Shown: one piece after another, positions 1 to 64,000 of the stretch
How positions within the stretch are numbered: the first letter of the stretch is position 1
How the letters are laid out: the number at the start of each line of letters is the position of its first letter
From: Cordylochernes scorpioides
Taxonomy: Eukaryota; Arthropoda; Arachnida; Pseudoscorpiones; Chernetidae
DNA length: 64,000 nt
NCBI GenBank assembly: GCA_030710605.1
Contig: CP092875.1
Coordinates: forward strand, 61,776,427 to 61,840,426
Reading direction: 5' to 3'
Position numbers and translations under genes: made by a program
The notes under the pieces: model-generated
Databases searched by the model: none
The model's input: only the letters and a program-made list of their open reading frames with translations
What the model was told of the DNA's origin: nothing

Positions 1-950
1 AACTGATCGACACGTATTTTTCCTTTTTGAATACCAGGAAAGAACCCTAATAATATCAAATAACAAATTAATAAAACACCACTTCGCCAAAAGTATGAAG
101 AATTGTTTAACGATTTAAATACAATCAGATAAAATAGGTAAAATAGGTAAATGCAAATTAAAACATGTAGCAAAATATTTATTTTTATATGAGGTTTTGT
201 GAAATAGATTGAATGTTTGAAAAACACTGCTGATATCAATACACGAATTTTTGAAATGTTAATATAGTACCAAAAATTATGATGGCACTATTAATAGGAT
301 TTCTTGCTATAAGAAATGTGTAGCTTCTTGACTGATTGGCGACCCTTGACTATTTAACTGGATATTTGTCATGATCCAACAAATGAAATATAGAGGGGAG
401 TGACAAAATATATTTGTCGTACTTTATTCCAAATATCCTATGGGTTTGTCAAATGTTATCATTGTTTATTATACTGTACACAATTTTAAAAATGTGTCCC
501 CTCAAATAAAAATAAATTTTAAATCGACCTTTTGCGTTGAAAAACGTGGTAGTAAAATCATTTTGTATTATTTTTTTCACAAAATTTCTAAAGTTATTGG
601 TGTACAGAAAATATTCCTTATGCTACATGTATTTCTTATGTATGTATTTCTATGTTATCTATTATCTATGTATTTCTTCTAATGAGCGAAAAGCGAAAAA
701 CTAAACATAAGGGGTAAAATTGTGTGTACCAGTGTTATTCGAGAAGTTATAACACTCTGGTTTGCACGACATAATATGTGAGCAAATGACAAACAAAATA
801 TTACTGTTCACAAAAGAAAGAGTCAAGATGTGAGGACAGCATTTATTATCCCCATATCCCAACACAAAGAGCTGCAAAATATTGATAGATAATATAATAC
901 ATGGCGGCTTATACAACACATGAGGTAACTGCCTTCTCTCTTGTATTAGG

Positions 951-1671
951 TCACAATCCTTGCTCAATGTGGCACCCTTCATTCTCAATCACCGCCTGCA
1001 GACGATAAATGACAGAATGGACAGCATTAAATAACATATCTGTTAAATTGATAAAGCGTGCCATCTGATAGAAGCTCAACATGGCCAATGTGGTAGGCCA
1101 GCATCGATAAACACACGATTTAATGTATCCCCATAAACAAAAATCGCAAGGCGTCAAGTCTGTTGATCTTGGAGGCCACTGGTATATAAAGTGACGACCT
1201 ATCACACGATTTTCACAGAACGTATCCTTCAGCAATTGTTTGGCACCTCGGGAGATATGAGGAGGTCCTCCATTTTTCATGAATGTTATTTCGCTTAGTG
1301 CTTTTACCCTGCAATATGGGAATACCCTTTTCCCATAACGTTCACCAGTTACAAAAACGGTTTTAAAAGTTCTTCCATTGATTTTTCAAAGAAAAATGAC
1401 CCAATAATAAAGAAGTGAACACACACAAAACTGTAACTCTAGGCTGGTAAAGTGGCATTTCTGTGAAAATCCTAGGGTTTTCTGTTGCCCAAATGCGGCT
1501 GTTTGAATGTTAAATTCTCCGTTTAGAGAAAAGTGAGCATCATCTGTCCACAGAACATTCGACAGCCAGTTTTCATCAATATCAATTTGCCGGAAAACTC
1601 ATGCAGCGAATTCTTGACGCATCTCAAAATCGCCAACTTTCAGCTCGTGAAATCTTTGCATTTTGTATGGG
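951..1671 (-). pseudogene. Tc1/mariner-type transposase remnant of MLE-1 (C-terminal two thirds)
   Basis: This is collinear with the complete transposase at 41598-42704 but has frameshifts and stops. The second catalytic aspartate is lost: the conserved QDGGPPH motif reads KNGGPPH here. The third acidic block is kept as TDLTPCDF. Homology stops abruptly at about 1671, where LINE A sequence begins, so the N-terminal half, including the helix-turn-helix DNA-binding region, is missing. It cannot encode an active enzyme. Confidence 0.85.
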
Positions 1672-4150
1672 CACACACAATAGAGACATTAAGTGAAGCG
1701 TCTTCGGATATCACAATCATACTTCGGCGAATTTAACGCCAAAAGTTCAATTCGGGGATCACCTGTCCAGGATAACAAAAGTCAGTAGGTTGAGGACATG
1801 CTAACCGACCTCGAGCTTACACCGTTAAATAACGGAGAGAACACCTATCTATCTAAGTCAACAGGCACAGAATCCGCAATAGACATCACAGTGATAAATT
1901 ACAACATCGCACCCACAACACAATGGAAAATCCTGAGAGGTGCAATCAGTGACCACAGACCAATTTTAACAACCCTAAACTTCAAAATTGAGAATGTCCA
2001 TTAGAATAAAAGAACATGGAACTTTAGGAAAGCCGACTTGAAAAAAATTCACAGAAAAGCTTGAAGAACTGTGCAACGAAAAATTGAATTACAGAACGCT
2101 TGACAAAAGCTTGGAAAAATTCTCTTCGAACATTTAAAAAGCTGCAAAAGAGCATCGATAACTAGAGGTAGACGTAAAGACCTGTGGATACCTTACTGGA
2201 AGGACCACAACATCGAGGCAATGATTTCAGAGAGAGACACAATATCAATGGACTTCTTAAAACAAATAAAACAGAAAGGAACTCATTGAAATTATTCACA
2301 AAATATAACAAGAAATTTTGATATTCAAACAAGAAAAATGGCAGAATTCTGCGAAAAAAATGGATCCAAGAAAGGACAGCCAACACTGGAATATAATTAG
2401 AGTGTTAGAGAACAATCAAAACCAACACCAATCCTCCAATAGTCTAACCGATATGAATAGAACAGCGAGAACGAGAACAAACAGATGGCTGACATAATTG
2501 CTGAATATCTTTCAAGCACTTCCATACTCAACTATACGAATGAAGACAGGACTCTAAAAATAATATAAACCAGTTCGTTAAACAAGCAAGAAACTTCCAT
2601 CAACAAGATATTTTCTCGAGAGACTTCACACTGAATGAGCTAAACTCATCAATAAAAAAATCCAAGAGGTCACCAAGAGATAATCTAATCTTTGGTCAAA
2701 TGATTAAACACTTTGAAGTCAAAGCTAATAATCAACTCCTACGAATACTGAACATTTCATGGCAAACTGGTAAACTACCAAAGAATTGGAAGATATCAAT
2801 TATAGTGCCAATACTGAAGCCAAACAAAGATGCCAAGGAATACAAGAACTATCGGCCAATTGCTCTCGCCAGCATACTTTGTAAAATACCAGAACGAATT
2901 ATCCACTCTAGGCTCATAGTCTGGCTCACAAAAAATAATAAAATAAACCTATACCAAACGGCCTATAGATCCCAGCACTGTACAACTGATCAACTGTTCT
3001 ACTTCTGTCAATCAATAATAGATTCTTTCCGGGTAAAACCGCCAAAGAAGACCACGGCTATATTCCTTGATATGACCTCAGCTTTTGATCGAGTGTGGAG
3101 GGAGAAATTACGTGAAAAGCTGCACAACATCGGAGTAAGAGGAAAAACCTTAATCTGGATTGCAGACTTCTTAAGGGGAAGAAGGTTAAAGGTTCGGGTC
3201 AATGGAGAATTTTCCAAGGAAGGAAGAACATGGGCTGGTGTACCTCAGGGATCTGTGCTCAGTCCTCTACTCTATCTGCTATATATTAACGACATACATC
3301 CTTACCTCACTGAAGACACAAAGGTTGCCTGTTATGCAGATGATAAAGCCATATGGCACACAAGTAGCAGCATAGAAAAATCGTAATAGATATTGAAGAC
3401 ATCAATGAGAGGACTGGAGAAGTGGGCAATGGAACTCCAAATGACCATAAACCCAATAAAACCAAACCTATGCGTCTTCTCCACTCCCAGGGATAAAGGC
3501 ATAAATATAACCACAAAATAAGCATTAACAAACAAATAATTGATAAAATTAGAAATCCATAATACCTAGGTGTGATACTTCAGTCCTGGATCTTTCCAGT
3601 TGGTCTCGAGGACCACGCCATCACCATCTAAGCGGCGAAGTACGCGATCTACGTATTCATCGTAGATCGCAAAATGCGTGGTGTCGCTGGAGACCCACTG
3701 GCGATTCTCCACCAAACTCTGCAGCGCTGGCAGAGGCGCCATATTCATTTTACATAGTGTATATAATGCATATTATCTTTTTTTAATAGTGCAGACTGTG
3801 TATGTATTGACAAGATGTCAACAAAATTATTTTAATTATTATTTATGAGGAATTTTAATTTTCATAGCACATAATTAGCACCTCAAATAGAGCTATCAGA
3901 AAACTAAACATTCTGAGAAGGCTATGTGGAATAAATTGGGGAGCAAAACCCAGAATTCTCAGAACAACATATACCACCTTAATAAGACCGATAATGGAAT
4001 ATGCAACACCGGTCTGGGCTCCCTTAAGCTCATCACTAAAAGTAAGACTAGACAGTGTTCAAGCAAAAGCGGCCAAAATAATCACTGGTGCTGTTTCATC
4101 CACCAACAATGAGAAAATTCAGAGAGAATGTGTTCTAGACCTACTCGCTC
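1672..4150 (+). pseudogene. LINE A: I/Jockey-type non-LTR retrotransposon ORF2, endonuclease and reverse transcriptase part
   Basis: The reading starts in the endonuclease domain with GEFNAKS (normally GDFNAK), then TYLSKSTGTESAIDIT and SDHRPI, the late motifs of the APE-type endonuclease. The reverse transcriptase ORF 2700-3386 carries NYRPIALAS, FLDMTSAFDRVWR, GVPQGSVLSPLL and CYADD, so the catalytic aspartates of the palm are present. The thumb region resumes at about 3886 (RAIRKLNILRRLCG, PIMEYATPVWAPL) after a 300-base foreign insertion. Stops and frameshifts occur at about 1780, 2030-2690 and 3385. The RNase H end of the same kind of element appears at 9385. Probably one old insertion in MLE-1 that was itself split by LINE B and LINE C. 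Confidence 0.85.
3575..3885 (-). other. Foreign insertion in LINE A with GC-rich coding-like segment
   Basis: LINE A thumb sequence stops after YLGVIL at about 3575 and resumes at about 3886. On the minus strand the insert has an ATG at 3748 opening 60 codons to 3566, with protein beginning MNMAPLPALQSLVENRQWV. Its coding half (3570-3745) is clearly GC-rich, while the rest of the insert (3750-3885) is AT-rich. I do not recognise the protein. The sharp composition difference suggests a captured gene start, either an exon or part of another element, rather than random sequence. The last codons may run into LINE A. Confidence 0.4.
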
Positions 4151-4164
4151 GAAAGCAGAAGACA

Positions 4165-6014
4165 AAATAAAAACAACTTGGATCGGCACTTCGGAAACGA
4201 GGAACCAGAGGACGAGATCTCTCTGACCACTTGTGGTTTGGTGGATCCGCCCTTTTCTGAGAATGAGGTGAAACTGACGGCTTTCAAGTTCGGGAAAAGG
4301 AAATCTTCTGGTCCCGAAGGGATCGATAACACGGTCGTGAAAGCCCTGGTAAGGATTCACCCATCGCTTCTATCCAGGTTATTCAATAAGTGCCTGGACA
4401 CTGGTACATTTCCTGAGGCATGGAAGGTTGCCCGAGTAGTGCTTCTCGAAAAGTCTGGTAGAAAGGGTAATTCTCCTAATGATTATCGTCCGCTTTCTTT
4501 ACTAGCGTGTCAAGGTAAGGTTCTGGATAGCCTACTAGCTCAGCGACTGAAGCACTGGCTAGAGAGTAATGAGATCCTTTCCTCTTTCCAACATGGTTTT
4601 AGGGAAGGAAAATCCACAACCACAGCTCTAAAGTGCAGCTCTTTGTGCAGCTTGGTTCGTGACTTCCTGAGGGATAGACGGATTAGCCTCAGTTTTGGTG
4701 GGCGGAAGTTGGAAAGAAACTGTGCTAGGGGTTGTCCCCAGGGCTCTTGCTGCGGACCTATTCGGTGGAATATCCTGGTAAACACCGTTTTCCAGGAGGA
4801 GCTCCATGAGGGAGACAGGCTGGTTCTCTAGGCTGACGACCAGTTCCTCATCATTGAGGCTGCTTCGAGAGCGAAGGCTGAGAAGTGTGTTGAAACTTCT
4901 CTCCAAATTTTCTCGATCTGGGCCCATGACTCTGGCCTTAAGTTCAATGTCTCCAAAACTAAAGCCCTCAGATTTAAGCCTAGGGACATAAGAACTAAAA
5001 GGAAACACAAGCCGGCTATCCGGATAGAAGGACGGAGGGTAGCGTTGGTCAATAGGATGACCATCCTGGGGATGGTCATTGATGACAAGATGAGAAAAGG
5101 GAAGATGCCCTGGGACTTGAAGCGGGGGCCCTGGAATCGAAGAGGGACACAAGGAATCCTCCGCAGTGGTTGCCAAAGTGGAATTGGAGTCCTACAGGGC
5201 CGACAGGGATTGGCACGGAGGTTTTTACTGATGGTAGTAAGTCTGGAACCAATACTGGAGCTGGGGTAGTGATATACACTAATGGAGAGCTGATCTTCCA
5301 AGAAGGTTTAGCACTCAGAGTGGACGAATTGGTCTTTTCAGCCGAGCTGGTTGCGATCAGGGTAGCCCTCAGAGTGTGTGCCGAGAAGAACTTCAGCCCG
5401 GACCGCCTCTATTCAGATTGTATGTCGGCCCTCGTCGTTATCAATCTGGAAAAGGGCAACTCGCGCATCAAATAATCCAGGAGCTGGAGATGATGACGCG
5501 GGCTCCGGAGCTCCCTTGGTTTAGGAGACACAGCCTCATCGAAGGTAATGAGTTCGCAGACAGGATCGCTAAGGCAGGATGCTTTAGAGGTAGATCACTG
5601 AGGACCCCAGTGACCAAGAAAGAAGTTTATAGGGGGATCAGGGGTCACGTCCAGGACTTATGGTTGGACAGATGGAGGAACAGTGTGAAGGGGAGAGAGG
5701 TATTCAATGGGGTAAACAACACCCAAGTACCTCTGTAAGGTAATGTCCCACAAACTCATTAGGGTAGTTCGGGACATGGGCTCTCTTCCCCAAGTCTCCA
5801 CAGATTCAAAATTAAGAGAAACCCTGATTGCGTCTATGGAGAAAGGGATGTGAATGCACGCCACTACGTCTTGGATTGTCCAAGGGTAGTGGGTGTGCAG
5901 GAAGAGAGAAGGAGGGCGAGGGGCGCGATCGAGTGTAAGCTGCTGAGAAATCACAGCAAGCTTCTTGAGAAAGCCCACGACGTGGCAGCTGAGCTTTTCC
6001 TCAGCTGTGAGTGA
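4165..6014 (+). pseudogene. LINE B: R1/I-type non-LTR retrotransposon ORF2, reverse transcriptase to RNase H
   Basis: Fingers motifs KRKSSGPEGIDN and NDYRPLSLLACQGKV are followed by QHGFREGKSTTTA. An internal deletion at about 4630 then removes the first palm aspartate block. CPQGSCCGP follows, and the active-site box reads stop-ADD at 4830 (expected YADD). After frameshifts an RNase H domain is clear: FTDGSKSG at 5224, FSAELVAIR, YSDCMSAL and EGNEFADRIAK. The end near 6014 (AAELFLSCE then stop) matches the usual C-terminus with its cysteine cluster (YVLDCPRV). 6015-6140 is likely 3' UTR. Same strand as LINE A, and inserted in it or joined to its deletion point at about 4150. Confidence 0.82.
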
Positions 6015-6167
6015 ACAGAGTCGACCGGGGGCTGCCTCCCCGCGGTCCTTGCTGGACACAGTAGATAGTTTCCTCTTTTGCTGTGTTTAAAGGCCACCGG
6101 TATAGAAATCCTTCCAGACACGTTGTCTGGGAGGTGGTGTTTCCAGGTACAATGTCCAAGCACTAGC

Positions 6168-9100
6168 TTAGATACCGTTACTTGGCTTATGAGTTGAACA
6201 GAATAGCAGCGAAGGGCATGCTTCGCATGCCTGCTTGTGGACTGAAAGGTCTGGGTGGCCATCTGCTTCTAGGGTGTACCAACTGTGCTTAGGTGGGATC
6301 CTCCAGTTCTTGTTTATTTTGGCTACTGTTTCTATTTCTTTAAAAGTAAGTTTATTTTTCTGTAGCAAGGGTTCTTTTGTGCCTTTTTTCGCTAGCGCAT
6401 CAGCAGCTTCATTGCCTCCAATGCTAACATGTAAGGGTATCCATTGTAGGTGAATTTTTGAGGTATTGAGAGTTTTTGGAGATAACCAATTATGTTCCTG
6501 CTTACTTCGTCTCTAAGTTCCCCTGTGTGACTCAAGTGTTGTATGACACTTCTACTATGAGTAAAAATCCATATATCGTGATGTTTAGTATTTCTGATGG
6601 ATTTTAAGACTTCATAGATGGCTATAAGTTCTGATCTGAAGATTGAGCAAAAATCTGGGTTTCTTCTGTTCATTTTCTCATTGCCATTTGTGGGTTTAAT
6701 GAGAGAGCCACTGCCAGTGTGTCCCAACTCGTCTCTGCTACCATCGGTATAGATAGTTATTGCATTTTTAGGAATTTTATATTAATTATTTCTAATGATA
6801 ATTGTTTTAAGTATTCTGATTTTTGGTATTGTTTGTTGGTGGGTTCGTTTAAAGTGGCATTAAAAATAACATTTTGTTAGTGGTTCGCATGTAGATATTT
6901 TTTCAGCTAAATAATATTTTTCCACTTTATACTTTAAAAATCCATTTCTTTTGGCCAGGTGGAGAGGGCCTTCTTTTTTGAGTCTTATATTGGGTTCCCA
7001 AATTAGTATGTAATTGAAGGTTCTGTGTTTATTTTCATAACTCTTGATTTTGTTTATATATTTTGGCAGATTGTAGCTTATTCTATCCTTTAAGGGCATA
7101 ATGTCTGCCTCGCAAAGTACAATATTATTAGAACAGGTATTTCGAAGACCTGTAATAATTCTAGGAGCATTTAGTTGTATCCTTTCCAGTGTTCTTAGAT
7201 TTGTTTCAGATGCTGTACCATAGATTTGATATCCATATTCCAAGATAGCTCTCATTAGAGATGTGTAAGTTAATTTTAGTGTTGTTGCTTCAGCTCTCCA
7301 CTCTTCCTGAAATATATTTCAAGATTTTTAGTCGGTCTCTTCCTTTTCGAACAACTCCTTCAATATGTTTACTGGAGTTAATTTCTGGATCCAGGGTGTA
7401 GCCGAGATATTTAGGATGTTTATTATATTGCAATTGTTGTTCTTTCAGAATAATATTTGGTCTTATTTTGTATAGTTTCTTATCGGTAGTAAAAAGACAG
7501 GTTTCAGATTTTTGGGGGTTAAATTCTAATTTATGTTTATTAGCAAATTTTTCTAGGTGGAGAATAGTCTTGTTCAAATCTCTTTCAGCTTTTTTCCAGT
7601 TAGTGTTGCTGCTCCATAGAATAATGGCATCAGCGAAAAGTCCAATATTGGTTTTATGTGAAAATTTGTCTTCTATATGCCTGCAATAAATAGGGTGAAG
7701 AGAGTTGGGCTAAGGACTGATCCTTGTGGTAATCCTTGGTACAATTTGAAGGTTTTAGATAGAGTGCCATTATATTTGACCCTGATGTATATATTTTTAA
7801 GGGAATCATTTATCCAAGTGATAGCTTTTCCATCAATTTTGAAATGTTTGTATAATTTTGTAATTAACTTGTTTTTCCATACCCCTTATCAAAAGCTTGT
7901 GTAAGGTCTAAAAAGCAGCTATGGTGTGGTTAGTTGGCTTTTTGTTTTGTGCATCTTTTACCTTTTGTGTGAAAAATAAGAGTTGGACTATTGTGTCATG
8001 ACCTTTCCTAAATCCATATTGTTCTTCTGGTAAGAGATTTCTTGTGTCGGGGTGGTAGGTGAGTCGTCTGAATATAATTTTTTCCATTAATTTGCAGCAA
8101 ATATTTGTGAGGGAGATAGGTCGGTAGTTTTTTGGGTCATCAGCAGATTTGTCAAGTTTTTTAATGGGAATTATTGTTGCATTTTTACAGTCTTGAGGCA
8201 ATTTTCCAGTTTTCCAGGAGTTATTGAAAATATTAAGAAGTCTTTCTTTGCCAATTTTGCCCAAGTTTGATATCATTCGGCCATGGATTCCATCTGGCCC
8301 AGGAGTCTTGTTTAGGTCAGTGTTTTCTAATGCATAAGCTAGCTCTTTCATATTGATTTTTTTTCATGGAAAATATTATAAGTGCTGGTGACATTTTTAC
8401 AGTCATGAATAATCTTTCGGGCCTTTTTTCAACCTTGATTTTACTACTTATTTGATATGAATTACCTAAAAGATTGGCAGCAATTTTGTCATTAGTTGCT
8501 GGTGTACCATCTGTATTCTCAATCATATTTGTGTTTTCAGTTTGTGGCTGGACTCTGCCAATTTGTTTTGCCAAATTCCAAAGTTTTGTATTTGGGTTTC
8601 TTGGGTTCAGGTTTTCACAAGTTTGTTTCCATTTTTCCCTTTTCACATTTACGTATAATCTTTTTATTTTTGCAATCACAATGTTCAGTTCAGTTCTACA
8701 ATTTGTTTGGTTTTGGGTGCACTTTTTTGTAGTTCATTTCTTTTAGATATAAGTGTTTGAATATTTTTTGCCTGGTGTATATAATTTGGAATCCATTTCT
8801 TAATATAACCTCTTGGTATTGAAACTTTGGCTGCTTTAATAATGGTGTTTTCGAAAGATATCATATTAGCCTTTTTGAAGTTCCATAATTTTTCTTAATT
8901 GAGCTAGTTTTGGTCTTGGTGCTAATTTCTATCAAATTAGGCAAATGATCACTTTCAAAACCTTTTAATATTTGCTTTTTGCATTTGTGGACAATGTCAG
9001 GATAGTAAAAACTTATATCAAGGGCTTGTGCAGTATTATAGCTGTAGGAATGATGGGTAGGATTCCCATCATTTAAGCACATGAAGGCATTGTCGTCAAA

Positions 9101-9390
9101 TATGTTTGATAGTATTTTGCCTCTTGGGTTTGGCGTAGAACATCCCCATCGTTGATGTTTGGCATTAAGGTCACCTAAAATAATAGTGTTGTCTGTAAGA
9201 AATTGAGCCATTGTTCCATCGTCAATAAATGTATTGTTTGGAGGGTGATACATATTGTATATGTTGACGGCTTTGTTTTGATTGAGGTAGACTTTGATAC
9301 CTTGGGTTTCGAGGTCTAATGTGTTTGGAATATCAACGGCTATGTCCTCATAGTACAAATAATTGATTAAAAATGCTAGGCCACGCCCTT
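6168..9390 (-). pseudogene. LINE C: I/Jockey-type non-LTR retrotransposon ORF2, endonuclease to RNase H, reverse strand
   Basis: Read from 9390 down: an endonuclease missing its N-terminus (ILGDLNAKHQRWGC, ALDISFYYPDI, ESDHLPNLIEIS), a linker (about 8860-8350), then a reverse transcriptase with TPGPDGIHG, NYRPISLTNICCK, FLDLTQAFDKG and GLPQGSVLSPTLF. The active-site box reads FADA at about 7640 instead of FADD, so the second metal-binding aspartate is gone. The thumb (ILEYGYQIYGTAS) follows at 7255. An RNase H domain lies at 6727-6392 (SIFRSELIAIYEVL). Several frameshifts split it. The 5' end is cut at about 9390, directly abutting LINE A RNase H on the other strand. Confidence 0.85.
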
Positions 9391-10195
9391 TAACAGCATT
9401 TACAGATGGATCTTCAGACCTTACCCTGAGTAATGGAGGGGCCGGAATTAACATAATACTGCAAGATGGAACAAACATCAACATCAAAGAAGGAGCAGGA
9501 CAGATTTCGTCAAACTTCACTTGTGAACTGACAGCTATCTGGAAAGCCCTTGATGTATGCCTTAACCAACCATCCCTGCATCAAGCAGAAGGAATTTTAA
9601 TATACAGCGACTCCATATCCGCTCTAGAAGCAATTCAGAAGGGCAATACTAAAATCACACAGAAAATACACTCGTTACTTACCCAACTGGAACCATTGGA
9701 GAATAACTGCATTCTACATTGGATCCCTGCCCATGCTGGGATCGGGGGTAATGAAATGGCATTTGAATTGGCAAAGGAAGCCAGAAAGTTGAGCCAAAGG
9801 AAAGAACAAATGTCATTATTTGACGCTGATTCTTTGTCAGAATACAAGATAATTAAACAAAAAAATTTGAAAAGATCAAAATGCGAAATAAACTCTGAGA
9901 GAAAAATGACAAAAACTATAACAAGACTTAGAACAAAACACTATAAAGGAATGACAATACATCCAGATGGCACAAGAACCTATAGGGCATGCAACAATTG
10001 TCCTGGTGTGGAACTTACACCTACCCACATATTCTGATGTCCAGCAATGGCCGCAGCCTTGCAGAAATTTGACATAGACCCAGAGCAGCAGCTTTACACA
10101 CCCAAGATAGTGGACATTGCTGCTGATGTAATGGAGATGCATGGTACATCTGAGGCTCTTTATTGGACACGACAACAACAACGGCATTCCAGAGT
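9385..10195 (+). pseudogene. RNase H and C-terminus of a LINE, probably the 3' end of LINE A
   Basis: An open frame through 10037 encodes an RNase H domain: RPLTAFTDGSSD, FTCELTAIWKAL, IYSDSISALEAIQ and WIPAHAGIGGNEMAFELAK, the expected four acidic blocks. It is followed by a cysteine-rich tail (CNNCPG, THIF, stop, CPAMAAALQKF) as in I/Jockey-type elements. A single stop at 10037 separates the last part. Strand and family fit the missing 3' end of LINE A, with LINE B and LINE C lying between the two pieces. The right end passes into MLE-1 sequence at about 10185-10195. Confidence 0.75.
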
Positions 10196-10329
10196 AAAAT
10201 AAATTATTAGAGATAGATACATATTTTTCAAATGAATTAAAATAAATATAATCGATACTGAGTGGGAGTTGAATTAAAAATATTAGAAATTTATTATCTG
10301 GGAAACAAACCGTATCTAAAATATCAATT

Positions 10330-10731
10330 TTCTTTTTGCTACATGTTTTAATTTGCATTTACCTATTTTACATATTTCTGATTGTAATTGAAAATCGTTA
10401 ACCAATTCTTCATACTTTTGGCGAAGTGGTGTTTTATTAATTTGTTATTTGATATTATTAGGGTTCTTTCCTGTTATTCAAAAAGGAAAAATACGTGTCG
10501 ATCAGTTATATTTTTCAATTTATCAAACAATTTGGCCGCTGAATCTCTGATTCTGGTAGAGCGCGATCTGGCGAATAAAATTGTAACTAAAATCAATTTC
10601 GAATTTTACATTATTTGCCATAAAAAATCCCATTGCATCCTGAACACGATGGTGTTTACCGCATTGCTCTAGCGCGAATATTCGCGGAGTTATTAATTTT
10701 TAAAGTTGTGCGGGACTTTTGGATCACCCTG
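10330..10731. repeat. Right terminal inverted repeat of MLE-1
   Basis: Reverse-complementary to bases 1-180 of this window and to the left tip of MLE-2 at 40445-40850. The outer tip is GGATCACCCTG, preceded by a GTGCGGGACTTTT block. It is more diverged from MLE-2 than the two MLE-2 arms are from each other, suggesting an older insertion. Confidence 0.85.
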
Positions 10732-10985
10732 TACTTTCCTATTGAGTTTCATTCTCCATATAGCAAACATTTGAATGTATATTGCTATTTGATATATCTA
10801 AAAGAAAATTCTGATATCACTTTACGTATTTTTATGATAATAGTTTTATATTATTTTTATATATTTTGTCCTTAAGAAGTCTTATACTAAATATATATAT
10901 AACCAAATATAATTTGAAAAACATCAATTTCTAAATATATTATAACTTATTATATTTTATGTTCGAATTTTAAAACAGAGTCAAC

Positions 10986-11150
10986 ATGTTTTCCAGATGG
11001 CGTGATGGATTATCCGACATGACATCTGAAAAATGCAGAAAAATGTTGCCCAATGGTGAGTTTTCAACGTTTGAAAAAATATATATGTTTAAGAGTCTAA
11101 AAATCTATTTAATTTCAGGATATTATTACGGAATGAATTCAAGTGATTAA
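10986..11150 (+). CDS. Small ORF of 54 codons with an internal in-frame intron-like segment; hypothetical
   Basis: ATG at 10986 opens a protein starting MFSRWRDGLSDMTSEKC and ending GYYYGMNSSD. Inside it a donor-like GGTGAGT at 11055 and an acceptor-like ATTTCAG ending at 11118 would remove 63 bases without changing frame. Another exon-like stretch follows at 11257-11300, with a TTTTTATAG acceptor and an ATGGTAAGG donor. I recognise no domain. It lies 250 bases outside MLE-1. It could be the remains of a host gene or chance. Confidence 0.25.
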   Translation: MFSRWRDGLSDMTSEKCRKMLPNGEFSTFEKIYMFKSLKIYLISGYYYGMNSSD

Positions 11151-12012
11151 ATATAGTTTTAAAACCCGTTTATCAAAAATAGATAGTTTATTAGATTAAC
11201 ATATTCTTTTTGCAAGTACTAAATTCCAATGCCTCTCAAAATATTATTTTTATAGAAATTTCTAAGGATGAAGGAATAGTGGACCAAATTATTATGGTAA
11301 GGGGCATCCAATTTTTTTTATTGTGGAAAGGGTAAAATGAAAATAACGTTTATTCGGCGTCAATTTATCCCAAATTAAATTTAATAGGTTAGATTTTAAA
11401 ATATAAATTGAATATCGTCAATTTAAACTGTTAATAGTGTATTGTAAATAGAATTGAATAATTTAACAATTGGGTTCTGAAATAACTCCAAAAAAACTGA
11501 TGTCTCAAACAAATAAAGCGTTGTTTAACTATATAGCTAGAGATGAATAATTCAGTACAGAGAATCACAGTGATCATGGAGCTTTCAAATAGAGAATATC
11601 AAACATAAGATTCTAAGGTTTTCTATCTTATCAAAATACTGTCTTACCATGACATTTGCCAAATATTCAGTTATCATTATATCAAATAATTAAATATGAC
11701 TCTCACGATTACTTAAAGCTTTGATGAAAAAATATGAATTTCCAAATCTTGAAAATTGTTATATATTATTCATGTTTTATTTACTTTTCATATATTTTAA
11801 TCACTTTCTACAAATTTCATTTTCAAAAACGTATTCCTGTGTTTCAGGCACCAAGCATCTTCTGCAAGATTGGATTACCATTTTGTGAAAATTCATTTAT
11901 TTTATACTTTTCAATTCTAAAACATGTCTCATTCTAACAAATACGAGAGAAGTGAGTATGTTCAACTCCAATAACAATTGGTTCTTTTAATTTAAAATTC
12001 AAAGAAGAGGTT

Positions 12013-12204
12013 TTGGTTGAGAGTGTCTTCAGAGGCTTGGCTAGGTTCCTCGGCGATCCAGATAAGGCGAGGCAGCAAAGGGTTCTGGAAAACAATTTTA
12101 TCAGAGGACACCGTTACGGCAAATACATAGATCTTAGGGGAGCAGAGCGACGGCATGCATCTGGGTCACGTATATTTAATGGTCTCTCATTGGAGAATTG
12201 GTAA
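12013..12204 (+). CDS. Unrecognised 63-codon ORF, less AT-rich than its surroundings
   Basis: No ATG begins it; the frame is open from about 11999 and closes at 12204. The protein is basic and polar (GLARFLGDPDKARQQRVLE, then IRGHRYGKYIDLRGAERRH). The next 250 bases, to about 12470, are also less AT-rich than the surroundings and contain a second open stretch (IPAKRSHILPPLFLDSASN). This could be a decayed exon or transposon fragment. No family recognised. Confidence 0.3.
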   Translation: MVESVFRGLARFLGDPDKARQQRVLENNFIRGHRYGKYIDLRGAERRHASGSRIFNGLSLENW

Positions 12205-12479
12205 CTATTCTCTAGGAATTCCTTCATGGCAGAACAAAGAAAGACCATTGGAATTTTTTAGATACGGATAGAATCACATATCCAGATTTCTGGTGGTTAG
12301 ATATGAAGTTCTCTTGAATATACCAGCCAAGAGAAGTCATATATTGCCACCATTATTTTTGGACTCGGCCTCAAATAGGGGACATCAAATGACAGCAAGG
12401 ATGTCGCAAGGTTTGTGGCCTTGTCTTCCACTTAATAGGAAGAATTCTTCGAAAGGAGAATGAAGCCTCTGCATTTACC

Positions 12480-14300
12480 TCAAACTGAGAGGATAAACTT
12501 GAGAGATTAACATAACCATATAATGAAAACATCAAATACATTAATTCCAATTAATAAACCATCACCTACAATAATTTATTTCTTAAAATAGATTTCATTC
12601 TTAATACTATCAATTATAAATGAATGAATGATAATTAATTTAAACGCAATAATATTTTTAGGACCAAATTAATCTCAGAGTAATAAAGAACAATAATTAG
12701 CATATATAAATATCAATGCCTAGATTGAAAAACATAAGATAGAAGAATTTCCATAGGTGTCAAATTAAATGATATTTTATAGATTGAGCATTGGGATAAA
12801 TAAGAGGAAATATCTCACAGAGGTAAACTGTTTGGTGAACTGCTACTGATATATTTGAGTTTAATTTAAGGATAGGCAGTAACAAATCACACCTTCGAAT
12901 AACAGAGTTTCATAGCAATAAAACGAAAATTCCTCTATTAACGTAATTCCGGCCATTGATTCAAAAATAGAAAATATATCACCTTAAAGCTTCCAAAGTT
13001 TACAGATAAATGATTTCAGCAATTATTGAAGCTATGCAATTAAGGACTCATTAGAAGGACGATTTTTAATATCATCTTTCTTTGACAGGATCCTGACGAT
13101 CAGGAATTTGAGGTTTCTTGAATCTCAGTATTTCATAGAACAGTATCAGGAAGTGTACCCAAAATATTTAAAATTGAACTTGGTTTATAAATGGGGTTTG
13201 ACTTGTAAGTTGGTGACACCAGCAACTGTGAAGTTCCGTGCGAAGAATATATTGTTAGGTTATTTGAAAATACAAATTTAAAAAGTAAATTTTCTGGGAT
13301 TAGTTTCGAAACATGATAGCAGCTAATTATATTTGATGGACCACAAAAAATGTACAGGAAATTATCATACAAACATTATAAAGCCCTGGATACTTGAAAT
13401 CATTAAGATTAATATGACACCTGCATTTATATATTGAAATATATTTAATAACTCAGAGATCACAAATTGTATGAATTATTGTTAGGTTATAGAGAAAACA
13501 CATCATAATGGGATTCTCTTGATAAAATTTATATTGAAACGCGAATTTCTCTTATGTTTAAGATCAAATCTTCTTGTGAAAAGGTTATGTGAAAATAGAG
13601 GTAGCAAAAAACCTGAAGGGAAGAAGAGAAAATAACCTAGTCTGAAATGATCACATAAACAATAACTTAGATGATTATATACAGTTCCTTTTGATTAAAA
13701 TGCTGTTCAGGAATATTTTACCACCAAGATATAATGAAATTTCTTTTGATAATTAAAATTCCATTGAATAGTAATTTGCCTAAATATTTTAATGAATAGA
13801 GAAATGAAATTTATAGAATAAGATTTTATAATTCAGCTCAGATAAGGTAACGGAACAATTTGTCAAATAATGGTATTAGTACTTGGGGATTAGTAATTCA
13901 TTGTTTTACAGTATTTTATATTACAATTACTAGACGATATTAGAGTACTTTGGATCAGCTTGTTATGTTTTCAGAAAGTGTATTTGATTTCTCATTGATA
14001 GTACATCAATAAATTCCAGCTGGCAGGATTATGCTATATTTTATAAGAGTATTTATCTTTAAAAGACATTCTGATGATATTTTAGGAGTAATATGAATTG
14101 TTTAAATTTTTAAATAGTTTTTTACATGGATTTTATCATCTTTAATATCATATTACATCATTACATTAATAATTTGAAATTTTATTGAAGGAATGATAAT
14201 TTTATCAAAGATTTAAACTAGAAAGTACATAGTTACATAAATTTGGTTTTGGACACTATATCACTACAAGCGCAAGGTATTTATTCATCAAACCCATATT
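12480..14300. other. AT-rich intergenic DNA, nothing recognised
   Basis: Only short ORFs occur on either strand. No transposon ends, tRNA-like sequence or long inverted repeat are visible by eye. Confidence 0.6.
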
Positions 14301-14309
14301 ATATTTTAA

Positions 14310-15115
14310 GGTAGCTAAAGTAAATTATTGTGGAATATTTCAACAATAGGACATTCGATTACGTGGTATAAAAAGATCACCTTTCAAACCTTTTTCCATT
14401 TATCACACATAAGTGAGAAAACAATAGTTCCAATCAGTATAAGCCATGAAGTTAAATGATATTTCAGACTGGAAGTGTGCAACAAATTCTGATATCGTCT
14501 CTGAATATTGGCAAACCTGGTTAAATAGCACGGCTGTTTAATAGTAGAGCTAGGTATTCTCAATTAAAAATCATCACGAATTTAAGTAGAGGGGGGGGGA
14601 TATGAAAAAAATTATTAATTAATTATAGAGTGAGATTTACAAATGAATTTGTAATATATTTATGTGGGTTCAAACACATTTCATAGGAAAAGTTACTTAT
14701 TTTTAATATTTGACTCTGAATGATAATTTCTCTATCCAAATTTGTCTCTTCATTACAATTAATTCTATCAGAGCGACTGTAGACGAAACAGGAAATGCTC
14801 AAGGTGAATATATTGAATCTATTTTCAATTCTATTAATATTTAATTCAGAGGGAAAAATCTAAAATTCTGAACGAGAATGACGTTGAAATAATTTAAATG
14901 TTGGATTACAACTGCAACTATAATTTGTGAGAATATGGAAATGAGATTTATATGCTAACATATATTACCAAACGTTATTATCTTTTAAGATAGCTAAAGT
15001 AAATTATAGTCGAATTATTCAACAACCCAATATGACACTTTCAAATTCGTGCTAGAAAAAACACCTTTCAAACGTTTTGTAGGTATCAAACCAGTGTAAA
15101 AATATTAGTTGAAAT
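14310..15115. repeat. Pair of diverged direct repeats about 680 bp apart
   Basis: 14310-14436 and 14990-15115 align through TAGCTAAAGTAAATTAT, a TTCAACAA block and ACACCTTTCAAAC (ATCACCTTTCAAAC in the first). The rest is diverged. The pair is an old local duplication with a period like that of the array further right (about 19.6-26 kb). Confidence 0.55.
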
Positions 15116-15119
15116 CAAA

Positions 15120-18100
15120 TATATCTTCCATGAATATTATATAAGAGATGAAGTTGAATAATTTAAATTTTGGAGCAATTCATTCTGTTGTTTTAATATT
15201 TAAATTCTTTCAGAATAGTCATATTAGCATTAATTTGAGCTTGCTTCTTCATGGAAAAACCTGTATGCGGAGGTTGTCGCGGAAAAACTTCAAAATATTA
15301 AATTTTATAGATATAAAAAGTATATTATACAAATCCAATACAACATTCCAATCATCCAACATCAATGCAATCAACCTTTCCCCTTATAAACCTAATCAAT
15401 ATAAAATATAGAATAAGTTGAATATCTTTTAATTAATTATTATTTGTCTGACTTGATTAGCAGGTTAAAATTCCCCTAGTGTTCTATATAGAAACCAGAT
15501 GTTCATCATTGGAACAAAGATCACAATTGAGTTCTACAATATCAGGATTATCGCACTGTAGAAAATGATTTTCATATTAAATTGCATTATTTTGTTAATT
15601 TTCAAATTATTATTTCTATATGAGAGAGAAACTGACCTTATATCAGAAAGAAAAATTCACCGAGATTTCTTTCAGAAGAATCATGATATAAATTTGCGAA
15701 AGAGAATAATGCATTTTTTACTGGAACAATTTATTAGTGTAAACATTAAGAATTAGTCCTGGTAAAAATATTGAAATTTGGGATTTTATATAGGTTCATT
15801 TAAATTAATTGAAGATCACTTATTTTTGTAAGAATTGAAGTATGCCTATGTTATACCTAAAATATGTATACGTAAATTAATGAAAATAATAGTACTGGAA
15901 AATTGCGATGTAAATAGCCTTTAATTACCTAATAGGAATCGAACAAAACCTTGACTATGGGCTAAATTGGTGGGGTAATGGGGTAATAGGCTGGGCCCTA
16001 TCTGTAGAAACATATTATTCACTGGTATATTGGCATTATAATATCATTTACCCAAGTGATGGAAATTCGCCATCTTAATTAATATAATTTAAGCACTTAC
16101 AAGAAACAATCAAATTAAAAATCTTGATTCATGAAATTTTTGTTAGGATTATTTTATGGAACTATTTTGGAAGTGTATACTTTGAGTTTTCCTATAAAAC
16201 ATAACCAACAATCTCAATATAAAACGAATATAATTTATCCGATAAACTGAGATCGAAATATTTAAAAATCCTAGGTGAGTAGAAGTAAACTCCAGAATGT
16301 ATCATCCTGACAATAAATAATTAGTACAGTACGAATATAGGCAATTTTTGATAAGATCCGATTTGTTTTGACTAGGTTCCTAGTCTAGTAAATGTTTTCT
16401 TAGGGTGACGAGAATGGATGATACATGTGTAAAATTCCTACTTCTGAACCGAAACTATTAAACCCAATTAAAATCAGCTCAGAGAGACAATATACAGAAA
16501 CGGATAAACATATCTGATTATATAATAAATTAGTATAATAATCTTCAATGCATAACTGATTAATTACTTGTTACATCCTTGGTCTCTGATCTTTGGAAAA
16601 TAAATTCTAAATAACAACCATCTTGAACGAACAGTAAATCGAAAGCAAATATTCTATAGGGACAATGTTGAAGGGCATACGATGGAATCTTGCAATATAT
16701 ATTGTATAAAAAAAGTTTATAATTTTAATTTATTGAATCAATCAATAGGTTTGCGGCTATAATCACAGAAACATATGAGAATAATTATATCTTCACATCT
16801 AACGGTATTTCTGACCCTTTAAAATTATAGCAGAGTTTTAATATATTAAATTCTTTACAACAACTTGAAGTAGCCTTGATATTGTCCAAGATCATGTTAG
16901 GTAACGAATACAAGCTGGGTTAATTACCCTATATATATATATAATAGAAGAAAGGTTTTTTGCTGCACAGAAAAATGGTTATTGAAGATAAATTTAGTTG
17001 AAATTTATTTCTTTTGATGCAAATCAGACAGAATTGAAGAGGGTATTTAGAAAATTATGGACTATGATATGTTTGAAAAATATATTTTATGAATTATTTG
17101 TAAATTTATATATTTTATAAATAAAGTTTTTGATACAGTTATACATGTTTGAGAATTTGCCAAACAGAAGTTTTGTTTTATATTCAGGTATGAGCTGTGC
17201 TATTTGTCCTAAATAAAATTTAGGGAGCAGAAGAGGGTTTTTGAAAACGACAAAAAAGGTTTTTAAATTACATGAAATATCTCTATCTTGGAAAACTTAC
17301 AAATTTCTATAAATTGCGAAGGATCTAGAGGGTGTATTATTTTTATTACTGAAATATAATAGCGCGAAATCTAAGTACTCCTAATATAATTTGAAGTTTT
17401 TTAATATAATTTCTGATAAAGAGAAACAAAAGCAAGCATCTAGAGTTAAACTATCATTCAAATTCATATAAATATTTTGAAAATTACTTTGCAGAAAATG
17501 ATGCTCAAGCTATTTCTAATCATTAATAGATTAATATACAATTATAACACCTTTTCTGAACTAAATTCTACGATCATTTCAACTGAGAAATATATTTGAT
17601 ATCAGGAAAGTATGATTTAATCAGAGGGAAAATGTAATGTATTTCATAGAGCAATATTTAAACTTAGTCTTTTGTACAAGAGTAGGTTCTTGTGTCGACG
17701 ATGAAAATTATTAAGTTCTGTTATCTCACATAATATTCTCACACGTTAAATAGACCCAATATTCACTTATGAAAGCATATTTGGTGACCCTCTCATAGAA
17801 TAATCAAATCATGATGATGTCTGGATCATGATATATTTTGAATTTGAAATTATTGAGAAAAATGTTACATTGATATATTTATGAAGTCTCCGAAGAATAA
17901 TTTTCTAGTTTTTCATGAAGAATATCATCATTTGAAAATTATATAATATAATCAATAGGCTAATGTCAATAGCGTTTTCAAATTTGAATATACATATAAA
18001 TTACCCTACTTTGGAATGATATTACATTACAAGGGATATGTACCGATTTATCAAAACCATATTTTATTAAACTATAAACAATGAATAGTGACAAAACTAT

Positions 18101-19640
18101 TGACACTGATAATTTGCTAGATATAAAGGCTGACTCCTCAGAAATAATTTTTAGGAGAATTCTGTAGGTATTATATAGGTTTGAATCTGGTCCTATGTAA
18201 GGAAATTTATTTACAATGTAATATTTTCATCAGTAAATCCTTCCCCTATCTTTCATGATATAATTTTGAGCTTAAATAAATAATTTCCTCATATATTTCT
18301 ATATTCACTCTTTGATATAGTTGTATCAAAATTATTGAGAATATAGATATATATTTTGTGTGGATAAAGATATAAATTCTTAGTGTACTGACGAAACAAG
18401 ATACATTCTAGTTAAAACGTTTTGATTTGCTCTTGTAAAACAAAGAATGAGAATGAAATTCAACACGGTTAATCCCAAACATGAATTCTTCGAAGGATCA
18501 GCTCTTCGTAGAGGTTCCGCGCGATTGAAAGGATTCAACATCTATAATATAAATTGATCGTTATATTTGAAGAAAGGTTAAACCAATCAGAAATGTCAGC
18601 CGAAATTAATAAGCCTTGAGAATTCAGTATATTTCAGTAAATTCAGTATATTTCAAATCAAAGTCTATATACCTCATTAATAGGTTAGAAATTATAAATA
18701 GTATAAGTACTTCATATTAAATATGCCTTTTATTGAAAGTATTTTTCACAATATTGTTCTGAAAAATCATTTGGCCATATTAAGTTTTAACTTAATGTGA
18801 ATATAGTTAATACATTGTCAGAAGAAAATGTATTGGAAAATAAAATATTGAGATTTTAAAGGAAATTATAAGATCGATAATGAATGGATAAGGAAATATG
18901 TTCCAAGTATATTATTATATGTCCTATATTAAATCCAATTTACATTGTAACAAATTTCTTCTTATCGCTTCTAATTTTATAAAACATAGTTATTATAAGC
19001 TTTTCTGTTAAATTTTTGAAAATGCATAAGGAAATGGGTTAAGATAAGTAAAATATTGGACTCATTTTCTATAGATGGTGCTAGAAAATTCGTTATTTTA
19101 ATTTTAATAAGAGCATTTGCAAATTTGACTGAGTCATTTAAGAGAGTAAAATTCTTCGGAAATTTATCTTTTGTTCAAGTTCAAATTCCAATTCAGTTTT
19201 TAAATCTAATTTGATTATATATAATTTTCCCCACAATAAAGGTATTTGATTGGAATGTGAGAAATCAGTGAGAGATAGAGAATTTATAAAATTTTCTGAG
19301 TCGTTTTATAGGAAAATACTTGCAAATCACATAGTTGAATGAAAAGTGGGCAATCTCTATAATATTTCTTATAACCAGTCTGAATATCATAAATTTTCAC
19401 AGAAGATATTTGTCAAATATATTTGAGAAAGTTCAATCTAGCTTGAAATGAAATTTATTAGACATCGATTGGGTTCCAGAAAACCTTTCATATCAGGTGT
19501 AAATAAACAAACCAATATTCATCATGACGATACATAATAACATCATGTTTTTAACATAAAAATGTGCTGCAAATAATGATTTGAAATTTTAATTTTTTAC
19601 TCAAATGAATTGGACAATTGGCTTCAAATACCTATATAAA
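15120..19640. other. AT-rich intergenic DNA with no supported gene
   Basis: Open frames at 15148-15411 and 15565-15756 are low-complexity translations without recognisable motifs. A G-rich stretch at 15969-16005 contains GGTGGGGTAATGGGGTAAT. A short direct repeat, ATTCAGTATATTTCA, occurs twice near 18623-18652. Nothing else stands out. Confidence 0.5.
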
Positions 19641-20376
19641 CTCTTTTGTAGTCTCAAGTGATAAAACGATGTTTTTAAAACTGCTTTTGGAAATATCATG
19701 ATTTAATAATTGTGAAATATGAATAAATTCAGGATAGAAAATAGGAATTTATTTATAACTTAATCTATAAAATGTACACAAATTCTTATAAATAAACAAT
19801 ATACAAAAATTATTTTTAAAAGTAAGTGATCTAATTGTGGGTGAGCCAAACCGAAATGTTAAAACTACTTTTAAAAACATCATGATATAAATAGAGCGGG
19901 ATGAATAAATTGAGGAAAGAAAATAAGAGAGAACTGATAAATCATTTTAACATAATCTTTAACAGCCCAGTCTTATTCATTTAGTGCCTCAATGAAAAGC
20001 ATAATTTGTATATTTTCAGGTTTGTGAGTAATAAATTCTGTAAAAGAATCTTCATAAAACTCTTTACAAAGAGCTAAAGTATTCTAAAGCTAAATTAGAA
20101 TCTGTTTTTTTTTTTGTGAAAACATTAGAAAAGAAAATCTTCATTATTGAGACATGTATGAGAAAATTATAAATTTTCTAAAAATGGAATATGAAATTCA
20201 AATTGTTTATATATAACCTTCCAATTTGCGAATTCAGAAATTCGGTCAATTCAGAAATGTATTTGCAATATAAATACTGGTAAAGTACATTAAAAGAGTT
20301 TATTATTTCAAACAATCTGGTCAATAATCTCGAATATATGTTTAGGAAAATTCTCCTAATTAGCAGAATTCTTATA

Positions 20377-20690
20377 ATTGAGAGTTGGTTATCTTGCTGT
20401 AATAAATTCTTGTTGAAAATAGTGAAATGGTTCACATTGGCTCACAGAGAGAGAGAGAAATCGGTCTGAATTAAGAAAATTCATCTGAATTGAAGCATAA
20501 CACACCAAAAAAAACTTGATTTCACATATCGATATTTCAATAGCCTATGCATAATTACTTCTGATTTCTGGTAGTTTAAGCAAATTCACTGAATGGCAGA
20601 TTTTTCTATTTGAGTTGGTTACCTTCCTGTAATAAATTCGTGGATAAAGGAGTATGTGAAATGGTTGAATTATTTATAGGCCTAAGAATA
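20377..20690. repeat. Tandem pair with period of about 235 bp
   Basis: 20377-20435 and 20611-20670 share GAGTTGGTTA, CTGTAATAAATTC and GTGAAATGGTT in the same order. Downstream, both have an AATTCATCTGAATT- or ATTCGTCTGATTC-like block. Local duplication; no coding content. Confidence 0.5.
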
Positions 20691-20699
20691 CAACTTAAT

Positions 20700-22550
20700 T
20701 ATCTAAATTCGTCTGATTCTGAAATGAAGTATGAAACTGAAAGGAATTTGATTTCTTAGAACAATAGTTAATAACCTATACCTTTTATGAACTAAATTTT
20801 GTTAAGTGTTTAAATTTTTAGTTTGAATTCAAACACTTTTGTTAAATATCAAAAACATGATTATCCATCTAATTGGCATTTTTTTAAATGTTGCATTTGA
20901 TAGCCAGAAAGGTTAAATACTTTAAGCAATATTTAAATATAGTCTTAGTAAATTTAGCAAACCTTTACTGTAAAATAACGACCTCAATCTATATTACATT
21001 CGATATTTTTAAAATGGTTAAAATTTCTTAACTCTGAAACGATGAAACTGATAAAATGCTTAACTCTGAAAAGTATTTAATGGCAAATCAGAGTATTGAG
21101 ATTTTCATAATTACTTGCAATAAGAATAAATATGGATTAACAAACATTTCTTTTAATCAGCGTCAAGCTAGAATTCTAGCCATTGTATTGAGTAATGAGT
21201 TTCAAATCTTTTTGAAGAAATAATATGGAACACTTTATATCTGACAAATTCCCATATCAACTCTCCTGGTCTTAATATTTTTTATCAATTATAAAATGAT
21301 CATGTTCAACCTTGGTCAAGGTTTTTTTAAATACCATAAAATTATCTGGATTTCAAATTTATATTTGATAACGGTTAGTGTGGAGAAATAACTTGTTTCA
21401 CACATACTTAAATCTAAAATGAAGTGATGCAAATAATTGAATAGAAAGAATTCAGTGAAATCATTAACTCTATTCACCTATATTCTATATCACTCAAATC
21501 AAAGGCAATATGTAATTGTATATGAAATTATAGTTCTACCTGAAATATCTACAAGAAAGAATTGTAAAATTGAATGATTCTACAAGTACATTTACTACAG
21601 CATGTTTAATATTCAAAATATTTCTAAGATTATAAACAAGGCTAAATTCTTTGTGTATGTTTAAATTCTGATACAGACCGGTATATTCTTCATTGCTTTG
21701 TGGATTATGATGAGATAAGCCAGAAGATAAAATAACTCGTGATTATTTCTATGATCTGAGAAACTATATTAAAAATTCTTTTAGAAAACAGGTATATTAA
21801 AATTGTGGACTGGTACATTCTGAAAAAGTTTACTCTAAAGAAATAATCTGCTATGAAATATGAACCATTGAGAGTAAATCAGTGCATTAAATGATTCCTG
21901 TCGACAAATTATTAGAATGAACTTTATGATTAGAATGGAAATCTTCTGACAAACAAATTTTATAAATATGATTATGGGAAAACTGAATCTGTTCGATGTT
22001 CTCACAGGAATATTATGATGTTTATTTAGCATATTGCTATGTAAATAATTTTAGAAATGCCTAAATCTTGTTATCGGAGTTTTATTTTAGTGAATTCATA
22101 ACAAAATCTTTACACAGCCATGATGGATATTTTAAAAGATATTAAACCGCAAACCTGTTAAATATTGAAGAATTGGGTAATTCATATTTCTATATTTGAT
22201 ATAGAGGGGAAATGTTATAAGAGAGAAAAATTCAAATTTAATGAAAATTAATATTACTAGAAAACATAACTTATAATATTAAGATCCGAATCTCTATATA
22301 ATGATATATTTATATTAATTATTCATTGATATGGCCTGGTCTATCTCTTTAGAATTTTATGAAGTATTCTGTAAGTGATATAGAAATCACTCCCTACAAT
22401 AGAGAAGGAAATTCTACCTCTCAAATGCTGATTATATCAAATCTATCAATGGAATATGTATCAATTTGTCTAGTAACTATTTTGTTGAAATAGAAAGTAA
22501 ATAGAAAGCTGCAAAACACATTATTCAATGTATACTATTATTGAATCATG
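20700..22550. other. AT-rich intergenic DNA, nothing recognised
   Basis: No ORF of interest, no transposon ends and no copy of the conserved core repeat were found here by eye on either strand. Confidence 0.5.
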
Positions 22551-22560
22551 ATAAATTAAA

Positions 22561-22689
22561 ATTCTTATCAAAAGTATTGACCCAGTCTGAATATTAGAAG
22601 GCAGTGCTGAACAGCAGATCTTTGATACATATTCAAATGCTAACTGGGTCATGTGCCCTATACATGATATAGGGGGTGGCGGAGGGTTA
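22561..22689 (+). ncRNA. Structured core repeat, copy 1 of 4 (candidate noncoding RNA or DNA element)
   Basis: First of four copies of a 125-129 bp unit. Outer stem: TGACCCAGT near the 5' side pairs with ACTGGGTCA, with a further GAATAT/ATATTC pairing inside it. Central hairpin: TGCTG-AA-CAGCA. Third stem: CCCTATA, loop CATGA, TATAGGG. The 3' block GGGGTGGCGGAGGGTTA is G-rich and identical in all copies. No protein frame is shared between copies. Strand is assigned arbitrarily from the G-rich 3' block. No promoter or terminator is evident. Confidence 0.5.
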
Positions 22690-23716
22690 TTTCAAACTGA
22701 AAATTCAATTTACCAAATAGATATTAACAAAACTATTTGAAAGGATTAGAGGAGGGATTGTAGAAGTATATTTATAATATAATAAAGACAGAATCTGAAT
22801 ATTTGATATTTATTTAGTATAATTGATATAATTGGTTGAGCTTGAAAGAAATATTAAACTACTTTTAGAAATTTCATGTTATAAAAATTGAAAGAGATAA
22901 ATAAATGTAATATAAAATGAGAGAGAATGGTAAATCATTGATCTAGGATTCATCTTCAATTGCCCAGTCTTTTTATGATGTTTTATTGAAGAAAAGTATT
23001 TCAAGGGGTTGGAATCATTTTGAAAAGCCCATTATTAAATATATTTAAGGGAAATGATAGTATTTTTCATATATATCAGAAATGTAGCGGTGGAAATTTG
23101 TCATATAAAGTAATTTAAATCAAATCGGTTTTTAAAAATCTTCAAAATATACTCGCGATTATTGCAATGTCTCTAAAATATTTCAAATAATTGTAAATTA
23201 TTATTTTGAAGTTTGTGAAATGAAACCTATGTAAACTTTGAGAATGTAGATTATCATTTAACAAGGGAAAGGATTTTTTTAATTGGCTATAGATAAATTT
23301 GAAAGTATTCTGAAAATGATCAATAGTAAAGGTCTGTCCCAGGATTAATCATCCTAAACAATATTTAAATAGTTAGATTTTTATTGAAGCAGTTTTTTAT
23401 TTGTATTGCGTTCCTTGTTATAGAAAATTGCTGGTTTGAAGGAAGTATTGTCTTCGTTAGAGAAGGGAGTTGGTTGAGATTTTTCGAGATCAAATGAATC
23501 GGCTAAATTTAATTCTTAAGAAATTGACATCTCTCTGTAAGATAATTCTTTTGGTACATTATTGTGATATTTAAAAAATAGGTTAAAATCAAATCATGAA
23601 AATATGTAATATATTTAATGCAATTTTATTAATTCATTCAGATAAAACTCTTCATTTATATAAATGATTTTCAGATAATTGAAAATTCTACCTTCAGCGT
23701 TTCTTTATGTAATAAA

Positions 23717-23841
23717 ATTCTTTCAAAAGAATTGATCCAGCCTGAATAGTTGAAGATATTGCTGTCAGCAGATCTGTTATATATTCTATGGCGCAATGGG
23801 TCATTTGCCCTATACCTGATATAGGGGGTGGCGGAGGGTTA
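23717..23841 (+). ncRNA. Structured core repeat, copy 2 of 4
   Basis: The outer stem is kept with a G-U wobble (TGATCCA with TGGGTCA). The central hairpin is TGCTG-T-CAGCA with AGAT/ATCT outside it. The third stem is unchanged; its loop reads CCTGA, the only change in the last 37 bases, and it falls in the loop. The decayed sequence after it resembles that after copy 1. Confidence 0.5.
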
Positions 23842-24459
23842 AAATATCAAAATTAAATATTTAGTATGAAGAATATTTATATTGTATATCAAAACATTTT
23901 CAAATGATTATGGCAGGTTGGAATAGTTATATATTTATATAATATGACGAGACAATATTTTAATGTTTAGAATTAAATGAGGAGAATTAAATTGTCCATC
24001 TTTTGAAAAAAAAAAATCTAACCTAAATAAATACAAAATGACTATTAAAAAAAGCTGCACAACCTTTGAAACAACAAAATTGTTTTTTAAAATATTATTT
24101 CTTTAGTTGGAAAATTTCATAGGCATATCAAGAAATGTTGTTCAAAACCTATAATGGAAATTTATGGAAATAAACAGATATATTGGAAGTGCCCTTGATG
24201 GAAAGCAGGATTCTCTCATCTTTGAACTGTGTTCTTTCTTTAGAAGATCCTCAATCAGATAATAATGTTAGGAACCTTGGAGGTTTGAGAGACCTTTAGG
24301 TATTCACCTATTTTGTTGGAACACGATTAAAAATTGAATAACGAATTGAATCAAGAATTGATGCACCACATAAAAAACAATTTGAGTATAAATATATAGA
24401 TAGATCATTGCGTGTTCTTTTGAAAAGATAATCTAATTAAAACTGTTTTATCGAATTAA

Positions 24460-24586
24460 ATTCTTATCAAAAGACTTGACCCAACCAGGATATCTGAAGA
24501 TCTTGCTGAACAGAAGATCTATTGTATATTCAAATGTTAACTGGGTCATTTGCCCTATACATGATATAGGGGGTGGCGGAGGGTTA
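24460..24586 (+). ncRNA. Structured core repeat, copy 3 of 4
   Basis: The outer stem is TGACCCA with TGGGTCA. The central hairpin differs: AGATCTT pairs with AAGATCT around a CTGAACAG apex, so a longer stem replaces the CAGC pairing. The third stem and G-rich block are identical to copies 1 and 4. The upstream 260 bases align with those upstream of copy 4. Confidence 0.5.
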
Positions 24587-25538
24587 TTTTTGATATAAAA
24601 CAAAATACTCAATTTGCAAAATATATATTTCAAAATTCTATTTAAACGGATTAAGTCAATATAATTAATCTATTTGGTTGAGATAAGTCGGAATGTTGAA
24701 ACTGCTATTTGATATCTCATGAAATAAAATTTGATCGTGATGAATTAATTCAAGATAAAAATGAAAGAAAAACAGGTAAATCAGACAAGGGCTTATTAGC
24801 ATGATACCTCAATGGACAATCGTATTGTACAATTTTGTATAAACCGGCAAATTCTCTAAATTTATCATCATAATAATCATATTCATTACCTTAATATTAG
24901 GACAATTAATCAAATATCATGTTTGAAGATGTTTTTAATTGTATAATTATTCAAAACTATAGATTAAATAAATTTATGCTTCATTCAGTAAACCTTCAAT
25001 ATAAGGCGGTGAAACGTCAAAATGAAAATCGTATATTAATAGCCAAATTTATATATAGGTTAATTCAAAGTATATATTTCAATTTTTACATTGATAAAAA
25101 AGATTTTTAAATATTTTTAAGTTTCTAAACAGATAATTTCTATGATTATTTTCAATTGTGTCGACCTATCACCAAAGTGCTTTTCGAAAAAGGTCTGGTT
25201 ATAAATTGAGTGGGGATGAATACTTAAGAATAAGTTACTCATTATTTAATAAAGTTTGAAATAAGCGTCAGAAGGGGAAAATTGTTGTGATAAGTTTACT
25301 CATTTATAGTGAATACAATCCGATTTCAGTTCAATATTCCGAATTCCTATCCTTTTTCATTTTTGAACTGTCTCTTTTTTCCAAAAGAAGCCTCAATCTG
25401 AAAATAAATAGCTGAGTATCTTAAAAGCTTTGAGAGTAATTTAGGCATTTACCTATTTTGATAGAACAAGAGTAAAAATCGCATTATGAATTATATAAAA
25501 AATTATTAAACAAAACAAGAGTATTTTAAGTGGTTTAA

Positions 25539-25665
25539 ATTCTTTACAAAAGACTTGACTCAGCCAGGATATTCTAAGATAATGCTGAACAGCATGTCTG
25601 TTATATATTCAATGGCAAAATGGGTCATTTGCCCTATACATGATATAGGGGGTGGCGGAGGGTTA
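25539..25665 (+). ncRNA. Structured core repeat, copy 4 of 4
   Basis: The outer stem is kept with one G-U wobble (TGACTCA with TGGGTCA). The central hairpin is ATGCTG-AA-CAGCAT with AGA/TCT outside it. The third stem and G-rich block are identical. Three small tandem hairpins start 77 bases downstream. Confidence 0.5.
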
Positions 25666-25741
25666 TTAAATTGAAGAAAATATAATAATTTATATCTAAA
25701 AGAATGCACAAAACGCTTATATAAAATTTTATACAAACTTC

Positions 25742-25870
25742 AAGATCATCTGCATTGAGGTGGTCTTTTATTTTTGACTTACAAAAATAAACTTACAACT
25801 AGATCATCTGGATTGAGATGGTCTTCTGGTTTTTATCTCACAACAAGATCATCTGCTCTGAGGTGGTCTT
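25742..25870 (+). repeat. Three tandem small hairpins
   Basis: Each unit has a 9-10 bp stem and a six-base loop: AAGATCATCT-GCATTG-AGGTGGTCTT at 25742-25767, AGATCATCT-GGATTG-AGATGGTCT at 25801-25824, and AAGATCATCT-GCTCTG-AGGTGGTCTT at 25845-25870. All stems close as RNA if G-U pairs are allowed; the middle copy changes a wobble to a Watson-Crick pair. A worn fourth piece is near 26008. Drawn on the plus strand because the wobbles only form in that RNA. Confidence 0.55.
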
Positions 25871-26029
25871 GTATTTCTACAGACTCACAACAAGTTTATT
25901 TGCATACGGATCATAGGCTTTGTGGTTTTCTAGGGATAAAATATGAATATTTATAATAAAATATTTCTATATACACTATAATTTTCCACTTCCATAATAT
26001 TGAACTTTCTGCATTGAAGTGGTTTCTAA

Positions 26030-27300
26030 CACATGTTAATATATAGATTGATATAAAAATATTATTTTATAGCATCTTTATTTATCTCTCTTGACATATA
26101 ATTTACAATAAATGAATTACACATTCAGAATTACTTCTTTGAGGTGATTGAAGGAGTTCACAAAAAATATTATTGAGACGAGAAAGATTTGTTGAGATAG
26201 AATATAATGGTCATACACCATAGAGGTATACTTCTTTTAGTGCTTAAACAACTATAAGATAACAACTTATTCGTATAAGGATTGGTTTTAAGAAAGGAAA
26301 ATCCCATTTTGGGATCAGACCATTTTGTTGCATAAATACTTTAAAAATTCTGTATATATCTAATTCCTTAGAGTCCTGTATATAGAATGTGAAAATTTTG
26401 AAACGAAATTATTATTTGAATTGTAAATATGTGTATTTTGAATATTATATAAATTGGTTGAATAAAATTGTTTTACAATATTCATGCCTTTTTATTTATT
26501 TACACTTTTAACACCCTATATTATACACAATCAATCAAAGATATAACTTGTTTCAAAATTCTGTTTAGCTATCATTGCCAAGTACTGATTTGCCACCACA
26601 GGTTCAGAAATCACCAATGGTAAAGGGATGGGTTTATTGGCTCAGAGAAAAATCAACTGTTCTCTTCCCACCGAGGATATCAATTTTAATTGATGATCAC
26701 ATATTACTGGTAGTGTCAAAGTTCAGGAACGAATCATCACACTAATATAAACTCTTTAAAATGTTTCCATATTTAATCAAACTAGGCCTTCGAATTTTAT
26801 ATTTTGAATATACACAAAAAAGTCCATTAAAGATATTTGAAACTTCAAATTACATTTAATTATAAATTATTATTATTGAGATAGTATCAGTGTTTGTCGA
26901 TCAAATTTATTCAAAGTGGAATATTTAAATATATCTAAATCAAAATACTAAACTCTTGTTTTTATTTGTGTTGAAGGCGTGATCATCATCCAGTAAAAAA
27001 TGCAATTTATATTTTAAAAAACATACACGAATCAAAAAGATAATTTTATTTGAAAATATTTAGATGGAATGCTTTCTCTTTGTGAATTTATTGCAGAATA
27101 TTTTCCTCACAAATCCAGGAAATTATTTTTATACAATTTTTATATTTGTAACTTGTGAAAAATATAATAGCGTATTGTTTATTTAGAAGCAATACATGGC
27201 ATCTCATTAGCTTAAATACAATTTTGTTAATATTTTGTTTTAAACATCACACCCCATTTTCTCGAACATATTTGACCATCGAGTTTGCGGTTTAATTTGG
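26030..27300. other. AT-rich intergenic DNA
   Basis: A possible polyadenylation signal, GAATAAAATTG, at 26459-26469 is the only signal I would note. No ORF with recognisable motifs and no clear repeat ends. Confidence 0.4.
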
Positions 27301-27328
27301 CCATCTAATTAACAGCTGAAAGGATACA

Positions 27329-27490
27329 ATGTCTCAAGAACTTTACCACCCACTTGTTCTCAAGGCAAATGATACAAAATATATTATTAACGACTTCTCG
27401 CTATTGGCTCTGGCAAAAAAGAAAGAGTCAATAATGGGGAGAAAGTATGTATACTATGCAGTTAGGAAGAATGTAAGTCTTGTGACTTAA
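27329..27490 (+). CDS. Small ORF of 53 codons ending at a possible splice donor; hypothetical
   Basis: ATG at 27329 in the context ATACAATGT opens MSQELYHPLVLKANDTKYI and continues NDFSLLALAKKKES, with ordinary amino-acid balance for so AT-rich a region. A consensus donor, AATGTAAGT, lies at 27471-27479, so it may be a first coding exon ending RKN. No domain recognised and no partner exon found by eye. Confidence 0.3.
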   Translation: MSQELYHPLVLKANDTKYIINDFSLLALAKKKESIMGRKYVYYAVRKNVSLVT

Positions 27491-28004
27491 CACAGTCTGG
27501 ATGATGTGAGTCGTGGAAGATAAACCTGTCATGAAGAAATATAAGTCCTGGATAAAAAGGAAACACTGATTTAATTGAATATAAGCTTATATACCTAACA
27601 CAGATATTGAAAGGAAGAATAAAATGGATCCTCAACATGTGGAAAAGTGATTGAACTTACCATAGAGCTAATTAATATAAATCCTGTTATTATCGACTTA
27701 TAATACCACAAATAATTTTTAAATAAACTCTACCCCTAAAATGTGTTAAATAAAATTGTGATTCATTATTGTCGCATTTTTTTTCACTTACAATTTTCAT
27801 TCACCTCAAATCTTTGTATTATACTAAAATATTGCATACTATTCAAGAGAGCTGATATATGGACAATAAACGAGGAAACTCCAGGAGAGCGAAGTGAAAA
27901 ATTTAATTTTTAATTTTCTCCATAGCTCCCAAACCTCTGTTATATATATATATATGTCTATAATTAAAAATTTATATATTGAATCAAAATATAATTAATT
28001 TTGT

Positions 28005-28130
28005 CAATATTTCAGTTGGCTGAACGTACAACATTGGTGCCAATATTGGTTGAATAAATTATTTTTTGATCCAATATATGCCTTTTTAAATAAAGATCTA
28101 TTTATGTATTGCTGTATTTTAAGAAAATAT
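28005..28130. repeat. Worn Penelope-type foldback end
   Basis: TCAGTTGGCTGAACG followed by CCAATATTGG and AATATATGCCTTTTT matches the half-sites of the foldback at 30930-31170 and the tail at 63410-63520. The central palindrome has been lost. Confidence 0.55.
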
Positions 28131-28349
28131 ATGTATATGGAATAATATCAATTATATTAGTGAATAATTATTGATATAAGTGATCATATTCTATATATGT
28201 AGTACACTTTGATTAAAGAGTAGTATATATACATGTAGTAACAACTATGTAGAGGTGGTGGAAATAAGATTTAGAAAAAGTGCAAATGTAATTGGTGTGA
28301 AATAGGGAGAATTAGGTTGATGTTTTATGTAAACTCAAAAACAGACAAT

Positions 28350-29250
28350 GGCACTGTCAGCATTTACTAACCAGCCCTGATGTATAATGTTCTCTCTTAG
28401 AGATGGGTTTGAGTCAAGCGGAACCTGCCGGTGGCTTGCTGTCCAGCGAAGAAAAACAAAAGATATTCACAATATGTGCGGTATAAAGTCTACTTTTATA
28501 TTACATATACACATGGAAAATATTAAATGATTTTTAAACAAAATCTGTTGTTGTTGTTTTTTATTATTCCTCAAGTCGTTTAAACGATCTCCATTACGTC
28601 TCATTGTCTATATTATAGTCCTGGGGTATTAGACATCATGGAGAAGGAAAGAGGGGTACACCTGCTGTTGGTCTGAAGACCTGTAAGTACCACTTAGTGT
28701 GACTTTGCTTCTTTTAGTTGGCTGCTCCTGGCATGGGGCGTTGACGCCCTTTGTAGCCGCTCCTATGGAGAACAGACGCTACCAATTGACACCTTCCTAC
28801 ATTAGCCGGGTATGTATCACAACCTTCACGCCTTAACTAAATTTATGTATATATTCAGACACAAACAATAATGGACCATATATATATGATACAATAATAT
28901 TAATTATATTTAATAAAATACAAAGCTTTGTTTCAAACCTGGCAACATTTGGTGTAAGTGACAAATGTTCCATCAAACTTAGTATTTGAGAGAGGTTAAA
29001 TTATCCGAAGGTACTGAGATCCGTCTAGTAGGAAATCAGTCTAGGAACATGCCAGTCCACGTAGTCCAACGTTAATTGGCCAAATTAAAAGAAAACTGCC
29101 AACTTACTGACGTCGTCAAATACCTTTAAAAAGTCCCGCAGCCTCAAGGCAGTCTTTCTGACCCCCAATACGTCATGTTACATTGTCTGCTGTGTCGCTA
29201 CTGTCCGACAGAAGATGTTCTTGACATTTTTGCATAGGTTCATTCTTCTC
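28350..29250. other. Less AT-rich interspersed repeat, unclassified
   Basis: 28550-28810 contains GGGGCGTTGACGCCC, a perfect inverted repeat, and GGAGAACAGACGCT; a shorter GAACAGACGC also occurs in reverse orientation near 37690. 29000-29220 is also richer in GC. No open frame. Likely untranslated parts of a retroelement I cannot name. Confidence 0.35.
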
Positions 29251-29669
29251 TTCTTTTTTTAATCCCCTAAGCTTATAAAAAAATAACAATAGATATATTT
29301 TGACAATTTGAAACTCGCAAATTTGAATCTCTCGATAAAGTGAACATTTTTTCCCGGTCCTTTGAAAAATACTCGATAAGTTGAATAAAACAATATTAAT
29401 TGGTTCCCTCGGTAATTGGAAGTTAAAGGAATAGTATCTTGCCTTGGAATTGTATCATTATTCTTGTCTCAAATAAATTGCCGTGTCATCCTGAATTTTG
29501 TCCCTCCTAATTTTCTACATTACAAAATCATCATTTTATCTATTCTCCCAATAAAAATGTTGTAGATAAATGATAAAACTAACTTTGACTTGTGCGCAAT
29601 TAATAGGTAGAAAATCTTACTTTTGATAAATAATCTTTAAGATAATAAACTTAGTGATAATAAAACTTA

Positions 29670-29887
29670 TAGATAAAAAAAACTTGTTATCATCGTCGCA
29701 ATGGGGGCGCTGCTTGCGAGTTAAATCTATAAATCTGCAAATAACTCTAAGGATATTCAAGATATTAAAGAAATTATTTTCAAAAACCTTCCAGGGGATA
29801 TACCTAATAATATCCAAAAATTTCACGGCGATTGGATTTATGGTTTTTGAATCTATAGATAGAGTACAAACATACAGACAGACATTC

Positions 29888-29938
<51 letters not shown>

Positions 29939-29945
29939 TTAAAGG
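29670..29945 (+). repeat. Interspersed retroposon fragment ending in a TA microsatellite
   Basis: GGGGGCGCTGCTTGCGAG, then ACGGCGATTGGATTTATGG, then ACAAACATACAGACAGACA, and a TA run at 29890-29935. The same order (GAGGGCGCTGTTCGTGAG, then ACAAACAAACAAACATACCA, then a short TA run) recurs at 32280-32490. CATACA-rich 3' ends with short-repeat tails are typical of RTE-like LINEs and the SINEs they move. Class is inferred. Confidence 0.5.
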
Positions 29946-29961
29946 GCATATATAAGATTTC

Positions 29962-30215
29962 TGTTGTATCCTGGAGTTAGGTTGATATATTGAATTATTA
30001 ATTCTCGTATCTACTCCGGGATATAAAGGGATGAGGAACTGCTCCTGCTTTCCTTCACTGTGCTACAGTTGGTTAATTTGTAACTCCTGTTATCTTTGTT
30101 GCTGTTGTTTTATTTCAATTATATTGTTATATATTTTTATTTATTGATTAGGTTTTAATAAAGTCCTAAAGATCCTTTGTACACGAGGTAGTTTTTCTTT
30201 GTCAACAAACAACGC
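29962..30215 (+). mobile_element. Possible solo LTR with TATA box and polyadenylation signal
   Basis: It begins near TGTATCCTGGAG, has GGATATAAAGGG at about 30019, AATAAAG at about 30160 and ends near GTCAACA. The order fits a U3-R-U5 unit. I could not define a clean target-site duplication, so borders are uncertain. Confidence 0.25.
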
Positions 30216-30929
30216 AAGTCTGTAAAAATATCGAAATACACATTCACATTAAGGAGACAGAGTATGCTTATGATTTATTTATCAAAGTGAAATACTCGCT
30301 AAAATTATATATATTGTGCATAGATGGCGTGTTAGTTTATTATGCTGAGAGAGTATGTCTAAATTAAAATATTTAAAGATTTTCATGCAAATATGTATAT
30401 ATATATATTTCTTCTGTACTATGTCAATCAGACGTACAGACTTCGGTCTAGGTAGCCCACTATCCAATGGTGGTGTACTAAGTCAATAGATTAATTAATC
30501 ATCATGACAAAAAATCACTTTTAGTACCGGGTAAAATATCAAAATATCCAAATATATTGAATGCATTCAATAGCTTAATGGCTCATGAATTATATATAGT
30601 GAATTAAAAGTTTATAGATTAAAAGATAAAAATTCAGTTCTAAAATATTTTTCATCTTACTAAGGCCAGTAGAAAGATATTTTATTTATACAAGAAAAAG
30701 CATACAAAATATTTTGTTTTCATGTACAAAAGGTTCATTTAGATTCAAAATACGCATATTCAGCATAGTCCATGTGTATATATTTTTATGTATTGATTAT
30801 ATATATATATAAAATTATGATAGTATATAATACCAAATCAATATATATTCTCATTCGATTAAAGGAGACAACATATATGGAAAATATTATTTTAAAAGCA
30901 ATTAACATATATATTATTTATTTTATAAA

Positions 30930-31170
30930 AAGGCATTTATTGCATCAAAATATCATTTAGTTTTACCAATATTTCAGCTGGCCGAACGCCAACCTTTGTC
31001 AAGGTATTATAACATTTGACATATGACACACTTTAAAATGTTATAATACCTTGATAAAGGTTGGCGTTCGGCCATCTGAAGTATAGGTAAAATAAATGAT
31101 ATTTTAATTCAATATATGTATTTTTAATCAAAGATTCATTTATGGATTGCTCTATTTTCATATATATATT
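30930..31170. repeat. Penelope-type foldback (palindromic) element
   Basis: The arms are near-perfect inverted copies: AATATCATTTA, ACCAATATTTCAGCTGGCCG, AACGCCAACCTTTGTCAAGG and TATTATAACATTT on the left, mirrored on the right after a roughly 20-base spacer. The GGTTGGCGTTCGGCC block recurs at 63480-63520 and resembles known Penelope 3' ends. Confidence 0.7.
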
Positions 31171-31630
31171 ATATAATCTAAATGCAAATATTTTATTTTT
31201 TAAAAAACATGTATTTTACTTTAATCATTGACTATTTTTTTTTTTTGACCATAGATTTAGAACATAATACTTTGAATATTTTTGTTGTAAATATGTATAG
31301 TTAACCTACCAAATATTTTTAATTCACTAATATAGGATTCATTTTATAAATTCTATATAACTGTGATAAATATTTAACGTACAATTCTTTTCATGTAATT
31401 GAAAAAAAAAAAAACTACTTGAAAGGTAAATAACTATCTTTTTTCACGACTGCACTTTCAATTCTCCATATTATTTTTTCAACAACAAAACAAAATAATC
31501 ATAACATATATATGTTCAAATAGTAATCAAATTTTTGGTCCTTTGTTTATCAAAGAAGAAATAATGCCACAGATTATAATAGTTTCGAGAGATAAAGTTT
31601 TAACGCGGTAATAGAATCTCTAATGGCTTT

Positions 31631-31834
31631 GTGAGAAAGAGAAATCCAATAGAATATTCTTCTTTATTCCGAGATGCTCTAATGATATTTCAAGCCATTA
31701 CCTCGTTTCATATCGTTTTCACATTGGACGAGCATCAGTTGGGACATTTGCTCAAGACTTTATATCCCTTAGAATTGAGAGCCTATATTATTTGGGTTTG
31801 TTTTCAGTATTCATTTCTCTTTTTCACTCATTGA
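31631..31834 (+). CDS. Unrecognised ORF of 67 codons
   Basis: Protein MRKRNPIEYSSLFRDALMI continues to LGHLLKTLYPLELRAYI with fewer AT-biased residues than chance ORFs nearby. A possible donor, TGGGTTTGT, follows at 31794. It lies 200 bases upstream of a Penelope 3' tail, so it may be a decayed element fragment. No domain named. Confidence 0.25.
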   Translation: MRKRNPIEYSSLFRDALMIFQAITSFHIVFTLDEHQLGHLLKTLYPLELRAYIIWVCFQYSFLFFTH

Positions 31835-32039
31835 AAACATTATATCATGTTTAATATTGTACTTTTTTCTTCTCTTCACTTCTAATAATAATGATAAAGA
31901 ACGATATTTTGATGTACCAAGTTTGCTCTAGTGTGTAAATATAATATATCAATTCTAAAATAGGTTAAGAACGCAGCTGATATTATGTAAATTTTATAAT
32001 GTACATATAAATTGCCATAGCATAGTTAAGTTTCATTTT

Positions 32040-32115
32040 GTATCCATTTTTCCTGTAGAAGGGCGTTATACCGAAAGCTCGAAAAAGGTTTAATAAAAGA
32101 TTCACATTCTTAGAC
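32040..32115 (+). repeat. Penelope-like element 3' tail
   Basis: CCTGTAGAAGGGCG, then CCGAAAGCTCGAAAAAGG and TTTAATAAAAG form the small stem-loop tail seen at Penelope-like element 3' ends. Related tails occur at 37460-37510 (reverse), 37930-37985 and 62085-62130. Confidence 0.6.
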
Positions 32116-32132
32116 CTTTACTTTATTATCTA

Positions 32133-32495
32133 ACTAGACGGGTGACCCGGGCTTCGCCCCGGGATTGACCCGTGTGCATATCTACCCGAGTGATATATAT
32201 TTAGATAAGATTTTTTTTTATAATTGTTTGTTATTAACATTATCTATTTGTTTTCATCAGCATAATTAATCTAATCTTTGATAGAGGGCGCTGTTCGTGA
32301 GCTAAGTAGAATAATTTGAATATATAGTTTTAATAATTGATTTATATATTTTTTAAAATAGCATATCGTCTTCCCCGTATTTTTTTACCTATGTATGGAA
32401 ATATTGGTTTGAATTAGTGAACTACTGCGAATTTGTATACCGAACATACAAACAAACAAACATACCAACATTAATTTATATATATATAGATATTG
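32133..32495 (+). repeat. RTE-like or SINE-like retroposon fragment
   Basis: The GC-rich head ACGGGTGACCCGGGCTTCG has a CCCGGG-CTTCG-CCCCGGG palindrome. Next come AGGGCGCTGTTCGTGAG and the tail ACAAACAAACAAACATACCA with a short TA run. Shares its second half with 29670-29945. Confidence 0.5.
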
Positions 32496-32549
32496 CTAGC
32501 AAAGGATCATATTCTTAATTTTTATATGCAAATATTCAATGACAATGTT

Positions 32550-33050
32550 TCTTATTATCTCTATTTCTCCTTGTCAATAATTTATGACTATTCTTTACGG
32601 CCTAAAATTTTGTAAATATGTATAAATATTGAAAACAAAGTAGGCATATCCTGACCAGGAGCACATGTGCTTTAAAGAAGGCAGAGCGCCATCTGGTGGA
32701 ACAGAAATCAACTAATCATTGATTTATCCTGTTCCCTGATATTTGGCCATCCCAATTCCTTGATAAATCAAGAAAAGCCATCCACGAACGCGTTTCGCGC
32801 TGTTGGCGCTCGTCAGCGTGGAGGTGATGGCGCTCTGCCTTCTGAAAAGCACATTTGCTCCTGGTAAGGATATGCCTTTTTTATTTTTAATAACAACACC
32901 TGACCATTTTTTTTAAATTTTTTTTTCTATTGTTTTTTCATGTATAAATATGTATATACAAATGTAGAGGCACATGTAGGTCAGCGCATGTGTTCCTAGG
33001 GAAACATAGCGCTTTAAAATGAAATAAAAGATAAAATATATTGTACCTAA
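32550..33050. repeat. Penelope-derived repeat with foldback arms and a hammerhead-like core
   Basis: Outer flanks (TTCTTTACGGCCTAAAATTT on the left; CCTAGGGAAACATAGCGCTTT on the right) match 56690-56940. Inside are inverted arms at 32643-32691 and 32826-32877 (GGCATATCCTGACCAGGAGC with GCTCCTGGTAAGGATATGCC), and between the arms a hammerhead-like motif on the minus strand. Copies of the arms recur at 33391-33500 and 35266-35468. Confidence 0.6.
32781..32822 (-). ncRNA. Hammerhead-ribozyme-like motif, type I
   Basis: Read on the minus strand: stem I CCACG; core CTGACGA (the seventh core base is free to vary); stem II GCGC-CAACA-GCGC, a perfect four-pair stem; core GAAA; then C-GC-GTT as a minimal stem III, with the predicted cleavage after GTT, and CGTGG closing stem I. 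All invariant core bases I can check are present, but the cleavage triplet is GTT rather than the favoured GTC. Minimal type I hammerheads with tiny stem III are known from Penelope-like elements, and this lies in a Penelope-type repeat. Activity is inferred. Confidence 0.65.
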
Positions 33051-33390
33051 CATTTCAAGATATTATAAAACAAGTAGTTATTCAATATGTTGGATTGCGC
33101 AGTTATGTTTTGGCTAAAATGTTTGCATTAGAATTTAATAAGTATCATAAACCTTTTTAAAATATTTTATAAACGCGAGTTTCGTGAAAGGTCTAAGAAT
33201 TGTAATAATATAAATTGACATAAGCGTTTTAAAAACGATTTAGCTTTTTTGTGAATTAAATTTTAAAATTCATAATTATTTTTTTGGCAAAAATTCATTA
33301 TTTAGACTCAATCAAAATTAAGCGTATATTCGGTAAATGAAATAATATATGTTTATATATATAAATATATATTAAATATAAAAAAGTCAT

Positions 33391-33500
33391 ATCCTGACCA
33401 GGAGCACATGTGCTTTTCAGAAGGCAGAGCGCCATCTGGTGGAACAGAAATCAACTAAACATTGATTTAGCCTGTTCCCTGAAGGGTATGCCTTTTTATT
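33391..33500. repeat. Deleted copy of the 32.6-kb foldback
   Basis: CATATCCTGACCAGGAGCAC, AGAGCGCCATCTGGTGG and AACAGAAATCAACTAAAC match the left arm of the 32.6-kb copy. The copy then jumps to GGTATGCCTTTTT, so the hammerhead-bearing centre is missing. Confidence 0.6.
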
Positions 33501-33864
33501 AACATCAACACCTGACCTTTTAATTTTTCTATTGTTTTTTTTTTAGCATATATATGATACCATAAATAAAATATTTATTTAACAAATATAGCACAAACAA
33601 TTGAGATATATGCCTTTATATATGGCGATATATTTATGATATGTTATGAATTGTCCTTTATATATGGATATGGTGCTATTTATATTGTCGAGTTGCAAAA
33701 TAGACGCGAGAAGATGTAAACACGAACAGTCTTTATTCTCTTTAACGGTCTCCTCTAAAATTGTATTCACTCACATTTATCAAAATTCGAAACTATTTTA
33801 GACGCGTATGATTCTTTTTTAAAATAAACAATTTCTACTGTCCTTACTGTAATGGAAAAATTAA

Positions 33865-33900
33865 TAGGAGGGCCTGACTCATCAGTGGTGAACCCTCCTA
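33865..33900. repeat. Perfect 8-bp stem-loop
   Basis: TAGGAGGG at 33865-33872 is the exact reverse complement of CCCTCCTA at 33893-33900, with a 20-base loop. It is isolated in AT-rich DNA. Function unknown; may be chance. Confidence 0.3.
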
Positions 33901-35260
33901 GCGGTTTAGCCAGTTAAATATACAATACCGCTGTAATATTGCATTTTTCGATCTTCCATTTATAGTGATACTGATGCTAGAGTCTTGGAATGGGTAATTT
34001 AGATAAACTATGGACATAAACTTTGAGGACAGCAGAATTACATACAATTATAAATATATAATATGCTTACATGATAACAGATGGCGCGCTAACGCGCATT
34101 TATATATATATGCCATAATTCAAAACTATGTAAATCAATACAATCAAATTTTTGCAAACAAATTAACCACGTTACAATATGTTATGAATTGATCTATAAT
34201 TGAAGTTGAACAATAACTACTATAATGATTCAGCAGTTGATTCTAATTATGTACAAGGTGTGATTTTACCTCCCAAGCAGACTCTTATTGAATATTGCAA
34301 ATTGTCCAGCCAGACCGTATATTTCTTGGTCGACTCAGTAGTTTTGAGAAAACTACTAGATCCCCACTACGATTATCACGGAAATAAATGTACAAATCCA
34401 TGATGACAAAAATAAATTGCATGAATAGAAATATAGAGGAGCAATCAGTTAACTTATTTCATTGAATCTAGAATATTTAAAATCGTATTTATTTTATTTG
34501 AAATATCGGAGGCGATATCCTAGCTTGGGATACTTACGCCTAAATACATTTTAGCAACTTATATGCAATTAATTTTATATACAATTCAATAAACAAGATT
34601 AAAACAAAATTAAAACATGAAAGATTGGTTTTCTCGATCAGAAAATTTACAAAAACTATTGAATTTTATATAGATGTCTTTGTTATATAAAATTTCGCAC
34701 ATTTCTTCGAAGAGATAAAAATTATCGCTTCTGTAGCTGTGAAATATAGAACATTCTATCAATAAATGTATTTAGGTTTGGTTTTATTTTCTACAAAAGC
34801 AGGTAGGATCATCCGTTGCCCCAATTATCGCCAGAAATTCTCCAAAATTACCATGATTTCTAATGAACTGTGCGTTTTAAAAATTAGGACGAAAATAATA
34901 AGGAATTCCAAATGGGAAAAATCGAATTTGAGAATATATCACATTTTTACCTGGTATTGAGATGAATTGAGGAAATATCTCACAGGCTGCATATTTCTAA
35001 GTTTTACCGAAGTTTTGATCTGAAACAGGAGGGCATGTGATGAATGTTTGCATGGGATCAGGTGGAGATTATGTTTCCATGTAAGGAGCTTAGAGCCGTT
35101 CGTCTTTCTTTAAACCCGCACAAATTTGAAGGCATAGCCGCCAGCAACATTCAAGCAATCCTTCTTCCTTAGCAGGAGGTAAGAAATGAACAAAACTGCA
35201 TATTCTGCTTAAGATATAAATGAATTTTAATTAGTTTTATCGTTATATATATATACTCTA
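33900..35260. other. AT-rich intergenic DNA without supported gene
   Basis: ORFs at 34200-34403 and 34766-34960 translate to unfamiliar, low-support peptides. 34995-35190 is slightly richer in GC but shows no frame or repeat ends. Confidence 0.4.
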
Positions 35261-35265
35261 TATTA

Positions 35266-35468
35266 AAAACAAGGAAGGCATATCCTGACCACGAGCACAT
35301 GTGCCTTTTTAAATGGCAGAGCGCCAATTAGTGGAACAGAAATCAACTAAACGTCAGGGATCAGGGAACAAGTTAAATCAACGTTTAGTTGATTTCTGTT
35401 CTATTAGATAGCGCTCTGCCAACTAAAAAGCACATTTGCTCGTGGTCAGGATATGCCTTCCTTGTTTT
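35266..35468. repeat. Long near-perfect hairpin (foldback element)
   Basis: The left arm 35266-35354 and right arm 35381-35468 are almost perfectly complementary over nearly 90 bases (GGCATATCCTGACCACGAGC with its mirror; AACAGAAATCAACTAAACGT with its mirror), around a 26-base loop. Same family as 32.6 and 33.4 kb, but lacking the hammerhead. If transcribed it would form a long double-stranded RNA. Confidence 0.75.
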
Positions 35469-35978
35469 CAATATCAACACCAAACCTTTTTACTTTTTCA
35501 CATACATTTATATCGTTTTGAGAAATCCATAAATAAATCTTTAATTAAAAAGGCATATATTGAATCAAAAATATTATCCAGTATATGTCTTTTAATTGAA
35601 ATATATACCTTTATATATGATGCAATATGAAAATTCTAATAACAGCGATAGCTATTAGTATCACTTTAGGTGACCATATTTTTATCAACTAATTAGAAAA
35701 TTAAGAGCATTGGTAAGCGATCGTTTAAAATATTCTCTATTTTTATTTTGCCAAACCATATACTTATTTTGAAGAGAAGTCAGTTCTTAATAGTTTATAT
35801 ATGTGCCAAAATAGGTACCTCTCCCTCTAATTGTAAATCAGAACGATGACACTATGCATCACCCTGGTATTGTGAATTTTCATTTTGATAATTCTGTTAC
35901 CTACTCTACTACAATATGAATTATTGTAAATAATGTCACGCGCAATTATCCAGATCGGATATAGCGTGTCTTATTTGT

Positions 35979-36275
35979 TTTTTTTTCTTATCCCTAGTAC
36001 ACGTGGTACAGGCCATGGAAATCATGGTGGGTAGAAGTTGGCGACTGCTTTTACTCTAAGTGTACCACATGTCTACACATGTGAAAAACAGTTCGACTTT
36101 GCACTTAAAAATGTGCCAGAGCCCCGTTTGGTTACTTGCATTCACTGTTGGGTTTAGACTTTTGCAAGAATCGGGGGCCATTGGATTAAATCAGAAAAAA
36201 ATGCCTAATGCAGGAATCGAACCCGGGTCGTAGCTTTCGTAAACCAACGGTTTAGACCATCCTTCCACCGACCCC
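35979..36275 (-). mobile_element. tRNA-derived SINE, copy 1, with 13-bp target-site duplication
   Basis: Read on the minus strand, the head from 36275 begins GGGGTCGGTGGAAGGATGG and contains an A-box-like region and the B box GGGTTCGATTCC, as in tRNA genes. The body follows, and the element ends in an A-run (T-run on plus). It is flanked by perfect copies of GTGTCTTATTTGT at 35966-35978 and 36276-36288. A second copy is at 60705-60978. The internal polymerase III promoter and tail fit a LINE-mobilised SINE. Confidence 0.85.
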
Positions 36276-36309
36276 CGTGTCTTATTTGTAACTGGTAATA
36301 AATAATCAC

Positions 36310-37440
36310 CTTAGTAAATAGCCATCTATGGATTGAAATGATCCAAATCCTGAAATGCATACGTAATTATTTTTAATAGATATAATGATTGTTTAAAAAA
36401 AAAAACTTGAAAATATCATAAAAAGGCCTTTTTTAAATTTATAAATGCCATTTCCACCAGTGAATACCATATTATATAGAAGAACCTAGAGAGAGAAATC
36501 TCTGTATGTTGAAGATAAAAATTATAACAAAGACAGAATTATTTAATAAATTTTCTCATATAATTCATTCTTGTTTCTAACATATTTAATTTACCTTAGT
36601 TTGGAAACTATTCTGAGGTTTACATTAAATTTTTTAAACTTTCACCTTTTAATTAATAAGAGAGTGTATTCACATGAATGATTCTCTCTCAAGTTTCAGA
36701 TATTAGTAAAATGTTAAGAAACTATATAACAATCTTATCAAACTGTGAGTTACTAATATATCACATACTCACCTTTATTATTTATATCAATTATATTATA
36801 ACAAAATAATTATTATTGATAATCCTAAATTAGCTTTTAAAATTCTGTCAAACTGAAAATTTCTCAATGTCTTCCTGTTCTCTTATTGAATACTGTGAAA
36901 GTGTTTTGGTCAAGCTAAATGTGGATAGTGGATTGAATAATCTGAATATAACTAAGTAGGCCATGAGGCCATGACTACTCTCAATATGTCTGAATCATTC
37001 GTTATAGAACCTATAATATAAGGTATATTGATAGGATATTGAATTTCTATTGCCATGTTCATAATTAGGAAAGACAAACTTCGGGATGACACAGCAATTT
37101 ATTAAAGGCAATAACAAACTATGGACGATAAACAAAAGATAAAGCAATGAGGGAAATTTACAGAGTAGCAAAAATATATACAGAAAAAAAAAAGATAAAG
37201 AATGATAAAATGATGAAAAAAAAAACTTTGCTACAATATTGTATCAATTGATTTTTCAAGTGGTAATTTACAAGCATGGAAAGGAGTGATGACTAGGCAA
37301 ATATTTATGATGATAAACAACAGAATACTCAAAAATAATTATTCTATGGAAATATTTAAGCCTAGCTTATTTAAATATATCCCTAAATATGGACTAAATT
37401 GAACTCTTCGAATGAAAATAGCAAAATATAACGAGGATTA
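36310..37440. other. AT-rich intergenic DNA, nothing recognised
   Basis: No significant ORF. Several A-runs lie at about 37180-37220. No repeat ends were identified. Confidence 0.5.
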
Positions 37441-37454
37441 AAGAGGAGTGTCTT

Positions 37455-37990
37455 ATAAGAACTTTATCCACAAGCTTTCGGTCGTCCTTCTACAGGCTTT
37501 ACAATGACAAAAAACTCCGCCTTTACCGGTCCCAAGCCCGGATGAAAAAGGAGGAGGAGGAGCAGTAACAAGCTCACTAAAAAACCTGGGTTCAGCTGGC
37601 CCAGCTGATAGTACCCTGTAAGGGCTCCTTATCCAGGGATACAGGATGAGGAGCGTTTGTACTCCATTTTAGGAGCAGCTGCACATGGCGTCTGTTCTTC
37701 ATGTCAGAGGCGGCCATTTCCTTTGTAGCTAAGTCGGCCTGCCACTGAGTAGTGCTTCCAGTCTTAATGACAAAGGCAGACGCATTCTACTTCACCCAGT
37801 CATGATGGTTGTCAAACAGACACCATCAAGGGTCACAACTTGATACCCTGATATGATTGAGTGGAGATAAGAAAGAAGAAGACAATGACAAAAAGAAATA
37901 AATAGAGTACTCATCTCATATTTCTTTCTTTTTGTCATTGTAAAGCCTGTAGAAAGACGCATGCGTAGGAAATATTGTGAATAAAGTACT
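37455..37990. repeat. Two opposed Penelope-like 3' tails flanking a GC-rich segment
   Basis: On the minus strand at 37510-37460, TTGTCATTGTAAAGCC is followed by TGTAGAAGGACGACCGAAAG. On the plus strand at 37928-37965 the same TTGTCATTGTAAAGCC is followed by TGTAGAAAGACGCATGCG. The two tails point away from each other. Between them, 37520-37880 is less AT-rich, contains CAGCTGGCCCAGCTG and GAGGAGGAGGAG, and has no open frame. Probably a head-to-head Penelope pair or an element flanked by inverted terminal sequences. Confidence 0.5.
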
Positions 37991-38599
37991 TATAAGATAA
38001 ACCTCTTCAATCGTTGTTATATTTTTCTATTCCTAAATATGTTGTCTGTACAAGCATTGAATGACAACTTGTGTTACTTATGAAACTTTGATTATCCAAG
38101 CCTGTGTAGTGGATGAAGGAGAATTAGAGAGAAGGGAATTATATTCCAGGTGTGTGGTGAGTGAATCGATACATCAATGTGTCACCCTATTGGTCGAAGT
38201 CCCAGTACACTTGACCAACTTATTGGACCTTCTTTCCCGGCCGAAAATATTAATTTGGAATCTTTCCCAATACACAATAAATGGACCAGCATTATTCAAT
38301 TGATATTCAATGCAGTTTGTTGGTGATTTATTTGATAATTACCATTTTTAATTATTTTATTCAATGTTCTTTGAGAGAAAGTCATATGTAGATTGGTAGA
38401 AAGCCCTCTATACCCTTCCCTATACATATATGCAATATGATATAGTTATATTGAAATATTTGTATAGTAATATGTATTATAAACTCATAGATAATACTTA
38501 TGGAAATTGTGCCTTTTAGAATATATATCAGGATTCAGACAATAACTCTGAAAGATATTTGATACACAGTGACCTTTTTTTCATTGAAGACACGCGAGA

Positions 38600-38872
38600 A
38601 AACCAAGTTTTAAAATATTTACCTTTATTGTTGTAGTTGTTGTAAATGACGAATCAAAGCACTCCACATTTTCACTACAGACACAGCTGACGATACTTTA
38701 ACCACACGTGTGAACTTGTATTATGACGCTTTCTTGTTTTTCCAACGCCAAGAACGTTCGAGAAAGACAAAGACAGAGACAAGCATGCGCCGATTCAATG
38801 CGCCTAATTCTCTAGCGCTGCGCGCGCAGCACTCTCGTTCGATGACTCATCGTAACGTTACCGGGCGTTACA
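38600..38872 (-). mobile_element. Possible solo LTR, reverse strand
   Basis: On the minus strand it starts TGTAACGCCCGGTAACG at 38872, a common style of Ty3/gypsy LTR start, is locally GC-rich (GCTGCGCGCGCAGC palindrome) and has CAATAAAGG near 38625 as a polyadenylation signal. The 3' border and target-site duplication could not be fixed. Confidence 0.35.
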
Positions 38873-38879
38873 CTTTTTC

Positions 38880-40440
38880 ATAAGTGACTCCCAGCCGCAA
38901 CCTAATTTAAGACGTTGTCACGTCAAAATGCCGATGTCTCTTTAAAAAAAAACAGATAACCGTCGAAATAAATATATGAAACTTCCATAAGGTTTGTTAA
39001 TGAGTGTATATTCAACATCTTATATAACCTCTAAAATATTTCTAGTTAGTATTTGGTTAAAAATAGAGATAAAGGCTTTATAATCAACTTGTGTGTAATT
39101 ATTAATTTTCTTGTGATCAAACACTTGCATTTTTTCATTTAAAAATAATTATTTACACATACTCAAAATTTATTTTTAAATTTGTTCATTCATATTTAAA
39201 AAAAACAAACTGATTGTAAATTCTAGATATAGATATAATGACGAAATAACTTTGTAGAATTTTAAAGTATCCGGAGATAAAATTTCTGCAGGTTTTTTTT
39301 TTAGTATTTCATCAATTTATTTCCTTCAACAAAACAACATAGATGATGAATTGTCGGGTGTCCTCAAATTGTAAAATATATAGAGTCTACAAATAAACAT
39401 TTTTTTTAAGATTTGAAGTATATCTCTCTAATTAGGTTGGTACGAAATCGAAGACGCCTATGCCTTATTAAGGATATGACCAGTGAACATGTATATTCAA
39501 AAGCTGGCGATGTGTCTATGGCGTTGTCATAAGTACATACTGTGTAGAGAATGCATTGGATTCTTATAATGAATATATGCGCTGTTTTAAAACGTTTATT
39601 AAGAGTGATAAGTGTCTAATTTGCTCATATCCTCATATATATATATAGATAGATTGTAATCGAATATATTCATTATTTAATATATTAAATTTTAACATTA
39701 TTTTTAACCAAAACCTTTTTATCGTTATTTCTCATTTATTTTATAAGAATACGCCTTAAATGTTTTGGCTGCTTTCTCCGTTCCAGAAACTTGAGTCGTC
39801 TATATATATATATTTATAAGTCTTTAATAATTTTGATCACATAAATTTTCTTTTATAATTTACGCTTATATTTCATTATTTTTCGAGGTAAATATTTGGT
39901 GATGATGCTGAGTAGATTAGGGAAGGCATATTAATTACCGCTGGAAAATCCTAAGGCCATGGACTTTAATTTGCCGCGACTGACTTCACGAAGAATCCAG
40001 CATTCGTGCCAAAGCCGTGGACTCTATCCTAAAGGACAACGCTTCATATAGACTGAACGACGATAAAGCCTCTCTTCCCCACTTTATAGAAAGACCATAA
40101 AAGATTTTAGGAATTTCTCTTCAAAACTCTAAAGGAATCCTTGAACGAAACACGCACGTTTCACTTCGGTAGCTATATTTACAAGCTGTGGGTCACTTAG
40201 GGAAGTACCTATGCAATATAGAGAGAATATCTATGATAAATTAAGATAATCCATATCAATAGTTTGCTTCTCAGCTATTTCCTCGTATTTTATGTAAATA
40301 ATATTTAATGGTTCTGTTTGAAATGATTTGCCTTTTGACACTATATTTTCTAAGTGACAATATCAAGGTTTTTATATTTATCATTATTCCAATTATACCA
40401 TTTTAAAGCTTCTTAACAACAAAGATTTCAGAAAAACATA
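38880..40440. other. Gene-free AT-rich DNA before MLE-2
   Basis: 39900-40200 is less AT-rich and might be decayed element sequence, but no frame or motif is convincing. The rest is simple AT-rich sequence. Confidence 0.4.
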
Positions 40441-40444
40441 TATA

Positions 40445-40850
40445 CAGGGTGATCCAAAAGTCCCGCACAACTTTAAAAATTAATAACTCCGCGAATATTT
40501 GCGCTAGAGCAATGCGGTAAACACCATTGTGTTCAGAATGCAATGGGATTTTTTATGGCAAATATTGAAAATTTCGAAATTGATTTTAGTTACAATTTCA
40601 TTCCCTAGATGGCGCTGTACCAGAATCAGAAATTCAGCGGCCAAATTGTTTGATTAATTGAAAAATATAACTGATCGACACGTATTTTTCCTTTTTGTAT
40701 ACCAGGAAAGAATCCTAATAATATCAAATCGTTAATTAATAAAGCACCATTTCGCCAAAAGTTAGAAGAAATGGTTAACGATTTTTAAATACAATCTGAG
40801 ATATGTAAAATAGGTATATGCAAATTAAAACATGTAGCAAAAAATATTTA
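40445..40850. repeat. Left terminal inverted repeat of MLE-2
   Basis: The tip is CAGGGTGATCCAAAAGTCCC, followed by GCGAATATTTGCGC, a short palindrome. The inner limit at about 40850 is set by where MLE-1's two ends stop matching. Confidence 0.8.
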
Positions 40851-41597
40851 TATTTTTGATAGAGTTTTGTCAAATATATTGAATGTTTGAAAAACATAGC
40901 TGAATTCAATACACGATTTTTTGAAATGTTAATATAGTACCAAAAATTATGATGGTACTACTAATAGGATTTCTTGCTATAAGGAATGTGTAATTTCTTG
41001 AATAATTGGCGACACTCGACTATTTAACTGGAAATTTGTCATGATCCAACAAATGAAATATAGATGGGAGTGACAAAATACATTTGTCGTACTTTATTCC
41101 AAATATCCTATGGGCTTGTCAAATGTTATCATTGTTTATTATACTGTACACGATTTTTAAAAATGTATCCCCTCAAATAAATATAATTTTTAAATCAACC
41201 TTTTGCGTTGAAAAACGTGGTAGTAAAATCATTTAGTATTTTTTTTTTTTGCCCAAAATTTCTAAAGGTGGGGGGTTACAGAGAATATTCCTTATGCTAT
41301 TTCTTTTAATGAGCGAAAAGCGATAAATTAAACATAAGGGGTAAAATTGTGTGTACAGTGTTATTCGAGAAGTTATAACACTTTGGTCTGCACGACATAA
41401 TATAAGATGTAAGAAAATGACAAACAAACAAAAATTACTGTTCACAAATAAAAAAGAGACAAGATATGAGGACAGAATTTATTTACCCATAACCCAACAC
41501 AAAGAGTTTCAAAATATTGGTAGATAATATAATACATGGCAGCTTATATAACACATGAGGTAACTTGTCTCTTGGCGGCCTTGTCTCTTGTATTAGA

Positions 41598-42704
41598 TCA
41601 CAATCCTTGCTCAATGTGGCGCCCTTCATTCTCAAACACCGCCTGCAGACGATAGATGACAGATTGGACAGCATTAAATAACATATCTGTTGAAATTGAT
41701 GAAACGTGCCGTCTGATAGAAGCCTTCAACATGACCAACGTGGTAGGCCGGCATCGATAAACACGCGACTTAATGTACCCCCATAGCCAAAAATCGCAAG
41801 GCGTCAAGTCTGGTGATCTTGAAGGCCACTGGTGTATAAAGTGGCGACTTATCACACGATCTTCACCGAACGTATCCTTCAGCAATTGTTTGGCACCGCG
41901 GGAGATATGAGGAGGTCCTCCATCTTGCATGAATGTTATTTCGCTCAGTGCTTGTCTGTCCTGCAATATGGGGATAACCTTTTCTCTCAAAAGTTGAACA
42001 TAACGTTCACCAGTTACAGAAACGGTTTTAAAAGTTCTTCCATTTATTTCTTCAAAGAAAAATGGCCCAATAATAAAAGAAGAAGTGAACCCACACCAAA
42101 CTGTAACTCTGGGCTGATGAAGTGGCATTTCTGTAAAAATCCTAGGGTTTTCTGTTGCCCAAATGCGGCTGTTTTGAGTGTTGACCTCTCCATTTAGAGA
42201 AAAGTGAGCTTCATCTGTCCACAGAACATTCGACAGCCAGTTTTCATCAATATCAATTTGCCGGGAAACCCATGCAGCAAATTCTTGACGCTTCTCAAAA
42301 TCGCCGACTTTTAGCTCGTGAAATCTTTGAATTTTGTACGGGTATTTTTTAAGAAAAATTCTTAGAGCTCTCCAAACTGTTCCATACGAAATCCCCGTTT
42401 GTCGAGAAACTTGTCGAGCACTTACTTCTCCATACGCGGATAACGTTTCAATAGCTTCAACATTCTGCGAAACCGTAACAGCCACTGACTTGCGTGTCGA
42501 TGGTCTTCCACTCCGAGGTTTTGCTTCCAGAGGTCCAGTCTTCTCAAAATTTTTTATCATTCTCCTTAGAGAGTAGCAACTCATGGGTCCTTTACCTCTT
42601 CGAATACCTTTAAAGTTACGAAACGCTCGTAAAGCTTCAGTGGAAGATTCTGAATTGCAATAATAAAATTTCACCAAGAGTACTTTATCCTGTAGTGACG
42701 GCAT
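41598..42704 (-). CDS. Tc1/mariner-type transposase, uninterrupted
   Basis: Cut-and-paste transposase acting in the nucleus on the inverted repeats of its own family. I choose the start at 42704 (MPSLQDKVLLVKFYY), giving 368 residues, a usual mariner length; the frame extends 50 codons further upstream but that part matches only untranslated sequence of the other copies. N-terminal helix-turn-helix regions cover about residues 1-120, including GRPST. The catalytic triad is WTDEAHFS, QDGGPPH and SPDLTPCDFW. I count 96 residues between the first two aspartates and 42 between the last two, wider than the 34 of classical mariner. All three acidic residues are present, so it may be functional. Promoter side is 42705-42770. 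Confidence 0.88.
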   Translation of the reverse strand: MPSLQDKVLLVKFYYCNSESSTEALRAFRNFKGIRRGKGPMSCYSLRRMIKNFEKTGPLEAKPRSGRPSTRKSVAVTVSQNVEAIETLSAYGEVSARQVSRQTGISYGTVWRALRIFLKKYPYKIQRFHELKVGDFEKRQEFAAWVSRQIDIDENWLSNVLWTDEAHFSLNGEVNTQNSRIWATENPRIFTEMPLHQPRVTVWCGFTSSFIIGPFFFEEINGRTFKTVSVTGERYVQLLREKVIPILQDRQALSEITFMQDGGPPHISRGAKQLLKDTFGEDRVISRHFIHQWPSRSPDLTPCDFWLWGYIKSRVYRCRPTTLVMLKASIRRHVSSISTDMLFNAVQSVIYRLQAVFENEGRHIEQGL

Positions 42705-43369
42705 CCCAGAGTAAAATAAATGATCAGGGATAGTTGAATTTTTCAAATGAATTAAAATAAACATAATCGATATATGGCTTCTGATGCCAACTGTGCGGAC
42801 GTGTTTGGCATCGCTTGTCTCGTACCGCGAATGGGATTTAACTCTGCATATCACAATATAGTATTAAAAGTAACTCCTAAAGTTTACCAAATTTTAAGAA
42901 AAATGGGTAATGAGATATACACCGATTTTGAGCGATGTTCTACACAAGAAGAATATTTGTAAGACAATGCCAAAATTGTTTTGAATTTAATACGAACCAT
43001 AAAACAAAAGACTGCCAAAACATTAAAATATGTAAAATATGCGGTGTACAGGGTAGCCACAACTGTACTGAAGCGCCAAATTGTCACAATTGCTCTAAGC
43101 ACCCTAAATTTAAAAACTTTTCTACAAACCATAAATCAAATTCAAGTGAATGCCCGATTTACAAATCACAAATAGACAAAATTATCCAAAGGACACAATA
43201 TTCTCAAATATACGAGGGAAATGATGTAGCAAATACAATTTAAAGCTTAATCATAAATATATTAATATCCTATATGATTGAAAATGTGAGATCTATTCAA
43301 CAAAATGTAAGAAAAAGTTTTACTGCAATAAGTAAACTACAGGCCAACACTAGAGATGACCCACCTGAC

Positions 43370-43460
43370 AAGGACGAGTGGGTAACACACTCGTTTCCAG
43401 ACAGTCATGAACCGGGATCGAATCCCGCGTTAACATTTTGTTTGATATGTGAATATCCTT
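43370..43460 (+). mobile_element. 91-bp tRNA-like insertion in LINE D endonuclease
   Basis: It lies between two copies of CACCTGAC (43362-43369 and 43461-43468). It contains GAGTGGGTAACACACTCG and a B-box/T-arm sequence, CGGGATCGAATCCCG. Size and boxes fit a tRNA pseudogene or short SINE. Insert plus one duplicate is 99 bases, exactly 33 codons, so the endonuclease frame stays open across it. Confidence 0.65.
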
Positions 43461-44743
43461 CACCTGACATTCTTTTGATTCAAGAACCATATGTTTTACA
43501 TGAAAATGTTATTTATGATATGGACTCTCAAATTATATGTTCGAATAAAACTGGGGAAAAATATACGGCAACTATAATTTTAAATAAAAATATAAAGTTC
43601 AGCAAAGAGGAAAAATTCACAAATTCTTTTGTACAACAATATCTATTTCTACAGTTAAAGCAAAATTAATTATTTCTAATTTCTACATTCATCCGAATAC
43701 ATTTAACCCTGTTCATCAAACATTCATTAGAGATCTGCTCAAAACGTATATAAATCAACCTGTAATCCTTTGCGGTGATTTTAATTCAAGACATACTATA
43801 TGGTTTGTTATAAACTCTAATGGATATAGATTACAACCTATTATAGACGAATGTAACCTCTTTATACATAACCTGAAAAAACACCCACCTGCCGCGGAGA
43901 GTAAGTATAATTGATCTCACAATCTCGAATAAACACTCACTAAGTTTAATAAACAACTGGCATACCTCTGATTTGACTAATATTTCCGACCATGTTGCTG
44001 TTAAATTTGATATCAGGTTAAAGAATGGTCATTTATTCAATAATCAAATTTCCACTTTGAAAAAAATGCGAATTGGGCAAATTTTTCTAATAACATATCA
44101 TTACAAGATACAAAAAACTGGGAATTGATATAAGCAGAGTGAAAGATGAGGAAGACATTGATGGGATAGTGAACGCACTCATGAATTTATTGAGAGAAGC
44201 AGCATATGAATCTTCAAAGGTTAAATCCCCCATTAATAAACATGTTTCCAGAATTGACTGGTGGACTAATGAACAGGAAATAATAAAAAATCATTTTCAC
44301 TATATTAGAAACTAGTATTATCGTCATAAAACAATCAGTTACAATACATTTAAGTTGGTAAGAAACAAATACACTAATGCAATAAGAAAAGCTAAAAGAA
44401 CTAACTGGCGAAACGTTATTGAAGAAAATTACACAGATAATCCATTTGGTAATGCTTATAAGTTCTTCAATAAATTAAGATCCTCAAATGTAAAGAATGG
44501 AATTCCCATAATTGACAATTCACCAGAATATCTAAAAGAGCAAACAATGACCATATTAATGGACGATTTAATTCCTGAAGACGATCCTAATTTGGACAAT
44601 TTTCAACAACAAATAATTAGAAATTTTAAGCCACGAATGAATAATCCAAGCATAATTATTATCGAAGTAGAAGAACTAATGAATATCATTTCTAATTCTG
44701 ATGTTTAAAAAGCTCCAGGTTTAGACAACATAAGTAACAATAT

Positions 44744-44991
44744 TGTAGCGTAGAAATCAAGCCTTGAAATATCCTAAGATATAAAATAATTTATTGATGA
44801 CGTCACAAGGACGAGTCGACAATTATTAACACGTCAGCAAAACTATCTACAGCTAGGGATTCTTAAGCAAGCAAGCAAAGAAATATTTTAAAGATGATTT
44901 CACAAATACAGAGTAATATATTTTTTTATAATCTGTTGAGTATTTTCATTGAATTATATTAAATTAAATAATAAAATATTTCTTCGCCACA
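44744..44991. mobile_element. 248-bp insertion: solo LTR or small inverted-repeat element
   Basis: It starts TGTAGCGTAGAAAT and ends ATTTCTTCGCCACA; the ends match as inverted repeats at 12 of 14 bases. It is flanked by ATAT on both sides, and removal with one ATAT restores the LINE D frame (N-N-M-I-K-C). TG...CA ends, a 4-bp duplication and AATAAAA near the 3' end also fit a Ty3/gypsy solo LTR. Confidence 0.7.
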
Positions 44992-45707
44992 ATATGATCA
45001 AATGTGCTTACCCAAAAATTAAGCATATGTTATGCAAACTATTTAATAAATGTATTCAAAAAGGGGTATTATCCGGAGAAATGGAAAATAGCAGCTCTAA
45101 AGATAATTCCTAAACCACATAAATCTAATTTAGAATCAACAAAAAGTTATCGACCTATCTCATTGATTTCAAATCTTTCAAAAATTTTCGAAAAAATTTT
45201 GAAAAATCGAATTTATGAATTTTATGAAAGTAATAATCTTTTGAGCTCCAGACAACATGGATTTGTCAAATCAAAATCAACGACAACGTGCTTGAATAAA
45301 ATATTTACGATCGAGGATCAACAGCGATACGACTTGGATATTCCAGATATAATTGAAAATTTGATTAAATATAAAATTACACTATTGAAGAAAAATACTA
45401 ACCAAACATTTCAAAGTTTCTTTCCCGCTAATATTCCGAATTATTTTCGGGCAAATTTCCACAACTCTCAATTTATTACAAATCACGGAAATTTTAGAAG
45501 CTTTTTAAAATTCATCAAAGCAGTGCAGGATTCAAGATGCTTCTGTGGATGTGAGGAACAAATTTCTATTCATCTGCTGCTAAATTGCCCCGTCTTCCAA
45601 GAGTATAGAGAGAGAAATAAGGATAACCCAGGCCCCTGGAGCGCAAGAAACGCCAACTGCCCGGGCTGTCCAGCTAACTTGTAGAAACCAGTTACTCTAG
45701 ATTATAT

Positions 45708-48431
45708 TTATATAGAGCCAATTGCAGAGCCGAACCAGCTGGTCAGGAAGTTCCATGCCTGCAGAGAACCCGGGAGTCCAGCCAACGAGACTGGGTCGAA
45801 GGAGGTCTTCCCAAGCAGCAGATCTGTCTTCATTCTGTGTTGCATGAAAGCAGGGCATTTGAATAGAAGGTGGTCCACAGTCTGTTGTTCCTCCATACAA
45901 TGTGGGCAAGATGGGTCTTCCCCAGGACGCCAGAGAACCAAGTCTGCCCGAACATGGCCATGTCCTGTAAGTAAGGTGGTGGTGACTTCTCCAGGACAGA
46001 CCTTAGGGAGGAATTGGAGCAGCCGGTCTGGAGTATGGGCTATTCTCCTCAGGTGTCTGTTGTAGTGGTCCTGGCAATAAACCTCCGTCCATGCGTCTAG
46101 GGCTGCCGCGCGTGAGTGGTTACGGGCCAGGCTTCTAGGCAGAATGGAAAATGATGGCTCTAAGATCAAAACGGCCGCGTTCTTAGCAGCTCTGTCTGCT
46201 CTTTCCTTTCCGTCGATGCCGCAGTGTCCCAGCACCCAACACAGATTTACGTTTTGGTTGGTGTTCAGTGCGAGAATAATCTTAGCTACTAATGTCGATC
46301 GAACTGGACCTGACGTACATATGGCTGACAGAGCTGATCTGCAGTCCGACGCGATAGTGATCGCATTTCTTGAATAACCTTCCTTCACCAGACGGACCGC
46401 CCAGCGGATTGCCAGAAGTTCAGCCTGGAAGGCTGTGCAGTCGGGATGGAGCCGTAAGAGAACGGGCTGCTGATCTTCTGATGAGGGAACAATTGCAGCG
46501 CCCACCCCAGCCTCATTTTTTGATCCGTCTGTGAATATTATAGGTGTTGTTATCTCCTCGATGTTTAGACTGAAAGACAATTGACGTCTATCTGGAGGGT
46601 ATGGCAAAGAAGCAAGGCCTGGTCTAGATTCAAAATTTCCTTCATTGATTTCCTTCAGGAACGCCGTACGAGACCTAACAATAATATCGAAAGGAGGGCT
46701 GCCGGTGATGGAGATGGCGGAGACTGTAGGTGTGTAAGGACCTCCTCTCAGTACACGTTTCGCAAAATTCCAGTGAAGGCTCCTAAGTTGCCTAATGCCT
46801 TCGCTGGAGAGAGCACGACCTCCCCATGCTGACGCTCGGTCCAGCTGAAAGGAATATTCCAAATTTACCCTGTATGGTGTGGGTGAGTCGTGGGATTATT
46901 GATCTGCATCTACGTGTGATCTTGCGTAGGTGGGCGACAAATCCGCGGGTCTGGTAAAACTCCACTCCTAAGATTGTGACGGTCTTCTTGATGTTTAAAG
47001 GTTGACCAAGGACTCTAAGCCCTGTCTCGGAGTTGGGGTGGACATTACGCCATTGGAACAGGCAAGCTTGAGTCTTAATGGGGTTTATATTAAGACCATT
47101 TATCGTGCACCAAGATGTCAACCTCTCCAAGAAGGTGTTAGTGGCAGAGACCGGCAGGCGACTACGAACCTGAGTCATAAGGGTGAAGTCGTCCGCGTAA
47201 GCTATTAATCGGCTATCTATGATGGAGGGAAGGGTGAAGATGGTCCGAGCAACTATGTTCCACAGGAAAGGACTTAGCGCTGAACCCTGGGGAGTGCCGA
47301 GTTGGGAGGACGTACATTCTGTTGCTGTCCAAGCTGAGTAAGAAACCGTCCAGTCTTCCAAAAAGCTTTTTACTAAACAGGTAATAGACTCTGAACAATT
47401 TAGACGTTCAAGATTTTGTATGATTGCCTGCCTCCAAACAGTGTCGAAGGCCTTACTGATGTCCGAGCTGATGACAAGAGTTTTCCTCCAGTGAGCTTGT
47501 CTTTCTTCAATTAATTGAGTGATACTCGCCAGTGCATCTTCCGCTGAACGACCATTTACGGTACCCAATACGGTTTTGTATTGATCTTCAAAGAACCATC
47601 CATGACGATCCGCGAGCCTCTGAAGTCGGGCCAGGATACATCTCTCAAATACTTTGGCCATAGTGTTCAATAAAGTAATAGGTCTGTATTTCTCCAGCTG
47701 AATGGTGGCTGAATTGGAGGATTTAGGCAGAAGTATGAGGCGGCCTTCTTTCCATTGACGGGGGAAGTGGCCCATACGAAGGCATTTGGTGAACAATTCG
47801 GCCAGCAGGAATTGCAAGGAAGGGCCGCCCAGGTCTAGGCATTTTGAACCAAGACCGTCAGGGCCCGGGGCTTTCCTTTTTCCACAGCGATGAATGGCTC
47901 GCAAAACTTCCCAGGGTTTGAATTCAGGTTCGTCTGAGTGAGCAGAAATTGCATTCCTTTGCGGGTGAGGTCTGGTGTCATGTAGGAAAAAGTGATTTTA
48001 ACAGGGTCTGGCAAGTCTCATGAGGATTGTAAAGAGAGCCGTTATCATGTTTGAGAAGTGGCGGACCTCGGGGGGAGCCGCGGCCCCGGGCGATAAATCG
48101 ATGTATGTCACTCCAGTATGCGGATGACACCTCCTTGCAGAGATTAAACCAGGATTTACTTTTAGCTTTCCGTATAGCCGCCTTCAGTCGATTATGGCAC
48201 GCTCGGTATAAACCGCGGAAGAAATTCCTAATAGAACACCGGACTTTCTGACTATAACGGCGGAGGGAGATAACCAACCTTCTGATCCGACTCAGTTCGG
48301 GGGTCCACCACGGCTTTGACGGTCTTGTAGTATTGGAGCGTCTCCCCATGGAAGAGTCACAAGCTGATTGCAGGATGGAAGTCAGAAGGAGGACCACCCT
48401 GTCAATATCTTCTGGGCTAGAGGCCTCGTTT
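45708..48431 (-). pseudogene. LINE E ORF2, reverse transcriptase, RNase H and zinc-finger part
   Basis: Continuation of LINE E beyond the LINE F insertion. RT: GKRKAPGPDGLGSKC, KYRPITLLNTMAKVFER, ISSDISKAFDTVWRQ, LGTPQGSALSPFLWNI and AYADDFTLM, with a complete YADD. RNase H: IIFTDGSKNEAG, FQAELLAIRWAV, ASDCRSALSAI and GIDGKERADRAAK. C-terminal CPHCMEEQQTVDHLLFKC. Stop at 45708-45710 after GSAIGSI. Frameshifts occur near 46830 and 47910-47980; the rest is open, so this is the best-preserved LINE here. R1/I-type by ORF1, RNase H and overall order. Confidence 0.88.
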
Positions 48432-50309
48432 AATAAGGTAGTTACACCATCAAATTATAGGGGCATTGCCCTTATAAGCAACTTGTCAAAACATTTTACA
48501 TCCATATTAAAAAATAGACTAAGTAATTGGATTGAAAATAGAAAACTCATAGCGGAAAACCAGGCATGATTCAGAAAGGGCTACTCGTGCAAAGACCATA
48601 TCTTCACGCTTACGTCACTAATTCAAATGACATTAAACCGCAAAAGGAGGAAACTTTACACATTCTTTGTTGATCTTAAAAAGCGTTTGATACAGTTCCA
48701 CATCTACTATTATGGAGAAAGCTTGCGCTTGTTGGTTTAAGTGGGCGCGATTTAACAAACTTATACAGAACTACTATGCTCAAATGATGGCAGCGGTCAG
48801 ATGGAGCGGCTCTTTTACAGAATTTATCAAAATACAATCAGGTGTTCTTCAGGGTGAACCTCTTTCACCGTATTTATTTATTATTTTCAATAACGATCTG
48901 GTTGCTACGCTGGATGATTCTGACCTGCCAGGTATATACTTACCGGGCCATGGAACTATACACCTGCTCCTGTTCGCGGATGATATAGTCTTCCGTGGTG
49001 AATCCAAGATAAATATCCAAATAAAGATTAATTTAATAAAAAATATTTTGAGGAAAATAGTTTAACTCTGAACCAATTCCAGTCTAAAATCGTAGCGTTT
49101 CGAAATGGAGGCCGCTTGGCTAGATCTGACGTTTGGTTTTGGGGCCAACAACCTTTGACAGTTACCTCAAAATATACGTATCTTGGCTACCCCTTAACAA
49201 TCAAGAATCCAACTGCTTACGTGGCGCAGCACTTTAAAAGCAAAGCATTGATTGCTACAAACGCAGTATGGAGAATACTATCTAAGTCAAGAACCATATC
49301 GTTCGGAGCAGTGATGAAATTACTTGACTCCATAGTTTTATCCACGTTATTATACTCGGCCCCACTGTGGGCGACGAATCAGATAGGAGTTGTAAACCAG
49401 ATCCAGGATATTTTTCTTACGGCGATTTCTTGACCTTCGCAAATTTACACTCCGGGCTATATCTTACGAACAGAAACCGAAAGGATTTCCCTTGAATTAA
49501 ACATTACGAAATTGATTATAAAGTTCTAGATACGGATTTTAAAAATGGACAGGACAAGATTACCTTATGTTTGCTTGTTTCAGCTCTAGGAAGTTTCAAT
49601 TTTGGGAAAAGCGGGAAACAACTTTATTTATAACCTGAATAACATCATTGACTCTTGGGGTTTTTCTTTTCTTAAGAACTGTGAAGATTATATGGTTTTG
49701 CGAGGAGAAATGCCTAGAATAGTTCAAACCACAGTGGACCAGCTACTCCAATTGGACCGAGCTAAGATACAAAACTCAACTCATTGTATTCACTATCAAT
49801 CTCTAAGTAGCTCCTTTATGACGGAGGACTACTTACTATCAAACCTCTCTTTGAAAATAGCCCGTCAAAGGATGCTATGGCTATTTTCCCCCGAGGATAT
49901 CACGGGATTTTGGAACGGCGACCCTTTAAATTTCTACTTCTGCAATGCTGGCATCCAAAAAATTTGTTTCATTTTCTATTCCATTGCCCATTCCTACAGG
50001 AAAAGAGACTGGAAATTCGCGAAATTTCGGGGCTAACTCACTATAATGAACAACATGTATATACAATTTTTACTACTCTCCAGCTGGATAAAACATTTGT
50101 TTATAAATATTTAAAATTTTTCAAGGCGATTGACAAAATGAGGGAAGAAGTGCTCAACTCCCCAGACAACGGCTGATTGCTCCACCTCCCCTCTAAATTG
50201 TTTTTCCTCCTCACTCATGTACATATATAACCTCTTAGGGGAATCCCCTTGTAAGACAATAGTGTCTTAATGAAGGTTTTTGTTATTGTTGTTGTAATAG
50301 GGTAGTTAC
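48432..50309 (+). mobile_element. LINE F: 5'-truncated non-LTR retrotransposon inserted in LINE E, with 14-bp target-site duplication
   Basis: The body 48446-50295 is flanked by AATAAGGTAGTTAC (48432-48445) and AATAGGGTAGTTAC (50296-50309), one mismatch. It encodes RT motifs NYRGIALISNLSKHF, FFVDLKKRFDTV (frameshifted), GVLQGEPLSPYLF and LLFADDIVF, then thumb sequence (LDSIVLSTLLYSAPLW) and a cysteine-bearing C-terminus. Frames are broken at about 48567, 49063 and 49432. The 3' end is a short TTG/TTATTG-like repeat. The FADD box and QGEPLSP differ from LINEs A-E; clade not assigned. Confidence 0.85.
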
Positions 50310-51046
50310 CTGGTGGAGAGAAGAGTTGATGAAGGATTTAAAGGTCTGTTCTTTACATGAGGATTCAACCCAGGAGGATTTTGTCTCGTTATTGACCATG
50401 TCTAGGAATGTAGTCCAGATAGGTATATGGTCAGTGAAGGCCATCTCATCTAATAAACCTCTAGTGACATGGATAGCCAGTGAGCTGGATGCCAGAGTTA
50501 CATCTATAGAAGAAGATAAAGGCCCATTTGACCAGGTCGAGTCCACAGGAGGTCCCAAGAAATGAAGATCATTGAAGCTGGCGAACTCTTCAAGATTAGC
50601 ACCCTGGAAGTCCAACCTCGCACCGATGCCCCAGGTAGGAGAGTGGGCGTTAGTGTCCATACCCAGGATCACTGGAAGAGACGCCCGTCTTATCGTATCT
50701 TCCAGAAGAGGGATGAAATCATCGGCAGCTCTAAGGCCGTGCCAATAGGCCGAGTGCACCACGATGATGCTCTGCTCTAGACATATGGCTATGGAGGTTA
50801 TGGCGGTGTCTGGGGAGGTTAGAGGGATGGGATGAAGGTTGCTACATGCCACAATTCCCGAGGGGATGTAGGCGCCTGGGACAAAAAAAAAGCCTGAAAC
50901 CCACGTGTGGGCCAGAAGAAGTTAGTTGAGAGTTCTTGCAGGAGCACGATGTCGGCCTGTGTCGAATTTGCCAAATTTGCAATTTCAAGAATGACAGTTG
51001 GTGATTTTTTAGCGTTCACCTGCAGGACACGCAATGGCCTAGACAT
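50310..51046 (-). pseudogene. LINE E ORF2, endonuclease part
   Basis: Start ATG at 51046 overlaps the ORF1 stop (ATGTCTAG). N-terminus MSRPLRVLQVNAKKS and VLLQELSTNF hold the metal-binding asparagine and glutamate. After a frameshift in the nine-A run near 50882-50890 come GMDTNAHSPTWG, SSSIDVTLAS and FTDHIPIWT. The linker ends LHQVTTLL at the LINE F target site and continues in the piece at 48431. One homopolymer error or mutation is the only break in this part. Confidence 0.85.
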
Positions 51047-52188
51047 TGTTTCCTGTTCGGGCTATTCTCTCTTTTACAAAGGGACAGGTAGATAATGTGG
51101 AAAAGTGGTTGTGGGAGCTCCAGATTTTTTTTTTGCAGCGGCAGCAGCGGCTTTGGCTTGGCTCGACCGAGCATCGGATGCCCTCATGCTCTGCAGAGCC
51201 GCAGCGATAGCAGATTGGATGGGCAGCTGGACAGGCAGAAGCGCGGTGGCCGAAGCCACAGCAACGGAAGCATTGCTTTAAAGTATGACTGCGCTCATAC
51301 CTGTGCACTAGACCCGCCACAGGAATACGTCCATGTTGACCGAGGATTTCGGCGACTTGGTTGTCCACTTCGATGAACACTGTACTAGTGCTGTGTGCCG
51401 CATTATTCGATCGATGGACTACCCTGATTTCACTCTTTTCCAGGAGTGACTGCACGGAGTGGTTGGAGCGGAAGCTCTCGCATATCTCATCGTCCCGCAC
51501 CTCCCCGTCCACTCTGAAGAGGCAGTATCTTGGTAGGATAACCGGGCACTCGGGGCAGCTTAGGCCCGTTGGCAGGGAGGTCAGCCCAGTGGCCAGCTAC
51601 TTTGCCATTTGGGTTGTTTTGGGGTGGAAAACCACCTCGCCGCTGGTGTTGATGGACGCCACCACGTGTTTGATGACGCTAGGGAAGGATGAATCTTTTG
51701 AATTTCCCTCAAAAATTCCCTTGGGTTGCTTTGGGGTTAGCCGACCTGACGACGACATGCGATTCGAAGGAAGGAGCCAGATTCACAAATGTGGATTTCG
51801 CTTTGGGTTTCGGAGGTGCAGGCTTTACCGGCTTGTCTTTCTCTGCCACAACCGAGGCGAAAGAGGTGGAGGGAATCGGGACGTTGGCTGTGGGATTGGG
51901 TCTTCCTAGACTGGCTCCCTTGAAGGCGTCCTTAAGAAGAAGTTCTGCCTCTTGGACGAGAGTCAGTATCAGTCCTTTGGTGGCCATCTGTATTTTTTCG
52001 GGGGAGTCCAGGTTGGTGTCGGCAATGATCGCTTCGAAGGTTTGGCACTCAAAGTTGAACAAGTTCGCCGTGCTGTTGAATTTAAATTGGTGATGGGAAG
52101 ACGGGAGGAGGTCTTCGTCCTCAGAACGCGGCCGCTTGTTGGCCTGCTGACTTCCTCCACCACCGCCATCATACTGGTTCAGCTCCAT
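51039..52188 (-). pseudogene. LINE E ORF1 (Gag-like nucleic-acid-binding protein)
   Basis: ATG at 52188 (MELNQYDGGGGGSQQANKR) is followed by an acidic-basic N-terminal region and a proline/lysine-rich stretch. After a frameshift at 51510-51710 comes the zinc-knuckle domain: CFRCCGFGHRASAC and CYRCGSAEHEGIRC fit C-x2-C-x4-H-x4-C, with a third cluster starting CCRCKKK. Stop at 51039-51041 overlaps the ORF2 start. Three zinc knuckles and overlapping ORFs fit R1/I-type elements. 52189-52300 is probably the 5' UTR. Confidence 0.82.
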
Positions 52189-52400
52189 AAATAAAAACTA
52201 TCAAAAAGCAAATCTACTCCAAAGAGAGTAAAAAAAGGCAGACCAGACAAAGAACATTATTCCGTTAACGAGATGAGGTGTGTATGGTTATTGGTTCGGC
52301 CAACAACAAATATCCAATTTATATACACATATATTTTTACATAATGAGGTTTTGAAAAATGCAAATAATCTTCATCTATTTACATGCACAACAATTTATT

Positions 52401-53496
52401 TTACCATCACTACAGCATAAATCACTCTTGGTGAAATCTTTTTATTGCAATTCAGAATCTGCCACTGAAGCTTTACAAGCGTTTCGTACCTTTAACGGTA
52501 TTCGAAGCGGTAAAGGACCCATGAGTTGCTACTCTCTAAGGCGAATGATAAAAACTTTGGAGAAGACTGGATCTCTGGAAGCAAAATCTCGGAGTGGAAG
52601 ACCATCGACATGCAAGTCAGGGGTTGCTACGGTTTCGCAGAATGTTGAAGCTATTGAAACGTTATCCACGTATGGAGAAGTACGTGCTCGACAAACGGGG
52701 ATTTGGTATGGAACAGTTTGGAGAGCACTAAGAATTTGTCTTAAAAAATACCCGTAAAAAAATTCAAAGACTTCACGAGCTAAAAGTCGGCGATTTTGAG
52801 AAGCGTCAAGAATTCGCTTCATGGGTTTTCCGGCAAATTGATATTGATGAAAACTGGCTGTTGAATGTTCTGTGGACAGATGGAGCTCAATTTTCTCTGA
52901 ACGGAGAAGTTAACACTCAAAACAGCCGCATTTGGGCATCAGAAAACCCTAGGATTTTAACAGAAATGCCACTTCATCATCCCAGAGTTATAGTTTGGTG
53001 TGGGTTCACTTCTTCTTTTATTATTGGGCCATTTTTCTTTGAAGAAATAAATGGAAGAACTTTTAAAACCGTTTCTGTAACTGGTGAACGTTATGTTCAA
53101 CTTTTGAGAGAAAAGGTTATCCCCATATTGCAGGACAGACAAGCACTGAGCGAAATAACATTCATGCAAGATGGAGGACCTCCTCATATCTCCCGCGGTG
53201 CCAAACAATTGCTGAAGGATACGTTCGGTGAAGATCGTGTGATAAGTCGCCACTTTATACACCAGTGGCCTTCAAGATCACCAGACTTGACGCCTTGCGA
53301 TTTTTGGATTTGGGGGTACATTAAGTCGCGTGTTTATCGATGTCGGCCTACCACATTGGTCATGTTGAAGGCTTCTATCAGACGGCACGTTTCATCAATT
53401 TCATCAGATATTTAATTTAATGCTGTCCATTCTGTCATCTATCGTCTGCAGGCGGTGTTTGAGAATGAAGGTCGCCACATTGAACAAGGATTCTGA
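52401..53496 (+). pseudogene. Second transposase copy of MLE-2, broken
   Basis: An inverted copy of the transposase at 41598-42704. The start ATG reads TTA here, a run of extra A bases near 52755 shifts the frame, and the first catalytic motif reads WTDGAQFS (aspartate kept, glutamate lost). QDGGPPH and SPDLTPCDFW are intact. From about 52990 on it is almost identical to the other copy; before that it is clearly more diverged. An early stop follows ISSDI at 53413. Confidence 0.88.
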
Positions 53497-54234
53497 CCTA
53501 ATACAAGAGAGAAGGCAGTTACCTCATGTGTTATAAAAGCTTCCATGTATTATATTATCTACCAATGTTTTGCAGCTCTTTGTGTTGGGTTATGGGTAAA
53601 TAAATTCTGTCCTCATATCTTGTCTCTTTTTTATTTGTGAAAAGTAATTTTTGTTTGTTTGTCATTTGCTCACATCTTATATTATGTCGTGCAGACCAAA
53701 GTGTTATAACTTCTCGAATAACACTGTACACACAATTTTACCCCTTATGTTTAATTTATCGCTTTTCGCTCATTAAAAGAAATAGCATAAGGAATATTCT
53801 CTGTAACCCCCCACCTTTAGAAATTTTGGGCAAAAAAAAAATAACACAAAATGATTTTACTACCACGTTTTTCAACGCAAAAGGTTGATTTAAAAATTAT
53901 ATTTATTTGAGGGGATACATTTTAAAAAATCGTGTACAGTATAATAAACAATGATAACATTTTACAAGCCCATAGGATATTTGGAATAAAGTACGACAAA
54001 TGTATTTTGTCACTCCCATCTATATTTCATTTGTTGGATCATGACAAATTTCCAGTTAAATAGTCGAGTGTCGCCAATTATTCAAGAAATTACACATTCC
54101 TTATAGCAAAAAATCCTATTAGTAGTACCATAATAATTTTTGGTACTATATTAACATTTCAAAAAATCGTGTATTGAATTCAGCTATGTTTTTCAAACAT
54201 TCAATATATTTGACAAAACTCTATCAAAAATATA

Positions 54235-54638
54235 AATATTTTTTGCTACATGTTTTAATTTGCATATACCTATTTTACATATCTCAGATTGTATTTAAAA
54301 ATCGTTAACCATTTCTTCTAACTTTTGGCGAAATGGTGCTTTATTAATTAACGATTTGATATTATTAGGATTCTTTCCTGGTATACAAAAAGGAAAAATA
54401 CGTGTCGATCAGTTATATTTTTCAATTAATCAAACAATTTGACCGCTGAATTTCTGATTCTGGTACAGCGCCATCTAGGGAATGAAATTGTAACTAAAAT
54501 CAATTTCGAAATTTTCAATATTTGCCATAAAAAATCCCATTGCATTCTGAACACAATGGTGTTTACCGCATTGCTCTAGCGCAAATATTCGCGGAGTTAT
54601 TAATTTTTAAAGTTGTGCGGGACTTTTGGATCACCCTG
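54235..54638. repeat. Right terminal inverted repeat of MLE-2
   Basis: Mirror image of 40445-40850 with only isolated differences. The tip GGATCACCCTG is followed by TA at 54639. Confidence 0.82.
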
Positions 54639-54657
54639 TATATACACATGAAAAAAT

Positions 54658-54853
54658 AGTACAAATGTGATATTGTATTGGGATAAGGTGCATAAATTAA
54701 GAAAAAGGCATCTCTTTATCGTACAACTGAAGTTGATGATGGCTTGCGCCATCTATCGGAATAAATATCAACTATTCTCGTTGATTGCACGATTAGGAGA
54801 TGCCTTTTTCTTAATTTATGCACCTTATCCCAGTACAATATCACATTTGTACT
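54658..54853. repeat. Foldback hairpin next to the MLE-2 right end
   Basis: 57-base arms at 54658-54714 and 54797-54853 are complementary with one mismatch (GGGATAAGGTGCATAAATT with its mirror). The loop carries GATGGCTTGCGCCATC, itself a palindrome, and TATCAACTATTCTCGTTGAT. Related sequence occurs at 55055-55150 and 62245-62460. Penelope-associated by its neighbours. Confidence 0.75.
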
Positions 54854-54968
54854 ATTTTTTTTTTCACATTCTGTCGCGTTCTCACGCAATTCTAGCCTTT
54901 AACTACCCGTTTCATGTTTTTCAGTATGCCTGAATGACCAATTTTCTGGTCGATGAGGTACAGCTTGC

Positions 54969-55010
54969 ACCACGCTGATGAAGGCAAACAGCCCGAAACG
55001 CGTCCGTGGT
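54969..55010 (+). ncRNA. Hammerhead-ribozyme-like motif, type I
   Basis: Stem I ACCACG; core CTGATGA; stem II GGC-AAACA-GCC with an A-C mismatch at its base; core GAAA; minimal stem III C-GC-GTC with the preferred GTC cleavage triplet at 55002-55004; and CGTGGT closing stem I. The base-pair next to the core is normally G-C, so activity may be reduced. The downstream sequence GCTTTTCTTGATT is shared with the motif at 32.8 kb and the relic at 59.7 kb. Confidence 0.65.
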
Positions 55011-55054
55011 TAGCTTTTCTTGATTAATGAAGAATGGGTATTTGGCCAATTCTG

Positions 55055-55160
55055 GAATAATTAAAAAATCAACGAGAATAGTTGATATTTATTCCGATAG
55101 ATGGCGCAAGCCATCAGCAACTTTCAGTTTCACGATAAGGAGATGCCTTTTTCTCAATAT
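55055..55160. repeat. Third arm of the Penelope-associated repeat, ending in TA microsatellite
   Basis: Mirror copy of the loop and inner right arm of 54658-54853 (AACGAGAATAGTTGATATTT, GATGGCGCAAGCCATC, GGAGATGCCTTTTTCT), then an AT run at 55158-55177. Together with 54658-54853 this forms a compound inverted repeat enclosing the hammerhead-like motif. Confidence 0.6.
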
Positions 55161-55406
55161 ATATATATATATATATGGTAATTTAACCAACAACCCCATA
55201 TTGTATATAACTTATAACAAGTTTCCATGTTGTATAATAGAAACACATCTGTAAATGATTATACGCATAATTGACATGTGTCTTTACATCATCATATGTA
55301 ATGTACTTTGAACAAACTGAGGATAAATAAATAAAACTCTGTAATAGATTAAGAGTTGAGCTAGAGAGATGGAAGTCACAAACAACATCTAAAGATAGAT
55401 TGGAAG

Positions 55407-55935
55407 CTGTCAGGACGGCGCCAGTTTAGAATGTCACCAGACGACCCACACTCTTCACATCTGGTGAAATGCAAAACCCCCTTTCTCAGAAAAGGTATAT
55501 AAAGCCCCCGTCCTAGCTAAAAATACAGTCAGTTCACCACCAGCGTGAGCTCTCGTCGTTTGTACCCCAGGTCCATCTCATCTACCATGTAGACCAGTAC
55601 GAACTCTTCTATCTCCATCTTTCGCTCCTAGCTCAACTTTTATCTGTTCACGGAACTTTCCTAGTGCAACTGTGTCTTCGTTTTTTTTGTGTATGGACAT
55701 TCCCAAGCTTTCCACTCTGCCTCGACCACGACTGCCTGTACTCTGTGAGAACTTTTAAAGGTCTTACAAGGTGCAGAGAGGTACTGGAAAACTCCCCATC
55801 CTGACTGTTCCTCTCGGTCAACACAGTATAGCGAGAGTTTACAGGGACTCACACCACAGTTTAAGTCGACTGGATACCTCACCACATAGCTAGTCGACAG
55901 GATTCTACAAGAGGCTACCAGACCTCATCACATAT
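55407..55935 (+). mobile_element. GC-richer block with promoter, possibly a solo LTR or untranslated first exon
   Basis: It begins near TGTCAGGACGGCGCC, has a TATA box and initiator, then about 400 bases of pyrimidine-rich, frame-poor sequence ending near GACCTCATCACA. The order fits U3-R-U5 of an LTR, but no duplication was found at the ends. The opposite-strand ORF 55661-55885 shows no known motif. Confidence 0.35.
55496..55533 (+). promoter_or_regulatory. TATA box and initiator
   Basis: TATATAAAG at 55496-55504 and an arthropod-style initiator, TCAGTT, at 55529-55534, whose A would be +1, 35 bases from the first T of the TATA box. Spacing is slightly longer than usual. No clear downstream promoter element at +28. 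Confidence 0.5.
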
Positions 55936-55939
55936 ATAT

Positions 55940-56660
55940 TAGAACTATTTAATAATAACCATTTTTATAATATTTTAGGCCCAATATTCAAATAATCTAC
56001 AAATTTACTCACTACACAAGGATTTAACGAATTGAATGTATACAATTCAATAGAATAATGTATAAATATTGGGTGCAAAAATTCAGGCTTTCAGGAATAA
56101 ATGTTTGTTTTGAAATATGAATCAATTCTTTATATTTCGGACATAAAATTTCACAGAAGCACGATACAATAAATCGATAATAAAACACAAGAGTGAATGT
56201 GTGTCTAAACATATATTTTTTTCAAAAAAGATAAGCAAATAGGGAAGTTTACAGAGAATAAAAATATTAATATCAAAAATTATAATATGCTAATAAAAAA
56301 TAAATAGAAAATTTGCTACACTACTTATTCCCAAATACACTAGGTACCTGCGATGTTGTGGTCATTAAGGGGGTAAATGTGTACGCAGAAGTACATCGTC
56401 TATATATACATATATAGATATACATTTCGGTTTTTTACCTTAAGTACTATACCTTGTAAAGTTATTTAATTCAAACTCAAATCTAGCATTGATTTCTAGG
56501 ATAGTCATTTAATAATACAATAGTTGTAGCCATCTGATAGATTAAAATAACAAGGATTTGATAGCTTATTTCATTACTGACGAGTTAGACCAGCCCAAAT
56601 ATTTATATTATGTTGATTGTAGATATTGTCAGACATTTCTTTCTTTTGTATACAGTTCTT
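55940..56660. other. AT-rich DNA, nothing recognised
   Basis: Only short AT-biased frames. A TATATA-rich patch lies at 56400-56425. Confidence 0.4.
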
Positions 56661-56756
56661 TTTTCTCCTCTATCTCCTTGTTAATATCATATGAATATTC
56701 TTCACGGCCTAAAACTAATGTAAATATAATAAGGCCCAATTTGGATTATAGATTAT

Positions 56757-56875
56757 AAACACAAGGTAATAAGACCAAATCCAAATAAATAGTGTGTGAC
56801 ATTTCAGTAACAACGCTATTACTGAAACATCACACACATTTATTTATTTGGATTTGGTCTTATTATCTTGGGTTT
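56757..56875. repeat. Hairpin within Penelope-type flanks
   Basis: AAGACCAAATCCAAATAAAT and GTGTGTGACATTTCAGTAA on the left pair with their mirror images on the right. Flanking sequences (56690-56730 and 56880-56960) match those around the 32.6-kb foldback, including ATTCTTCACGGCCTAAAA and AACGCTTTAAA, yet the hairpin sequence is different. Confidence 0.7.
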
Positions 56876-57510
56876 TTGTAAATATGTATAGACAAATGTA
56901 AATGCATACATTTATGACAGTGTAAGTATCCCTAGAAGGACATAACGCTTTAAATTGAAATAAATAAATGAATCCTAAATATTTTTCATCATCAATAATT
57001 GAAGAAATAAGTTTTATTTTTATATAAAAAAGCGCCGAATGATGCCCTCTATAACCTACAGATGGAGCTAGGTGTTCTGTTTGCAAACAGATTTCTTCTC
57101 GTGGGAACTGAACCAGTCGTCGTCTCCCCTCTAAGATTAGGATTGACTTGATTTTTTTCCTCCTTATCTTGTTTTTATTATCACAAATTATTGGACCGAA
57201 TTTGAAATGGGGTCATGTCAAGTTAAAGCGGCTTTATTATTGATTATATCTTCCTCCGATATGAATAAATCTTTCTTTTTATGTCGATTTAATATAAATA
57301 TATTTGAAAATTCCATCAAAAATAATATTATTTTTATAATTTCAAAAATATATATAATTTTGACAATTAGGTTTAAGATAATATTTAAAATAATTTTAAT
57401 TTTGAATATGGCGCAGTATAGAAGAGGCGTTTGGTTTATATCATTTATTTTTATTGAAATATCGTATGAATTATTCTCTATATATCTATTGCGATTTCAC
57501 CGCCACTCTG

Positions 57511-57750
57511 TGTTGTGACGACGATCTAAATTCTATAGAGGTAGTCACTCACCTCTATTCTTGGTCGGCGGGGTTGAAGGTTCAAAGTTAAGGCGTCGTT
57601 GTTTATAACACTTTTAAAATATACGACGAAAACAGGAGGGAAAATTATATTTATTACAATTTAAGAAAATAAGTAAAGTATTATTTAAATATTTACACTA
57701 AAAGAATCGGAGATCAGGGCAAATTCTAGCGTTCGAAAAAGTTGTTTACA
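57511..57750 (-). mobile_element. Possible 3' LTR of the BEL/Pao element
   Basis: Downstream of the BEL ORF stop on the same strand: a purine-rich AGGAAGAAC, then TGTAAACAAC at 57750, an AATAAATATAA signal near 57650, and CACAACA at 57511. Position and ends fit an LTR, but no second LTR is in view to prove it. Confidence 0.3.
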
Positions 57751-57771
57751 AGTTCTTCCTGTATTGTTTCC

Positions 57772-59580
57772 TCATTTTTGCCGCTGCATCCCCGTAGCTG
57801 CCTCCGCCGGCCTCCCATTGGCTGCTTCGGACGTCTTCTTTTCCAACATTTCTCCCACCTTTGAGTTGGCGTCTCGACGACTCAAACATGGGAAGGAAAA
57901 GTTCAGTAGATCCAATCGGTTGGGTCTCTTGATGGGCCGTCCGTAACTTGACACAACATTCGGGGTATCAATGTGATGTTGCTCTTGTTGTGAAGTCAAA
58001 GGGTCCTCTTCAGTTGTCAATCGAACTTCTTGTGTGGGAGATCGCTCCGTTAGAGGGTCTCGACATCTTATCTCGGGCGTTATCTCTAAATTGTAGAGTT
58101 TTTGAATAGGTCGTATTTTATCACCTGATGAAGTTTTCACTTTCGCAACCCTCACAAGTCCGTCTTTTCCTGGATAGAATTGGATTATTCTGGCTAACGG
58201 CCAGTGTAGTCTCTTTAAACTCTCTTGTCCAATGAGTACCATGTCTCCCACCTTGAGTGGTATGGTAGTCTTCAGGCGTCTCGTTTCTTGTCTCAGGAAT
58301 CCAAAATATTCGATACGAAATCGTTCTCTAAGATCTTCTCGTACACGTTTGATATATTGATATTTGCGGGAGAGGGTCTGGTTATCAATCAAGTCCAGGT
58401 CTGGAACGCCAACCTCTCTGACCTCATGTAAGAACAACGAAGGTGTCAATGGAGCGAGATCCTCACTTTCTTCAGTTAGGTAGGTCAGTGGGCGTGTGTT
58501 CATCAAGCTTTCGACGTCACACATTACCGTGGAAAGTTCTTCATATCCCAAGGAGGTTTGACCGAGAATCCTAAAGAGCAATTGTTTCATCATTCCAATC
58601 AAACGCTCCCACCATCCACCCCACCAAGGAGCACCAGGCGGTATGAATTTCCAGGTGATGTTTTTCAATGTGGGATCACATTTTAATCTCGAAAAATCAA
58701 TCTTCTTTAAAGCATTAGCTATACCTTTGAAATTAGTCCCATTATCCGAATACACAATCAATGGTCGGCCTCTTCGAGCAATAAATCGGCGGAAAGCTTG
58801 GAGGAAGGCTTCCATAGACAAAGATGTCACAAGTTCCAGATGAACTCCTCTATACACTGCACATGTGAAGATGACAATCCATGCTTTCTTCTTATTCTTT
58901 AAGATAAGATGTCCAGTTAGATCAACTCCTACTATTTCGAAAACTGCAGCATCTCGTACTCTGTCTTCTGGTAATGATGTTGACTCGACGGTAGTTGGTG
59001 TCGCGGTGAATCGTTTACAGCGAATGCATTGATTGATGATCTTCTTGACGGTTTTCCTGGATCTTAGTATCCAATAGTTTTCTCTCAGAATACCGAGGAG
59101 AGTTTGTAGACCGGCGTGCCCGTGGGTTTCATGGTTCCACCTGATGAGCAAAGAAACCAAAAAGTGATCTGAGGGCAATAAAATGGGCATTCTAAAATTA
59201 GCAAAATCTTCTCTTCTGCAAATTTTAGTTTTTATTCTCAAAATCCCTGAAGAGTCTACTAGCAACTTAAAGCCTTGTAGTTTCTTATCTTCATGCCCTG
59301 AAAACGATTCTCTCTGGATAAGTCTTATCAGTATTATTTCTGACTTAGTGATTTCCTCTGTACTGAGATCTTCTGAAATTATCTTTCTTCTATCAATCTT
59401 GGCGTTGTTGAAGAATCTGTATATCCAGGCGGTGATTCGTACTATTCTCAAAAAATGGGAATAACGTCCAAATAAATTTTCATTTTCTCTTGTCGTACAC
59501 AAGGTGTTCAGGATGGTCTTGCGCCTTTCAGAATAAACAATCTCCAAATCAGGGATAATGGTTGATTTGGGCCACCCTTA
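57772..59580 (-). CDS. BEL/Pao retrotransposon polyprotein, integrase end (partial at gap)
   Basis: An open frame runs from the gap edge (GWPKSTIIPDLEIVYSERR) to a stop at 57772. It has an N-terminal linker (WIYRFFNNAK), an integrase zinc-binding region (HETHGHAG with CIRC), then the catalytic core VGVDLTGHL, YSDNGTNFKG and WWERLIGMMK, with all three acidic residues present. MNTRPLTYL and VGDMVLIG mark the BEL-type C-terminal domain. The integrase inserts reverse-transcribed DNA into the genome. Gag, protease, RT and RNase H should lie upstream, in or beyond the gap. No stop interrupts 600 codons, suggesting a young element. A roughly 80-residue tail (to TGMQRQK) may be ragged. Confidence 0.9.
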
Positions 59581-59680
59581 NNNNNNNNNNNNNNNNNNNN
59601 NNNNNNNNNNNNNNNNNNNNNNNNNNNNNNNNNNNNNNNNNNNNNNNNNNNNNNNNNNNNNNNNNNNNNNNNNNNNNNNN
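59581..59680. other. Assembly gap (100 N)
   Basis: Exactly 100 N, the usual placeholder for a gap of unknown size. The BEL/Pao ORF ends at its left edge and a decayed hammerhead-like repeat begins at its right edge. Confidence 0.98.
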
Positions 59681-59840
59681 CTGCCGATAGCAAATAGCTT
59701 GAAAGATGATGTGTGTATAGCTTTTCTTGATTTATCGTGAAGTGTTCTGACTAACATTCTTATATTATTTTAAAATCAGCGATTGGTAGATAGATAGTAC
59801 AAGCCTTCATCAATTGTAAGTTGCATGATCAGAAGGATTT
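59681..59840 (+). repeat. Decayed Penelope-associated repeat with hammerhead relic
   Basis: The first bases after the gap read CTGCCGA, AGC-AAATA-GCT, GAAA, then TATAGCTTTTCTTGATTTAT, in the same order as the motif at 54.97 kb. Two core bases and the cleavage triplet differ. 59780-59840 resembles the loop and arm of the related repeats (AGCGATTGG, TTGTAAGTTGCATGATCAG). Confidence 0.5.
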
Positions 59841-59953
59841 ATTCATCATTTTCACCCTTAATACACAAACCATTTCCTTCTTTCCTCTTTTGCTGAGCGT
59901 AAATGATAAAATAGAATCAACAAAATATGAACATCTGAAATCATTAATCCAAC

Positions 59954-60115
59954 TTACATAACATCTTGGCCAGTTGTTTCTTCATCGTGGTGAATTTCCT
60001 TTTTGCGTCCTTTCCTTCTGAATCGGTTCAAAAAGCGACGGACCGCTTTAGGAAGTTTGCTTCGTTGTTCTGGTGCTTTATCTGAAGTCTGAGATTTGGA
60101 AGGATTTTTGCCCAT
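59954..60115 (-). CDS. Small basic ORF of 53 codons or first coding exon; possible N-myristoylation signal
   Basis: ATG at 60115 opens MGKNPSKSQTSDKAPEQRSK, then a strongly basic stretch, VRRFLNRFRRKGRKKE, then HHDEETTGQDVM. Glycine at residue 2 with serine at 6 and lysine at 7 matches the N-myristoylation pattern, and the basic stretch could add membrane binding. At the end, TTATGTAAGTT is both a stop (ATG-TAA) and a perfect splice donor, so this may be the first exon of a gene continuing toward the gap. Composition is less AT-biased than the flanks. Family not recognised. Confidence 0.45.
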   Translation of the reverse strand: MGKNPSKSQTSDKAPEQRSKLPKAVRRFLNRFRRKGRKKEIHHDEETTGQDVM

Positions 60116-60119
60116 CTTT

Positions 60120-60690
60120 GGATAATAACTCTTGTTTTTTCCTAATTAGCCGTTTCTAATAATATAATATTTGTTTATAATTATTTTAATTGTCTCAATT
60201 TTATTTATTTTTATTTTTAATCTTTATTTTTTATGTCTGGTCACACTTAAATTCAAATTTTCTTGTTTCGTACCTTTTAACTGAATCAAAAGTTCAAAAT
60301 AAATCCTTTCCATAATAGTGACTACTGATTGAAGAAGATAATCTCGGATAATCTACCACATATATTTACTCTAGCTCTCTTGGTAAATTGTTTCTTTATC
60401 AAAATTATTAATAATAACGAGAGAGAGCATTTGTGTTAATTTACTCTTTTAGAGAGATGTATGTTTTATTGACCAACTAGATAATTTGGAAAAGGTATAT
60501 ACATATCAAACGTATATAACATATTTGGAATTTAGATGTTAAGAACAACATGCTTTTAGAATAATAAAATTGATCTAAATTTTGTTGTTTTGAAACACAG
60601 CCTGTCTAATTAGAACCAAAAGCTTGAAAGACCTACCTAGTTAGATATTCTCGATTTTACCAAGAAAGGGTATTCGACCAATATTCTTAA
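60120..60690. other. AT-rich DNA upstream of the small ORF
   Basis: Would hold the promoter of the 60115 ORF on the minus strand, but I see no convincing TATA/initiator pair or repeat. Confidence 0.3.
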
Positions 60691-60704
60691 AACTTTTTTA
60701 AAAA

Positions 60705-60978
60705 TATTATCCCTATTACGCACGTGATACAGGCCATGATCATCATAGTGAGAAGAAGTTGGCGACTGCTTTTACTGTAGGTACACCACATGTCTACACA
60801 TGTGAAAAGCAGTTCGACTTTTGCACTTACAAGTGATTCAAAGCCCCATTTGGTTGCTTTCACTTTCTGGTGGAATTGGAGCATTTTTTTTTTAGAAAAA
60901 GTACTCAATGCGCGGGATTCGATCCCGGGTCGTAGTGGTCGAAAACCAACAGTTTAGACCACCCTTTACCCACCCCCT
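60705..60978 (-). mobile_element. tRNA-derived SINE, copy 2
   Basis: Same family as 35979-36275. On the minus strand the head GGGGGTGGGTAAAGGG at 60978 is followed by GTGGTCTAAAC and the B-box-like GGGATCGAATCCC; the body includes TTTCACATGTGTAGACATG and ends TACGTAATAGGGATAA. Diverged by many substitutions. No clear target-site duplication. Confidence 0.8.
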
Positions 60979-61083
60979 CTATTTTTTTTATAGCTGAGAG
61001 AGCAGTAAGAAGAAAAAGGGATATAGTCGGTGTTCAAGGATGGTTTATAGTAAACAGTTGTTTGAAATTGATTCTGTATACAC

Positions 61084-61825
61084 ATGATTTTTTTATCTAA
61101 AAAAGGCAGGCTATTGTTTGTTTCTTTTCCAATACATAAAATCAATACAGTAAAGACACTTACTAAACGTATCCATAGCCACTGCTCAATTCAAACCTTT
61201 AAACCAGAAGAGACCCAGAATATCTTAAGGAATTCAAAACTTGCCAATATCTTTTTAAATTTATTTTAAGACATTTCCATAGCCCCTCTGAAATACAAAA
61301 TCCCCCAGTTTACAAATCTATTTGCAGCATTCCCTACTCACCTGTATCCATATCAATAGCTCGTCATCTGAAATATTCGGCGTTAAAACCTTCTTCTGCA
61401 ACTCACCCAGTTTAAGTTCACTACTAAGAAATCCTATAACAAAAAGCAATAGCCTTAATTATCCTTCTAATATTAAGAATGCCATAAACACGTATAGAAT
61501 ACAACGAATGCAAAACCAAATACGTAGGTGAAACCAGTAGAAATTTAAATATAAGAATATCAGATCATCAACGAAATATAGAAAACCAGGAAAATAGATC
61601 TCTAGTACATCATCATGAGAAACAGGTCATTCCTTCGCAATATCAGAACCAAGAACCTATTACTCTCTCAACATCCAATAAATAACAGAGACTCATCATA
61701 GAATCCATAATATCAAGAAAGCACAATAGTATTAACAGAAGAATAGACATTCCGGAAATTTATAATATACTATTACCTGAGCTCACCTCAAATCATCCAA
61801 ATACAGAAATCGCCTCTGAATAGCA
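61084..61825 (+). pseudogene. Penelope-like element, C-terminal part with GIY-YIG endonuclease
   Basis: 61084-61265 encodes SKKGRLLFVSFP and VKTLTKRIHSHCS, fitting the connector after the reverse transcriptase. After frameshifts, at about 61518, KYVGETSRNLNIRISDHQRN matches the GIY-YIG region that follows the YIG box in Penelope-like elements (here YVG), with NRSLVHHHEKQ downstream. The end IDIPEIYNILLPELT then stop at about 61823 is a typical C-terminus. The reverse transcriptase itself is absent, so this is a 5'-truncated or decayed copy. Confidence 0.75.
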
Positions 61826-62084
61826 GCGGTGGGAACCAGATAGACATCTCCTAATAATGATAACTACAGCCTAATATGTATTCCTTGCTTCCTTAGTTAT
61901 TTTCTAGTGGCCTATATTTATTTATTTGTCTGTCCTCTTATTAGATATATATTTTAAAATATTTTGTCTCAATTTGTAAAATAGTTAATATAAAATATTT
62001 TTATATCTATATAGAATTAATAAAATTATGTAAAATAATATCCGATTATATTTACCTCGTGTTCTATTGGCGAATTATTATACC

Positions 62085-62130
62085 AGGTTTTCTCCTGTAG
62101 AAGGACGTCCGTGCCAGAAAGCTAGAGAAT
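62085..62130 (+). repeat. Penelope-like 3' tail
   Basis: CTCCTGTAGAAGGACG, CCAGAAAGCTAGAGAATAAA and an A-run, 260 bases after the Penelope ORF and on the same strand. Confidence 0.6.
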
Positions 62131-62219
62131 AAAAAAAAAATGTTTTGAAAAGACACTTTTCCCTGGAGGAATAATTAATTTTACTCAATATTGATATAAG
62201 GAATTATTTTATAGGATAG

Positions 62220-62475
62220 ATATGGGTTGTTTCTTAATTTTGCACCACTGGTAATATGTGATTTCACCACACAAAAAAAGACGCACACAAATAAATGTGA
62301 AAAAATAATACAAATGTGATTTTGTACTAGGATAAGGTGCATAAATTATGAAAAAGGTATCTCCTGATTGTGCAACTGAAAGTTGCTGATGGCTTGCGCC
62401 ATCTATCGGAATAAATATCAACTATTCTCGTTGATTTTTAATTATTCCAGAATTGGCCAAATATATGTTTTCATA
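62220..62475. repeat. Penelope-associated repeat, related to 54.66-55.15 kb
   Basis: AAAAATAATACAAATGTGAT, GGATAAGGTGCATAAATTA, GATGGCTTGCGCCATC and CAGAATTGGCCAAATAT run in the same order as in the 54.7-55.1 kb compound repeat, but it carries no hammerhead core. Its position behind the Penelope 3' tail links these hairpin repeats to Penelope. Confidence 0.6.
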
Positions 62476-62479
62476 ATAT

Positions 62480-63400
62480 TACACATCAAATATATTACAC
62501 TTAGTATGGGGTGAAACAGTTATAAATCGATACATATATATCCTATATTCTTGATACAAATAAATATTTCAATTGATTCTGGGAACTAAGACATATATTG
62601 GGGTTATTGTCGTGTCCGAAGTGAGAAAAGTTTTAATAAATAAAGAGACAGGGAAGAATAATGAAAATCAATTTTATTAAACCAATGTTTTCACATTATA
62701 TGCATATTTACAGTTAAAATAATCTATCAATTTGTTTCATTTCTCTTTTATATACAAGTCTTCAAAATATTAGGTATATACAGGATTTTTGAAAATATCC
62801 TCATTCTCAAATTTATATCTACAATTATAAAGTTTTTTTTTTCTTTAAAGCGAATTTTTATAATATAGACAGACAAACTGTTTATATAAATGTATGGTGC
62901 CTGCCCTTTTACCACTAATTGAGTTTGATATGCGTTCCAACGCTATTTGATGATGCTTTTATCTTAGTTATGTGACAATTTCATTTTAAATTCGAAATAA
63001 TATAAATGTAGACAGGATGATATTATCCATTGAATATTCTGTTTTTAGAATTATTCGCCTGAACTGGATTGCCATGGATCCTGAGCCCAACTTCCGAAGA
63101 CTCCTCTTAGATAGAACCTTTTCTCTGAATTTAGAATCTAAAGAACCAATTGTTATGGCATTTGAGTTTCTTACTCAGCATTCGATAGTATTCGTGTAGT
63201 ATAAATGTGAAATAAAACTTCAAAAGTTTTGAAATTTAAAAAAATGAATTTTTACAAAGATGATCCAATGTTTCGGAAGAGTCTTGATGCCTAGAACACA
63301 GGAATACACGTTAGAAAAAATGAAAAATATTAGAATATTTACTTTCAATAAGGCCAATAAAATTATGTTTAGAATTGAAAAAAATATATATTTATTTTGA
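62480..63400. other. AT-rich DNA without supported gene
   Basis: An ORF at 63017-63199 (MILSIEYSVFRIIRLNWIA) is slightly less AT-biased but unrecognised. Confidence 0.4.
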
Positions 63401-63404
63401 AAAT

Positions 63405-63525
63405 AGAGCAATCCATAAATAAATCTTTAATTAAAAAGGCATATATTGATTCAAAATATCATTTATTTTACCAATATTTCAGTTGGCTGAACGCCAACCT
63501 TTATCAAGGTTGTATAATATATTAA
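63405..63525 (-). repeat. Penelope-type tail, reverse strand
   Basis: On the minus strand: CCTTGATAAAGGTTGGCG, TTCAGCCAACTGAAATATTG, GTAAAATAAATGATATTTTG and TTTATTTATGGATTGCTCT, the same end seen in the 30.93-31.17 kb foldback and partly at 35.52-35.60 kb. Confidence 0.6.
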
Positions 63526-63529
63526 TGTG

Positions 63530-64000
63530 TGTCAACAACAATGTTTACATATTCAGGAATGATTGATTTTTCTATATGTTTAATCAATTCCTTGTTCATA
63601 CAGTAATTATTAACCTATAACCAGGCTGAAGAGGACTGTAGTGGACTCTAAAATATATTTTATATAGAAAGGCTATTCGACCAATATTTTGGAATTACTA
63701 GAAATCCTTGATCAATTAAAAATTATTTTGACAGATGGCGGGCAAGTCATCAAGAAATTCCATTTACATGATTAGATCAAGCCTTATTTCATCTACTTGG
63801 TCTCTTTAGAATATCATTTCTGTTCAATTTTAAAGATACCATTTTATTGTGTAGCGGGTATGAGAATTTCTTAGATAGAATATTACAGTTAAATCATGTT
63901 GAATCATTTTATATTTCCTTTGACATTTCATGAGAGTATACCCTCATTTATATTCTACACTTTATTAAAACTCGTTTATTCAATAATAGTTTGGTAATAT
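63530..64000. other. AT-rich DNA, nothing recognised apart from one short motif
   Basis: GACAGATGGCGGGCAAGTCA at 63730 resembles the loop of the Penelope-associated repeats. No other feature. Confidence 0.3.

Follow-up and report, generated by a model that had tools for sequence, protein, structure and literature searches.

SNORD115/116 and SNORD113/114 are C/D snoRNAs encoded in clustered tandem arrays at imprinted loci. The protocadherin cluster carries a CTCF-bound element, which is a conserved promoter/insulator element of a tandem gene cluster. A study in Drosophila (PMC6288889) is said to have predicted novel conserved RNA structures. This study was concerned with a repeated element in a 64,000-nucleotide stretch of the pseudoscorpion Cordylochernes scorpioides (contig CP092875.1, positions 61,776,427 to 61,840,426), here called the window, that can be compared with all three. 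Like the SNORD arrays, it consists of small conserved units about 1 kb apart within less conserved repeats, in lineage-specific clusters. Unlike them, it is linked to a kinase family and has no match in Rfam, neither in the window at the gathering threshold nor in stretch L032 up to E 5 (stretch L033 gave one sub-threshold match to a bacterial sRNA, E 1.6). No C/D or H/ACA box layout was seen on reading the element consensus by eye. With the protocadherin element it shares a G-rich tail and the repetition of one short constrained element through an amplified gene cluster, but here the element lies downstream of the gene and has hairpin arms with a variable spacer and a compensatory stem. As with the Drosophila structures, compensatory changes are what point to RNA candidates, whereas here the candidates form a multicopy family tied to one gene family. 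Its likeness to a clustered small-RNA array, or to a control element repeated through a gene cluster, is the most that can be claimed, and we file it in neither. No description of it was found in the open-access literature searched.

The features of the window that bear on the element are as follows (scores are from a profile search).

10732 to 28000, plus strand: window part of the segmentally duplicated block that contains the array; right edge approximate
16849 to 16958, plus strand: possible decayed copy of the element; 21.3 bits, E 0.01
17114 to 17240, plus strand: decayed copy; 45.9 bits, E 3.6e-9; 14-24% divergence among three segmental duplicates
22094 to 22217, plus strand: probable decayed copy; 22.8 bits, E 0.004; 16-21% divergence between duplicates
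22561 to 22689, plus strand: element copy 1; 143.6 bits
23717 to 23841, plus strand: element copy 2; 134.3 bits; loop base C instead of A
24460 to 24586, plus strand: element copy 3; 145.1 bits; another stem in place of the central hairpin
25539 to 25665, plus strand: element copy 4; 144.2 bits

The first-pass annotation had reported four copies at the positions given here for copies 1 to 4, all on the plus strand and spaced 1156, 743 and 1079 bases apart, and all of these values are correct. The copies are real, but four is too low a number, as the core of the element was found 38 times genome-wide. Directly after copy 4, at 25730-25878, a 46-base unit (AGATCATCTGnATTGAGGTGGTCTT) occurs in three related copies. 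Further copies of the segmental block begin near 61.863 and 61.892 Mb on C13. Within the block, window positions 10735-13150 are better conserved than most of it among the three segmental duplicates; GTAAGT or GTGAGT follows an ATG-bearing stretch near 11056, and there are more acceptor-like edges. From its sequence this part looks like exons of a spliced gene. At 951-10358 and 41598-59577 the window has open frames resembling mobile-element remnants, apparently of LINE-type reverse transcriptases and mariner-like transposases, together with a 601-codon frame that looks like a retroelement with an integrase.

The element is a constrained non-coding sequence of 110-130 nt that is arranged in same-strand arrays. 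It begins with a long 5' hairpin, which is followed by a short hairpin of the form CCCTA-spacer-TAGGG and then by a nearly invariant tail, GGGGGTGGCGGAGGGT(A/T)A. In copy 1 the 5' hairpin has the outer stem TGACCCAG/CTGGGTCA, the short hairpin reads CCCTATA-CATGA-TATAGGG, and the G-rich tail completes the copy. The outer stem is TGACCCAG/CTGGGTCA on C13 and TTATCCAGC/GCTGGATAA in two C7 copies. The outer stem TGAYYCA/TGGGTCA, which had been described for the window, was found in all four window copies, and the central TGCTG/CAGCA hairpin in three, copy 3 having another stem there, as had also been described. The identity of the four 3' ends had been put at 37 bases apart from one loop base; it extends over 36, with the exception in copy 2, and the 37th base from the 3' end is G in copy 1 and T in copies 2-4. 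A third hairpin 3' of the tail is hinted at in some C13 and C7 copies and is not general. The strongest constraint in the element is on the sequence of the tail, which is constrained base by base, loop bases included. The tail could also form a two-layer G-quadruplex.

Constraint was measured among the three segmental duplicates, which have 77% identity over 15,863 three-way aligned columns. Differences were found at 6 of 432 positions in the 3' 36 bases and at 75 of 1,086 compared positions in the 5' parts of the four copies, and the flanks differed by 10-19% (five flank stretches, per comparison, gap columns excluded). The earlier view that the copies are better conserved than their surroundings is thus borne out. 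The three decayed or possibly decayed copies diverge by 9-24% between duplicates, much like flanks. Between the units of an array, the flanks are loosely alike and the edge of the core is sharp. Selection on the element is well supported by the comparison of duplicates, by this sharp edge and by a gap in score between intact and lower-scoring copies.

This constraint comes without coding potential. In the reading frame of the core, 6 of 43 changes were synonymous and 37 nonsynonymous, and over the whole element any one frame was stop-free in at most 7 of 37 copies; a protein-coding exon was rejected on these two grounds. No tRNA was found in the window and the Pol III B box GGTTCGANTCC was absent from the 37 copies with 50-base flanks, which leaves a Pol III gene with an internal promoter unsupported. 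A viral origin was also rejected, as the pattern had no match in IMG/VR.

At a limit of three mismatches, the 32-base core has 38 sites in the 2.6 Gb genome, all inside 540 kb of C13 (23 sites with no mismatch, 12 with one, three with two and none with three), and the reversed control gave no match. Copy 1 as query also gave 38 matches, which all fall in the interval 61.768-62.308 Mb of C13, and a 21-base stretch of the hairpin, searched with two mismatches allowed, gave 36 genome sites, all in the same region. The 38 core sites form nine groups, six on the plus strand and three on the minus strand. The profile search, which covered 287 kb of the 540 kb, identified 37 copies scoring at least 117.9 bits and then, after a gap without any match, 25 others of no more than 48.3 bits. 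The best of the lower-scoring matches, at 61.768 Mb, is a truncated copy with a near-intact core, and this is the 38th core. We regard the remaining ones as decayed copies, two or three of them belonging to the window, except that the weakest probably match by chance.

Outside this region, more relaxed patterns were needed to find relatives. The 18-base tail with up to one mismatch has 63 sites. C13 has 36 of them, C7 20, C20 four, and C1, C2 and C8 a single one each; 18 of the 20 C7 sites lie between 63.6 and 75.2 Mb. The C2 site we take to be chance, since it is GC-rich and lacks the stems of the element. Eight stretches were read, drawn from the 25 tail sites on C7, C20 and C2. Five C7 stretches (L046-L050) align with the element over its full length, and the C7 stretch L051 and the C20 stretch L052 have the short hairpin and tail in common with it and a different 5' part. 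The tail is common to C13, C7 and C20 copies, and the rest of the C7 and C20 copies is far diverged. A loose pattern, which joins the short hairpin to the first part of the tail, matched 209 sites, compared with one in the reversed control, and the first 100 listed were all on C7. Sites with a spacer of 5-12 bases numbered 65 (32 on C7, 30 on C13 and three on C15), those with four bases 96 (91 on C7, four on C20 and one on C23) and those with 1-3 bases 48, where all 39 among the matches listed were on C7. The C15 sites, where the spacer is 12 bases, may be chance. Among the matches listed, the loose sites occur in clusters; most belong to C7 and C13, and C20, C23 and C15 have a few. A profile search of two 10-kb C7 stretches found no element in them, and blastn of these stretches against the C13 region gave, among the first 60 matches, the kinase and mostly short or repeated matches.

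The open reading frame beside the arrays encodes an intronless protein kinase (PF00069) whose nearest solved structure is PKC iota. One copy (L011:7363-8475) ends 1.5 kb left of the window and 24.2 kb before the window array. As the kinase genes are outside the window, the first-pass annotation had no view of this link. In the genome search, in which 110 of 1,083 candidates were scored, the kinase was amplified at C7:63.4-66.1 and 74.3-75.0 Mb, C13:61.76-62.32 Mb and C23:11.3-13.2 Mb, and also on C19, C3 and C20. Many of the amplified copies are open frames of about 354 codons; one C7 copy that was read is a complete 354-codon open frame whose start codon lies close to its 5' end. Over the last 285 codons of three C13 kinases, dN was 0.006-0.009 and dS 0.17-0.23 (dN/dS about 0.04), which indicates strong purifying selection on the kinase. 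On the other hand, six of the eight long C13 copies are interrupted in the aligned part by one or two in-frame stops, and in the one stop-bearing copy examined the stop is upstream of the kinase domain. The C7 and C13 kinases have about 54-60% protein identity. DFG is the usual kinase motif, and in the two kinases examined DYG stands at its position. Beside one C7 kinase copy there is a long array of short related units (GACCAAAATCCCGACA, L037:3566-8800) that is unrelated to the element. The PF00379 cuticle-protein domain also forms large tandem clusters in this genome, at C10:97.4-99.1, C12:63.0-64.6, C13:8.1-8.4, C16:83.7-85.0 and C23:7.1-7.5 Mb, and has at least 150 genome matches (150 of 333 candidates scored), which mark the host as an arthropod. 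Spidroin_N and 7tm_6 gave no match, either here or in a control genome.

The arrays have a regular position relative to these kinases. For nine of ten C13 kinase copies or fragments, the next same-strand array lies 3.7 to 24.2 kb downstream; the tenth, which is on the minus strand and in two pieces at 61.841 Mb, has no array within 60 kb, and the count leaves aside an eleventh kinase, a 67-residue fragment at 62.201 Mb. On C7 a same-strand site was found within 20 kb downstream of 22 of the 26 full-length kinases, and upstream of 11 of the 26, the genes being in tandem. No opposite-strand site was found near the 26 full-length C7 kinases, and no C7 site lies within 20 kb of an opposite-strand kinase. 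The C7 sites form 62 clusters of one to five, with a median spacing of 1.4 kb. In a position test of 162 C7 sites and 42 kinase places (second pieces of three split copies excluded), 65 sites were within 20 kb downstream of a same-strand kinase, compared with a mean of 15 and a maximum of 40 in 2,000 cluster/strand shuffles. No scored kinase was found within 20 kb of 80 of the 162 sites, at 110 of 1,083 kinase candidates scored. By the same measure, kinase-free clusters of the element lie at C7:52.60-52.81 Mb and in parts of C7:64.0-66.5 and 74.7-75.2 Mb, and they include most of those with a five-base spacer. The C23 site lies 8.9 kb downstream, on the same strand, of a kinase copy distant from the other C23 copies. 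The four C20 sites have no scored kinase nearby, and no site with a spacer of at least four bases was found near the kinase groups that are less than 52% identical to the query (C3, C19 and C23 at 11-13 Mb).

Order and strand relative to the kinase are thus kept on C7, C13 and C23. On C13, kinase and array were duplicated together, and the duplication of a single ancestral unit may be enough to explain the shared strand and order. An antisense duplex between the tail and the kinase mRNA was rejected, since the longest duplex was 11 bases in each of two kinases, no longer than the shuffled expectation (means of 10.9 and 10.2).

Folding of the element was analyzed within C13 and then across C7 and C13. 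The RNAalifold consensus energy of the 37 C13 copies was only -2.93 kcal/mol. In C13 alone, 91.5% of cells were paired in the structure described above, narrowly more than the shuffled mean of 90.6 (2 of 500 shuffles reach this value). The covariation score was reached in 1 of 500 shuffles, and the number of pairs changed on both sides was not unusual (53 of 500), so covariation within C13 alone is weak. The combined test used 28 rows, of which five were the C7 copies and the other 23 were taken from the 37 on C13. Here the covariation score of the two-helix structure exceeds that of all 500 shuffles and of every slid control, and neither the five pairs changed on both sides (134 of 500) nor the further pair types (125 of 500) were unusual. 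The compensatory changes of the outer stem between C13 and C7 are G-C to U-A, A-U to G-C and C-G to U-A, and we judge about four changes to be independent, since the C7 rows share ancestry. In the short hairpin the CCCTA/TAGGG arms are kept in the copies read around a spacer of 2, 4, 6 or 9 bases. The strand is less clear. The 5' hairpin is more stable than its shuffles, with a mean z of -2.55 on the plus strand (25 of 37 copies below -2), and is about as stable when read as the minus strand (mean z -2.27, with 19 of 37 copies below -2). For the whole element, folding is better on the minus strand, at -2.42, than on the plus strand, at -1.44. There were 45 G-U cells against 40 A-C cells, a neutral balance that gives no strand signature and no strand asymmetry of wobble changes. 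The first-pass annotation had proposed selection on structure. That proposal is moderately supported, in that the outer stem has compensatory changes and the arms are fixed around a variable spacer, but covariation within C13 is weak and the wobble test neutral. Taken as sequence evidence, the compensatory outer stem and the kept arms lean towards a folded RNA, not decisively.

Three identities had been suggested for the copies: a noncoding RNA family, a protein-binding element and the module of a mobile element. We consider that the first leads, with about an even chance that the copies are small structured noncoding RNAs of a family not described before, or RNA modules that form part of a longer noncoding transcript; in either case the plus strand would be read. 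The noncoding RNA family leads because of the outer-stem covariation and the variable-spacer hairpin, yet the covariation within C13 is weak, and a protein-binding element keeps a share of the probability. The RNA reading also draws on the sharp-edged constraint, the score gap, the missing coding signal, the stability of the 5' hairpin, and the order and strand kept beside the kinase. What speaks against it is that the whole element folds better on the minus strand, that the wobble test gives no strand signature, that the consensus energy is low, that constraint is strongest on the sequence of the tail, that neither an Rfam match nor a B box was found, and that 80 of the 162 C7 sites lack a scored kinase within 20 kb. 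In that case the copies would be a cis-regulatory DNA array of the kinase cluster (an enhancer, promoter or insulator) in which proteins bind the tail and the inverted repeats at several sites jointly. We hold this to be possible but on the unlikely side. The constraint at each base of the tail, including loop bases, would suit it, as would the C7 clusters of one to five sites at a median spacing of 1.4 kb, the variable kinase distance of about 4 to 24 kb, and inverted repeats that could serve as binding half-sites. The folding and wobble tests, which gave no clear strand, are also in its favor. However, half-sites at a fixed spacing were not found; the distance between CCCTA and TAGGG varies from 2 to 9 bases between kept arms, which is unlike a rigid two-site DNA motif. 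Nor would a bound DNA lead one to expect compensatory changes in a stem whose arms are 60-70 bases apart, or a single strand relative to the kinase throughout, though duplication may account for the latter.

The other explanations fit the distribution and sequence of the copies less well. A repeated exon of an unannotated spliced transcript downstream of the kinase, coding or noncoding, would agree with the edges seen in stretches L046-L052, where the element of C7 copies is preceded by AG and followed by GTAA, once GTAAGT, and the splice-site consensus is an AG acceptor and a GTAAGT donor. The C13 copies, however, mostly have GTTA and are without an acceptor-like edge, and any one frame stays free of stops in 7 of 37 copies at most, so that we think this reading improbable. 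Local homogenisation by gene conversion, without function, would be favored by tandem and segmental duplicates, but 37 copies share one short constrained stretch with identical edges, their flanks are 10-19% apart between duplicates and more between units, and the tail is also found in C7 and C20 copies whose other sequence is far diverged. The same stretch and edges everywhere are not readily explained by gene conversion alone, and we give it very little weight. The least probable explanation, with next to no weight, is a transposable element or its conserved module. The loose motif does have about 200 copies, but the strict core and strict hairpin are confined to 540 kb, the loose sites listed are clustered, chiefly on C7 and C13, and the copies lie in tandem units or segmental duplicates with related flanks, not dispersed to unrelated sites. 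The transposon was rejected on this distribution, and the mobile-element module of the earlier annotation is unsupported for the same reason: the strict core is not scattered and the looser sites listed are clustered.

Under the noncoding RNA reading, an RNA would be made from the plus strand and the hairpins would form in that RNA. They would present the invariant G-rich tail as a surface that could be recognized by a protein or a partner RNA, and the site of action of the RNA would be the kinase cluster, which in the simplest case it would regulate as a noncoding RNA. A further, more speculative suggestion, which we think rather unlikely, is that the kinase and the structured-RNA array have been amplified as a two-part unit to dozens of loci on several chromosomes. 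The RNA would then be a dedicated partner or regulator of the kinase family, possibly in the germline or within a selfish system.

If the element acts as DNA, it would be an unusually clear case of a control element that is repeated through a large family of tandem genes. If it is transcribed, it would be a new structured noncoding RNA family with a clue to its function, namely its position and strand beside one kinase subfamily. That position beside the kinase would have survived old duplications (the C7 and C13 kinases are about 54-60% identical), and the family would allow one to ask directly how an amplified signalling gene and a small RNA came to be passed on together.
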